Assembly (NCBI GenBank): GCA_028532985.1
Contig: JANCIK010000007.1
Coordinates: 3,410,001-3,474,000, forward strand
Length of the DNA stretch: 64,000 nt
Source: Stropharia rugosoannulata
Taxonomy: Eukaryota > Basidiomycota > Agaricomycetes > Agaricales > Strophariaceae
Direction: 5' to 3'
The position numbers and the translations under genes were made by a program. This document shows, one piece after another, positions 1 to 64,000 of this stretch. The notes under the pieces are model-generated. The model saw only the letters and a list, made by a program, of their open reading frames with translations. It had not been told where the DNA came from and made no database searches. The first letter of the stretch is position 1. Every line of letters starts with the position of its first letter.

Positions 1-830
1 ATGCGGCTATGGGGGGGAGGCGGAAGCCGCACGAGCGGGCCGCTTTTCACCGTCACGATCAGCACGTACTTGGCCCGGCCCATCATTAATCATTTCACAC
101 ACTCCTTCCCTTCTCCCTTCATCTCCTCAGGACTAGGTTCGTATGTTCGTATGTGCACATCATCCGTAGACCTCGCCGATCTTATGTTGGCGTAAGCGCG
201 GACGACCGCCGGCTCATAGCAAGCCGCGTCTGCCTCCACACTTTTGCGGAGCGAGGAGAGTCTCCGCGTAAGCACTCTGATGCGAAACTGTAGTAAACCA
301 GGTAAGTTCAATTATACCGATATGCGGTTTACTAACCTGCGGTATGCATTGATCTTCGAACAGTGGGCGCCGGAGTCTTTCAGGCGCCAACCAGAGATGC
401 AGGGCAACGTTTCTGCATCGTCGCACATACGCGGATAATACTCTGCTGTCAAGGAATGCGCCGTCTTAGCTACCCCGGTTTCTGCAGAAACAGACGCAGC
501 GCAAACGTGGCGCGACCACTCCAAGTCTGGTCAGTCACCGTCTCGTCGCCTGAACGCAAGTAGCGCAAGGACTCCAAGTTTCTATCATTCACCACAAGCC
601 CTCCGTCCGCCTCCATCCCGTCCCCCGCTGAGTTTGGCATCGACGAATCGCCGATCTTCGCCAAACCACCAGCGCCCCGCTGCCCCATCCCCGCCCCCGC
701 GCCTCCGCACGCGCTCGGAGCGGCCTATTGTATCTACGCCACAGACGCAGCATATAAACCTATATGCGAGCCCTTCAAGCACTGGTGCCACGTAGGGCTC
801 CACACGCATCGGCGACCTGCCCACCGGTCT
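1..830. other. No gene recognised
   Basis: No coding sequence with a recognisable motif is visible. Open frames are short and overlap on both strands. The right end (about 600-830) is C-rich and may be the decayed 5' part of the ATG4-like sequence that follows. Confidence 0.4.
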
Positions 831-836
831 CTCAGG

Positions 837-1535
837 TTGGTTCGTGCGCATCTTCTCATCCCCTCCTACCAACCTCTCTCCCTGCCGTTGTTGCTCAGCA
901 TTCCCAAGGTGCATCGCCTTCCGCATGACTCTAGCTCCAGTCAGGCCAGCCCTGCCCGCAAGCTGTTCAGCGGGCCTGCGGCTCTTACCACCCTGAAGCA
1001 TGTCAAGGACAAGACTGTGCTCTATCTCCTCGACTCGGACGCAGTCCCCGACCGCTGAGGCACCCCCCATCTGGTTCCTGGGTATGCAACACCCCACCTG
1101 GGTGGGCCTGCCAGTTGATCCACATGCACCGAGCCCACCCACCCCGGCACGCAAGATCAAAGGCAGCAGAGCGAGCTGGTGAAGCTCATCCAGCGCCACT
1201 ACTTTCTCCTCTGCTGATGGGCATCAGTCACCTATGATTAGCAGCGCTGGATAATCAAGTTGCCGCCATTCTCTCCTCCATTTTCAGTGAGCTCTGCGAC
1301 ACTGGACGAGAATCAAAGCCCTACAGTGGGCAGGAAGGTCTGGCTGCGGGCTGGGCAGAAGATGTAGAACTGGTGCGGGGCAAAGCCTTGTCGCCAACGC
1401 TCTCGTCGACGTCCACCTGGGACATGGTATGTGCACCCTTTGTCTTACAAATGGTTGGCTGACATCGTTTAGACTGGTGTCGTCCTCCTCACCCGGTGGC
1501 AACTCCGGAATATGCGACATATGTCCATAGTTTGA
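837..1535 (+). pseudogene. ATG4-like cysteine protease, 5' part, decayed
   Basis: Remnant of the autophagy protease that processes and delipidates Atg8. Three pieces in different frames match the family in order: YLLDSDAVPDR (about 1020-1058), IWFLGMQHPTWVG (about 1066-1104), then GQSLVANALVDVHLGHD leading through a 46-nt intron (1427-1472, GTATGT...TTTAG) into PPHPVATPEYATYVH (1473-1530). In the family the middle piece follows the motif GWGCMLRTGQS carrying the catalytic Cys. Here that stretch (about 1345-1385) is scrambled and the Cys context is lost. Frames shift at least twice, and nothing downstream (the Asp-His catalytic part) is present. The copy stops abruptly at about 1535, where unrelated sequence begins. 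The family assignment is from remembered motifs. That it is a pseudogene is clear from the frame breaks. Confidence 0.6.
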
Positions 1536-1749
1536 AAGTAGTGAGGCGCTCTCCATAGCCCTCTGTGCCAAATGCGGTGGAGGTGAGATACATAGGCCTC
1601 GAAAGTGGGTCGTTGTTAGCATTGGTGACGGAAAGCCTGTCAAAAATGCATTTGCTGAGATAATTTGCTTCCTCAACATCGTCGTTATCAATCCACCGCC
1701 CTGGATGTGTCAGACTGGGCACGCTGAGCGATGGAGAATCAGCACGTAC

Positions 1750-2220
1750 CCGGAGATCCGTTCCTGATGACTTGAGCGCAGCCCAGTCAAGTGGACTATG
1801 CCCCGGCGCCAGAGCAACCTTTGCGCCTTTCTTAGGCTTCTGCGGGATCTGCGTCGTCGTAGGCGGTGGCGCCAGAGAATTTCCTGCATCTGTGCCGCCA
1901 GCGCGTCGCGCAACTCCGGGTTGGCGTACAGCTAGCCCAGGCAAAGGAGGGGGTGGCATAAGCTCTGCCTCTGTTAGTATCTTAGGAACTGGCGCAGATG
2001 GCGCCGAAGAGCGTGCGCGCTGAGCGCTGTTCAATGCCGGGAATGCCGGCGCAACGTCTGAGGCGTCGTGCTCGGTTTCCGTCTCCTCGCCGTCGTCTTC
2101 TTCATCTTTGTTATTAGGATCGTCAAGGGGTGGCGAGGCTCGCATTAGGGTGGGCACGGCGGGTGTGGAAGATAGAAGGGAGGTTCCTGTGGACAGCCAG
2201 CTGCGGAGGTAAGAGGTCAT
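1750..2220 (-). pseudogene. Cytochrome-b5-like (IRC21-type) protein, first exon only
   Basis: The 157-codon open exon starts at ATG 2220 (MTSYLRSWL...) and ends at a good donor (CGG|GTACGT, 1750/1749). It is Pro/Ser/Glu rich and ends in PGHSPLDWAALKSSGTDLR. This is the conserved segment just before the heme-binding cytochrome b5 domain in fungal IRC21/YMR073c-like proteins. The heme domain itself (HPGG motif) should lie in the next exons to the left, but sequence 1490-1749 has no such motif and runs into the ATG4 remnant on the other strand. The gene is therefore truncated at its 3' side by a rearrangement. An intact gene with a very distant second exon is excluded by the ATG4 sequence immediately beyond. 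Confidence 0.5.
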
Positions 2221-2609
2221 GGTATCTGAAGGATAGGAAGGGATGGCGGAGCAATTTAGAGCAAGGCGTTGTTGAGGCGCTGAGTCAGAGAGAGTGATCA
2301 AGAAGCTTCCAATTAAATCAAACCCAGATAATGCTGCACTGCATTGGCAGTAGAACCTATCACATTGCTGCTATTTCCTTTGTTTCTTTTTCTTTGATAT
2401 CTTCAGTTATTCTGCTCTGTCGCCTTCTTTTCCAGGGCTGTTTCCTCTTGTTGGGGAAAATGCGGCTCTGTCCTTGTTGACAGATGCCGAGAACTTTGAT
2501 TTAGCTGCATTGATGGGTGCAGATCACTGGACCCGTCGAGATGACGTTCGAGAGTGTTGAATGGCCTCCACATCTTGCGGCGAACCGCTACGCATCCAAC
2601 TAGGTTCTC

Positions 2610-5600
2610 ATGGCTACACCTTCCCGGAAAAGAGACGCCACTCACCTCGCTGACTCTGAGCATGTACATGAGCCACCGCCCACGCACCGGCGGACCACAG
2701 GCAATCCAGCTGCTGGGCAAACCTCGAGACATGCACTTCCTGCGGAAGAAATCGCGTCGAATACCTCCTTTCTTGCATTTCCTGATCCAAGGAAGTCACA
2801 GCCCCGCGCTATACCCTTCCAGCAACCTTCTCAACTTATCTCGTTTTCGTATAACGCGTCCCATACTCAAACATTCGCGGACGACACGCTCAAGTACTGC
2901 GTCGACCCTCCGCGCGAAGCTGACTTGAGCTACGGCTATGATCGCTGGGTCAGGAAAGATGACGAACAGGGGAGGCTTGACTCGCTTTTGAAAGCCATTA
3001 TGGAGGTGAAGGCGAGGGGCAAAGATAAAGAAGGTTTTGAGCTACCGCAGATTGGGGTTGTCTCCTGGAGAGGCGTCATGACAAAGTGAGTGTTATCTTG
3101 TTTCATTAGGCATGTCTATTGATTTATTTTCTGTTTTCTCAAACCTCTCCAAAATCGGTTATTACACGAAACACGCGCATATATTCACCTGCTTATACTT
3201 CTGTCGTGTATGCATGCATGCTTGAGCCTTTAGGATTTTGACTTCACCTTACGAGAAGCGTGACGGCTGGCAAATGAACTTAATGTACGTCGATGGAACT
3301 CTCTATTTGGAAGAACACCTTACAGACGCGGACCTTGAAGAAAGGTATGTTCCTTTTTTTTGTTCTTTTGTCGCATATATACGCTGTTTTTCTTCACAAC
3401 TCTTCTCGGAAGACAATGTTTTCATGAGTAATTATTCTTCATATTCCCTCCCTATCGCGCATATATGCGCATTTCGTCGGGTATCTGTCATCGCAATCAC
3501 TGTTTGCCCATGCTTCGCTCTTTATACTTCCTCACCGCGCGTCAATCCAGGTTAAATCTGATTCACCTTTTCAATAGGAACAACGCTCCACCAAACCAGC
3601 GCACACCAATGCATTATGGTTATGCATTCGAATCGTATTGCACTAGCGATTCTCCAACGCGAGAGATTGATTGCAAGTCTAAAGACCCTCCACCAGGCTG
3701 GGGTGGCGACGTGAACACCAACGAACAGCGGCGTAGCGTCGTTCGGACGAAGCTCGGGGATATGAGAATGATTCTCGGCGGCGAGGTCGATTGCGCGCGA
3801 GGTATGTTGCACTTTTAGAATCGCTTCGGTTCGGTTTGGACCCTCCTTTCCCATCTATACCATCGGCATATGGTTTATGGTCCCGCCATTGCCGTATCTA
3901 CTTTCTATACTCCCGTCGCTACGCATTAAAGCTGATGAACTTTTCCCCTCGGTTAAAGAGAAATATACAAGCCAACCGGACACATTCGTAGAACTCAAGA
4001 CGTCGATGGTGATGCGTAGGTTTAACGATGAGGTTAGGTTCGAGAGGTGCGTGTCTATTTTCGTATCTGCTCCCCATTGAATGTACGCGGTGCTTCGCGT
4101 TTCCGGGATTTCTTCAGTTGGAGCGTACTTGGAGCCTGCGTATGCTGGCTGCATGCTTATCGCTCCGCTCCTTCCCTTGAGCTGCTTTTGCTACCTGAAA
4201 TGATGCGTCGCTTCACTGTAGAGAGTATTTCCAATGCTCTGCACCCTCTGTGCGGCCCGAGGTCCACCAATCTTGATCAAACACCCATTGACTTGCTCTA
4301 TAACCTGAATCCTGCTGACGCCATCGCATCCTACACAGGAAGTTGCTAAAGTTCTATTTCCAGTCGCTCCTTCTGGGCGTACCCGTGAGTTGCATTAATA
4401 CTTCACTGATGTGATCCCGCGCCACCCGGCGAGCATGTCTGTAAGGGCGACTCTGCGCAGTGTCGAGCTCACACGAGACCTAGCAGAGGGATTCCGAAGT
4501 TTATTAAGCTGTAAACTATAAATACAATAGAAGCGCACCTAGCAGAGGGATTCCGAAGACAAAAGCCTAAGGAAACCCGCTGCTGGGCGCCACAGTACAT
4601 AATAGAAGCGTTGATTGATGCGTGAGAATAAACTATACAGTTGATCCGCCACAAGAAGCCACCACATCACGTCCTCATGTGATGTGCATCATACATCATA
4701 TGCACAACACATGATGGACGTGTCCCATCAGTACGTCACATGATGTAAACCGCGCGCGCCTGTGCACAGTACACACTGCAGAGCATAGTGTACACTGCAC
4801 GGGCTGCGCGCGGCGTAAGAAATAAAAATAAAATAAAATAAAAGAAAGTGAAGGAAGACGAAATGAATAAAAATAAAGGGTGACGCACAGCGTCCCCTTA
4901 CATCACCCCCCCTTCAAGACACGGCGTCCCGGCGTGGCAAGGTGATCCACTCGCCACCATTGACTGTTCTATACCGTCCAGGCTCAATTGCCAGGGAGCC
5001 AATAACCCGCGGAGCATCAGGATGTTCCCGGTAGAACTTGGCCACCAGCTGAGGTGAGAAGACGTCTTCCGCATGCTCCCAGGAGTTCTCCTCATACCCA
5101 TACCCCTTCCATTTGACGAGGAACTGAAGCCTGTTTCGATGGATGCGGCTGTTGAGGATGGCCTCAACCTCGTACTCCAGCTCGTTATCCACCAGCTCAG
5201 GTTCCGGAGGAGGCGCTGCAATGCGGCCCGGAATAGGGTCAGGAGACAGGGCGTGAGCTTGACAACAGGGAAGACAGGGTGGAGACGCTTGAGAGAAACT
5301 GGGAGTTTGAGACGGTAGGCATGAGATCCAACAGCAGCCTCGACCGTATACGGGCCCAGGAGACGGTGGGACAACTTCTTGGAGGGACGGGAGGTACGGA
5401 TGTCTGACGCATCCAGGTAGACCTTGTCACCTGGTTTGTACACCGGGAGAGGGTCACGTCGCCGGTTGTAGAAGCGAGCCATGTCATCTTTGGCCTTAGC
5501 CAGCGCTGACTTGGCTTCTTCCAATGTACTAGCCATCCGCTCCTTGAACTCATTCACAGTCTCCAGAGACGATGGAGCTTCATGAGGTTCAAAGCCCATC

Positions 5601-8600
5601 CGAGGGTGTCGTCCAGTGTCGAGCATGAAAGGTGTATGCTGGGTGGAGGCGTGGACATGGTTGTTGTACTGGAACTCGGCCAGAGGCAAGAGATCCTCCC
5701 AGTCGTCCTGACGCTCATTCACGAAGGTCCGCAAGTACTGTTCCAACTCCATGTTAACGCGCTCCGTCTGACCATCAGATTGGGGTGGTAGGCAGTGGAC
5801 GTCGCCAGGCGGATTCCCAACAACCGGTAAAGCTCTCTAGTGAACTCGGCAATGAACTGAGGCCCACGATCCGAGAGGACTATCCGAGGGAGACCATGGT
5901 GGCGCCAGACATAACGGAGATAGAGCCGGGCCGCTCCAAGTGCACTAACAGTGGTAGTCGTTGGGATAAAGTGACCGCGCTTGGAGACTGAGTCTATCAC
6001 GTTCATGATGGCGTCATGTCCATTGGAGAGAGGAGTTCCACGATGAAGTCCACACTGATAACCGCCCAGCGCTGCTCAGGGATAGGGAGAGGATGAAGCT
6101 CACCAACCGGGCGGTGACGCTGGATCTTGGTGCGAATACAGAGGTCACAGGTCTTGCAGTACTGTCCAATGTACCGAGACATCTGGGGCCACCAGTAGTT
6201 GCGCGATACTAACTCCAGTGTCTTCCAACGTCCAGCATGACCAGCCACCTTGGTGTCGTGGTGTAAGGAGACAATACGGCGGCGGAGATCAGGGTCGTTG
6301 GGGACGTAGATCTTATCCCGGAAGCTGAGGAGACCATCTTGCATCCTCCACTCCGAGGATCGCACAGAACGGGCCCCACTGCTCAACAAACCCTTTGCTG
6401 CCTTCGCCACCATCTCCTCATGTTTCCCCTGACGGTTTCCCTTCCGGATCTCGTGCAACAAGTCCTTCTCCTCGCCCACCAGCTCCACCGCCTCGAGCGC
6501 CCGGATAGCAAAGAAGGCGGGCTTGAGGAGTGTCATCTCAGCATTATCCCCAGCGCCGTCTCCATGATCAGCTCGTCGCGAGAGGGCATCAGGTTTCCCC
6601 ATGGAACGGCCAGGGCGGTGGCGGAGCGTGAAGTCGAAGCGGGAGAGGTAGAGGGACCAGCGGGCCTGTCTGCGGTTAAGCTTTTTGGCCGTCATGAAGT
6701 ACTCCAGATTCTTGTGGTCTGTCCAGATCTCCACCGGATGAGCTGCACCTTCAAGGAAGTGTCTCCACTCCTCCAGGGCTCGAATGACCGCTAGCATCTC
6801 CTTGTCATGGATCTCGTAGTTACGCTGTACGGGACTGAGGCTCTTGGAGTAATAGGCGACAGGGTGCCATTTCCCATCTTCACGCGACTGCTGAGAGAGC
6901 ACAGCACCAGTAGCAAAGTCCGAGGAGTCTGCCTCAACGCGGTAGGGCAGGTCGTCACGAGGGAAAGCCAGGATGGGAGCCGAAGTCACCGCAGTACGCA
7001 ACATATCAAAGGCGGCCTGAGCATCAGAGGACCACGACCAGGGAGTATCCTTACGCGTCAGCTCAAAAAGCGGACGGGCATGGTGAGAGAAGTCCTCGAT
7101 GAAGCGGCGATAGAAGTTGACGAAGCCCAAGAAGCTCTGTACCTCCTTGCGTGACTTGGGAACCGGCCACTCTGCTACACCTGCAATCTTGACCGGGTCC
7201 ATCTCCACCTGACCTTCCGAGATGATGAGCCCCAGATACTCAATGCGACGCTTCTCAAACTCGCACTTCTCCGGCTTGAGATACAACCGGTGGAGTCGCA
7301 GACGCTCCATGACCAGACATGTCACCCGACGATGTTCCTCGAGGGTCTTGGTGTAGATGAGGATATCGTCAAGGTAGACACAGACAATGCCCTCGAAAAT
7401 GAGGTCGTTGAATATCTCGTTCATCATGGTCTGGAACGTTGCAGGCGAGTTGGTGAGACCAAAGAACATAACCGTAGGCTCGAACAGACCGCGGTTTGTT
7501 CGGAACGCTGCCTTCCACTCATCTCCCTCCTTGATGCGCACATTGTTGTACCCCCACCGCGTCAAGCTTGGTGAAGTAGCTGGCACCACGGAGTTGTTGG
7601 ATGAGGTCAGAGACGAGAGGAAGCGGGTAGCGGTTCTTGATGGTCATGGCGTTCAGCACACGGTAGTCCTGGATGAGGCGCAATGACCCGTCCTTCTTCT
7701 TGATAAAGAAGACAGGAGACGCCATCGGAGACTTAGAGGGACGAATACGGCCAGTGGCGAGGTTCTCCTGTAAGAACGCATCTAGTTCCTTCTGCTCAGG
7801 AAGCGTCATAGGATACACCTTGCAGTTGCTGGGTGTTGCTCCGAGTTCCAGTTCAATGGCGTGATCCCAAGGTCGACATTCTGGCAAGACATCAAAGGAC
7901 TCCTTTGAGAAGACGTCCTTGAAGTCATGCAAATGGTTAGGAACGTCGTCGCGGAAGTCCTTCTGTCCAGAGTTGGACGCAAAGGCTTCTGCGAGCCGCT
8001 GGGACACGGTGGAGGTAGACTGAATGAACTGGGACTCGGGGGGTAACGACGCCGCAAACAGCCGGTTGTCGTCGTCCTCCCAGACAGAGTGGAGGGCCTC
8101 TAGTAAGCTGCAAGCGTCCTTAGGAGCAGGCAGCGGTTCAACTTCCTCCAACTCCATCTCGGGACTTCGTCGTCATCGTCCTCCAGCTCCATAAGGAGGG
8201 GCATAGGGCCCTGGGTACAGGTCTCTACCGCTCTGATCTCTGCGCGAAGCTTAGACTTCTCCGCACGGATCTCATCACGGCACGTGGAGCACCGGCGTGG
8301 GCACCGTGACATCTTCACCTCTCCAGTGATCCAGTCCACTTCAGGGTTGTGTTCTCGAAGCCAAGTGTGGCCCAGAATCATATCCTGACGTCCGAGGTTG
8401 GTGACGGGGAAGACGGCGCGTTCAGTGTGGTCCTTGTAGCGAAGGATGAGCTCCACAATGGACGTGATAGAGCCGTCTTCATTGAGTGAACCGTCAACGT
8501 TGTGGACTGGAATGGGGACCAAGAGAGGGCGTTCCGTCAGCTTGTGCTGCTGGACGTACTTGCGACTGATGAAGCACTGGTCAGCGCCGCAGTCAACCAG

Positions 8601-11288
8601 GGGCCTGAGGCGAAAACGCTGGCCCGTGTCCGTGGTCTCGATCTCCACTGGAAGGTGAAGGGAGTTGGGACTCGGAGTAGCGGCAATGGTGTAATGAGAG
8701 GGAAGTGCGCGCTCCCAGCGGCGAGCACGGGCCTGGATGCGTAACGCAGCAATGGAGTGAGACTTGGGAGCAGGGGATTTAGGCGTGTCAGGCAGTCGTG
8801 AAGGTAGGTCTGGAACAGAAATAGATTCGCAGGGCTCTACCGACAGTACACTATAACGACTGCCACGCGCGAACGAGGGCACGCCGCTCACTCGTCGCGA
8901 TGCACAAAATCCTCCTCCTCCTGGACATCATCCTCCTTCCTTTCATCCACCGGCGGAATAGCATCCTCCTGGCCCTCCGCAGCGCGCATGTGCTCGAGTT
9001 GCTCCTGAAGCTCCGTGAGAGTCATGTGGCGAATGTCGAAAGCCCGGGGACAATCTCGAGAGATGTGACCAGGTTTACCACAGCGATAGCAGGTAGGGGG
9101 TGTCTTCCCAGCACTACGAGCACGATCAATGTCCATGGGAGCGCCCAGAGGAAGAGCAGGGGCAGCAGGCGCGCGAGGGGCAGGAATAATGGGCAGAGAA
9201 GCACGTGGAACGGTTGCAGGGAGGCGGATGAACGCGAAGCCGCGGGGGGACCAGAAGGCGTAGGGTGTGCTGCACGGAAGAGCTGGTTGGTCTCGCGGTT
9301 GCGAGCAACCTCCACGGCGCGTTCATACCATCCCTGAAGCGAGGCGGGTCGACTCTCCGAGGGCAGGTTGGCGACTCGACTGTCCAGCGAAGGGGATAGA
9401 CCACGACGGAACTTCATAATCAACGCCTTCTCGTCAATGTACCCAGACTTGAGGACAAGGTCCTTGAAGGCGTCGACGTATTCTTCAGCAGAGCGGCGGC
9501 CTTGATGGTAGGAGGTGCTCTCGAGGGCGAGCTGAGCGTGCTCGGCCTCGTGCTGCTCGCAAAAATCGCGAATGAACACGGCTTCAAAGGCGTCCCAGCT
9601 ACGCAGATTGAAGTCGGAAAATCCAGACATCATGGCGCGTTTCGAGAACTGGGCGGCGCGGCCTCGTTCATGAAAGAAAGGGCCCAAAGAACTCGAGAGA
9701 ATTCGTCAGGAAACTGCGAGCCAGCCAGGGCGAAATAAATGGTGCAAGAATTAAGAAAAGAGCGCCCTTTTTCGCGTGAACCATCAAATGGTTTGGGAGA
9801 CGCAGGTTTGAGGCGAGAGACAGTGGGAACTGCAGCTGCAGGAGCCGTGTGGGCGTCGAGATGAGGAGGGGATCACGAGGCGCAGGAGGGGCGGGTGCAG
9901 GTGCAGAATGCGAGCTGGCAAGTGTAGTCTCGAGGAGGGTGCGGATAGTGTGAAGGGAGCTCGAAACGTCGGCCAATTCCTTCCGAAAAATCGCGTTATT
10001 GTGGTCGACGTACTCCAGAAGCGACGTGAGGGTGAGGGCGGGTCTGGACAAGGTATTTCCCGCCTCAGGGCTCGCAGAGGCGTCTGTATCCATCGACATC
10101 GAAGCAGGGAGGGTGTTGGAGTCCTAGGCCGTTTCCGAAGGCAGTAGGCGTCCAAAACTGGTCCCAGGCAGAGGCTTTTGTACTGTAAGGGCGACTCTGC
10201 GCAGTGTCGAGCTCACACGAGACCTAGCAGAGGGATTCCGAAGTTTATTAAGCTGTAAACTATAAATACAATAGAAGCGCACCTAGCAGAGGGATTCCGA
10301 AGACAAAAGCCTAAGGAAACCCGCTGCTGGGCGCCACAGTACATAATAGAAGCGTTGATTGATGCGTGAGAATAAACTATACAGTTGATCCGCCACAAGA
10401 AGCCACCACATCACGTCCTCATGTGATGTGCATCATACATCATATGCACAACACATGATGGACGTGTCCCATCAGTACGTCACATGATGTAAACCGCGCG
10501 CGCCTGTGCACAGTACACACTGCAGAGCATAGTGTACACTGCACGGGCTGCGCGCGGCGTAAGAAATAAAAATAAAATAAAATAAAAGAAAGTGAAGGAA
10601 GACGAAATGAATAAAAATAAAGGGTGACGCACAGCGTCCCCTTACAATGTCGGACATTGTCTGGTTAATTCAGGACATTGCTCGCATTCATGTGTGCGCT
10701 CGCTGTCCCAATACCCCTTTCTGCCCTTGAAGCCTTCCTTATGCTTACTCCCGTCTATAGGAAATTGTTGTCGGGTTCCGTACGCCAGCTGGCATGCTAA
10801 GTACCGCACAGGCGCTCAAGACGATTGAGCTGCCATGTCTCGTACGTGGAAAATCCCATGGCTGGCAGCCATTAGTTTGCCTGGATTGGGGTTACCACCT
10901 TTTGTCGTTTCTGAAGAATGTGGTGACGCAGGCTCAGCAAGGACCAGCTGCCAAAGCTACTGCCAGTGATGTCGGGCCGCAAGCATGGCGCGTCAAGTTC
11001 ATACCTGGGTCAGGTGTTCATGTGGCGGAGCTTGACCCGCGGGTGTCCAGGATGTCGAGAATGGGGAAGATCGCGTCGGGTTCCTGCCCCGGTGGGACTG
11101 GGACCATATTAATAGCGAGGCGAACGCGAAGCCTGTGGAACGGCTGCGTCACGACGCGCCGCAAACCGCGAGTAGTACTACACAAGGCGCCGCATGGAAT
11201 ATATAGACAGTGCCACGCCATCGGTGGCGCGTTATTCAGTGGGCGGGAGGCTGATACAGACGATGCAAGCCTTGCAGCTGACGACTAA
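2610..11288 (+). CDS. RAI1/DXO-family decapping nuclease, interrupted in an intron by a retroelement
   Basis: Family proteins remove defective 5' caps (NAD, GpppN, pyrophosphate) in the nucleus, and Rai1 also partners the exonuclease Rat1. Six exons splice in frame: 2610-3085, 3234-3344, 3578-3801, 3959-4046, 4339-4384 and 10761 onward. Conserved blocks appear in order: [14 protein letters not shown], the [10 protein letters not shown] block, the catalytic GEVDC (about 3780-3794), [22 protein letters not shown] and, after the long intron, [11 protein letters not shown] and LVRGKSHGW. All active-site acidic and Lys motifs of the family are present. The last intron (4385-10760) holds a 6.2-kb antisense LTR element; without it the intron would be about 164 nt. 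At about 11037-11041 the frame slips: the +2 frame continues with [16 protein letters not shown], which resembles the usual C-terminus, and stops at 11206. The gene is either a recent frameshift mutant or carries a sequence error. Confidence 0.8.
4440..4902 (-). repeat. 3' LTR of the chromovirus
   Basis: The 463-bp repeat appears identical to the copy at 10184-10646. It contains a direct repeat of CCTAGCAGAGGGATTCCGAA (about 4480 and 4536), a TATA-like TATAAATAC stretch and strong dyad symmetry. The dyads are a run of CATCACATGATG-type inverted motifs (about 4665-4745) and a GC-rich hairpin whose arms are CGCGCGC and GCGCGCG (about 4751-4814). Confidence 0.93.
4903..4915 (-). other. Polypurine tract of the chromovirus
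   Basis: On the minus strand the sequence GAAGGGGGGGTGA lies immediately upstream of the 3' LTR. That is where plus-strand DNA synthesis primes in LTR retrotransposons. Confidence 0.6.
4914..8891 (-). pseudogene. Chromovirus pol (PR-RT-RH-IN-chromodomain), frame-broken
   Basis: The segments read leftward. Protease with [10 protein letters not shown] (DCG in place of the usual DSG/DTG) lies in 8891-8100. RT begins in 8157-7519 ([16 protein letters not shown]) and continues in 7589-6003 with the YLDD active site, RNase H (TDHKNLEYF) and the integrase HHCC finger (CKTCDLC). The integrase core follows in 6006-5719 (SDRGPQF) and 5752-4898. The chromodomain ([20 protein letters not shown]) is in 5192-4914. 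Adjacent pieces sit in different frames. The slips map near short runs, for example the CCCC before AATCTGATGG at about 5785 and the GGGGG at about 7550. Each slip is repairable by one base, so the copy is either young and error-bearing in the assembly, or mobilised in trans. A protease/RT frameshift could be natural, but the slips inside RT and IN could not. Confidence 0.88.
8888..10099 (-). pseudogene. Chromovirus gag with CCHC zinc knuckle, frame-broken
   Basis: The N-terminal part (10099-9780) is a Ser/Pro/Ala-rich segment with a predicted helical stretch. The capsid-like retrotransposon-gag region (about 9780-9300; [40 protein letters not shown]) follows in another frame. The nucleocapsid (9136-8888) carries [14 protein letters not shown], a CX2CX4HX4C knuckle, and an acidic tail. 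At least two single-base slips (about 9700-9780 and about 9220) separate the parts. The gag stop overlaps the start of the protease frame at 8891, the usual gag-pol arrangement. Confidence 0.82.
10184..10646 (-). repeat. 5' LTR of the chromovirus
   Basis: This is the partner of the LTR at 4440-4902, with the same length and ends (TG...CA) and no mismatch seen on reading both. Transcription of the element would start here and run leftward, antisense to the host RAI1/DXO gene. Confidence 0.93.
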
Positions 11289-12031
11289 AGAGCAGGACTG
11301 AAATAAGCCCCTGGTGGGGTAAGGGCAATATCCGCTGCCGTGGGGATCAACAGCGCACGAATCGGCATACCTCGGGGATTGACGTTGGAGAAGAGCGTGG
11401 TCTTTGAGGGGCAAAGCAGGAGCAAATGCGCGAGGTGGGGCATTTATGCCTGTCGAGGGAGGGACGCCATTTGAAGGCCCATGAGAATGCTTGTTGCATA
11501 GCGTGGAGGCAAAATTGGGCTGCTGCGCGTGATGGGTTGGGCCAAGACGATATGCATGAGGAGCTCGAGCGCCTAGCTCCGCGTCGACGCCGAGGTGGTG
11601 GTCCGCGGAGCGGAGGCGCATGCAAAGCAAATGGCGATAGAGCCCTGGAAGTACAGCATTAACTAGAATACGAGGCATAAAATAAAATGGAATGGTGATT
11701 TTGCTTACATTCCAGGATATCCTTGTAGATTTGAGAGGGGAAATGGCTGACAGCCCATGCTGTTTATCCACCAAAGCTAGCTGCCTCGCAGAACTCCGCG
11801 GATGGCGACCTGCAATGGGGATTGCGAGCAGAGGCTGAAGCAGAGGAGTTGACATCAGCTAAACAAGAGACGCGTCTCTGATTAAACAAAATCACGACTC
11901 ATCACGACTCATGTGACAACTCATGTGACTCATTTCACGTGCATTATGGCCCCTATCTAAGCGACATCTACACTAGTATCTCTTGCCCATCTACCGCCTC
12001 GATCAAGCCTTGGATATTCTGTTAGTTCAGC
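11289..12031. other. No assigned gene; possible promoter of the next gene
   Basis: There is one 207-codon minus-strand frame (11855-11232), GC-rich and Pro/Leu/His-rich, with no motif I recognise. The opposite strand is equally open in pieces, so it is not called. From about 11875 the composition becomes AT-richer and contains repeated TCATGTGA(C/A)-type and CACGTG-like motifs (about 11895-11945), which may be upstream elements of the gene starting at 12032. Confidence 0.35.
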
Positions 12032-14153
12032 ATGAGTGGCCCATCTGAAAGCACCATCAGCAATGACTCATTGGACCAGGCAAGCGCTGGCTCTTGTTTA
12101 ATAGCAAATACTAAACAGAGGAATGCAGGTCACTTTGGGCCAGCCAGATGTCATTGCCTGCGACTGCAATTTGTCTAATCTTCTTTCAGCCTATCTGGAA
12201 ATGCCTGATGAGAAACTAGACCTGGAATCTAATGAGTGGGACTACCCAGATTTATCTGCTTTTGCCATCTCTCACTTGGAGGAATCTTTTACTGGCAATC
12301 ATTCTGCTTTAATTACTGAATCTGGCACTCCTGATTCCTTCACTACTGATTCCGCACCCACCCCATCTGAAACAAACTCTGAGGCCTTTACTGCGCAGGG
12401 AGATAAAAGGAAGAAATCGAAAGGAGCAAAGAAGAGATCCAATAAGCGTTCTAAAACTACAAAAAAGCCTAATGGAGAATTAGCTTATGGCGATGGGGAG
12501 TCTTGGAAGTAAGCCTTATTATTATTACTCTAGCCTAATTAGTGACTATATATATACCAGGAAGATCAGACTTGAATCCATTGCAGGGCCTCCGCCAGCT
12601 GCATTGGATAAAGGCCCAGTCAATTTGTTGGGAACTGAGTCCGACTCTAGGGATAACAATAGGAAGAAGAAGAAAGGCAGAAGAAGCGTGAAGTCAAATA
12701 AAAAAGGGAAAAAAAGCGGTGGGGTTTTTGTCAAACTAGCTGAAGGAAATAAGCCTCTCGCTGATCATCTAAGGCTACGCAACAAGCTGTTACAAAAAAG
12801 CGAGATCTACCAGTCATCTAGCTATTCTCTTTTATTAAAGAGCACTCCGGTTAGCACTGGGTGGTATGGCAAAAATCCTACGCCAGAGCAGCGCACTGTC
12901 ATTCAAAAAATGGTAGAGGATGGATCGGTTAAAAGCACCATAGCCAAGTTTTTCCCTGTGTATGCCTCTAATTTGTAAGGCTATTGGTTTATTTATTTCG
13001 AAAATGATTTTGACTGATTATATCGCAGAATGAAGCCAGCTCTCTTGGTTGATAATGACAATCTAGTCATTTTATACAGATCCAGTGTTATGGCCTGGAT
13101 TCAACCTGCAGAAGAACTGGAGTTCTCCCAAGCTATTGATCTTTTACTTAAGTCTACTCTTGATTCACCCAAGGTTCGGAAAGAATGGCAAGATAACGAC
13201 AGAGGCAAACATTTTCCCTGTATCATAGGCCATCATAGGCAATATCAAAAGGCATGGATCTCTGATTATTCAATTAAATTATTACTGAGAGCTACTCCAG
13301 AAGCCCTTTCTCACATTATGGCATAGAAAAAATGAAGACGCTGTTGAAGTCTTTATAAATACATCAGTTATCAAAAAAATTACGTTAGTTCTTAATTATT
13401 TAACATTATTGCTTTTTAATAAACCCCGTGTCTAGAAAACAGGTTTCTTCCCTTGTTAAACTTATGTTTCCAGGGGTTGCAGATAGACTGCTTAAATCCG
13501 CTGCCTGGCATAAGTCCAATAATGAATCTATCACTCCAATATTTGATTTGTTCTGGAATTTGTGCATAAATGGGATATTTTCTGGGGATAAAAGAATTCA
13601 CTGCTTACCCCACACAGATTTCAAGAATATTATAGGAGTGTGTGTGCTGGTTGTTTATCAGCTCTCTGGTAGGTTATTTAATTGATTTAAATAAATAAAA
13701 AGTGCTTATATAAATACATAGGTTACAAATTTAATCACTCAAAGCGCACTTGGCTTGTGCTCTGGGAGGCTGGAGTTGTTATTGAGCTGCCAGTATGGAC
13801 AATGATTGCATATCCATCTGCTCTTTTGTTTCACTTTAATATTGATATTCATGGTAAGTTAGTATTAAGCACTCTCTGAATTTATCTAATGTTGAAGAAG
13901 ACTTCAAGTTTGTGACAACTGAGGGGGATGAAAGGCCTACCCCTGAAAATTCGAAGCCTATTGAAGATGGAGATGAAGAAGGCAGAGGAAGCCTGGTTTA
14001 TTTTAACCAGGCTACTATGTACACTTGTTCCGAAACTGATAGCTTCAGCATGGATGAAGCTAAAGATAAAGGGCATTCAGGCACTACCAATTTTCAAGAA
14101 AACATTCAAGAAGCCTTCATGAACTTTGAAAAAATTTCTTTACTAAAGCATTA
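12032..14153 (+). CDS. Mushroom-specific family protein with HxD...H (dioxygenase-like) motif
   Basis: About seven exons: a short MSGPSESTISNDSLDQ exon (12032-12079) joined by a putative GC-AG intron (12080-12128) to an exon with a Lys/Arg-rich nuclear-localisation-like stretch (about 12405-12470). Further exons at 12566-12975, 13029 onward, 13435-13671, 13722-13852 and 13900-14153 follow. The C-terminal half contains CLPHTDFKN, VYQLSG, RTWLVLWEAGVVIELP and YPSALLFHFNIDIH. I recall many Agaricomycete hypothetical proteins with this order (HxD, WLVxWEAG, YPSxLxFHFN). The HxD (13611-13619) and later His (13832) could be the metal site of a double-stranded beta-helix 2OG-Fe(II)-type fold; that is inference. 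The frame slips once at about 13310: the good frame continues LWHRKNEDAVEVFINTSV. The gene is mildly damaged or carries one sequencing indel. Its AT-rich composition contrasts with what follows. Confidence 0.55.
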
Positions 14154-14239
14154 AATGTACTAGATATGCAATTTATGGAAATATACTGCGGTCAAGGAGA
14201 TGCTACTGAAACTTGCCATTGCAATATGTAGAGCTAGAT

Positions 14240-14768
14240 TATGGCGGCGCGGGTCATCCGGGTGGGCGGCACCACCATGGCGAGGGCGCGTGGGGCGGGC
14301 GCGGCGGGAGCACGGAGGGGGACGCCGACGCGGAAGGTGAGGCGGATGCGGAGGGCGAGTGAATGGAGGATGAGGATGGCGTCATCGTTCTTTCCAGCGC
14401 TGCCGCGGATGGTATGACCACCGCCAATGGAGGCGCGCGCGCGGTGCGTCGGGCTCAGCGGGCGCTCGCAGACCTCGACTCGCCAGAGGGCAGGTGTGTT
14501 CTCTTCTTTCCGCTTTGTCGTGTCCTTTTTACTGACATTGATTATGCACAGGAAACGCTTCGCCCACCGCTCGCTCGCGCACCTCTTCGCGACGACATAC
14601 GAGGCGACGGACGACCTCTCTGTCAGCGCGCTCGTTACCTACGTCAACGCCGCGATGCCGCACGGCAAGCGAGAGGACTTTGACACCTTCGAGGTCGCGC
14701 GCGCCGTCAGCGCCCTTGCGGAGCGTGGGCGGGTGCGCTTCGAAGGCGACGTCCTGCGCGTCGTCTGA
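14240..14768 (+). pseudogene. MCM3 C-terminal fragment (probable)
   Basis: A GC-rich fragment. An acidic repeat (GDADAEGEADAEGE, then an in-frame TGA and MEDEDG) is followed by an exon ending DLDSPEGR. An intron of about 56 nt (about 14492-14549, acceptor TGCACAG) leads to KRFAHRSLAHLFATTYEATD and EVARAVSALAERGRVRFEG, ending DVLRVV* (TGA 14766-14768). The pattern of short helix, L-x2-LF, VN, F-x3-E, then V-x-F-x-G matches the winged-helix C-terminus of the replicative helicase subunit MCM3, which follows an acidic linker. The AAA+ ATPase core is absent: the fragment begins at a sharp compositional boundary (about 14235), so only the tail is left. Confidence 0.4.
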
Positions 14769-16900
14769 CTTCGCTCATCCGCATGTTCTATTCTTTCTCG
14801 CTCATAGCCTGCGCACTTTCCCGCCCAAACTCTACCTAAAACATATCATATCATACCATACCATGTCATACCCTCCGGCGCGCGAGCAGCGGCGGCGTCT
14901 TCCCACCCCACAACGTCCTCCCAAGTCAAGACTCGAGCCCTAGCTTCCTTGGTCCAATGGTCCGCCGAGACTTGAGTCCATCCGCCCGGATCCTGATCCC
15001 TCGACTTTCATTTCGCCCGGCTAGACTCGACTAGCATGTCTCCGCGCTTTCATAAAACATATCACTTGTATCATACGGCGCCCGCCGTTTTTCCACCGCC
15101 ACTTCTTGGTCCGGCGCGACCCGTCGACCAATCACAACGCGCGCCGCACAGCTCGCCGGGGCCTTGTTCGCCTCCGAACGCGCCGCTGCTCGTCTACCTC
15201 CCACCGCCTGCCACGATCTCTGCCCTTCTCGCCCTGCGCCGCCCGCACGGGTCATCCGTACGCATAGTACGTACTTTGCATGTATGTATGTTTTTTGGAC
15301 ATGTCATTCCCGGGTTCTCTTCTTCTTTTCTATCTATCCTATGTGCTATTCTTGTTCTTGTTCTCGTTCCACAGTTCTTGACCGCGCGCGCTTCTGATCC
15401 GCCGCTCCCCATCACGCTTCTTGTTGTATGCGGTTTTATTCTCGTCCTTGTTCTGCTGCCCATACCACATGCACTTTATTCCGTCTTATCCTTCCTTGTT
15501 CTCCCGCCCGGCCATTGCCTCGCTTGCAGATCTTGCCGCTGCCCCGACCGGCCCATCTCGCGCTGAGATGCTTATATTATACTATACTATTCCGCACTGT
15601 TACATATTTGCACACACACCCTGCCGTACGTACCCCTCCCCCACCCAACTTCGCGTGCCGCATCTGGCAGTGAAGTGTTTCTTTTCTTGAAACGTCATCG
15701 ATTTCATCTATATCATATCATATCATATTATATCTACGATGGTCCAACTTTATTTATGATATTGTCGGCTCGTCCATGCACCATTCACCATTCACCGCGC
15801 ACCGTTCACCCACCCACCCGTCCGCCATCGCGTTGACATGCGCCATTAGCCGTCTCCATCGCACGCCAGCTTCAGCACCCACACACTCTAATAATCCGTC
15901 CATTTCCATGATCTGTCCCCCCGGCCCCGGATCGCCTGTCCGCGCATCCATCATCCACATAGACGCACACGACTGACGCACTGACATACCACTCCAATAG
16001 GCTCTCCCAGCCCCGCACCCGCACCCGCACCCGTCTGCGCTGCAATATATTTAGAATTTACGCTTGTACGTACATACGTACATATGCAGTTGTCCATCTC
16101 GCTTTGACGTTGTCCCTCGATCCCATGTTTTGTTTGCTTGCTCAATTATTTTTTTGCTCTGTACCTGCTTTCGAACTTCCTCGCTTTGTTCTTGTTCTTG
16201 GACACCACGCCACGCTACGCCACATCTCACCCACCTCTTCGCGCTACGCCGCGCCGCGCCGCATTGCATTGCATTATATACATCGCCATCATCCTTAGAT
16301 GTCTTGCTTACCTTAGTACCTCCATGCTGTCTTGTTTATCATATCTTGTGCAATACAATGCAACAATTCGACGATCACGCATGCCTACCTACCGTACGCG
16401 CGACCGCGGTATTAAGATTAAGGTTTATATATCCAGTGCAAGTGCATACATTACAGAACTATGTCTTTTTACAAACCTATTCAACTCCAACAAGTTCGAT
16501 CTGATGCCTTCCTCCCCCGCGCCTGTCCGCGCTCACTTCTAAATCGGGCTGCCAGCAGGTCCCCGGGCCCATGGAGCACTACACTGCACTTCGCCGTATG
16601 TCATTCCCCACGGTTATAGTTACATTGAACTCTCTTGAGTCCACCCCGGACATGTGCTTCTCGGAGCCCGTAAGAGGCTCATGTTTTCTGCATTCTGTCT
16701 CTTGCGGCTGGGGGGCCGGCGGACGGCGCCGAGCAGCAGCACAGCGGTGGGTGAGTAGGTGTATCTGAACTTTCGGAGCGCCGCGACTCCCCACATAGTC
16801 TCCAGCGCGCGTGACCTGCTCGGATACAGGAAAACCTGCTTCCGCATATAGTGCTGACGCTGCTGTGTATGCATTGAGAACTTAATTGAATTGGCTTCGC
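14769..16900. other. Long gene-free stretch with simple repeats
   Basis: No motif-bearing frame is seen. Long open frames (for example 15036-15566 +) are low-complexity and mirrored on the other strand. Simple-sequence tracts include CATATCATATCATACCATACC (about 14850), ATATCATATC repeats (about 15710-15735) and C-rich repeats (about 16010-16040). The right end (about 16800-16950) may hold decayed 3' sequence of the MULE-like gene. Confidence 0.5.
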
Positions 16901-17063
16901 TATTATAACGCTCCGGTGGAGTTGGTCTCATTGAATTAAAAACTATGGCTTGTGAAGATCAAATTTGGCTGCCTCTCTTTGTGCGACGTCTCAAAAAGAG
17001 ACCAAATCCTGGATTGTATTTAGAGAGAGAGCTAATGGTATAGTTTCCATTCTTTTGACTCAC

Positions 17064-18736
17064 CTTTGGCCTGCCCTCTATGTTGATCAATGGTCAAGTG
17101 ACAAATTCCAACCATGTCACCTTCATTCAGAGACAAGGAATTAATGTGCCGCTATTTCAAGTAGCTTCCTGTGTTGCTTTGAACGATTTTATCATTTGAA
17201 TGAAAGATAAGACGGTGAGCAGGTGCGCTTTGGCTCGTGGTATAGATGCGGCAGTATGTAATGCCTGTAGAGTGCTTTAGTGCAAATGAACAAAATCAAA
17301 TCGTTATCTTACTTACTTTGTCCTGAACCTGGATCCAAGGCGCCTATTTCAAACTCGTTATATCCCACAACACGTTTGAAGCCTATGTCACATTGCAAAA
17401 ACCGAGCTTGAGAAAGCCGAATGCTATTAGCTTTAGTCATACACAGGACCAGTCGAAAGGATGTGTCGCCGTTCGTTAAATCTTCATCCTCTGTATAATC
17501 AGTTGTTGTATCAAGTTTGAATTCGCTTGCTAGTCGGATGTGCCGCTCATTTTCGGAAAAACATTCATCCTGGTCCGCCTTGAGTTTCAGAAGGCCTAGT
17601 GCATACTACGTCAGATGTCAAGAACGAGGTATAAAAATGGTTATTAACACCTTTCCAGTCTGTTCCATCCGGGAACACTTCCTCCTTTACTTTATCAATA
17701 TAAATTCGCAGGTGATCCCGGTTAGCTAGTGATGGATGAAGATCTGATAGCATAGGACTCGAGATAGATGGAAATTTTGACTGCTGGTATGCTCATATAG
17801 TAGATGCCCATCAAATCTAGACTTGATACTATGGCCACAACGTTCCTGTTCAAGCATGTACATGTTGTTGGTCCTCGCCTCAAGCTCCTGTGCCGCATAT
17901 ATAGTCAATTCCAGTGGCGGAGCTGTGCAGCCCTGCTGCTTTATTGAAGAGAAATATGTTAATGTTTTACGAAACAAGACAGTGTCTGAAAACGTCCCAA
18001 ATGACCCGTGCAAGTGCATCTCAGCTACTTGCTTTGAGATGTCCATCGTGGAAACCTTCGAATGTTGTATTTCTCGAAACTTTTCATCAAGAGCGGGACA
18101 GGCTCTAACACCTTGGTCTAAATTATTGTAAAGGATAAGGCGAGTTTAGTATTATATCAATGAATAAACTATGCATGTACATGTAGAGTACGTGACCTGA
18201 CAAGGTACCTGATCTCCAATACGGTCCTTATGAGTGAGTAGCTCACACTTGGCTCCGGTTTTTGAACCTTTCGGGTCTCCCTGAGAATACGCAATGTTTT
18301 TGTCCGGCCTGATCCAATTGTTTGGGTCCATTGCAAAGAGGTAACCAATTTTCTTGGTCTCATGCGCCTCCGGGTATTCAATTATTGGTTGTCCAGGAGT
18401 GCGAAATATGTATAAGATATCCAACGTCGTTAAGCGGGATAACTTGGCATTTCTCCTCGTCTCTGGCATAATGACAACCGGATTCGGGAAAGTCGGACCT
18501 CTGGCGGGTATAACTTGTGTAAGTACTGATGGTACCAGTGGCATAGCAGGTCCGTGAGCGTTTAGGTATTCAGCAACATGTTTGAGGGAGTCGGCAACAT
18601 TGGATGGAACAAGCAGCTCTCCGTTGGTGTTATCAGCAAGCTGTACAAGAAAACGAAGGTTCGGAGCGATGTCACAGAGGTTGGGAGGTGTGCCAGACAT
18701 GGTAAAAATGCGTACCGTACCATTGAGTACATCCAC
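17064..18736 (-). pseudogene. MULE-like transposase-related protein, decayed
   Basis: The pieces read leftward. A first exon from ATG 18736 runs to about 18213, followed by an intron. The next exon (about 18120-17770) has DTVLFRKTLTYFSSIKQQG and then a frame slip to RIYIDKVKEEVFPDGTDW. Exon 17605-17317 contains FLQCDIGFKRVVGYNEFEIG. Exon 17264-17064 contains SITYCRIYTT and LTIDQHRGQAKG. I recall a large Agaricomycete family with the same order (DIxFKRVxGxxEFE, then DQHGGQAKG) that resembles MULE/FAR1-type DDE transposases; the Asp of each motif would be catalytic. An in-frame TAG at 17152-17154 stands where the family has Trp before RHI. With the internal frame slip this makes a non-functional copy. 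The 3' end fades out below 17064. Confidence 0.5.
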
Positions 18737-18799
18737 AACCGTTTAAATACTCAATCCCCTGTTCTGTATCATAGCTTAATGAACAAAAAAATGTGCGTT

Positions 18800-19609
18800 C
18801 ACTGACTATATGCACTTCACTTCTTGCAGAACAGTGGTGTAAAATATGCATTATGCACTCAATAACCGAAGTTCCAAGCTTACACCCACCATGTATCCCA
18901 TGCATCGTGTATGAAGCAAAGCTTTAGATAAAACAGGGGTCCACAACTCACGGCATGCCTTATCCAAGCCTTATTGCTGACTGGCTTTGCCTCCTGCTGC
19001 CTTGCGCAGTGAGCTGCCTTAGCAACGCGGCATGTAGCGACGGCATAGCCACCTTCTGCTCAATGCTGAACTTAAACCCAAAGGTAGGTCTTTCCCTCAA
19101 GATAATTCCCCTTTTTAGTACTTGTCTTCTATTCGTGACCTCATTTATGATGTCATTTATCTACTTCTACGTTTAACCAATCACATCTCGTTATTCTCTT
19201 ATGAAGTCATAGTTTACAGTAGTTACCTTTTCCGGCTATACGATACTGGACAGTATAAATAGTCGACGTTTTGTACGGTAGTAGACAATCAATTTAGATT
19301 TACCCCCGTTCTTTATATTGTGTGAACCGCGTGAACAACGACCTCGACACTCTAAGTAACGAACACACGCGCCTCAACATCGTGTGCCGATACGCTGCCG
19401 GAGCCCGCTAGCCCCTTCGAGTAGCCCATCACCACATATTTTGAACGCGTAACAAATCTATTGTCTACTATCTACATAACTCAACTACTAGTAACAACTA
19501 TCTAAGTTCTAAGTAACCTTGAAACACTGCCCGTACGGATCTGTAAGGTTTGATCACCCAAGACACGACCGTACACCGCTATAAACCACCTGTGAACGAA
19601 TTACGTAAG
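18800..19609. promoter_or_regulatory. Probable LTR/leader of the gag remnant, with TATA box
   Basis: There is no coding motif. A TATA box TATAAATAG at 19254-19262, followed by a CT/CA-rich untranslated stretch up to the first gag frame, is what the U3-R-U5 of a gypsy LTR and leader look like. No second copy of this sequence is found right of the gag, so the LTR status is not proven. Confidence 0.35.
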
Positions 19610-22600
19610 ATGTTCTCGCAACGCCCGAGCACGTACGCTGCAGCACGCAAGACCCGTTCCGCACAGCTGAAGGCTTCACTCGAAGAAGAGAATCAGCGCA
19701 CAAAGAATGCCTCCGGAACAAAGAACACAGTTTCGGGGAACGTCCCCATGACTACCACGGCAAAGGAGCAATTGAACAAGAATGCTGAGATCAAGGAAGA
19801 ATCTCAGTTGAAACCAACTAAGGACGAACAGAAGGCCGACATACCTGAAGAAAACAGCAGGACAGCTGCAAGCGAGACCCAAGAGGACCAGGGATCGCAA
19901 TGGACCCAGTACGCACAACGTGTACCAGAATTTGAAGCAAGTATTGAGCCGCCGCCACCGGAACAGCAAATGACGGCACTACCTTGACTCCGTCGATCTC
20001 ATAGCCGAGATAGCACGGATCGACAAGAATTACTACCACCCATAGAAATTCGACCACAAACACCTCGACGACACACTATGGACGACTCATCAGTAGAAAT
20101 CCCGAGGACGGGAATACAGTTGAATGTGGTAATGGAAGAATTACTGCAGCAAGCGGAAGAGCGCTTGACAGACGCACAGCGCGCACACCTTCGACAACGT
20201 CAACTTAATACCAGCATGAATAACAAGAACCTTGAGGACAGCTCCTCAGAAGAATCTGAGGGGGAAGGACCGTCTCGCAATAAAGGTAAAGGAACAGATC
20301 CCCGTAACTGGGGCAATATACATTTCACAGAAGACGAAGACGACCCTCAAGTGCAAGAACAAATATTACAGAGCTACGCTAGCAATAAGGTAATGACTAA
20401 TCCGCCTCCACAGGTTTCACACCACCCTAGACCAGACACGGCTGAACCCACGCGCGATCCGACTCCTCGATACCCTGACAATCGTCCAATTAATCAGATT
20501 GCTAAAGATAGCTATCTGGGGAAGATGCTTGCAAATATGGAGCGCCTGCGAACATCTCGCAACCCAGACAGTGAACCGTCAAGCTCGGACTCGGATGATT
20601 CAGATAGCAGAGGACCTGGACGACGCTCGCGTGGACCTCGAGTCCCGAGGCAAGCTAAGTCCGGATCAGGCAAAAGGAAGGGATATAAGAGATCAACCTT
20701 GAAACCTAGTATTCCACCTAAAGAGTATGATGGAACGCCGGACTCACGCCAGTACAATAGGTTTGTAATTGAAGGCACTACTTATGTAACGGATGGGAGA
20801 GTACCAAAATCTCGTCAAGCATTTGTATTATCCTTCTACATGACTGGCACGGCATATGACTTTTATACACAGAAAGTATCATCCAACTTACACCAGTGGA
20901 CCCTGGGTGAATTCTTTACGGAACTATTCAACTTTTGTTTCCCAATTAATTTCAGAATGGAGCAACGGAAACGGTTGAAGCACTGCTTCCAAGATAACCG
21001 CTCTGCATCCGCTTATGTACATGAACTTGAAGAACTATTTAATTTAATAGGTATGGTAGGTGAACGAGAACAAGTAATCAAGTTATGGGATGGGCTTCGC
21101 ACATCCATTCAACAAAGCTTATGGCGCGACCACTATAACCCTGAAATCTCTACCTGGGATGAAGTGGTTAGCCAAGCTGAAACAATTGAAATAGCTGAAA
21201 ACATTACCAGTTCGCGTATTACACGCGCGTCAAGATCAGAACAACTTAACCGACAATTACAACCACTGTTGCGCTCATCCGAACCCAGGTCACAACCCTC
21301 ACGGGGTTACATACCTTTTAGGAACCAGGCACGACACTTCACACCAAAACGACGCTTTGATCACCGCGGAAACCCGTATAAGTCCCCAACACTGAATTTG
21401 GGAACTCGACTGACGCCGCCTGTCAGAACACGGCTTGGCAGGGGATCCACACCACAATCTCCACCAACACGTATGTCGACTGAGGAACGCTCAAAGCTTC
21501 TCGCTTCAGGCAAGTGCTTCCACTGCAAAGAAGAAGGGCATATGGCACGCAACTGTCCGAAACGGAGTATAGTGCGTTCCACCAGCTCTAGGCCACCTGG
21601 AATACCTACATTCAATATTGAAGTGGAAGGCGAAGATTATGAAGACGACTTCGTGATTATACAAGAAGAGGACGTACCAGTAGGCATGATGTCAATTGAA
21701 CCGGACGACGAAGTATGGGATCTCATTCATGATAATCCCTACCAGCAATGGCAACACAAATACGATCCACGGGCACCAAGACAACAAGCACTGGGTGATG
21801 CAATTGCATTAGGCGCCCAGAATGCACTTGAAATGGAAGTACCATATCCGGGAGATGCTCCTTTCCCTGTAGTACATGCACCATACAAAGGGCGACGTTT
21901 TCATGTAATCTATAGTCCATACCACGAAGACACATATTACATATTTGACTTGGACTATTTAAGATATGAACGAGTACCTGGAGAGATTATGAGACACCGT
22001 ACATTTAGGATAGGTGACTGGTACTCAGACGTATGTCAACATTGGATGGGAACATCAGATAAGCTGCGGGGACACACAATTACCATGGGAGATGCATATG
22101 GATACAATGCCACACTTGCTCTGCGCAGTGGAATCAAGGAACTCTACCCAACTAGACTAGAAACAGTCAATGATGAGACCCGCTTCCGTCTGATTTCTTC
22201 CGGACACATGTGATGGGCTATTGTTGACAAAGATTATAATAAGCCACTCAACATCTCTATACACGAACTCGCTAACCCGGACTTCGACATTTGTACATGG
22301 TACCAAAATAAACGAGAGGTACCATCCACCCGCGGCACCAATCACACCCCATCCTACCGACAAATTCACTCATTAATTGATGACACCTGTTTTGAGTTAT
22401 CTGGATCAGCATCGACCCAGCTTGATCTGGAAGACAAGACCGATTCCGACATGCCTGGATTAGAGCCTATAACAGATGACGAATCAGAATTTAGTTACTC
22501 AGATGTACCTAGTCTAGAGTCTGTAAGTGAAAGTGAGGGCGAAGATGATGTACGAGCTCCAGACTTAACCCAACATGTACTATCCGAAGTAACAAATCTC

Positions 22601-23116
22601 ATGTGTTATTCTGTACAAGTCAATGGGCACATACATGATGAAGACATTCCGGACAGCCCCAATGGGCACATTCATGGCTAAGACACACCACACAGCCCTG
22701 ACGGATCCAATACTTCGCAACCGCCAACATCTCGGACAGAAGAATCATTCATGATCCGGGTACTGCCACCAGCAATCATGACAGACCCCGAGCTGACAAC
22801 ACCAAGTGAATATGAACCCACATGGGTAGACATGCTGGAACTACCGTTCCCGGAGCAACATGACTTCCCAACTAGGGAAGCATACCAGTGGCACCTGGGA
22901 GCAGAAGGACGAGTCTTAAGACCCGAAACAGTTATTGGGGATATACTTGCTCCGCTGCTAATTAAGATTCTTGAGACCGGAGGACGATACACAGGTGATC
23001 ACCCGCAGTGGACTAACGAGGGACGGTTTACAATTGAGGCATACACGCCTCAAGGACATTTAATTAAAGATAGGCGCCGGCACATCACGACCTTCTTTGA
23101 TAGCAAACATATATGA
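19610..23116 (+). pseudogene. Ty3/gypsy-like gag with CCHC knuckle, three in-frame stops, no pol
   Basis: One reading frame runs from ATG 19610 to TGA 23114-23116. It is broken only by TGA 19985, TGA 22211 and TAA 22679. The central 711-codon segment (20078-22213) has an acidic/Ser-rich N-terminus and a retrotransposon-gag domain (GTAYDFYTQKVSSNLHQWTL, MEQRKRLKHCFQDNRSASAY). It also has a basic linker and CFHCKEEGHMARNC at about 21515-21560 (CX2CX4HX4C). Beyond the knuckle about 500 more residues follow, rich in Asp, Tyr and His, that do not look like protease or reverse transcriptase. No RT, RNase H or integrase is present, and at about 23117 the sequence changes to a helicase remnant. It is a truncated element, or a gag-derived gene that has decayed. 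Confidence 0.65.
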
Positions 23117-23129
23117 CATATCCGGGCTT

Positions 23130-24024
23130 TCAACCTGCCTTAGAATATGCTGGCGCACCCGCGACATCAAATGAGTCTTTACTGGCTGCATTCGCAAGTT
23201 GACGACTCACATCTGGAGAAATTTGACCGCCTGTGAAGCATAAACTTGCTGTCTTCCAATCCGAGAAATTCCAATATTGACTGTGTGGGATATCCAGCAT
23301 GTAAAGTAGCCTTGGTTGCAAATAGAACAATGGAACAGACAAATCGCTTCCGCAAGAAGCCAACATGTAGGAATTCTGTTCGGAAGGATAACCCCAGCTG
23401 TTGAGTAAGTGTACTTCATCGATACAGATCGCAAATAATCGGGATGCAAATATTTTGCTATTGACCAAGTATTGAAATCCTGGAGTGGTGATCATATTAG
23501 GGGATACCAGGATGACATCTGTGTCAGCTTCTACTTCTTTCCATATTTTGATATCTTGCTTGACCGCGTTTTCCTTTGCTACGCTATTTATACCAAGTGC
23601 CGTGAGTCCAAGTCTACGGAGCTTTATTCCTAATTAATAATAGAGATATCATTACTTGATACTGCCAGAATATGCTGTCTGTATTTACCTGGTCCTGCTC
23701 GAGAGCAGTGGTTGGAGATATAACAATTATTGCTGCATTGTTGGGATATTTTGCTAATGGGCACAGCAAGGGTTTATTTTGGATAGATTTGATGATGTGT
23801 AATGATATGCATGTATAGGCTGTCTTCCCTGATCCCGTTGCAGAAACTGCGAGAGCATCTCGACCGTCTAAGATTGATGCCACTCCTGTCAATTGATAAT
23901 CATGTGGGCAAAAAGGAAGAGCCTCAATGCGAATTTGATGGCAAAGTAATATTCCTTCCAGTGATGAGGATCTGTAGGGCCCGTTTGGAGAGCTATTGGA
24001 CATAATTCGAGCAAATACAGACAT
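23130..24024 (-). pseudogene. RecQ-like SF2 helicase, N-terminal half, decayed
   Basis: From about 24024 leftward: HDYQLTGVASILDGRDALAV, Walker A ATGSGKTAYTC, VISPTTALEQDQ, an intron (about 23690-23636), VILVSPNMITTPGF and the Walker B/DEVH box CIDEVHLLNSWG. These are motifs Q, I, Ia and II of RecQ-type DNA helicases. The expected next motif (TATLR) is broken: the right sequence reappears in another frame as PTQSILEFLGLEDSKFMLHR. The C-terminal helicase half (motifs IV-VI) is missing and the copy ends at the gag junction. Mushroom genomes contain many such helicases related to subtelomeric TLH proteins. The gene lies head-to-head with the OrsD-like gene at 25883, with a URC1 fragment between. 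Confidence 0.65.
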
Positions 24025-24128
24025 AGAAACGCGTATCTATGAGGAGACAAAGATATCTAATTAACGACGCGTCAAGGGCCGTGGGAGTAAACGTGAAGTT
24101 CACATGATGTAAAAGTTTACGATGGTAA

Positions 24129-25530
24129 AGGCATGGATCTATTCCCAATAACTCTTTCAACAACTAAAGCAGTGGGCCATCCAGCTCAATGTCATTGCCG
24201 ACAAGGAGAGCCCACTCAAGCCAGCAGCCAAGACAATCACCTACTCACAGAACTCGTCCCAGACCCAGGTTGTGGATAGTCCATGGACATCGCCTACAAG
24301 TTCGCCTGCCACAGTGGGCACAACAGCAGCACCTTCCCAAGGTTTTGCTGCTACACTCTCAAGCTTGTCAGTGCCCTCTGGACCTAGCAAGCTCCTCAGC
24401 AATAGGGAGCGGGAGGAATTGCTCTATCCTGGACAGGTGAATCCAACCAGTACGTCCAGACCTTATTGTTCACTCCCTGCTGACCCTGCGTTGCAGCCTA
24501 CCCCGACCAACGCGGTATCACGCCAATCCCACTTGCTTGGGGGCGCCCTCGGCCGCGGAGTGAGGGCCTGTCATCTGCTCATGCCTCCGGAGCGCGATTA
24601 AGCACAGGAACACGATAGGCGCCCACTCAGGCTTGTACTCCACCTACCGCACGCTCTCCATTGCCATGGGCTCCCTGAACCCTTCCCACCGCCCTGACTA
24701 CTTGAAGACTGAGCCGCCCGTTGACAATCCCTTCATCCTCACCTCGGCGGACAAGCCCAAGATTGTCAGCCTCGACCCGTAGGGCCACCTTGTGCCGCAG
24801 GCCCGCAAATATTCAAGGACAAGAACAATAAGTGCATTTCAGCTTGGAAACTCAGCTTCAGTATGCGCTGTTCGAGGATATGGAGGGACATATCCAGAAC
24901 TTATCACTCGTCCAGACATCAAGGTGTTCCTGCCACCGATTGGTCGCCTTACTGTTTATATCTGTAAGCACCTCTTTAAAGATCAATACCGTTGCTGAGC
25001 TCATATATTTTGTGTCAGTCGGAAACCCTGCTTTCAAGCGCAACGAGACTAAAGAGCTGACACTGCGGGTTCATGTTGAATGTAAGCATGTTTATCACCC
25101 CATTTTACTACCTTTGCTGACCTGCATATCAGGTAATGGCCATTGGCTCAGGCGTCTTCACCCCTGATATATGTACTTGCAAGGCATACCTGACCTATGC
25201 AATCGAGGAGTGCATTCGTGGAGCCCAGAACGATTGTGGCGGCACTTCAGTAAGGAAGGGCGCGCGCTGGGAGAGGTAATAAAGTAAGTTTGTCACATTT
25301 TCTCTATTACTTATCACTGACTTTACCTTCTCAGATATCTAGTGTACAACCTAGGCAAGCGTAGCTGAGACATCGCCTACAAATGCTTCACGTCCACAGA
25401 GCTCATCCAGGGGGTGAAGTACATGCGCTTCCAGGGCTCATGCCAGATGTGCTGCACTGGCTCGGCATCACCAAGGTTGACAACATGGTCAGCATGGTCA
25501 GCATGAAGTGCTACGACACAATTGTGGCCT
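24129..25530 (+). pseudogene. URC1 (GTP-cyclohydrolase-II-like) copy A, decayed
   Basis: Aligns along most of its length with 54534-56190. Shared blocks are SQTQVVDSPWTSPTSSPA, LSNREREELLYPGQVN, SIAMGSLNPSHRPDYLKTEP, YPELITRPDIKVFLPPIG and VLHWLGITKVDNMVSM. The family (Urc1p/urg1, uracil catabolism) carries a RibA-type GTP cyclohydrolase II fold. Copy A lacks the start exon and the whole block between VFKDE and GVGEQFG (an internal deletion of about 280 bp near 24825). It has an in-frame TAG (24780) and several indels. It retains the intron positions of the other copy, so it arose by DNA duplication rather than retroposition. Confidence 0.75.
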
Positions 25531-25882
25531 CCATCAATCATTTGGTTTGGGTCCCGTTTCTGTACAAATACCCTCCATGCTCGATGTTTCTTTGATACTA
25601 TTGGTTATCCTTGTGGCTGTCCTTCAGATGTTCCATTCTTCCGACTGTCTCTGACCTACTGTATTTATTGATACTGCATTAATATTCTTGCTTGTCGTAT
25701 GTAGGTCAATAATATACACAGTGAGAACAAGGGGATGTATGTTTCCCCCTGCCCACATGGATGACAAATATGACAGGGTCCACAAAGGTGCTGCGGCTGT
25801 CAAACAAATATTTGCCGCTATTTTCCCACTCTTTAATCCAATCTTTATATTCTGAGAGGCTGGAGCTGACGCATATTGCAAA

Positions 25883-28800
25883 ATGGATCAAGGCATTTCT
25901 TCGCATTCTCTAAGTAGTAAGCTTCTTAGCTTGAGTCTATATTGCATTAACCATTTGTGTCAGGCAGGAAGAGGCGTCTGGATGACTCAGAGGACAATAA
26001 CCCACTGAACACCCTGGCTGGAGTAACCTCTCGCTCTCGCGCTAAGAAAAGACAAGTTTTTCTTGGTGTTTTTCCACCCCCACATCTGAATGCAGCGCCT
26101 ATCCTCAATTCCTCGCTTCAACCACCTGGAGGCTCAGTGACCTGGGAGGCTGAGATTGTTCCTCGCATGCTTCGCCCTCGCTTGAAGAAATCCCAGGAAT
26201 TGCTAGCAGTATGCAGCGACGAAGAAGGGTCTGGTGACTCGGACTACCATGAGATGGAGAGAGCAGAGAACAGAGTCGAAACCGACAGTGGAGAAGAAGA
26301 CACTATGCAAGAAGAACTTCAAGCAGAAACTAGGCAGCCTCAATTCCCCTCCAGTTCAAAGTCAAAATCTACATCTATGGTCTCCAACCGCAAACGAGTA
26401 TCAGTCGTTGTATCCCGCCCATTATACGACCCCGCTACCTTGGTGAAGCCTCTGGAAGACAATATTTTCCATTTTCTTACTGTGTTCTCCTGTGATTGCT
26501 TGCTGCCTAACCATACGTCGACTCCAACAAAACTATGCAAAGTACTGCAGCTATACCGCTTTTACTACCATGATGGTCTCAATTTAATCATCTGCCCTAG
26601 CCACCAGCGGGCTGTTCTCCTTGAAGACTGGACATCGCATGTGAAGCAGTCACATAAAATGGACCACCCTGGCAAAATGTCCAAGAAAGAGCTTACGAAT
26701 ATGCAGGCTCATGTCAGTAACAGCTTTGGTGCAATTGAAACGCACACCGAATTTCTAATGGCAGTAAAACCATCTTCCCTTCCAAGACCACTCTTCATGC
26801 ATGACTACTTCCAACATCCTCGACCATCCATTGCGCAAAGGTACCCATGTCCTGAAGAGAACTGTGGAACGTGGTCGATTGTTGGAAGTCCAGGACTCAA
26901 TAACAACTTCCATAAACATGTCACCCGCATTCATAAAAGACATCTACGAGACTACCCCCCTGAGTCTGTCGCTTCAAAGCCAATATGGACACAGTCTTTA
27001 ATGGTCAACTCACAAGGTGCTGCATATCTTACATTTGCGCTGCCCGATACTTTTTCCATCGAGGATGTTGTTTCAGTCCATGACCCGGTCGGACTTCTCA
27101 CCCCAGCTTTAAGATGCCCTGATCAACAAGATATTACAAATGCGCCTCAGGAAGACCTTCCTCAGGATGACTCTGCTCAGGAGATCCCCCCTGAGGAAGT
27201 TCACTGGCTGTCTAACATTGGATGGCCACAATATCGGAAGTCATTATCCGTCCAGGACTACAACACTCTGAGGTCAGTAGTGGCGATTCCAGGCACAGAG
27301 AAGACCAGACTGAAGGGAAGGAGCAAAAAGTGGTTGGAACTCGGGTTGTTGCGGATACATGAAATGTGTAGAACTTACTTATCCGATGCCTACCAGCGTA
27401 TAAAGTACCTCAATCCTGCAATAAGAGAGGCAGTAACCAAGGGGTATGTGCTTTGTTAGTGTCCAAACATTTCTGACATGATCACAAATCTCTCTTGCAC
27501 AGGTCATCGCGAGGAAGCTTCAAGGAGCTCACGTCTTCAACTTATCGGAAGTATGGCTCTGTTCTCAGCCAAATAGTCGCAATGACATTGAGGATTATTG
27601 ATGAATTGGCTCAGAACCCTGGAAACATTGGAGTACCATCCCTCCAGTGCACGAAAACACAGCTGACAGCAGCTCTTTCCCTATATACTACTATTCTACA
27701 GGCAAAAGGAGACCCTCTACCTGATGTGCTTCTTAATCAGTTGCATTTGTTCCTTGAAACCGTCTTACGACCAGGCCAACTATCAGAACGCACAATTGCT
27801 TGTCTCACTGACCAAGCCCTCTTCATGTTGAGCATCAGGGACAATGATGCTTATGCCACTGCTGCCGCGATTGTATTGACTTGCTCAGCCCTTCAGTACT
27901 CTTTTCGCAGCATCCAAGTCCAAGTAGTGATGCATACCCATGATCATGGTCAAATTTTTACTTGGTTCCAACCACCCCTGGCACCCCATGAGCGAATGCA
28001 GTCTATGGAGGTGGTGGAAGCCTGTTCTGACTTTGATGAGACAGAGAATGAGACAGAGGATGAGACAGAGGATGATGAGCCAGGGCTAGATAAGGTGGAC
28101 TTAGAAATCCAACAAGAACTTGAAAGCAATGAAGATGAAGAAAACCTGGAAGCTGAATTAGACAAGATTATGGGTGCCGCATACTCATGTGAGCATCTCC
28201 CACTTGGTATATTGGTCACCTTACTCATTTTTCCACTGGATAAAAAGACCAAAATCTGCATACCCACAGTGAGCGCTCTGAGGTGGTTGATAATCATGAT
28301 CATACTCCTCAGCAAACACTTCTTAGGTAAGTTTCTTACTTTAATAGCTTGCTGCTGCTCCAGTGCAACTCTTAAATGCAAACAAATTCTTTAGTCTTTT
28401 CGATGAGCAGATGACCTGGCTGAACCCTGACCCTGGTTTTGGAAAAACAACGCCATTCTCGAGAATGTACTGCATCTGGAAAAATGTTCACAAATATGCA
28501 GTTAACCAAACAGGGTCTATGCAGTTTATCCCTAATGATGATGGTCATAGGTGGATGTTCGGAAGACACGGGTCTCGGGCTGCTACACTCGATATGCGCA
28601 CCTGGTCCAGCACATCTGAAACTGCCATTGCCATGTTTCAAGCTGCTACTGCCAAACTTACTTCAAGTTCCAGATTGATTGACAGTTTTCATATTAACGA
28701 CAACAAAACCCGCATTGCTCCTCATAGGCAGGATTCGAATGCAGCCCAGATAGAAGATCTGCAAACAAGACTTTCCAATGAGATTCATGAAAAGATCTTG

Positions 28801-30146
28801 ACAGTCAATCAGCATTTTGACTCAGAAAAGGCCAAAAAATGGCTCAAGGAAGAACAGAAAGCTTTACAGGTTCTGGCTTGTCTGTTTTGCCTGACTACTG
28901 GGATAACATTCCGCTCATGGCAGTTTGCTTCCATTCTTTACGACACCACAGAGAACCAAAGCAGAAATGTCTGGATCCTCAAGGATGGAACGGTCATTGT
29001 TTCTCATCCGAAAGCAAAACAGAGATTCATAAACAGGGCGCCAATATTCCTAGCATTCCCGCTCAAAATCTCTCATCTTGTTGCCTTCTATCTCTACATA
29101 ATCCGCCCTGTTGCATGTGACCTATTGCGGAAACTTCAACTCAATGTCTCTACCTATTCAAGTGTTCTTTGGGCACATTCTATCCCAATGGGTAACGAGA
29201 ATCCTCGAATAGGTTTGCCATGGGCTGGCCACTACATCTCCACCCTTTTGAGGAATTTCACGGAAAAGAAGATGGGAATAGCTATGAGCCCTCTCCTTAT
29301 TAGACAGGCAAGTCAGGCAGTCTTTCGAGACAAGCTCCCTGAGTTGTTCTATAAAGAGCCCAATCTTGCAGCTCTTGATCTTCTTGGACAGCAAAGGTTT
29401 GGATTTCCATCCTGGCAAGACATACCAATTGAACTCAGTTGGAGGCTTCTGGCTGTTGGGCAAATGTGGCAGGCTTTGCTAGGGATTACTCTGATCGACA
29501 CTCTATTAATGCCAATGATACAAGGCTCACATGTGTTTTTCTCTGAAGGGCAGGAAAACTGGGACATAGCAATCTTGGGCGCACTCAAGCGTGGATATCC
29601 TGCTAATGAAGATGTCCTGCCATTGAAGTTAGAGAACGTGAGTAGCTGCTCAACTGCTATCAATATGCGTATTCTCATGTCTGAAAATCTTAATAGCTCC
29701 TTGAAAGTGATCTTCGCTACAAATATCTTGTGCCCATACTGGGCGAGTTGCTTTTTGGGAATAACTCCAAGAGGTTAGATGAAACACCTCCAATATGTGG
29801 ACTCCATGTTGAGGTGGTTGCTAGAGGCATTCAAATTGTGTGTTCATTGTTCTTCAATTTGGAACTACACTAACTGAAAGAACAGCTAGCGACTATCAAT
29901 AATTCCTCTATTGTCCCTCCCTTTGAAAGGCAATTAGCAGCGGATTTCAAGCTGGAACACTCATCCGGTATATATAAAGCTGCATACGCGGATCTGCTAA
30001 ATTACAAAGACAAATTCCCCACTACATGGAATACTCTAGGCCTGGAGGTCTACAGTTCCCACCAGGTGGTACCACTTATGCCAACTACTTCAAAGGAGGT
30101 AGAGGATTCCATCAATTCAATTATTCAATGCCTCGAAGTTGCCTGA
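25883..30146 (+). CDS. OrsD-like zinc-finger protein with possible recombinase-like C-terminus
   Basis: Seven exons join in frame to 1,307 codons: 25883-25916, 25964-27443, 27503-28188, 28248-28326, 28395-29637, 29697-29837 and 29886-30146 (introns of 47, 59, 59, 68, 59 and 48 nt). The basic N-terminus (SRKRRLDD) suggests nuclear location. An OrsD/DUF3505-type finger follows (CPSHQRAVLLEDWTSHVKQS, with C222, H225, H237 and H242). A C2H2 finger has C307-x4-C312-x17-H330-x4-H335. An acidic stretch spans about 650-740. The C-terminal region has TTGITFRSWQFASILY (R933), SHPKAKQR (K966), LLIRQASQAVFRDK (R1063) and DLLGQQR. This spacing loosely recalls the R-K-R-(H) series of tyrosine recombinases, but no catalytic Tyr is assignable, so the idea is weak. 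No frameshift or stop is seen, unlike in the neighbours, so it may be expressed. It lies divergent from the RecQ-like helicase remnant. Confidence 0.7.
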
Positions 30147-30309
30147 TTAGGTTGGGTGGAGATAATTCTGGTACCTAATATGAAAATGGAGAACCTCAAT
30201 ATAGCTATGTAGACGTTTAGTTATAGCTATGTAGACATTCAGTGTTATAGCTATGTAGATGGATGTATAGTTATAGCAAATTCTTAACTGAGTCAGTATT
30301 GACATAAAT

Positions 30310-32840
30310 ATGCTGTAGGAACAGCTCCCAGATAAAATGCACATACCCGAAGGGGAAGAGTGGCGCGATACCGCGCGCTTGATAGTGCTTGTAACCCATG
30401 AAGAGATCTTCACAATAGCTTTGCAAGCATAAGAACTATGAACTGGTACATGAATTGGAGCTACGCAACTCACTTTATGCAACCATGTTCACTTCGATCA
30501 TTCAGATATGCGGGAATGTCCTGGACTTTCTCAGGAAGCGTTAGGGGGAGTCAACCAATAGGATTTACCAGCCGGAATACCAAGTTTGGAGCAAGCCAGC
30601 GATATCATTCACCTATGGCATAGATACTGCAGAGCCCTACCACGCCGGAAAGCAAATACGTGAGTAGATGGATGGAGTAGATTGCGAGATCACTGACCGC
30701 TTGAATGCAGACAGTTGTGTTGGGATTGGCCTCGGCCAATTTGGTTATCAACTCGTCCTGGCGGCCAGGAAGTTGCAGTGACGGGCGGTCAAAACCCTCG
30801 CTTTCCCACTCTGGAGTTAATCCACCAACAAAGATAACAGCATCGACGCTTTGCGCTAAAGATGCAGCCTCTTCGATGGCGCTGTCAGCGTCTATCTTTT
30901 CGTATCCTCCGAGACGCTGTCAGATACTTCATTAGGGATCAAACTCGATGGTCAATGTCTACATTGTCACTTACAACTCCTCTTATTAGCGCTGGCTGTG
31001 ATAGCCTACTGTCAGCTTTGTCGTCATTGCTGTCTGGTGGGGGGGGGATGCTGGCTTCTAAATGCACGGCCTTCTTCTCCTCTATGGTCCCTTGTCTGTT
31101 TGAATTGATTCATCTTCTGTGAGCATTGAATCATGGCAATTATACTCACCCTTAAAAGAAGTCTCCAGGTGTTTGCTTGGTCCAATTATTGATGAGCAAT
31201 TTGCCGTCAAGCCAAAGTTTGGCCCGTCCTATAGATGGGTTGCGTTACGCACTGGGGATGAATACATGAAGGGGCCAACAAACCTGCAGCCGTTAAACCC
31301 AATTCAAATACCCCAGTTGTTGGTACTGTAAGCTTTCCTTCCAGTTTTATTGACCAAGTGTCGGTAAGGCCATCGGGCAGGAAATCATTCAACTTGACCC
31401 TGGTATCGTTCAATACATAATCTTGAACTGGACTGCCCAGTTCTCCCTTTTCGTCATGAGAATAGAAGGTGCAGCGCCATCCCGGCTCCCCGGCTGGAGT
31501 CTGCAGATGATTTTCCAGAGTAGGAAGGTATTTGTGAGCTGTTATTACATATCGCACCGCGGCATGAGCAGCGAATAGTCTTTCATATTAATGGGACCTT
31601 ACCGTAACAGCCGACATGATAGCGAAGCGTCGAGCCTGCCGGAATGTGATCTGCAATACCTTGCCATGGAGTAACAACATATGTTGCCTTCAGCGCTGCG
31701 GATCCCCCGCCAGATATAATATAACTCGCTCCTTGGCATTTGGATCAATAACGGTGATGTTCAGTGGTTTGCTATTAGCTAGTGGAAGAACATTGTTCCT
31801 GTTTTTCAATAGCACAATAGTCTCCGAAGCGGCAAGTGCATGGCAGAATTCCTGCCCTTCTGGAAAATCACGGGGGCCCTCAATGCTATCTCCGAAACCA
31901 ACCTGGGGATTCTTGCGCGCCTGCTGTTGCAAGAAAGTCAGAATATTGGCAACGCGTTCATCTATGGTCGATGATAATAGTTCTTGTGCCAATAAACAGT
32001 GCAAAATGAGCACAGGGTTTCTCTAGCTTGACGGGCCGCGCATCTCAAGGTCGAGTCTAGCATTAATCGCCCTGTCGATGCTGTACGTTCTAAACCTGGG
32101 CAATATTAGCTCGGACTGCATCCGACGAAACAAATAGATTTGTACCAGTCGCTGATAATAATCCCTTTGAATTTCCACTAGCCACGCAGGATATTGGTCA
32201 AAAGCTCTTTATTTTCAGAACAGTGGACGCCTTTAATTCTCCCATATTTGATCGAAAGCGAACCCATGAGTTACTGTATCCCAAACTGTAAAATAGAGGC
32301 GACCTACGAGGTCATGTATGCCCCAGGTTGCGCTATTTTTGTGCCGACATGAAACTGTTAGGGATAGTAGGAAAAACAGTACAGGCAATGCTCACGGATA
32401 CAAATATATTTCTCGGAGTGCTCTGTTGGACACGATCGATTCTGCCGCTGTGTGCTCGGGCTCCTGGTCATTGGCGACGAAGTGCTTGATGGCTTGCATG
32501 AGAATTAAATTAGACGCTGTTCTTAGTCATAGGTCTCGAGCATGAACTGGCAGATACTCCTTCAATTAACATAGGCACCAGCCATAGTGCCTGACATGAG
32601 ATTATCTGAGTATGTGCATGGCGACAGAGGGGGCACGCATACCAAACAAATGGGGGTCCTCTGAGAATGACTCGAAGGCTCTCCCACCCAGGGGCATGCC
32701 TTGAATATTGCATGTCGGGGCCAGCAGAATGACAGACGACTTGGCCTTTGTTTCCTTGGCCAGGAACTTGACGCTGACCTCCTGGATAAGCTCTTGTATT
32801 CACTGCTTTGTTCACTCACCTTTACCCAGTCCCAGCCGTA
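30310..32840 (-). pseudogene. GH3 beta-glucosidase with PA14 domain, decayed
   Basis: Extensive pieces read leftward: LAPTCNIQGMPLGGRAFESF (about 32715), [20 protein letters not shown] (about 32490), TYSIDRAINARLDLEMRGP (about 32070, around the nucleophile region), LAASETIVLLKNRNNVLPLA (about 31800), a PA14-like block (about 31550-31230), LPGRQDELITKLAEANPNT (about 30745), NPIGWLPLTLPEKVQDIPAY (about 30530) and YKHYQARGIAPLFPFGY (about 30370). That is the full domain order of fungal GH3 enzymes (TIM barrel, alpha/beta sandwich with inserted PA14, FnIII start). Multiple frame changes and stops separate the blocks, and the first about 70 residues are missing. The enzyme would have cleaved cello-oligosaccharides. 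Confidence 0.8.
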
Positions 32841-33320
32841 GTCCTAGCCATTGTTGGTGACCTGGTAAGCATTCCACGCTTACAGTAGCCTGCGATGTAC
32901 ATTGTTCTCTTGCACAGGTGACGATTGATGGTGGCTGCATCTATGACTGAAGTAGACCATATTTTGCAGAGTCGCTACAGGAATTGAGGAAGCTCTGCAT
33001 AAAGATTTTTCACGAGCTTGAGTCTATGTAGTTGATTATCTTGGGCTAGCGGATTTCTTCGCCAACTATCCCAAGGAATCGCGGTCGACTCCGCTTCAAA
33101 AATACCCCAAATAAAATAGATGAGGCAAGGTAAAGATTTACATTCCTGTACTATTTTTTTAAGGCACAATTATTATAAGTAAAGCCAAAATGAAACGTTG
33201 CCAAAGTTACTCTATCCCTGGCCAAACAGGCGGCGAGCACGCACCCACAGACTAGTAAGTAAATGACCTCGCCCGACTTGATTAGATGCCTCCTTGCGAG
33301 CAGTGGACGTCTCTGGCGCG

Positions 33321-34863
33321 TCATTTTATTGCACTGCATATACCCGTCCAGTAAATACCATAGCCTACTTCAATGCGCTCCAGCTTTGGATTATGCAGTG
33401 CAAGAGACTCGGTAAAGCAAGCGGCTTCATGCTCTTGACCAGCGATATCAAGTTTAGGACTTGGAAGTCGCGTTAATAACTTGACATGTCTGACGTTAGG
33501 CGGAAAGCAGGTATGTGTCATCATAGCATAGAGCGACTATGGTTTAAAGGTTCAGTAATGTTATAAAGAGAACAAATGTCATCGTACCGTTATTGCAGAT
33601 GAGAACCGCCGTGACAGTGACAATGACATATCTCTCGGAGTGCTATCTTGGGACTGAATAATGATGCTCTCCAGAGATGAGAATAACGAAAAAACATCTA
33701 GTAGATCAGGTGTGATGTCCATAACGGTGACTTTGAGGCAACGAAGACTATTTCGGGTACTCGTCTCCGCAAGCTCGGCCAGGATCCCCGCTAGTCCCCG
33801 AGGGCTGCATATAGCTGGAGGATCGTCAAGACCCCACAGAGAGACGTTCTGTAATGTTTTGCGTGAAATTTGTACCACATGGCTGCATGGACCTTCGTAA
33901 GTCTTCAAAGACGGTAACGATGACGTAGGGAGGTAAAGTTCAATATCACGTAAGCGTTCACCGGAGGATGGAGGAAACACACAGAGCACCTCCAAGTGAG
34001 GACAATGCTCGAGAGCAATGGTGAAGTTAGGGTCTGAGAAAGAGGAGAATGGGACTTTCAGCGTGCGAAGGCTGTACGTCGTTTGCAACAGAAGCAAGAA
34101 GAGGTAGCTAGATGCATCGGCTCTGGGGACTGATATTGAAAGAATGGTCTCCGGATGGATGACATGTCGTAAGGCTCGTTCACCGACGCCGGGGGACCGT
34201 TCTTCGTATATTGAGACACGATTCGTTACACGGCCATTGATCCAGATCAAGATGAGTGACGGAATGTAACGATGAAGTAACGGAGAGCGGAACGGTTGAA
34301 GAATTCAACCATAATTTTTGGAGGTGCAATGACTGGATAATGTTCCACCACTTCGGAGTGATATCAATACAGTGCCATGATAATGATGTTAGATTTGGGA
34401 ACAATGGTAGTACCTCCAGAACGGCATCAATGACTAAGTCAGGTCTCAAATCGTTCAGTTGGTCCCGCGGCGGGAATCCTGAGCGGGTGTACGGTGATAT
34501 CCAACACGAACGAACGCCGTGGACGATGTGCGGTAGTGCGTAGTGCTTCAGCCTTTCTTGCAAGCGGTCAAAATAGGGGCCAGGCCGGAATGTGGGTTGT
34601 TCTGCATTATAGGAAAGAAGAAAAGGAGACACATCGAGAACGGCGAAAATTAAGGGCTGGGCCATGGAGCAAAAAGCAGCGCACGTTAAAGAGACAGACC
34701 GCAGGTCCTTGGTCTTCAGATAAGGAAAAACCAAAAGCCATATCTCTGGAAATAGAATGGGGATTTTGGGTGTGGATGTGGATGGCGGGGTATATGGTAT
34801 TCCCCGTGAAGGTAGTGTCCTTGCGTGCGGTGGAGGGGATGGGATGGGAGTAGTGGAAGACAT
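33321..34863 (-). CDS. F-box protein with leucine-rich C-terminus
   Basis: Starts at ATG 34863. The F-box (ILFPEIWLLVFPYL, LRSVSLTCAAFC; about residues 34-70) would bind Skp1 in an SCF ubiquitin ligase. The remainder is an irregular Leu-rich repeat substrate domain (LPLFPNLTSLSW, LEHCPHLEVLCVFP, SLRCLKVTV) typical of the large mushroom F-box families. One 51-nt intron (33587-33537, GTACGA...CATAG) joins to a last exon ending SAIK* at 33321. The frame slips once at a run of five C (minus strand; + 34191-34195) between LNIRRT and GVGERALRHVIHP. One base there restores a single protein of about 510 residues, so it is either a fresh mutation or a homopolymer error. Confidence 0.65.
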
Positions 34864-35094
34864 GCGTGTCCCCTAACTTCTGACAACGCCCATTAATTGG
34901 GTCTGTCTAGACTCTAGATGCCGGGCAGGCGGAATGTAGGAAAGGTGGAACTGGTGATTTACACGTTGAACATCTGACATCGATATACGATGCACGTGGG
35001 TAAGATGAACTGACGCACAGATATCTTAAAGGCGCATAGGTGTGCGCAGGTGGATAACGGGGCAGCTTTGCCATTCCCAGGGGGTTCCACGGGG

Positions 35095-35340
35095 TTCCCC
35101 TGGGAATGACCAATTTTTTCCTTTGGGTGGGTGGTATATTCCCGACCCAACACTGCTTTTCATTAATGGTACGCTGTGCTCCTACGTTGTCCTATTTGTC
35201 TATATGAAATGCATTTCGACTGGTTAGCAAACTTTGGTATGCAGTCTTTCACGCACGCCGAATTCGTCGCCCTTGCAGCAGCGAAGGTGTAGATATTAAC
35301 AGCAGATCTGCCTTCTACAGTGGCATCATTCGCGTCTTTA
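35095..35340 (+). pseudogene. FAD monooxygenase gene fragment (second copy)
   Basis: Two exon pieces match the gene at 43819-46428: GGWYIPDPTLLFI (about 35127-35168), then an intron of about 57 nt, then NFGMQSFTHAEFVALAAAK (about 35229-35287). The intron lies at the same place as in the larger copy, so the fragment is a DNA-level duplicate. The piece is bounded by unrelated sequence on both sides. Confidence 0.7.
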
Positions 35341-38300
35341 CATCCATCTCACTAACCGGGTTATAAGCTTTCCAACTCTCGTCTCTCGGTGATGGTCGTT
35401 CTGCAGTAGAGGATTTAATTTCATGTCCAACATATGAGGGGACTTACCGCATGCGTGAATACCGCCTGCGTACCCTGTGGCTGTGGGAGGTTGTGGATAT
35501 AAGTAGGTGGGTACACACATCAGTTTTGTTGATCATTGCTCCATCTGCATCAAGTATCATTAAAACCCTTGATTAAATCATTGACTAATACCTACGAGCT
35601 ATATATATCTACACTGCTACAGCTATATAATAAGAGCCGGGATCCACCTTGATACGATATTCTCTGCCACCACCCCTCACAATGGACGCAGAGGTATCCG
35701 TTGCGGTTCAAACTGCATTTATTAACTCTCAGCTGAACTGTACTCTAATGGTGATGCTGTGTATGGGTTAGTGGATGACACTCATTAAAATATGAAGTAC
35801 AGTTCTATGAACACGCTATATCTTTAGGGGTTTACACTGTTGTATTTGTTGGAACGATTTATCTTTATGGTATTGTCGACCCATGTGGCATTTCCCATCA
35901 TGGCATTGACTCGTTTCAGCACACAGGCAGACGGAGCAGAACCCGGGGAATGAGCCGTGTAGGGACGAACCGCTCACTGAGGATATGGAAAAGTAGTTCA
36001 AGGACCTGCAACATATTTTTGTTCACGTAATGCAATAAACCCATAATTTAGAACTAGTAGCTTACGATGAGTACGGTTAGAGGTTGACGTTGAGCGTTGA
36101 CATGGATAGCTGGCGCTGAGTGACCTCTCGCGCACTCGATGCCAACAAGTCCTGCCTGCTTTCCACGCTTCGAGTTCCGTTCATTTTTCAGGCGTGTGTA
36201 TGTGAGGCGCTGATCCGGAGTGCACGAGCGCGCGGGCAGATGCTCTAGTAGGTGTGGTGCCTTGTATTTTACAAGAATGAGGTTTATTGGCAATGAGATC
36301 GGTTCATTCATTATATAAAGTATTTCTTTGATATTTATCTCTCTGTCGACTCATGCATCGTCTATACGTATTGCAGTACTGCATGGAGAGGACATCCCGC
36401 TGTGTCGGTTACTATGACGAGCGGTGTTTCTTGGGTGGGCCAGGACATCAATTCCACACCGCTCTCACCTATCGGATCCTACTGTTTATGTTACACCTAA
36501 TATACTCGATGTAATGTATTAGTTACCTTATTCAGTGCCGTCTTGATGTCACAGCAAACCTGACACGAAAGAACACAGAAGAACATACAAAGGTAGTCAA
36601 TTGCCAGGAGAGCTCCCCCTTATGTTCCTCCGGTCCGGGGGGCCCTTTCCGGAACGGAGGTGTGCCGCGACGCGTTCCGTCACACTCATGACCATTGCCC
36701 GTCTCATTCACCGTTCTTCTTATTCTTTCTCCTCAATCTATGCCACAACATGAGCGGTGGCTGTACCGTGCAGCGAGGGCAAGCATTTGTGACTAAGGTG
36801 CGTCCATCCGCCTCACCGTTTCAAGGGGCTTAATCTGATCTTGGATCCTCCAAGGTTACGCTCCGTAAAAATACAGAGACTACTCAGCTTGTGCCCGCTC
36901 TTCCACTTGAGCTGCAGGGAAAATGACTTCGGACAGACGCAAGATACATAGCCGATGAAAACGATCGCATTGATAATGGAGTTCATCTGGCTGGTGGGGA
37001 CCCTTGGCAGCGCCGATTCGCTCAAGCACACAGCGCAGCCGTCTCTACGCTCGGCGCTACAGCGACAATGGCTTGCCGTTTGAAAGCACCAAGGCATCAG
37101 TTCTTTCAGCATACCAACTACGGGCCTAACTTCTCTTCCATAGTTGAGGGAACGATGAAATGACGGCCGCCTCGAGATGCCAGGGAACGACTGCAGGGAT
37201 GGTCACCGTTTGGCCCAAGTTGCACTCCACATAACTTGTCGCTACCCGGACCAGGTACACGCTTCTCCTGGCCGTGCACATCCAGTTGACAGCGGTTCAC
37301 ATTTTATTCTCGGGATGGCGAAGGCTTATACAGCCTGGCGAGTCGAGTAGGGAACTGCAAGGCTCTATGAATTTGAATCGGTACGCAGTGATTTAATCAT
37401 ATCCCTACTTTCACTAAGTGTTTGTAGCTTTTACAAAGTTCAGACCTATCTTTCATCGCCTCCTTTCCCCCGTTACCGCCATTCAGACCTCCCTCCTGGA
37501 CTTCGTCGTTGGCACGCCCCCTCACTAGCCAACGGTGTCGTAGCTACTACTTGCCCATTTGTCGTGTTGAGCGCGTGCAGCAGAAGCATTTCCACGCGTA
37601 ATCCAGATATCAAGAACATGTCTGGCAACTTCTTCTCGACCCATGTAGGATCTCCCTTCGCCTGCCCCCATCCCTCAACTCAACCCTGCGGACGTAGTCA
37701 CTGGTAACCCTTCTGTTCATGTCCACTTTCCGAGAGGTAAACCATCTCACGTAGTGGCCCCTTATGCATACAATTAGTTGGAGTTTAAATGGCGACCCGT
37801 GGCAGCGGCCTACTCTCACCCCGCCACTACAAACAAAGCTAATGCCACCACGGACGCACACAAAGGGCGCCTTCATTTCCCTGGTAGCTGTGAATGAATT
37901 TAAACACCTTTCTACACACCACTTCTTGCTGGTCCTACATATCTCATCTGCGGCCTGCACCACTCCTACAACACGCCCACTTCTTGACCACGACAAATCT
38001 TCTAGTCACAAACAACCAGAACGAACGGACGTCATGCTGCCTCGGACGACGCTCTCTCGATATTTGCTATGCAACACCTCATTCACCTAAAGCTCTCGCC
38101 TTTGCTTTCGTGAAGGTGCCGCCCGAGCCCGAGAACCGTACAGCACGTTACGCGGCCGGGCGCTAGTTGACCTTAGTAAATGGTGGATGTTCCAGAGCGA
38201 ACGAGGGTTGTCCATGCTCACCGCATGTGTTAATACATTTTCTTCACAAGTCTGTGCTTTCCAGCTACGCAACGGCTCCTCGCCTGAACTCTTTACGCCC

Positions 38301-38530
38301 TCTTCATCAACTTCTCCTCTCTCCCTCTCGCTGCCGCCTGTTCCGGTGCCTTTTACCGGCACCGTCCTCATTAGACTCGCTTGTAGTAACGTTTCGCATT
38401 CTGAATGAATGCATGGCGGCGTCAAACATCTTGTACGAACATCGAGTGCGCCCCTCACCCCAACCGCCTCGTTTGATGTTCTTCCTCCCCCTTAATTACT
38501 GTTACCTGGCGTATTTTATTTGTACAACTA
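35341..38530. other. Gene-poor stretch
   Basis: Only short frames with no family motif are seen on either strand (for example 37610-37996 minus, which is mirrored by + frames). Nothing here supports a gene, RNA or element call. Confidence 0.45.
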
Positions 38531-38539
38531 AAAGAAGAA

Positions 38540-38770
38540 ACAATTAAATGATGCTGAGTACTCTAGGGGGGATTTCAATAACAAGGAATCCGAATATGGC
38601 ATCAGAAAAGCGATCCATCGATGCGTTTGAGCTGTGGAGACATATGGTAGTGTTCTGGGAATAGCTCGACAAGAAGGGAGTTGAATGGCCCATAGAAGTC
38701 GCTCTCCTCAGTTGTGTATAGGTCAACAATTTCAAACTGCTCGACGACGCCGTTGGACCAAGGTATATTT
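38540..38770 (-). pseudogene. Fragment of an unnamed mushroom protein family (low confidence)
   Basis: The minus-strand frame reads VDLYTTEESDFYGPFNSLL and VELFPEHYHMSPQL, then shifts to SDAIFGFLVIE. I recall Agaricomycete proteins with ESDFYGxYNxLL...LFP followed by an E-x-K type segment that look like PD-(D/E)XK nuclease-fold proteins. Only this portion is present. A related string (FIFGFLALEKP) occurs on the minus strand at about 47665. Confidence 0.25.
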
Positions 38771-39135
38771 GACAAAGGAAGAAGAGAGCAAGATTGCTTG
38801 ACGCAAATCCGGAAAAATGTGGCTACATTTACTCGTGCAGAACATCAGCCCAAATTAGACATCTCGGCCCATTCGTTCTCCAGTAAGGTTTGGTGCTGCC
38901 ACGGTTCGGTCTGGTCCGAGCCGGTCTCGGTTCATGCCAGATTCGCCTGCCCCATGTACTCCCCGAAACAACAAGCAGCATCCGAGTCTTTCCATGTACT
39001 CTGCTTCCCTCCGCCTTGACTAAGTGGCGGGTTTCTCAGGCGGAAACTCTGAACGGGAAAGGACAGCGACGCTTCACAGACTGCCTCGGAGGGGAACGAG
39101 GTGAGGGACAGAGACTGCGTTTTCGATTCAAGAAT

Positions 39136-39681
39136 TTAAAAAACCGAGTCGACGGATGAGGCAGTAGTGGAGGCCAAGCGTTCGGATGTGGCAGTGGATA
39201 AGGTAGTCTCCAGGGTGGAGTAAGTCGAAGACCGGGAACTTGGACGGGAGTCGGCATCTGATTCATTGCACCCAGCACGTTTGATAAATGTTGGTCGTCG
39301 CTGAGGTCTGATGATTGTGAGGAATGCAGTCCGGGTGGGTGTAGGAGTGACCACGCCCTCGGTCGTCGCCCTGTCAAGTCGCGCAAAGAGCTCCGTGGCG
39401 TCTTCGTCATATGTTGCTTCCAGGAGTTGTTGGGGCCGACGTACGGGGACGTACGTGAGCGCTTTGCAGCGACTGTTGATCATGGAACCTGGGAACACAT
39501 GTGGGCAAGCGGGACCTGTTGTTTGATCGCATGGGCTGTGTCGTGGGGTGAGCTTTGAAAGAAGGGCCTGGGGACGGTAGGGGGCGCCAGTTTCATCTAG
39601 GGAAGGCTGTTCCCTTGAATGAAGTCGCAGGCGCCGCAGACGATCCATAACGCGCCGGTGCACGGACTTGAGCAGACGCAA
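39136..39681 (-). CDS. Hypothetical Arg/Thr-rich 181-aa protein
   Basis: A single open frame from ATG 39681 with a basic N-terminus (MRLLKSVHRRVMDRLRRLRL), a middle PQQLLEATYDEDATELFARL and a Ser/Thr-rich tail ending VDSVF*. No family is recognised. Its composition is biased in a protein-like way, with alternating basic and Ser/Thr blocks. The overlap with frames on the other strand leaves it uncertain. Confidence 0.3.
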   Translation of the reverse strand: MRLLKSVHRRVMDRLRRLRLHSREQPSLDETGAPYRPQALLSKLTPRHSPCDQTTGPACPHVFPGSMINSRCKALTYVPVRRPQQLLEATYDEDATELFARLDRATTEGVVTPTPTRTAFLTIIRPQRRPTFIKRAGCNESDADSRPSSRSSTYSTLETTLSTATSERLASTTASSVDSVF

Positions 39682-39689
39682 GAGATTGG

Positions 39690-41464
39690 AGGAGCCTCGC
39701 AGATGATATCCGGGATGTGACGTTCACAGACTTTTCTTCACCCATCTGCTGGCACGTCGCTGATCGACACCACGTCCTCAGCTTGGCTATATGCCGCCGT
39801 TGCAGGGCTGAGGAGAACCACTAGCGTGCTCTTCCCGGTTCAGACGATTTCCTCCCTTGGGCAGAGTCCATGGTACGCGACATTCACCTCCTCCGGAGAA
39901 ATGGCGAAGTCGAATTCCCTTGGCGCAAGGAGCACCATCCACGGTGCCCATGCGACGCGCGTCGCGCGAGCAGCAGCGAGAACGGGAGGTGGTGCCAACT
40001 TCTAAGCGGTTGAGAGCAAACAAGAGAATGAGAGCCGGTGGCCTGGACAAGGAAGAGTTGCTAGCTAGATGCGGATTTAGCCTAGGTGGTGGAATGAATA
40101 CTAATTCGATGTTGACGAAAACCACAAAGTGAACATCAAGCTGACATTGGAAGGTAAGCAGGGAAAACATGCGTTGAACAGGGACATACTAACGTCTGTC
40201 GTCGTGATTATTGCAGTTGTTGCAGCAGTTATCCATTGCCGCCGTTGCGTCCATCACAGTCGTCATTGTCGTTGTCCCTGGGTCCAAAGGACCAGCCCAC
40301 CAGTGTGTATGCGAGCACGAATGCTCCCATCTGCGACAGGGAGCGTGAATACGGAAGGATGATCATAAGATACATATGCCAAGGGTATTGACTCGAATAG
40401 CTCGCGGCATAGTACAACTGCTGTTAGTTTGCCCTTTGTTGGCCTTACTACGTTGCATGCTCTGCTATGAAGATGTCGGGTTGATGGCACAAGCTGGTTC
40501 ACTACGGAGAACGGGCAGGGCGGGGCAGACGACGCGGACACGGGGCATTTTTGGCGGGCCGCGTAACCGGGATGCGCTGCGGTCGAGGGCGACATCGGCC
40601 AGCAAAGGCGTATGCACCATGTCTTAAACGAATACTAATCTGCACTATAGCATGACGCACAGGCCAAGTTCGACATTGTGGAACAGGCGCCGGCGTCGTC
40701 ATTATCGCCAATTTTGAAAAGAACTCGTGCCTGCGATAACGATGTCAGTCAAAGCAGGTTTCATGTCATGGATGATTTCCCACGTTACAAAACGATGCCG
40801 CGAAGACGAGCTCATTCTCCATTGCTAGGGCATACTGCGTTGAGATGTAACAAGCAATTACTCGATTTTCATACAAAATATATTCATTGTCGTCTTAAGC
40901 CTGGCAGTAAATTGATTGCACAGAGGTTGATGACAGAGTTCAGCACGAACCTACTGAAATGGATGCTTTAAATTTAGTTGCATACTTAGCTCTCTTTTGC
41001 TCTGCTTGAAGTGTGTGTATCTGGAGACATTATGGCCGTAAATTTTAAGAAAAATTTTCTCTCGCCTCATTTCCTTGGTCCATCCGTAAAGATAAAATGA
41101 GACTATGTTCTGACAATTGACATAACGTACGTAGTAATCAGAAGATACCCTGGCAGCGCAGGCCTGTGTAATACTCAATTAATACTTTAAGCTTTAAGCT
41201 TCGCGTGTACCTCTTCCTTGCAAGGACAGGTATACTCTACGCGTTGCCGGGTATACTTGTCACTACATCCCAGACTCTCAGCCCCAGACTCTTGAGGTTT
41301 GGTCCGTTTCTAGAAACAGACTTACAAATTCCTTGAAGCTTTCGGAGAATTTTGACCTCCTGGTAAATGTGTCGGCCGCGACACGTCAGCTAACGGCTCG
41401 ACAGTGTGAGGATAGAAATTTTATAAATATGGCCAGGTATGCAACATCAGTGGAAATCAAAGCA
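39690..41464. other. No supported gene
   Basis: Short overlapping frames only. The stretch from about 40960 to 41300 is AT-rich and probably includes the upstream region of the SDR gene. No TATA or repeat stands out clearly. Confidence 0.4.
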
Positions 41465-42809
41465 ATGTCGTCTTTTACGCCCACTGTCATATATCTTGTA
41501 ACAAGTGCAAACTGCGGAATTGGTACGAAATCCTAACGTTTGGAACATTTTGATTATGTATATCTTGATTTTGTTGAAGGTTTTGCGCTTGTTGAGCATA
41601 TTGCCGTAGCCCACCCTGATGCTTTCATCTATGCCGGAGCACGGAATCTAGAGAACGCTACTTCCTTACAGAGCTTGATGGAGAAGTACCCGGCTCGTAT
41701 TAGCATAGTCAAGTGTGTCTCCGGCGACGAGGAGGGAAATACAGCAATAGCTGAAGAGATTAAGAAGAGACACGGCCGTGTGGATACCGTGATTGCTAAC
41801 GCAGGTTTGTGTTCCAGAATACTGTACCATTTTAAATGGTTCGTCCGTCTCATGTCCCAAGGGCCATGTACGTGGACAAAATCGGTGCTTTGTCCCGTGT
41901 CCCAAGCCCAGTGGACGAAGATATTTTTGAAAATGGCTGAGACATACTCCAAAAACTGGCTTAACCCTATAAAAAACTTGCTGGACGAAATATTTTGGAC
42001 GATATTTTTGGATTGTCCTGGGTCCTGCCAAAAGTGGCGGGGCGAAATTTTCGTCCACGTTGTCCCATGTCCCCCCCCCCCCCCTGGACAAACCATTCGA
42101 AGTGGTACAGTACATGCCATCTATGTTCTAAATACGACTATCAGCCTATGCCAATTTCGAGAAGACAGCGCTGGAGACCACGGTCAAAGAATATACCGAA
42201 CATCTTCTGGTACGACTCAATATTGCTGTCTCCTAGGCTGAAGTGACAGCTCAGATACACTTCAGGTCAATGTTATAGGAACCATTGTCCTGCTTCAGTC
42301 TATGCATAAGCTCCTAAAAAAGAGCCAAACGCCGTGTTTTATCCCAATCAGTAGCCCTGCAGGATCCATTGGCAGCCCTATGATGGAGTTTCCGATAAAG
42401 AATGCGGCATATGGAACAAGCAAGGCGGCTCTCAACCATATCACACGCAAGTTTCACTTCGAGAATGACTGGCTGAGTTCGTGTTCATTTTACATATCTC
42501 TTCCTACTTGGCTTGAATTTGATGTCTTCTGCAGCTACTTTTGCACTCTGCCCGGGTGCAGTGAGCACTGATGCAAGTCAGTATTCAACGGTTACTCATA
42601 TTTGCAGAAACCAAAACATATGCCTAATTGTTTATCTAGTGGAAATTGCCTTACAAAGAGATGAGACGTTGGCAAATCTGATTAAACATGTCGAAGTATT
42701 GACACCAGAGAAGTCAGCGCAAGCTTTACTCAAAATTATCGATGAATCTACTCGAATAAAGGACGGCGGGCAGTTTATTGATATCGATGGGACAAGGATC
42801 GCCTGGTGA
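41465..42809 (+). CDS. Short-chain dehydrogenase/reductase
   Basis: An NAD(P)-dependent oxidoreductase of the classical SDR fold. The exons are 41465-41522, 41580-41804, 42145-42209, 42266 to about 42474, about 42533-42579 and about 42643-42809, and all junctions keep frame. MSSFTPTVIYLVTSANCGIG forms the cofactor loop (TSANxGIG in place of TGxxxGIG; the first Gly is replaced by Ser). ANA follows the NNAG-type strand and is split by intron 2. SSPAGSIGS holds the catalytic Ser, YGTSKAALN holds the catalytic Tyr and Lys, and LCPGAVSTDA follows. It ends GGQFIDIDGTRIAW*. It is like the small cytosolic fungal SDRs of about 250 aa; the substrate is unknown. Intron 2 is 340 nt because a 289-bp MITE sits in it. 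Confidence 0.78.
41822..42110. mobile_element. MITE with TA target duplication
   Basis: A 289-bp element. The terminal inverted repeats are imperfect (left CTGTACCATTTTAAATGGTT, right-arm complement CTGTACCACTTCGAATGGTT), and GTCC follows shortly in both arms. The element is flanked by TA on both sides (41820-41821, 42111-42112), the signature of Tc1/mariner-type insertions. It has no coding capacity. It contains internal repeats of TGTCCCA and GGACGAA(A/G)AT and a run of about 15 C at 42071-42084. It lies wholly inside an SDR intron. Confidence 0.7.
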
Positions 42810-43199
42810 TAATTATATAGCTCGTGCCTCATAGTGTTCACATTCGGGAACAAATGCATATGTAGCATTCGTAAGCGGAGACTGCAATCAAGGTGTCCCA
42901 TGAATGACTTCAGAGTTTGAGAAATATCAAGAAGCTGGTTAAGCATCTCCTGAACAAGGGCCTATGTTGGTGAGATCTATACAGCTGGAGCTGGGAAGCG
43001 GTCCCAAATTGAAATTTGTGAAATGCTTACTTGAGCCTCATGCACTTACGGAGCTGTAAGCTCACATCGCCCGATATAAAGCACTGTTTACCTCATATTT
43101 TGTCGTAAACATCCAGCCTGTCTGACAGATGTTTATCGAAATGGCCTTGCAGGACGTCCGGCTTATGGATCTCCAACATGATATATTTGACGCTGACAA

Positions 43200-43420
43200 A
43201 ATAGAAGATTTTGAACTACAAATTGTAGATACCATCATGTACCGCCTCCTTTTCTGCGTAATTGTTGAAATAAGCTGCTTCCATTGATAACGCCTGGTGA
43301 GGCTTCCCTAAACCATGCAGATCCATGGGTATCAACGGAGTTCCCTGACTGGCTTGCAGAACAGTCAGCACCGTGTCACTGGAAGACGCGCTTGTAAAGG
43401 TAGAGAGCTCGGAATATACA
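43200..43420 (-). other. Unrecognised open fragment
   Basis: The minus-strand frame contains VLTVLQASQGTPLIPMDLHG and AAYFNNYAEKEAVHDGIYNL before a stop. It looks protein-like but has no family I can name and no visible start or splice partners, so it is probably a gene remnant. Confidence 0.25.
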
Positions 43421-43818
43421 TTTCAAGCTTTAAGGTCAACCGTCATTGCAATGAATCTTTGGATTTTTAAGGTACATGGACTTATGTGGGACGTGATTGG
43501 TGAAAGTTCTCCTCCTTGCTGTAGTCAATACCAATGTCCTACCAAGAGAACAAGTATAGCATACCCACTCCAGCTAAGTTATCCAGACACGAACATAATT
43601 CGCCGCATACTTATAATGCGCATCCTTCAGAAGCTCCTGTACTATATGTGTATGTGCGCTTCGATGCTGTGGGTGGCCTATTAATCTCAAGCCTGTACCG
43701 GTTGGGCCGAGAATCCGTAATACGGCGGGAACACACAAATACATGATCAAAATTCTTACTATCAAAAAGCACGGGTTGCGAGTCTGGCCTGAATAAACAA
43801 AAAGAGCATCCAAAACTT

Positions 43819-46428
43819 CTACCAATAATCACTATGCACCGCATCTTGCACCCATGGCTCATCTCCTGTTATCTCATCCAGACTGGCGGTTCCGTTGAGC
43901 ATCCTCTGAGAGACAATATCCAGCCCAACGTCACTTTGCAGTGCCGCGTTGATAATAGCAGGCGAGGACTCGCCACTGAATCGAGTCTTCGCCCACAGCG
44001 CATTGATTTGGTCGTTGCTGCGTTTAGTAAGGTCGCGGTTAGAAAATGCGGAAGAAATGATGTGATGGTCATGGGCTTACTCTTTGGGAAGGCCATCAAT
44101 CTGAATCGTGTCAGTATGTGTGAAAAAACACGCAGGTTATACGAAAAGACAGTGTAGTGCACAGTGTGTTGGCACCGGCTGCCACCTATGGCATACATTG
44201 CGCAGTAGTAAAACAAGAGGAGACATACCTGTTTCCCGCCATATTTCACGGCGGCCGCGTCCAGCCATCCTTTATAAAACCGCAGAACCTCTGGTGATCG
44301 CGTCAACAATAGGAAACAGTTATGAAGATAGGCTTACCGCGGGTCTTCACAGCACCTAAGAACTGGAAATGTCGTCCATAGCCACGACGTTCAAAGTACA
44401 GCGCATCATACGCTTTCCAGAGCTGGTCCGTGTTAGGCAGGCTGCGGTTCTCGTCCAGATCTTTGCGGCTGCAAGCGCGACGAATTCTGCATGGGTAAAA
44501 GACTGCATGCCGAAGTTTGCTAATGTAATAAAATTGCAGCTTACACGCAAGGAGTAGACAGTGTAGGAGCATAGTGTACCATGTATAAAAAGCAACGTTG
44601 GGTCTGGTATATACCACGCGTCCAAATAAAGTGACCTGAGATGGGTCCCATCCGTAACTATGGGCTGTACCCGATTGCTACCTGCGCGAGGTACACTATC
44701 GTTCAGCCCAAGTTTCGGATTGTGGTGTAACGGTAGGAACGGGTAGGAGTACCGGAAGCCCGTGGCGAATATGATGTGGTCTATACCAGAAATGATCTAC
44801 GGGACAGTCAGTTACAGTGGGAAAATGACTGAGAGTAGGACAACTTATACGTACCGTACCGTTAGCAAGCTCGATCTTTGTCTCGTAGAATTCAGACGTC
44901 CGTGAGGTCGGTAAGACGAACTGCTTGATTTCCCCGATCAGTGTGACGTTGTGCGGTAAACGGTGCAGAAAGTCTGCTTTTGGCCGTTGAGGGATGGGAC
45001 CTAGAATACACACGAGTTACTGTCAGTCACCTTGTGAAGCGTTGAACAAGGCTTGGTAGCAGTTTCTACTGACTCGATTCTGGCTATTTAGGCGATAATG
45101 ACAGCTGAGTATACACATATAGATGACAAATGAAGTAAGACTTACTCGGACGGATTGATAAACTTGCTTTGCATATCTGATAATTTCGCGAGATATTTCA
45201 CTTCCGCTCGTCTTAATTAAAGTGTATGTCAGTTATTTCTCGGGTTGTAGTAAAGATGCAGAGGAACGTACCGCAGCTCCGACGATCAGGACCGTCTGGT
45301 TCCTGAAGCCTAGCGGCACGCGGTATGCTCGCGAGTGCTGAATATGCGCCGGGAAATGCGCTGCTAGCGATTGCAGTCCTGGAATGTTAGGCATATTTGG
45401 TGCGTTATAACGTCCTGTGGCAACAATAATAGCATCGAAGTGCTGACCCAGCAAACATTAGTGAAATGACCAAAACTATATCTCCGTGTGAGCTGAATAT
45501 CACGAATTAACGTACCTCTTTCCTCCACACCAATTTCAATACACCTGTCTTCACCTCTTCGAGAGTGCTCGCAGTAAGATCCCATCCGTTCTCCTCACCA
45601 CTTGCATCGATATGCTTATTGACAAGCTCAACACGCGCATTGTATGATATATTTGGATTTCCATCGTTGCTATTTAGTCCATGGAATGAGGCAAATGCTC
45701 GAAGATATCCCTGCAACTTGCGGTTATGGAGCGCTGTTGAAAAATCGCACACACGATTGTTGGTATGCCGCGGTAATCCATGATAAAAGCGAATATACGT
45801 ACCCCATGGTGTACCAGCTGGCCAGGGAAGTTCTCGAATTTGCTGAATAGGCTGCATCTCAGAAATTCATCGATTAAGCCATGTAACAAACACACACTAC
45901 TAAGAAACTCGTACCGCAGGCGCATTCGAAGTCAGTGAATCCCATACAGGCTTCGGCGCCCGGTGCTCCCTTTTGCGTGCTCGTATTCCGACCTCGTCCT
46001 CTTTAATGATCTGTGTGAACGGCAGCTCTACTCCTACAGGCGGTAGAGATGGTACATAGTCCCCTTCGGCTATGTGCCTGTTTGGCACTGAGGCGAATTC
46101 CGGGGGTTCTTCTGTATAGTGCCAGTTCCTTCCAGGAACGCTATCCCGTTCAAATATGTGAACGGAGAGTCCAGCTTCAGTAAGTTCACGGTACGCAATC
46201 AGGCCGCTGTAATGGAACAGTGTCGTCTTAGAACGACACCTGGAATGTCATGACGGCCACGCACCCGACGCCGGCCCCAACGACCGCCACTCAGTTTATT
46301 GGGTGTGTAAATTGATAATGAGTGTCGTCTGAGCTGCATTCATGGTGGTTGGAGGATAACGGTACCTGTTCCACGCCCCTCGCGACGACGAGGATGGAAA
46401 GCAGGATTACAGTTGCAAGGGATTTCAT
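43819..46428 (-). CDS. Flavin-containing monooxygenase (FMO-like)
   Basis: An FAD/NADPH-dependent monooxygenase of the fungal FMO/Baeyer-Villiger type. It has about ten exons from ATG 46428 to stop 43819. A hydrophobic leader (MKSLATVILLSILVVARG) precedes VVGAGVGGLIAYRELTEAGL, the FAD-binding GxGxxG formed across an intron. Then come FERDSVPGRNWHYTEE, AIIVATGRYNAPNMPNIPGL, VLIVGAA joined to TSGSEISREI (the NADPH GxGxSG-type site, formed by splicing), IIFATGFRYSYPFLP, LDAWYIPDPTLLFIH and NFGMQSFTHAEFVALAAAK. It ends DEPWVQDAVHSDYW*. After AKIW the frame slips by one base (about 44438-44446); the good frame continues LPNTDQLWKAYDALY. Apart from that indel the gene looks complete, and a partial duplicate lies at 35095-35340. 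Confidence 0.78.
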
Positions 46429-46439
46429 ATTGCCAAGAA

Positions 46440-47790
46440 GGCAAGGAAGAATGATGACTGTTGAGGTTTATATGACATCTCAAAAGAAGTTAGCTCAGGC
46501 TTATTAGCAATGTTGCGCACTATCAGAGGAATATGACGCAAGTTAACTGCTAGGTACCCATTTGGCAAGTTGACATGAGTTTTGAGCATGTTCTGCATAT
46601 CAAATGCACTGGAGGGCAAGAAATCACATCTACCCAGTTTTCATGTCACAATAGTTTGGACCTGAGCATTGAGAATGTTTGAACTGGAAGGGTCTCGTCA
46701 AGGTCTCGCAAGCAGAGCCTCGGAAGCTTGGCGTTGGCGTAGGAAAAATTGGTCAGCTGGTCCTGGGATTTAATGACCAAGCATTCCAGACAAGGGCGTC
46801 GCGCGGGAAGATTCCCACCTGTTCATACGCATTAGCTGGGCTTTCCATTGTTCTTGACAAGCCGTAACAAATTCACAGAATTTATTGCCTCAAGTTCGTT
46901 CCATGTTGCAGGGCAGACTTGCGGCTGCATATGAGACAGCAATCATCGCGTCACTGTAATCTTATTTGCCCAGAGAAGAACGAAGTAGATCAAAAGTGGG
47001 TTTGAACTAGATTGTTTATTCCAATGTTACTCAAGGTGGATCGGTAGACATGCAGAATTTGTGCAGTGCAGATAAACTCGCGTAATATCTTGCGTAGATG
47101 GGGCAGTCGAGGAGGAGGGAGAACTGCCGACGGGCGGCCGTCGTCATGATAAACCACCAGATCTCTATCTCGTTTCGTTACACGCCCTGATCTCTGTGCC
47201 AAATTGACTTCATACAGGCTATGGTGAGGAGAAATTTATCTACCTCATTGGGTACGCCTTCACCTTTGTGCAAGCGCCACGTTCGAGTCTGATTGAGTGC
47301 TCCATGGTACAGAGTAGCGGCGTAATTTACATAGTCTTCGCTCTCTCTCACGAGCTGCAGGACAAACATCCACACAGATGTTTCCTAAGAGGCCAACCAC
47401 TCGGTTTATACCGTCCTCATACCTACCTGATGCGACGGAACCGACCTTCCAAAGGCAATTTCCACCCTAGCTCGACATACCTCGAGTTTTTCTTTTCACC
47501 CCCACCGCCCATCATGCATCACTTGCAGAGGGCTGCCGGACCTGCCATGTGCGGGCGTATGGGCTGGCCCGCGGCGTCCGTATATTTTTTTAAAAAATAA
47601 ATCAATATAATGTGAACAACTTCGCAACGAACGAGAAATAAAATAAAGTGAGATATGTTTTGGGGCTTTTCGAGGGCGAGGAATCCGAATATGAAGTCCG
47701 TTCCTTCGTCAGCATACTTAGTCGCTGGAAACAATGAGACTTTGCGGACTTGGAGTACTAGGTATAGACCGGATATAAGTACCATACGTA
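46440..47790. other. No supported gene
   Basis: Short frames only. A minus-strand frame at about 47375-47180 (LVRESEDYVNYAATLYHGAL) is protein-like but unrecognised. FIFGFLALEKP at about 47665 (minus) echoes the fragment at 38540. An AT tract (TTTTTTTAAAAAAT) lies at about 47585. Confidence 0.35.
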
Positions 47791-47795
47791 GGTGA

Positions 47796-49363
47796 TTACG
47801 CTGGCGTATAGACTGGCGGTAAAACAACTATACGTCTATTGCTGTTGCCTGTGTCTTCGATCCCACGCATGCCGCTGTCTTCTGCGTGGACACGTACAAC
47901 GTCACTGTTAACACCCAAAGTTGTAGCCTCTCCGTCTGCATGTGCTGTATTTGTGTCTACAGCACAGGTAACATACTGAGTGTTAGACGTATGGGATGGT
48001 GGATTATCCAGCTTGCTTGGAGGTATCATCCGGCTTTCATCTTCCCCATGCCATAGTTGCCTCCGTGCCTTAATCTCAACGCCCATTCCGCCAGTAAGCA
48101 TCCCGTAAAGGAAGGTAACAGGGGTGTGCTGCAATGGATAGACGGCGGTTTGCTTTGCTCTTTGAATACGCGCGCGCCGTAAGCGGGTCCACCTCCAGGT
48201 AACCGCAATTACCACGAACACAGTCAGTACCACGACCGTGGTTACAATAACTGCGGTAGTATGTGCTATGTTTCTTCGGCTATTTCCCGGTCTCGGAACA
48301 GTTTGACTCTTGCTCGGTAATGGATTAATGGTCGAAGTGGCAGTGGAATTAGAAGCTATTGAAGAGTTGGCAGTTGTTGGTGAATTGGCAGCTGTTGCTG
48401 AGTTGGAAAGTAAAGTCCCATTTGCAACGACGAAGGACTGCAGACCCCAAAAATTCATTGGTCCTAGGATTTTGATTGTATGTGCCGTTCCGGGGTCTAA
48501 ATTTGGGGATTGGAAAATGACTACCCCTGGCTGGGCCCCAGAAGAATCATTCGTTTTGTTGATTGTAAATGCAGTATTTGGCTGTGCATCAATAGAATAG
48601 ATGCCAGTCTCGCTCTGACCATGGCCTACTATTACACTCAGTGCCGTTATATCCGATCCTTTAGAATAACATGTAAGAGTAAAATGCAGTGCTGCAGATC
48701 TGTATTGACCGTTGAACGTATACGTAATAGAGCCATTACTCTGCTGCATAGTTATCGCAGAGGTGCCATCATCAGTAGTGATATTTGTAAATGACCCTTC
48801 ATACCGGATGGTTTGGTCATCTGAATCAGAGCTAATTCCAATGTAGGGGTACCTCTGTGAGGCTGCGGCAGCTGGAGGAATGTATTCAATGTAGTCAAAG
48901 TATGCCTGGACCTCATTAAAGTGCATAAGGTCACCGGATTGAAACTCTAAAAGATAAGAAGAATTCGGGCTTAGGCCATCCTGGGAGCAAATTTTGATTA
49001 TTGTAGGAATAGTTCTTTCTTGTATTGGTATAAATTGACTCGCAATCCCATCAATGTAGCAGGCCCACGGATATGGAACCTCAAGTGAAGCGCCTGCAGA
49101 GAGTAGAGCATAGACGGCAACTTCGGTACCTTGCAAGGTAAGAGTTAGTCTAACTCAGCATTTACAGCGTTCATAAGTAAAGCACCTGTGAAATTGTACG
49201 TAAAACCTATAATGTTTCCCGAGATATTGTGCAAGGTGTTTCCAATAGCATTTTTGAGTAATGTACTGTCGGAGACAGTAGAAACTGGGGATGACTGTCC
49301 CTGGTTATTGATATGCACAATATGAGGGTTGTAATCGTCAACAATGACAGTTCCAGCCTTCAT
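47796..49363 (-). CDS. Single-pass membrane protein with carbohydrate-binding-like ectodomain
   Basis: Two exons (49363-49186 and 49129-47796, 56-nt intron ending CTTGCAAG) give 503 residues. The N-terminus MKAGTVIVDDYNPHIVHIN and later WACYIDGIASQF and EVQAYFDYIEYIPP match a widespread, uncharacterised mushroom family. In it, two jelly-roll-like modules each start with IVDDxDPxI-type and WxCxVDG-type motifs. A Ser/Thr/Asn-rich stalk (about 245-290) precedes a transmembrane helix (AVIVTTVVVLTVFVVIAVTW) with a following Arg-rich stop-transfer. The remaining about 150 residues form a cytoplasmic tail. No signal peptide is encoded before MKAG; an upstream exon may be missed, or these proteins insert without one. 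Confidence 0.65.
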
Positions 49364-49399
49364 TTTTTGCGATATCAAGTCTGAAATTTCGGGGGGTGT

Positions 49400-50485
49400 G
49401 GCGTTTTGAACGAGTAGTGTACCATCATATTTATATCAGCAATTTCATTTTCTGACTAAGAGTTACAACATAATTAGTGATTCACATGTGCCGATAAATT
49501 GCTACGACCATCTGAGAGGTCTATTGAGTTCTTAATGCAAACCCTGATCATCTATCACCGGAATGGAACAGCTGCTGGATACTACTTGGCACCCAAATCT
49601 TTCGAATGTGATGTGATGGTTGACGTGAGGGTTCTATCAATCGGACAGTTAGAATCTTCAAATCAAATGGTGGTCAAAGATTATAATATCTTCTATTGCT
49701 GCTGTTTACAAAGTCAAGCGCAGAGAGACCAGACTGTAGATAGTATCAAGAACGATCACAAATATCTACAAGTAAATGACTGTGTTTGCTCTGCATATTC
49801 CTCTTGCTCAACTCACACAATTGAATGTTGAAATCCACGCCGATGAACATTCTACTTTATTATATATTTATATAAGTACAATAAATTTATCTACAAATGC
49901 TGTGTTTATTATGTGCAAAAGATGAGTTATGTGTGGGTGACAGGCGTGAAGACAGAAGTTGACTGATGATGTATGTTTGATGGTTAGTAACCAGTGAAGA
50001 AGATCCGAAAAAGAATGAAGGAGTAATAGTACATGATAAGGTATTGTGGAGTTAAAGAGAGTAGAGGAGTTGGTTGACTATAGCACAGAAACATCTGCAA
50101 CCACTGTCGATTGTGCAGGAACACGCCAGTTGTCCGCGAGCTGGAGGGCAGCGCGTCTTCTTTCGCGGCCTCTCCCAGCAGGCCGCGTGCGCCTTGGTAC
50201 AAGGCATTGCGCGGGATCCGCACTTTGTGAAGATACAGGTGCGGGCTTCGCAGATTCTGGTGTAGGTGTTGATTTAGGAGGTACGGAAAGGCCCTTCGAG
50301 CGACGCATGCGGAATGCAGTACTCTTCCTCACGCGCGCATTCGCGAGGACTTCAGGGCATGCGGCGCTGATCCGGGCGTGCATTTCGGCCTCGTTTCATA
50401 CCGCTGCCTTTGTTATCTAGACCCTTGTTTTTCTTTTTTTCTCATTCAAGCATCAAGACATCACGTATCCTTGTGCTCTTGTTCA
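49400..50485. other. No assigned gene
   Basis: An AT-rich stretch (49840-50045), then a GC-richer block (50080-50400) open on both strands (minus frame 50383-50078, Ser/Pro/Arg-rich). No motif decides between the strands. Confidence 0.35.
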
Positions 50486-50489
50486 TTGG

Positions 50490-50743
50490 TTTTTGGCTGT
50501 AGGCGATTGTGCAGATGATGAAACCGGCCTATGGATTGCTGAGCCAGGCTACCGGGGAGGTAAACAAGTGTTGGAAGTCATTCATTTAGATACAATAATG
50601 CGCGGTGCTCATTTGATTGGCTTAGCAGGTACTAACTATCTGCCTAGTGATACTACTTTTGATTTCTCGAAGTCGTTAGATAGTTTTCACAAGTTTTATG
50701 TAAATAAGTACATTGATTATGATGCACATGAGGTTGAATTCTA
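50490..50743 (+). pseudogene. C-terminal remnant of a Plavaka-type transposase (probable)
   Basis: The exon after a TGTAG acceptor reads GDCADDETGLWIAEPGYRGG, VLEVIHLDTIMRGAHLIGL, LPSDTTFDFSKSLDSFHKFY and VNKYIDYDAHEVEF*. The order GLWxVxP, then HLxxIxRxAHLIxV, then the F-x2-SLDxFxxFYVNKYxDxHxxE ending is what I remember from the C-terminus of Plavaka (CMC-superfamily) transposases of mushrooms. The catalytic part upstream is absent. Confidence 0.45.
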
Positions 50744-51042
50744 ATTCACGGTATTCTCACACTTCCTTTCTACACATAAACATGAATTCTATTAACAATT
50801 GAATTATGGAAATGGTAAAAGAAGCAAAGTGAGACAAGATACATAAGGTCTCGGAAAAGCTTGATGAAAAAGTAATGCAAAAGTCCATATGTGCTGGAAG
50901 CCAACAAAAATCAGCGGAAAAAAGCCAAAAGTCGAAAAGCAAAAGTATGTGTGATTTTACTGATATGAGACAAACAACAGAACAATGTAAGGAATCAAGA
51001 GTACGAATGAGGCTGACCATGACATGATACAGAGAACTCTTT

Positions 51043-52788
51043 TCATTTGTTGAGCGTGTCTGAGTCATCCATCTTCGGCAATTTCTTGAGTACCTGAGCA
51101 ATAGACGGCAGATGACTGAGTTTAACTGATGAGTATGAGCTGCTGGCAGCAGTCGACAACGAGGCTAAGGAAGACACCAAGACATGGTTTGATACCTGCG
51201 TTGTGCAGCGCTCCTCCTGGTACCTGGTGGTCCGCCTGCCCAGGTGGAGGGATGGCGCATTGCCCTCTGGAATGGCAGAGACAGAACTCATTGCGATGCT
51301 AGAACCAGTGGGAGGCACTAGTGATGATGTGGATGAAGAATGGTATATGGAAGTTGAAATGTGCTTTGCTGAGGGCGTCGTGGGGGAAGAGGTGTCAGGG
51401 AGCGCCTTTTCTGCAGCCCCTGAGGTAGCATATGATACAGCGCCCGAGTTGCTGTAGTAGTTCAACCTATGTGGTATTGCTGAGTGACTGCTTCTGTATG
51501 TACCGTGATGGGAGTCAGAGCCACTGCATGCGCTGGCGGCAAATCGCGTTTTCGATAGAATACTGGAAGGGATGGGTCTGATTGGCTGCTGTGCAGGATT
51601 GCCGCTAATAATGCGTTCTTCAAGTGCCTTCAGGGTGGAGTCTGAGAGGACGCCTTTCTCTAGATTGTTGGCTGTTGGCCGAGGAGAACCCCTGGCGCTT
51701 GATGGTAGGTGCAACAAAGAATCCTCAGGCTGCACTTCAGGACTACTGCAGTCAGAAGGGGACTTCAGACTTGAGCTGGGCGCCTGGACACTCGAATCGT
51801 CAAGAGTTTGGTGATAACGCATGGAGGCTACCATGGCAGAAGCCGGTGTCTGGCCTCTTCGATATGCCAGTGATTCATGGGCCGGCCGACTGTTGCTCAC
51901 AGGAGACGATGAGCTGGAGACAGGTGTCACTGCGGATTCAGCTGCAGCACGCGCTGCCTTTTCACAAGCTGCGTGTTCAGCTCGCATGACAAGGTCAGCA
52001 GGGCGAACGAAAAGGTCATGATACTCTTCGAGGTTATCTGACAAAGAGATAATTATAATTGGCCGCTCAGTTGCAGGGCGGGGAGCTGTAGAGCGGGACT
52101 CTATGTCGCTTGAGGAAGCCGAATCCAAAGATGATCGTGTGCTCTCTGGGTGCAGAGACATCGCGGGCTTTACAGCTTCCGGTGATTGGGCATGCAAGAA
52201 GTGCCCGGGAAACTTTGAAGTTAAAGAATGATGAGTTGCAAGCGCAGAAAGCGGAGGTGGCTGGACGCTAACAGGTTCAGAAGGCCTCCTGCAATAGTTT
52301 TGTCAGTACGAGATATACTCCGGGAGTACAATGGAAAGACGCGGATAACAATCAGCTTTGGAGGCAACAATCCTTGGACCGCCCATATTTTTTTTAAAAA
52401 AATAAATAAATAAAAAGGACAGAAAGACACACCTGTCCGCGCTAGGCTCCCTGTTGACATGGGGCAGTTCACTGACTTCAGATGAATGACACCCATTTCC
52501 CAACATTCCATACGGGCTCGACATCACTGACTGGTTCGATTTTTTCCGAGAGCGTCTGAACAGGGGAATACGTGTAATCTTTTTCTTCACCGTCTCCTCA
52601 TCGGCGCTTGTGTAAGGCGCCGCTGGGCTCGCTATTCCAGCTGTTGATGAGGAAAGGTCCGTCTGTGAACGACGCGCAAAGCTCGAGGGCACTACACCAC
52701 GGATGAAATCCGAAGTTTTGGCGCAAAAGCCGCGAGAGGGCGATGCGGAAAGAGACATGGCTGATCCCTCGGTCTGGGATGTCATCAA
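51043..52788 (-). CDS. Serine-rich conserved basidiomycete protein
   Basis: Two exons (52788-52433 and 52288-51043) join in frame across a 144-nt intron to 533 residues. Exon 1 encodes Ser-rich sequence with a basic patch (RIPLFRRSRKKSNQSV). Exon 2 starts RRPSEPVSVQPPPLSALATH and contains LSDNLEEYHDLFVRPADLV followed by a short Ala/Glu helix. The rest is about 25% Ser/Thr and likely disordered, ending LPKMDDSDTLNK*. The NLEEYHDLFVRPADL block is the only ordered, conserved-looking part. No enzymatic domain is seen; it could be a signalling or cytoskeletal adaptor, but that is a guess. Confidence 0.6.
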
Positions 52789-52799
52789 GTGGTGGTGAG

Positions 52800-54439
52800 A
52801 GGGGTGATGTGGGGCGCGTTCATCAGTTAAGAGGTCGGCGATTGAAAGAAAGGAGGATGAAGACTGTGGGCTTCACGAGAACACAAATTGGTGGTGAAAA
52901 GAGAGGCTTGACTGAGGCTATGGCTGAAAAATGTGTCCGTCTCACAGTCAGCAACCCTGTTTTTATGAACAGATCCCCTAGTTTCTTTTCCAGATAAGCG
53001 AGCTACTGCCCTGCATGCGCAACATTCATTGCGGCCTTGCCCAACCAAATTGCTGTTTCTTTAGAAATCCATCGCAGAATGTTGATTAAATGAAGCAAGT
53101 ACCTTTGACGTCCCTGCCTGGCAGTGATTGCTCTTTGCATCAGTTTATATCTGTTGCTCACTGGAAGATTAGGAGCCATATCGCAGATATTTTGCTTCGC
53201 GAGGCAAGCAGAAAATATGAATAGTTGTGGGGAAAAGGCTAAATGGCAGTTGTGCCCTTTCGCAATTTAAGTGCGAACTTACTACTGCTTTTGACTACGG
53301 GATATTCTCACCTTGACTGTAAATAACTATACAGCAATGTCTTCCACGTCTCTCCCGTTGTCTTCTGGAAATCATCTGGTACTCGCATATCTGTCTGCTA
53401 TCTCAATTTCCAGCCTTCTTACTCGGCAACGTACGGTCGACTCCACAGGATTTCACCCTGGCCAATATTGTTACCGATTGACCTATATTTCTCGATGAAG
53501 CTTTATGCTACTGCGACTGTTCACTGTAGGGAGCAAATGGGCAGGATTTTAACGAAAGTGATGCGTATCGTCCAGGTATGCTTTCACGCACTTATGCTGT
53601 AATACGGTACTGCTTCTGACACCAGCATAGCTTTACTCTGCCTTTAAATTTCTCATGCAAGGCAGCAAAATCCTTAATAGTTAGAGATCGTGGTGCACCG
53701 CATATGCGCTTCTATTCAGTTACAAAAGGGTGAGCTAACTGCCTGTATGTCTCTTAGTTGATTTACCCAATCTAAAAGAAAGGTGACGTGACATGGACAA
53801 CGGATCTCGGTTCTGAGCGCGTTTGAATTTTATATTCAAAGAAACTGTAACTTTTATCTTTCTTTACGTTACTTACCTACAAGATAAGCCACTCTGGTCC
53901 TCCCTTGGGCATGCGACATCGTAAAGAGAACCTCCAAAGGACAGCTTTGATTTAATTATTATGGAATTGTGCCATTCGGTTGAGCACTGTCTAAGCGATG
54001 CAAAGAGAGCTCCACCAGCTGTCATGCTACTCTAAGTATGTCTACATTGGAATCATCGCTGTTCGGCTTTGCTGACACTTTTACGTCTCAGCATAGTCGA
54101 GTTCCAGGTAGTTGGTGAAGGCAAGTAAAGGCTTCATCTTTCCTACTTTTCTTATGCGCAGATAGTTCCCCTCCTTTCTCCCCTCATGTTCAAAATTGCC
54201 AAGCACTGTTTCCATTCTGTGATAACGCTTAAGGATGCCTAAGGTGAGCAGCAAAGCCTGTTATCGGGCAGTTATCGGACATCTGCAGCGCGCCTCGCGG
54301 ATGACGCGTGGACGGAACGCGGGCCGGGACGCGCGTACATGCAATGCATGCGGGGTCGGATCATCTTTCATAAACGTGGGGTCGAACCATTTCATTCCCC
54401 TCTCTCCTCCTTTCATTGTCCATGCATACCATTCCTATC
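52800..54439. other. No supported gene; upstream region of URC1 copy B at the right end
   Basis: Only short frames without motifs are present (for example 53313-53498). From about 54380 a CT-rich stretch (CCCCTCTCTCCTCCTTTC) precedes the ATG at 54440, as is common in fungal core promoters. Confidence 0.4.
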
Positions 54440-56330
54440 ATGATGCCAGTTAGTGACGCAGTGCTGACCCAGATCCTGGCCCAGCTCGAGTCCATGCAGC
54501 TCGCCCATCAGGCGATGCAGGCAAAGGTAGGAATCTACTCCCTCTAACTCTTTCAATGACTAAACCGGTTCATTCAGCTCGATGCCATTGCGGATAAGGA
54601 GACCCCGCTCGAGCCAGCGGCCAAGACACTTACCCACTCACGGAACTCGTCCCAGACCCAGGCTGTGGATAGCCCATTGACATCACCTACGAGTTCGCCT
54701 GCCGCGGCGGGCACGACAGTAGCAACTTCGCAAGGCTTTTCTGCTGCACTCTCGAGCTCATCGGTGCCCTCTGAATCTAGCAAGACTCTCAGCGATAGGG
54801 AGCGGGAGAAATTGCTCTATCCTAGGCGGGTGAATCTGACCAGTACGTCCAGACCTTGTTGTTTGCTCCCTGTTGACCCTGCGCCGCAGCCTACCCGACC
54901 AACACGGTATCACGTCTATCCTGCTTGTCTGGGGGGAACCTTCGGCCGCGGAACGCGGGCCCGTCATCTGCTTGCGCCTCCCGAGCGCAATTAAGCACCG
55001 GAGCACGATAGGCGCCCACTCAGGCTTGTACTCGATCTACCGCGCGCTCTCCATCGCCATGGGCTCCCTGAATCCCTCCCATCGCCCCGACTACTCAAAG
55101 ACCAAGCCGCCCATTGACATTCGTCCCGGCGTGGGCAGACAAGCACAAGATCGTCAGTCTCGACCCATGGGGCCACCTCGTGCCGCAGGTCTTCAAGGAC
55201 GAGAACGATAAGGGCCTGGACGTACGGCCGAGTATTGCGGTGACGAAGGCTCATTTGAAACTGAGCGAACTAGACGAGGCGGCGAGGAAGGGTGATCTGG
55301 TTATCGATGGGACTGTGGTGATGAAGAGCCGGCCGCTGCGTAATGCTGATGGGTCAGAGAATGATGCAGAACCTGGGGTGGAGGTGTTCACGAGCGAGGC
55401 CGCGGTAGAGCCTGCATGGTATCTGCCTGGCGTGGGGGAGCAGTTTGGAATGTGAGTAGTCCCTTCTTAACTTTATATAACTTGTAATAAAAGAGTTACA
55501 GCTCAGAAGCTCTGCTTCGTCGTGCTCTGTTCAAGGATACGGGAGGGATGTATCCAGAACTTATCACTCGTCCAGACATCAAGGTGTTCCTGCCACCAAT
55601 TGGCGGACTTACTGTTTATATTTGTAAGCCGCTTTTTAAAGATCCATATTGTTGTCGAGCTCATACATCTTGTGTCAGTCGGAAACCCTGCTTTCATGCA
55701 CGACGAGACTAAAGAGCTGACACTACGTGTTCACGATGAATGTAAGGTGTACCATCCCATTTTACTACCTTTACTGACCGGTATATCAGGCAATGGCTCG
55801 GACGTCTTTGGCTCTGATATATGTACTTGCAAGCCATACCTCACCTATGCAATCGAGGAGTGTATTCGCGGGGCTCAGAATGTTGGTGTAGGCATTGTAG
55901 TCTACTTCTGTAAGGAAGGGCTCGCACTGGGAGAAGTAACCAAGTATGTTTGTCCATTTTCCTTCATCACCTCCCGCTAACCCAGCCTTCTCAGATATCT
56001 TGTGTACTACCTGCGCAAGCGGGGTGGGGACACCGCCAACAAATACTTTGCATCCACAGAACTCATTGCGGGCGTCAAGGACATGCGCTTCCAGGTGCTC
56101 ATGCCGGACGTGCTGCGCTGGCTCGGCATTACCAAGGTTGACAACATAGTCAGCATGAGCGATATGAAGTACGACGCGATTGTGGGCAGTGGTATTCCAA
56201 TCTACAAGCGGTACGATATCCTCGACCACCTCATCCCGCCGGACTCGCGTGTCGAGATTGACGTGAAGATCGTGGCTGGGTATTTCTCAAGCAGCAAGCA
56301 GGTCAAGAAGTATCCCAGCATTCATGTATC
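54440..56330 (+). pseudogene. URC1 (GTP-cyclohydrolase-II-like, uracil catabolism) copy B
   Basis: Seven exons resolve: 54440-54526, 54578-54842, 54890-55451, 55502-55623, 55679-55741, 55790-55943 and 55995 onward. The N-terminal part is MMPVSDAVLTQILAQLES, a Ser/Thr linker and SDREREKLLYP. Then come GITSILLVWGEPSAAERGPV, IGAHSGLYSIYRALSIAMGS, YPELITRPDIKVFLPPIGG, GNPAF, the zinc-site HDEC...GSDVFGSDICTC (three Cys, as in RibA), VLMPDVLRWLGITKVDNIVS and PPDSRVEIDVKIVAGYF. Two one-base slips break it: at about 54893 (CCC where copy A has CCCC) and at about 55115 (before PAWADKHKIVSLDPWG). The tail after GYFSSS diverges from the family end. All catalytic motifs survive, so it decayed recently, or the indels are sequence errors. 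Known role: Urc1/urg1 acts in the URC pyrimidine degradation pathway. Confidence 0.72.
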
Positions 56331-56339
56331 TAGGGAGAG

Positions 56340-56890
56340 TCTATATTACTTTGTTAGTCTAGTCATACGTTTTACCTTGTTACTCATAGTATCTTTTGCA
56401 ATTCAAAATCATTCACACACTCATCATATTCTTGGGAGTCCAGCTGCTTCACCCAAGCTTCCCAACCCTTGCTCGTGGCCACATCTTGCGCCGCAGATCC
56501 TAGGCGCAGCGAAGGTACAGGGGAGCGGCGCAGAGTGTTTCGCGCGCGGCTTCACTGCGGTTGGCGCAGCATCTCCCTGCAGCGCTCTGCGAAGTCGCAG
56601 TCCAGGGCATTGAATGCGAAATAATTGCCTTTTTGGTCGCCTGTAGATACTAGAGAACCGAGAGAACCGGCCCGCGAATAATTGAACGGCCAAAAATGAA
56701 CGCGGTTTCGCTTGGCTTCTGCTGGAGTAAGCGCCAAAATTCCATTGTTTTGTCTTTCTGCAAAAGTGTGCGTTTTGCCTTTTTGCGCTTGAACGGCTGG
56801 ATCAGGGCTATGTCATATGGCGTGCTGTTGATAGTTAAAGTAATGGCAGGTGTATCCTGCTTTCAGTGACATGGCCTGAAGGATACCGAT
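56340..56890. other. No gene
   Basis: The stretch between the URC1 and RIF1-like pseudogenes has no motif in any frame. Confidence 0.4.
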
Positions 56891-56899
56891 AGACAGTCA

Positions 56900-58500
56900 T
56901 AGTCCTTCTTCGCCCATTGTATTATCGTAGGCCAGCAACACTGCTATGGATGAGACTCCAGCCTGACAGTCAACCACCGACAACACGAGTTTGCAGTGAA
57001 ATAATCGCACTTGCTTGCGTTTCATGTATGACTCCTCATCGATTTCAGATTCCTCGTCGGTAGCGGGGGTTGAAAGCATGACCAAGTGACTACGCACCAT
57101 GCCGAGCATGTTAAGGCATGTATTGAACTCTTTCAGTGTCATATGCCCAAATTGAGTAGATTGGATAGGATACAACTAACTTTTGAATCTATGGAGAGCT
57201 TTGACCAGAGATGAACAACAAAGCTAGCGCAGACGCTGATACCCCATACAGGCCCTGCCGCGATGTTCACAGGATCAAGGTTTCTGAGCGTAGTTCGAAG
57301 TGTACGGACGATGGTGGACAGTGGATTTTCCTAACTTGGTGGGAGATGGAGATGTAGTTGTGAGGAAAGAGGCTACCATGCTGAATATTTTGGTATGAAC
57401 GGTAGTAATGGGAATTGCCACTAAACCATTCATGAGTCCACCTAACGCATGGCACGCCTGCGTACGTAGAGCGAGACTAGGCGCTAGAAGATTGGCAAGA
57501 ACAGAAGGGAGGAGGGCCACAAAGGCGAGTACAGATACACCCGGAAGGTATAGACATAGATCATGGATTGCCTGTTATAATGTAATGATGAATAGATTCT
57601 AACAAAGAAAAGGGAATATATGCACCTTCAAACCATCATTAGCAGATCCCTTCTTCTCCTCTATACCAAGTTCTCCATCCAATCCAAGATGTAATGCATA
57701 TGCGATACATGTACCTCTTCTGGTAGGCGTTGTACTTGGATAAGCCATATGGCCAGAGCACATGTTTTCCGTGCGTTTGGTGTTGGGAGTTCGTCGGCGA
57801 GTGGAATGGAAAGAACAGCAGTTAAGACTTCGCTGAGCTGCGATGCTAAATTCAGAGGAGTGAGGTGTTATACAGAGCAGATATGTAAGTGTACCTTCGA
57901 AGATGTTATACACAGCGGGCAGGGAGAGGACGACAGAGAGCAGTTTAATGACTGAGTGGTGCGTTGTACAAAGGTCTCTGGCGTATTCCGCTTGCTCCTC
58001 TGTCAAGCCTCCCTTCTTCTTTGTTGGGCTTGTGGCAGGTGAGGGTAGCGAGTAATGTGGGTGCTTGAGGGGTGTCTTTTCTCCATTCCGCGTACTATAG
58101 GATAGGGGGTCGACTAAAGGGCGTTTCACGTCTCTGACTACCACTCTGATGAATGCCTGAGAATGCTTGTGCAGAGGCTGGAATATGGGCCATGCCGCAT
58201 CAGAATCCGTAGATTCTGTCATACATGCGCGAAGTTGTGCAGAAAGTACGTTGTAGCCTTGTATTAGCTTAGCAAGAGCTTCTTTGGTGTTGTCTCCACA
58301 GAATCTGGTCAACAGGATGGTCGAGGTAGTGCAGGTCGACAAGTGGATCCGAAGGTTCAGGTGTTGTCTCGCGCTGGGTGACAACGGTGGGCAATTCAAG
58401 GAGATAGTTTTGCGAGCTTGCCTTGAGTATAGGTTTTGCTGAGCTTGGGCGATTCTTGGCGCAAATATAGTTCTGAGCTGTTTCTATTTTTAGCAACTCC
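56900..58500 (-). pseudogene. RIF1 N-terminal-domain-like protein, decayed
   Basis: RIF1 controls telomere length and replication timing through a long HEAT-like N-terminal domain. Blocks read leftward: LIQGYNVLSAQLRACM, PIFQPLHKHSQAFIRVVVRD, PTKKKGGLTEEQAEYARDLC, HSVIKLLSVVLSLPAVYNIF, IAYALHLGLDGELGIEEKKG, VLANLLAPSLALRTQACHAL, then in another frame TIVRTLRTTLRNLDPVNIAA, GPVWGISVCASFVVHLW and KSSIHALTCSAW. The order and wording fit the Rif1 N-terminal segment I recall from mushrooms (LLAPxLALRTQACHALGG is diagnostic). Frame changes occur at about 57310-57340 and elsewhere, and in-frame stops occur beyond 57150. The long C-terminal part is absent. It faces URC1 copy B tail to tail. Confidence 0.62.
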
Positions 58501-58519
58501 GCATCCTCTTATGGCAGTA

Positions 58520-60700
58520 ATGTCATGAACTTGGGGTTCTCAAATACACCTCTGCCAAATGCAGCTTCCAGAAAACACCCATTACTACTCCATTCATTGA
58601 ATTTAAATTTTTACTTATATCTTCTGTCTTCTATTGCCTATCTACATAAAAGTCATGAGTCATCTAAGCGATCCTAACATTGAACCACAGACCAGACCGT
58701 GAGTGCGACTCGTAGAGCTTGGTGGCTTGGATGCTCATTTACAGCTGAATCAGCCGCAACGCGAAACTAGGCACAGGTTAACTCATATCAGGCAACAGGA
58801 TCTCAGGGTATGCCAGGGAACTATCCAGATGACACCAATGATTGTAAGTTTGAACTCTGCAGAGATGCGGCACTGGAGGTACCAAAAATCCCATGTTTTA
58901 ACTACATCTTCAGGGGGGTATGGAGCTACATCTAATGCGACATGGTCAGACAAGGCACAAAGGGGAGTGAATATTCCAACAGGTAACAAAACCCCTTCTC
59001 CTTCTGGAAATGACATGGGAAGCGACTCTTGATTGACAAAGCAACGGACGGCACCAATCGAGTTTGTCCTGAACCGAGCTGGGTGAGTTCAACCTCTCCT
59101 CATACCAATGACTGGTGCTGACCTGTTACATAGAACTAGGTAAGACGCACTACCTAGGAATTGATTCCGAGGCCCTATGAGCGGCATACTGAACGCTGAC
59201 GACCCAGCGGAATCGGGTTGGGTCAAGACGACACACAGTGAGTCGTAGGACTGGGCTGACCTCACTCTCTGGTACACTGCGGTGTATGTTCTAGTATGTT
59301 CTAGGTCGATGGCGACGAAGTAGCACCTGGCCATCTAATGCTGTGAGCTGCCAGCTCTTCAACTCGCAATGAAACCGGCTTGGGTAGCTTGCTGAGGGAT
59401 GAAGTACAGTGAGTGCAAGCGGTCCATTCGCAGATGGATTCAAATCTCAATTGACTTACAGTGACATCCGTGCCTCAAAGTGACGTCGCTCCATCACATG
59501 TACAACACCTGGATCTGGGATCTAGATGTGAAGGCGCCACAATGCTGGTGTTGCGCGGTGGGGTGTTGAGCGACCTGGCAGGAGGCCGATATTGCGAGCT
59601 GCCGCGAAGGAAGGCAGGAGCAATTGTGGGCAAGGTACAACGATGACCTGATCAGGTGGAACTATGAGGGCTGTTATGGCAGCATAATCGACATTATTTG
59701 CCCCCAAATGCGGTATATTAGTACATTGGAAGTAATTAGAAATTACTACATGCAAGAAGCTGGCGTAGTCCTGCGTCTTTCATTCGGACGTGACGCGAGG
59801 TTGAAGCACGGCGATGCTTCCCAGTCGTCCAGCGTGATTGCGCCAGATGGGCGCGACCTCTGGCAAGATGCACATGAAGTGCGGCGTGCGCGAGCGCATG
59901 GTGAGAAGGGCCACAGCGAGGACAGACAATGGGAGGGTACGCCTGCCAATGAGAATGCAGCGTGAAAGGAACATTTGTCAAGCACCACACCAAAGCCCAA
60001 ACCGCTTGTCAGCAACCCAGCTTTGTTGAAGCAAGTACAGTACGGTGTGGGCCCAAAGAGAAAGGATGCTGACAAGCATTGCTAGCCAAATACCCACCGG
60101 TACCCCCAGAGCTGTTTCTACTTGCCCTGTTTATGTTTAAGATGGTTACGGCAAGTGCATTGAGCACACCTTGAACCTTCATTCCTGACAGTCTGCCTCA
60201 TGCTGTAGTGCCTGTTCTATCGTTTGCTGCTCCCCGCACTGCTCTTCAAGCTTCAAGCCTTCTTTGGGCACTAATTCTTTAAGCCCCCTTTTTCCTTGTC
60301 TATCTCTTTGCTTGGGCCAAGCTTCCCTTGATCCTTCTGTTTCCTGATCTATGTCTGAAGACTACATTGTTGTGGCTGAAGCCACCATTTCACACTGGCC
60401 AATTAATGGAATAGATTCCTGTATAGCCTGAATGAAAGCTTCAGAATATAAATCAAACAGCCACGTTGTGCGCGAACCGCCTACTGCGCCTTTTGACGCG
60501 GGATAGCCAAGGGATAGCTAACTTGTATAGATTATTTGTGCCACAGGAGTCTGTACTCGACATGGCCAAACTTTGACCCAGACTTTACCAACAAGGAAGC
60601 GCAGGACTCGGTAGTGACCGACTCGGCGCTGTCTGAGACCATCCAGGGCTAGTTCTTCAGTTATTACTGCTTGCAGACAGTGGTACATTTTTCATTAAGC
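58520..60700. other. No assigned gene; scattered protein-like scraps
   Basis: Several short protein-like strings occur, for example LYSTWPNFDPDFTNKEAQDS with LSETIQG (about 60548-60650, after a CACAG acceptor). None has a family I can name and none assembles into a gene. They are likely decayed exons. Confidence 0.3.
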
Positions 60701-60739
60701 CTTTTAAACTGCCTGCCTACCTTATCTTATCATAGTTGT

Positions 60740-61339
60740 AGTCGCAAAGTTCAGCGAGACCAAATTGCAACTGATAAGTAGCCTGTATCAGCACAAATTA
60801 TCGGTGCTCTCGTCTCACTCACAGTCTGTCCAATTAGATATCGGGATTCAGCGGAAGCGATATACGAAACAAGTCCTGCGACATCTAGATTCTTACTGAA
60901 TTTAACAAACACTTACTATCAGAGACGGACTTGACCAGACAAACGCCCGCGTTTGCAACCATCTAATCACACTAATTGTTAGCAATACACCCTAAAACCA
61001 AGCGACAAAGCCACATACAACATCTATGCCTCCTAAATTCTCTGCGGTGTTTTGGACAATGCCACGCACGTCTTCGTTAACAGAGACGTCAGCCTCGCAG
61101 ACAAAGGTTTGCCTGCCCAAATGCGATATCAGGGCAGCCACTTCTTGAAGCTTTGGCTTCGCAGCCGGGAGGTCGTTTATGGCGACATCGAAACCGTCTT
61201 TTGCTAGGCGTAGAGCGATAGCCTTACCGATACCCTGCGCAGCTCCGGTGACCAAAGCGACCCCAGCTGACGCTGTTGTAGAAATGAATGAACGCCTGAA
61301 AAACGGCAGGGTAGTCTGAAGCGCTCTGTAAAAGGACAT
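60740..61339 (-). pseudogene. Short-chain dehydrogenase (acetoin/diacetyl reductase-like), internal deletion
   Basis: The intact first exon starts at ATG 61339: an Arg/Ser-rich leader (MSFYRALQTTLPFFRRSF, possibly mitochondrial), then GVALVTGAAQGIGKAIALRL (cofactor TGxxxGIG), a DVAINDLP strand and EADVSVNED. After a donor (GTATGT, about 61012) and an intron, MVANAGVCLVKSVSD follows. The next recognisable piece is AGLVSYIASAESRYLIGQT, the C-terminal part of such enzymes. The catalytic Ser-Tyr-Lys segment (about 120 residues) between them is deleted, so the product cannot be active. Confidence 0.65.
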
Positions 61340-61399
61340 TGCCGCGTGAGGGGATTGAAAGGGGACCCGGGAGGTTACAAGCTGGGTTATTGAGCGACG

Positions 61400-62330
61400 G
61401 TGTCCTTGATATACTTGAGAGAACTCCGTGATGAAGGACTAGTCCGCATTAATGAGTCAATTAGTAGCGAAGTTCGATTCTTCGAAGGAAATACTAGAGA
61501 CATAGTAGTCATTGATCTGAGCTTCCATAGGTTGAAGATTATTCAGGTGCTGGACTGGAATACTAATCAGTAACAGCCGCTTCTAAATCTATGTATTTGC
61601 CACAAAAGGCTGGCAGCGTGTCACTGCCAGTAATCAATCCGTCCTTAACCCTTGAGAACCTGGCTTCTAGGAAGGCCCGGTAAACCACCACCTTCGATTT
61701 GTATGGCACAGGTCATTTCTCGTCTGGTTATCCGGATAGTCTGCATGGGGCGTCAGTGCTGTCTGCTTATCGGCGACAGCTTGAGGAACCACAGGTTTCC
61801 ATTTCCGCTGTCAAATTTGTCGATGGCCTCTTTGCCCATAAGCACTAGAGCTTACGTGCGACAACCACTTGGAGCGAGTCCTACGCAGCTGTACCAATAT
61901 CTGAGTCTAATTCTCGTAAAGAACGTCTTTATCAACCAGGAATCCTTCATGTTCCGATGCTGCTAAAAACCGCACTACCGTTTTTGAATTGTTACCAGTC
62001 GCTTTCCAGTGTTGCCCACATATTGTCAAATGGCTGGCACAATATTAGAATAGCATCATGGTGAAGGTTGAAGAATAAGAGAGACAGATCGAGAGCTGGA
62101 GATACAAACACAAGTTGAACTTTGAACATCGAAGTCGCGATGTAACAAAGTTCAACGTTCAACTCGTGCAGATATAATCGGAGTATCATCGGAGTTTTTT
62201 ACGACCTCACTTTATAACGAGACTTGGCCAAGCGGCGAGAAGCAGAAAGTCATCTGCCTCAGCATTGTTGCAGCATTGTCTCTTCCCTGCAAGTCAAAGG
62301 ATATATTTCAAAACCAAGTCTAAACAGAAC
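61400..62330. other. No supported gene
   Basis: There is one 104-codon + frame (61652-61966) and several minus scraps without motifs. The stretch includes the 3' flank of the class V aminotransferase gene. Confidence 0.35.
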
Positions 62331-62341
62331 ACTTTTATTCT

Positions 62342-64000
62342 TTATGCTGAAATTCCAAGCTCTGCCTTTAGCTCAGTGCATACTTCCAGCCACTTCTTCC
62401 CGATTTCTTCAAAGTCGCTAATCTGAGGTACGCACGACTGATTAGTCTAATAGGGAATCAAAAGGAAGTGGACACTAACATCATTCGAGACCTGAGCACT
62501 ACACCTAGTCCACCACGCGTTATTGTGCAGGAATGGTGCAGCGAAGGCATTTTTCTCGAGGATTTTCTCCTTGAGCGTCTGATCTATCTTAGTAGGATTT
62601 GGAAGCGTAGCCGGAAGGGGAAGCTCTACGTTGACCTACTCTTCCTGTTAGAGAGAAAATATGGGCGTTTTATCATACACTAACCATATTTAATGTGAGA
62701 GAACCGACCGGGTCCATAACCCTGGTTCCAAGAACTTTGGCCAGAGTTTTGCCTCCTTCGATGGCAAGATTATGACAGTACTCATTGATCTTCTCTTCAC
62801 CTCCCATCCATTCTCGGAACTCGAGAGCTTCAAAACGTATCAAAGTCATTCAAAGCAAATGAGAGTCTCTTAGACAATATACTTACCGTCAGAAACCGTG
62901 ATGAATTGGGCGAAATCAATAGTTCTGTTCCCTATTTTGTATGCATTAGACGTACATCGATGGTAATCAAGAGAGAAACTCACATTGAAATTGATCTACG
63001 AAGTTTGGCCCCTTGCTATCTTTGGGTGATATATACGCGTGGGAGGTCGGGATGGAGGTCTTTATGATATGCTGATTACTGGGCGCCTATCAGTAAATGC
63101 CATGTCGTAATTTGTAGAGTGGCTTCACCGCAGGGGAACATAAAGTACAGCTACGACTCTCTTTGCGGAGAGCCATTTATGGCAATTCTAATGAGCTAAT
63201 TGTCAGGAAGCAGGAATTGACTACGTCGGAGCCACTAGCATAGAGACTGGTACATACCGAAATCCAGAAGTCAGGATCCGACTCATGAAGATTTATTCCA
63301 ACCTCTTGACCAATAGAATGTGCTACATCTATTATGCTAAATATACCTTCGTCCTTGCATATCTGGACCAACTCTTTCCATGGGAGGAGAACGGCAGGAT
63401 TAGAGACTATGCTGTCAATCACAGCGACACGCTTTTTGTTCGGTTTCCCTGGGTTAGCTTGAACATGCGCTTTAAATGTTTCTATAATTTCTGCATACGT
63501 GGTTGGGAAGTTCAGGGTGATAATGATCTTCTTAGGGAAAGGGGGCACATCGCTCAAGTAGTGCACCGCTCGGGTGACAGTGTTGTAAGTCGTCGTAACT
63601 GTGAAGAACGGATCAGCAAGGCGTCTTATTCTTGAAGATGCGGACCGGCGGCGCGGTTTGTGTAACGGTGAGCCGATCAGACGTACACGCAAATATGATG
63701 TCGTCCTCTTCCCAGTCAAAGTTCAAAAGCACAGTTGATACACCTGTGGAGGCATTCGTGACAAAGACTACTTCATCCAGATCTGCACCAATCAGTTGGG
63801 CGACGCCTTCGCGCGCCTTATTCACCAATGGGTACATATCAACGCGGTGGAAGAGGTCGGGTTTCGCCTCAATGCGATCAGAAAGCTCCTTGACTGCTTC
63901 GATGACTGGACGGGGAGTCGTTCCATATGAGCCTAGCAGATTATTAGCTTATGCAGGGTGCTTATATTGTCCAACGCCATATCTAACCATTGTTCAAATG
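62342..64000 (-). CDS. PLP-dependent class V aminotransferase (isopenicillin-N-epimerase-like), 5' end outside window
   Basis: The gene reads off the right edge. Exons in order: LNNGSYGTTPRPVIEAVKEL (joining an exon at the edge), IGADLDEVVFVTNASTGVST, TTTYNTVTRAVHYLSDVPPF, IIDVAHSIGQEVGINL (Asp and His of the cofactor pocket), NCHKWLSAKRVVAVLYVPLR (Lys of HKW is the PLP Schiff base), NQHIIKTSIPTSHAYISPKD, NRTIDFAQFITVSDALEFRE and EYCHNLAIEGGKTLAKVLGT. The gene ends AELGISA* with the stop at 62342. Every intron is short and keeps frame; one uses the second AG (GCGCCCAG) to keep frame after VPLR. There are no lesions. This fungal family groups with cysteine-desulfurase/epimerase-type enzymes; the substrate is unknown. 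It is about 450 residues as seen. Confidence 0.8.

What the first reader, a model, noticed from the sequence alone, without database searches (positions are those of the whole stretch)
23130..30146. Candidate mobile unit: RecQ-like helicase and OrsD-finger/recombinase-like gene flanking a captured host gene
A RecQ-like helicase (-) and an intact 1,307-aa OrsD-like finger protein (+) face away from each other, with a URC1 piece between them. OrsD (DUF3505) domains and RecQ helicases are known together in subtelomeric TLH-type fungal proteins. If the C-terminal R-K-R series is a degenerate tyrosine recombinase, this would be a cut-and-carry element with cargo. It is the best candidate here for an undescribed system.
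Basis: inference. Interest (0 to 1): 0.8.

Follow-up and report, generated by a model that had tools for sequence, protein, structure and literature searches.

The report
Recombinase-fold finger protein, not mobile unit
A mushroom gene here encodes a zinc-finger protein whose end looks, in a computed model, like a worn-out DNA-cutting recombinase; it is one of four related genes found in this genome, while the broken helicase and the enzyme fragment beside it look like unrelated debris.

The parts
25883..30146 (+). finger / recombinase-fold gene, exons 25883-25916, 25964-27443, 27503-28206, 28364-29637, 29697-29837, 29886-30146 (1,297 aa)
   Evidence: open splice model; aligned with P0001, P0002, P0005, P0006
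25672..26366 (+). promoter and N-terminal part shared with paralogue C (C7:3393021-3393688, -), 88% DNA identity; further on the proteins are about 25% identical
26593..26655 (+). OrsD-type finger, residues 222-242 (C222, H225, H237 invariant)
   Evidence: Pfam OrsD E 0.019, below cut-off; invariant columns
26848..26934 (+). second, C2H2-type finger, residues 307-335 (C307, C312, H330, H335)
   Evidence: invariant in 5 of 5 long proteins; finger type read from the pattern, no Pfam match
28444..29607 (+). tyrosine recombinase / topoisomerase IB-like domain, residues 767-1154
   Evidence: model pLDDT 63.6, pTM 0.73; rows 1-35 of the structural comparison
28912..28914 (+). R923, candidate Arg I
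   Evidence: invariant in 8 of 8 type 1, L and Q in type 2
29017..29019 (+). K958, candidate catalytic Lys
   Evidence: invariant in 8 of 8 type 1, A in both type 2
29302..29304 (+). R1053, candidate Arg II; the residue three before it is L, M, P or S instead of His/Lys
29467..29469 (+). W1108, candidate His/Trp position
   Evidence: same in 10 of 10
30051..30053 (+). Y1267 of the EVYxxH motif, 159 residues after W1108; Y1241 (133 after) is the other invariant Tyr downstream
   Evidence: both in 5 of 5 long proteins and visible in copy A
23182..24024 (-). helicase fragment, frameshifted and truncated; not judged part of a unit
   Evidence: only match in genome
24124..25527 (+). URC1/GTP cyclohydrolase-like pseudogene with an internal deletion; not judged cargo

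Best explanation
The gene belongs to an Agaricales family of probable DNA-binding proteins: an OrsD-type finger and a C2H2-type finger, followed by a domain with the fold of tyrosine recombinases and type IB topoisomerases. The domain keeps R, K, R and W but lacks the His and the Tyr at the usual places, so it most likely binds and holds DNA without recombining it, as the domesticated recombinases Ndc10/Cbf2 and Gcr1 do. In this genome it occurs as two pairs, each of one 'type 1' gene (W, A) and one 'type 2' gene (C, B) that keeps the fingers and much of the domain but has lost R and K. Type 2 may partner or counteract type 1; copy C even shares the promoter and N-terminus of W. The helicase fragment and URC1 piece are debris of a rearranged chromosome-arm region. 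Shown: gene structure, family, pairs, shared 5' part, broken neighbours. Supported by one model: the fold. Inferred: DNA binding without cleavage, and the type 1/type 2 relation.
Confidence: 0.55

Rival explanations
1. It is the recombinase of a mobile element (Crypton- or Starship-like) still able to move DNA, with a non-canonical active site; the tyrosine may be Y1267 (or Y1241), carried on a separate C-terminal part behind a linker, as the tyrosine of eukaryotic topoisomerase I is (recalled).
For: R923, K958, R1053, W1108 kept in 8 of 8 type 1 proteins; Y1241 and Y1267 in 5 of 5 long proteins and in copy A; few relatives found in the database.
Against: No shared flanks or convincing boundary repeats; the copies here are old (W-A 35%, B-C 45% protein identity); His/Lys before Arg II replaced by L, M, P or S in 8 of 8; no conserved Tyr in the 40 residues after W1108.
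Confidence: 0.15
2. The domain is a helical DNA-binding or structural fold of its own; the recombinase resemblance is accidental.
Against: 35 of 35 top rows from one superfamily, about ten distinct proteins; the catalytic Arg register in four of them; motif order R, K, R, W along a fitting order of helices and strands.
Confidence: 0.22
3. One reading: helicase and recombinase-like gene mobilise captured host genes together.
For: The three lie side by side, helicase and finger gene divergent. Helicase and DUF3505/OrsD domains do occur together in subtelomeric elements of Colletotrichum (PMC5576322, passages) and in Ustilago (PMC10532341, passages).
Against: Helicase broken and without another match in the genome; none by motif scan around 3 of 3 other copies; URC1 piece decayed, with better copies elsewhere; no convincing boundary repeats; the four finger genes lie about 103-181 kb from the telomere-bearing contig ends.
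Confidence: 0.04

Closest known systems
Domesticated Crypton-type recombinases (Ndc10/Cbf2, Gcr1, animal DUF3504 proteins)
   Different: no GCR1_C or DUF3504 match in Pfam scans; OrsD- and C2H2-type fingers instead; no sequence comparison with Ndc10 or Cryptons was made beyond Pfam and the PDB profile search (no match)
Cre / Xer / phage integrases
   Different: no profile similarity; HxxR His and canonical Tyr absent
Type IB topoisomerases
   Different: Lys/His before Arg II absent; Tyr assignment unproven
Telomere-linked RecQ helicases with OrsD/DUF3505 (Ustilago UTASa/UTASb, Colletotrichum subtelomeric elements)
   Same: an OrsD-type finger, outer chromosome-arm location
   Different: no fused or intact helicase, over 100 kb from the telomere, four copies found

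Membership tests
Tyrosine recombinase / topoisomerase IB superfamily (fold) | catalytic-domain fold | tested here: met
Active tyrosine recombinase | catalytic R-K-HxxR-H/W-Y set | tested here: not met
   R, K, R, W present in 8 of 8 type 1; His/Lys before Arg II absent in 8 of 8; no conserved Tyr within 40 residues of W1108
Crypton (fungal CryptonF) | YR plus GCR1_C domain | tested here: not met
   no GCR1_C match at E 1 in Pfam scans of window exon frames and of P0001-P0006
Crypton / Starship element | defined ends and insertion polymorphism | tested here: inconclusive
   no shared flanks or convincing boundary repeats in one genome; no second strain at hand
Starship captain (DUF3435) | PF11917 match | tested here: not met
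   no PF11917 match in scans
Pfam OrsD (PF12013) | score above 26.6 bits | tested here: not met
   15.9 bits in the window exon, 18.9 in P0001, 18.4 in P0005; finger pattern present
Telomere-linked helicase | intact RecQ helicase core at chromosome ends | tested here: not met
   fragment of the first domain only, frameshifted, about 109 kb from the telomere-bearing end of C7
   0 of 3 other copies in this genome; other species not testable with these tools

The most novel reading that the evidence does not exclude
A two-part chromosomal system in mushrooms: each cluster codes for a recombinase-fold finger protein with an intact R-K-R-W site that uses a tyrosine on a separate C-terminal part (Y1267 or Y1241), and for a catalytically dead sister with the same fingers that pairs with it and restrains it; in one cluster the dead sister has even taken the promoter and N-terminus of the live one.
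Probability: 0.1. Interest if true: 0.75.

Novelty: new variant of a known kind. Interest (0 to 1): 0.42.

Why it matters
If the fold is right, Agaricales carry an unannotated family (no Pfam name for its main domain) that joins OrsD-type and C2H2-type fingers to a recombinase fold, a further case of recombinase domestication beside Ndc10 and Gcr1. It also gives a lead for what OrsD fingers do: target such a domain to DNA. The type 1/type 2 pairs make a ready genetic test. It clears away a tempting mobile-unit story at this locus.

Tried and rejected
Mobile unit with cargo: rejected for this genome (see rivals). Sequence-level recombinase membership: hhalign of 10 family domains against 6 recombinases (real score 14.2, reversed control 14.0) and against these plus 67 Xer proteins (67 of the 80 loci, L048-L059 and L087 left out beforehand) gave nothing above shuffled columns. 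PDB sequence search with the profile: 0 matches at E 10. First model (pLDDT 42) useless. DUF3435 and OrsD searches of the genome were silent, but so were their controls, so neither shows absence. Viral contigs: 35 pattern matches, none a relative. Viral structures: nothing below E 0.001, though among the best 11 rows two are called integrase and one DNA_BRE_C. A repeated element (PIF1-like by my recall; no Pfam match) lies about 5 kb from copy C, with relatives at 25 places in all, among them about 27 kb from copy B; a second neighbour shared by both regions has four copies, two of them on C5; neither marks a common unit. In one search three Cre rows (1pvq, 2hof, 1kbu), carried 3-4 residues past their ends, put W1108 opposite Cre W315, but three others (3c28, 1crx, 1f44) that run further end at an offset which would put it at 311-312, so I do not lean on this. 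My first splice model, used as query and in part, had a wrong C-terminal frame; corrected. That no paper was found on an OrsD plus recombinase protein rests on searches; subscription papers are missing from that library. Catalytic residue numbers: human Top1 seen in PMC8306514 (passages); poxvirus Arg223 seen only as a pocket residue in PMC9919579 (passages); Cre checked as letters at 173, 201, 292, 315, 324, their roles recalled; XerH R312 recalled. PMC4289320, PMC7473861, PMC7593156, PMC12857005, PMC10799480, PMC3212892, PMC5576322 and PMC10532341 were seen as passages only.

Full report
Setting. The window is bases 3410001-3474000 of contig C7 (3,543,007 bases) of a 48 Mb genome in 20 contigs. 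C7 ends on the right, and C14 begins on the left, with TTTAGGG/CCCTAAA arrays; the right end of C14 has none. The gene of interest lies about 103-107 kb from that end of C7.

The gene. Splice sites were chosen so that one frame stays open and matches relatives: exons 25883-25916, 25964-27443, 27503-28206, 28364-29637, 29697-29837, 29886-30146, 1,297 codons, ATG to TGA, five GT-AG introns. Intron 28207-28363 is the least certain. It aligns with Amanita muscaria P0001 (1,288 aa), Laccaria bicolor P0002 (1,301), Infundibulicybe gibba P0005 (1,166) and Gymnopilus junonius P0006 (1,098, partial); 189 columns are invariant in the five. All four species are Agaricales. Two shorter proteins of unnamed origin, P0003 (61% identical) and P0004, also belong. 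Three database searches gave these six relatives in all (1, 3, 2 new); the searches need shared words and scored 6,757, 7,993 and 4,401 candidates, so more distant members may be missed.

Paralogues. Two exon queries each found the same four loci: W (this gene), C (C7:3389503-3393391, -), A (C14:164988 on, +), B (C14:177472-181080, -). W and A go with the six relatives (type 1). B and C are 45% identical to each other in their best segment and 24-27% to type 1. So each of two clusters holds one of each type, about 42 kb apart on C7 and about 8 kb on C14, on opposite strands. W and C share 695 bases of promoter and 5' coding DNA at 88%, although their proteins are about 25% identical further on; since the same part of W resembles P0001, C probably took it from W (inference).

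Active site. Type 1: R923, K958, R1053 and W1108 invariant in 8 of 8; the residue three before R1053 is L, M, P or S, never His or Lys. No Tyr is conserved near where Cre has Y324. Two Tyr downstream are invariant in the five long proteins, Y1241 and Y1267 (133 and 159 residues after W1108); copy A has both motifs, and P0003 and P0004 end before them. Of 79 columns of the domain invariant in type 1, B and C both keep 39 and both change 29; R923 and K958 are among the 29, while R1053 is changed only in C and W1108 in neither. Both keep both finger patterns. A search with the C-terminal parts of four relatives did not find the Y1241-Y1267 region in B or C at E 0.01.

Neighbours. The helicase fragment matches DEAD, has a probable intron and a DEVH box, then shifts frame, and ends by 23182 close to a gag-like zinc-knuckle reading frame; the pieces either side of the shift match successive parts of RecQ models, weakly (E 0.006 and 0.085). 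Eight frames, seven of them on the minus strand between 22160 and 23491, gave no Pfam match. Its two main pieces match only themselves in the genome; a motif scan for Walker A and DExH over C14:140001-215454 and C7:3370001-3474000 shows no other convincing SF2 helicase (motifs only). The URC1-like piece is 80-82% identical to C11:3028025-3029699, where the Pfam domain lies in an open 194-codon frame (I did not check that whole gene), and to window 54520-56185, but lacks about 280 bases. The C11 copy is 8-10 kb from the end of that contig. To the right GH3-like exons lie at 30608-32022 (-). No convincing repeat pair brackets the locus; the nearest is a 39-base family at 22621-22698 whose third copy at 30483-30521 is only 62% alike (repeats with gaps can be missed).

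Judgement. Prior work already links helicases with DUF3505/OrsD at chromosome ends (PMC5576322, passages; PMC10532341, passages), and domesticated recombinases are known (PMC3212892, passages). What I did not find in print is the joining of these fingers to a recombinase fold and the type 1/type 2 pairs. Function remains inferred.

Noticed in passing
window 53612-56440: Second URC1-like copy, 90.7% identical to C11:3027136-3030008, which lies about 8-11 kb from the end of C11.
   Followed up: partly
window 4439-4902 and 7543-10646: Repeated element 98% identical to the right end of contig C14 (212335-215434), where that contig breaks off.
   Followed up: no
window 13437-13673: Part of a low-copy unknown gene with copies at C14:143196 and twice on C5; no Pfam match.
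   Followed up: partly
C7 right end (L032), C14 left end (L030): Telomere arrays read TTTAGGG (seven bases) rather than TTAGGG.
   Followed up: no
window 20078-23113: Gag-like zinc-knuckle reading frames (zf-CCHC in 20078-22210; no Pfam match in 22682-23113) run up close to where the helicase fragment breaks off.
   Followed up: partly
window 30200-30267: Three tandem copies of a 22-base unit just behind the finger gene.
   Followed up: no
C7:3398828-3400792 (L016, L017): Reading frames about 5 kb from copy C that look PIF1- or Helitron-like by recall only (no Pfam match), with 25 matches across the genome.
   Followed up: partly
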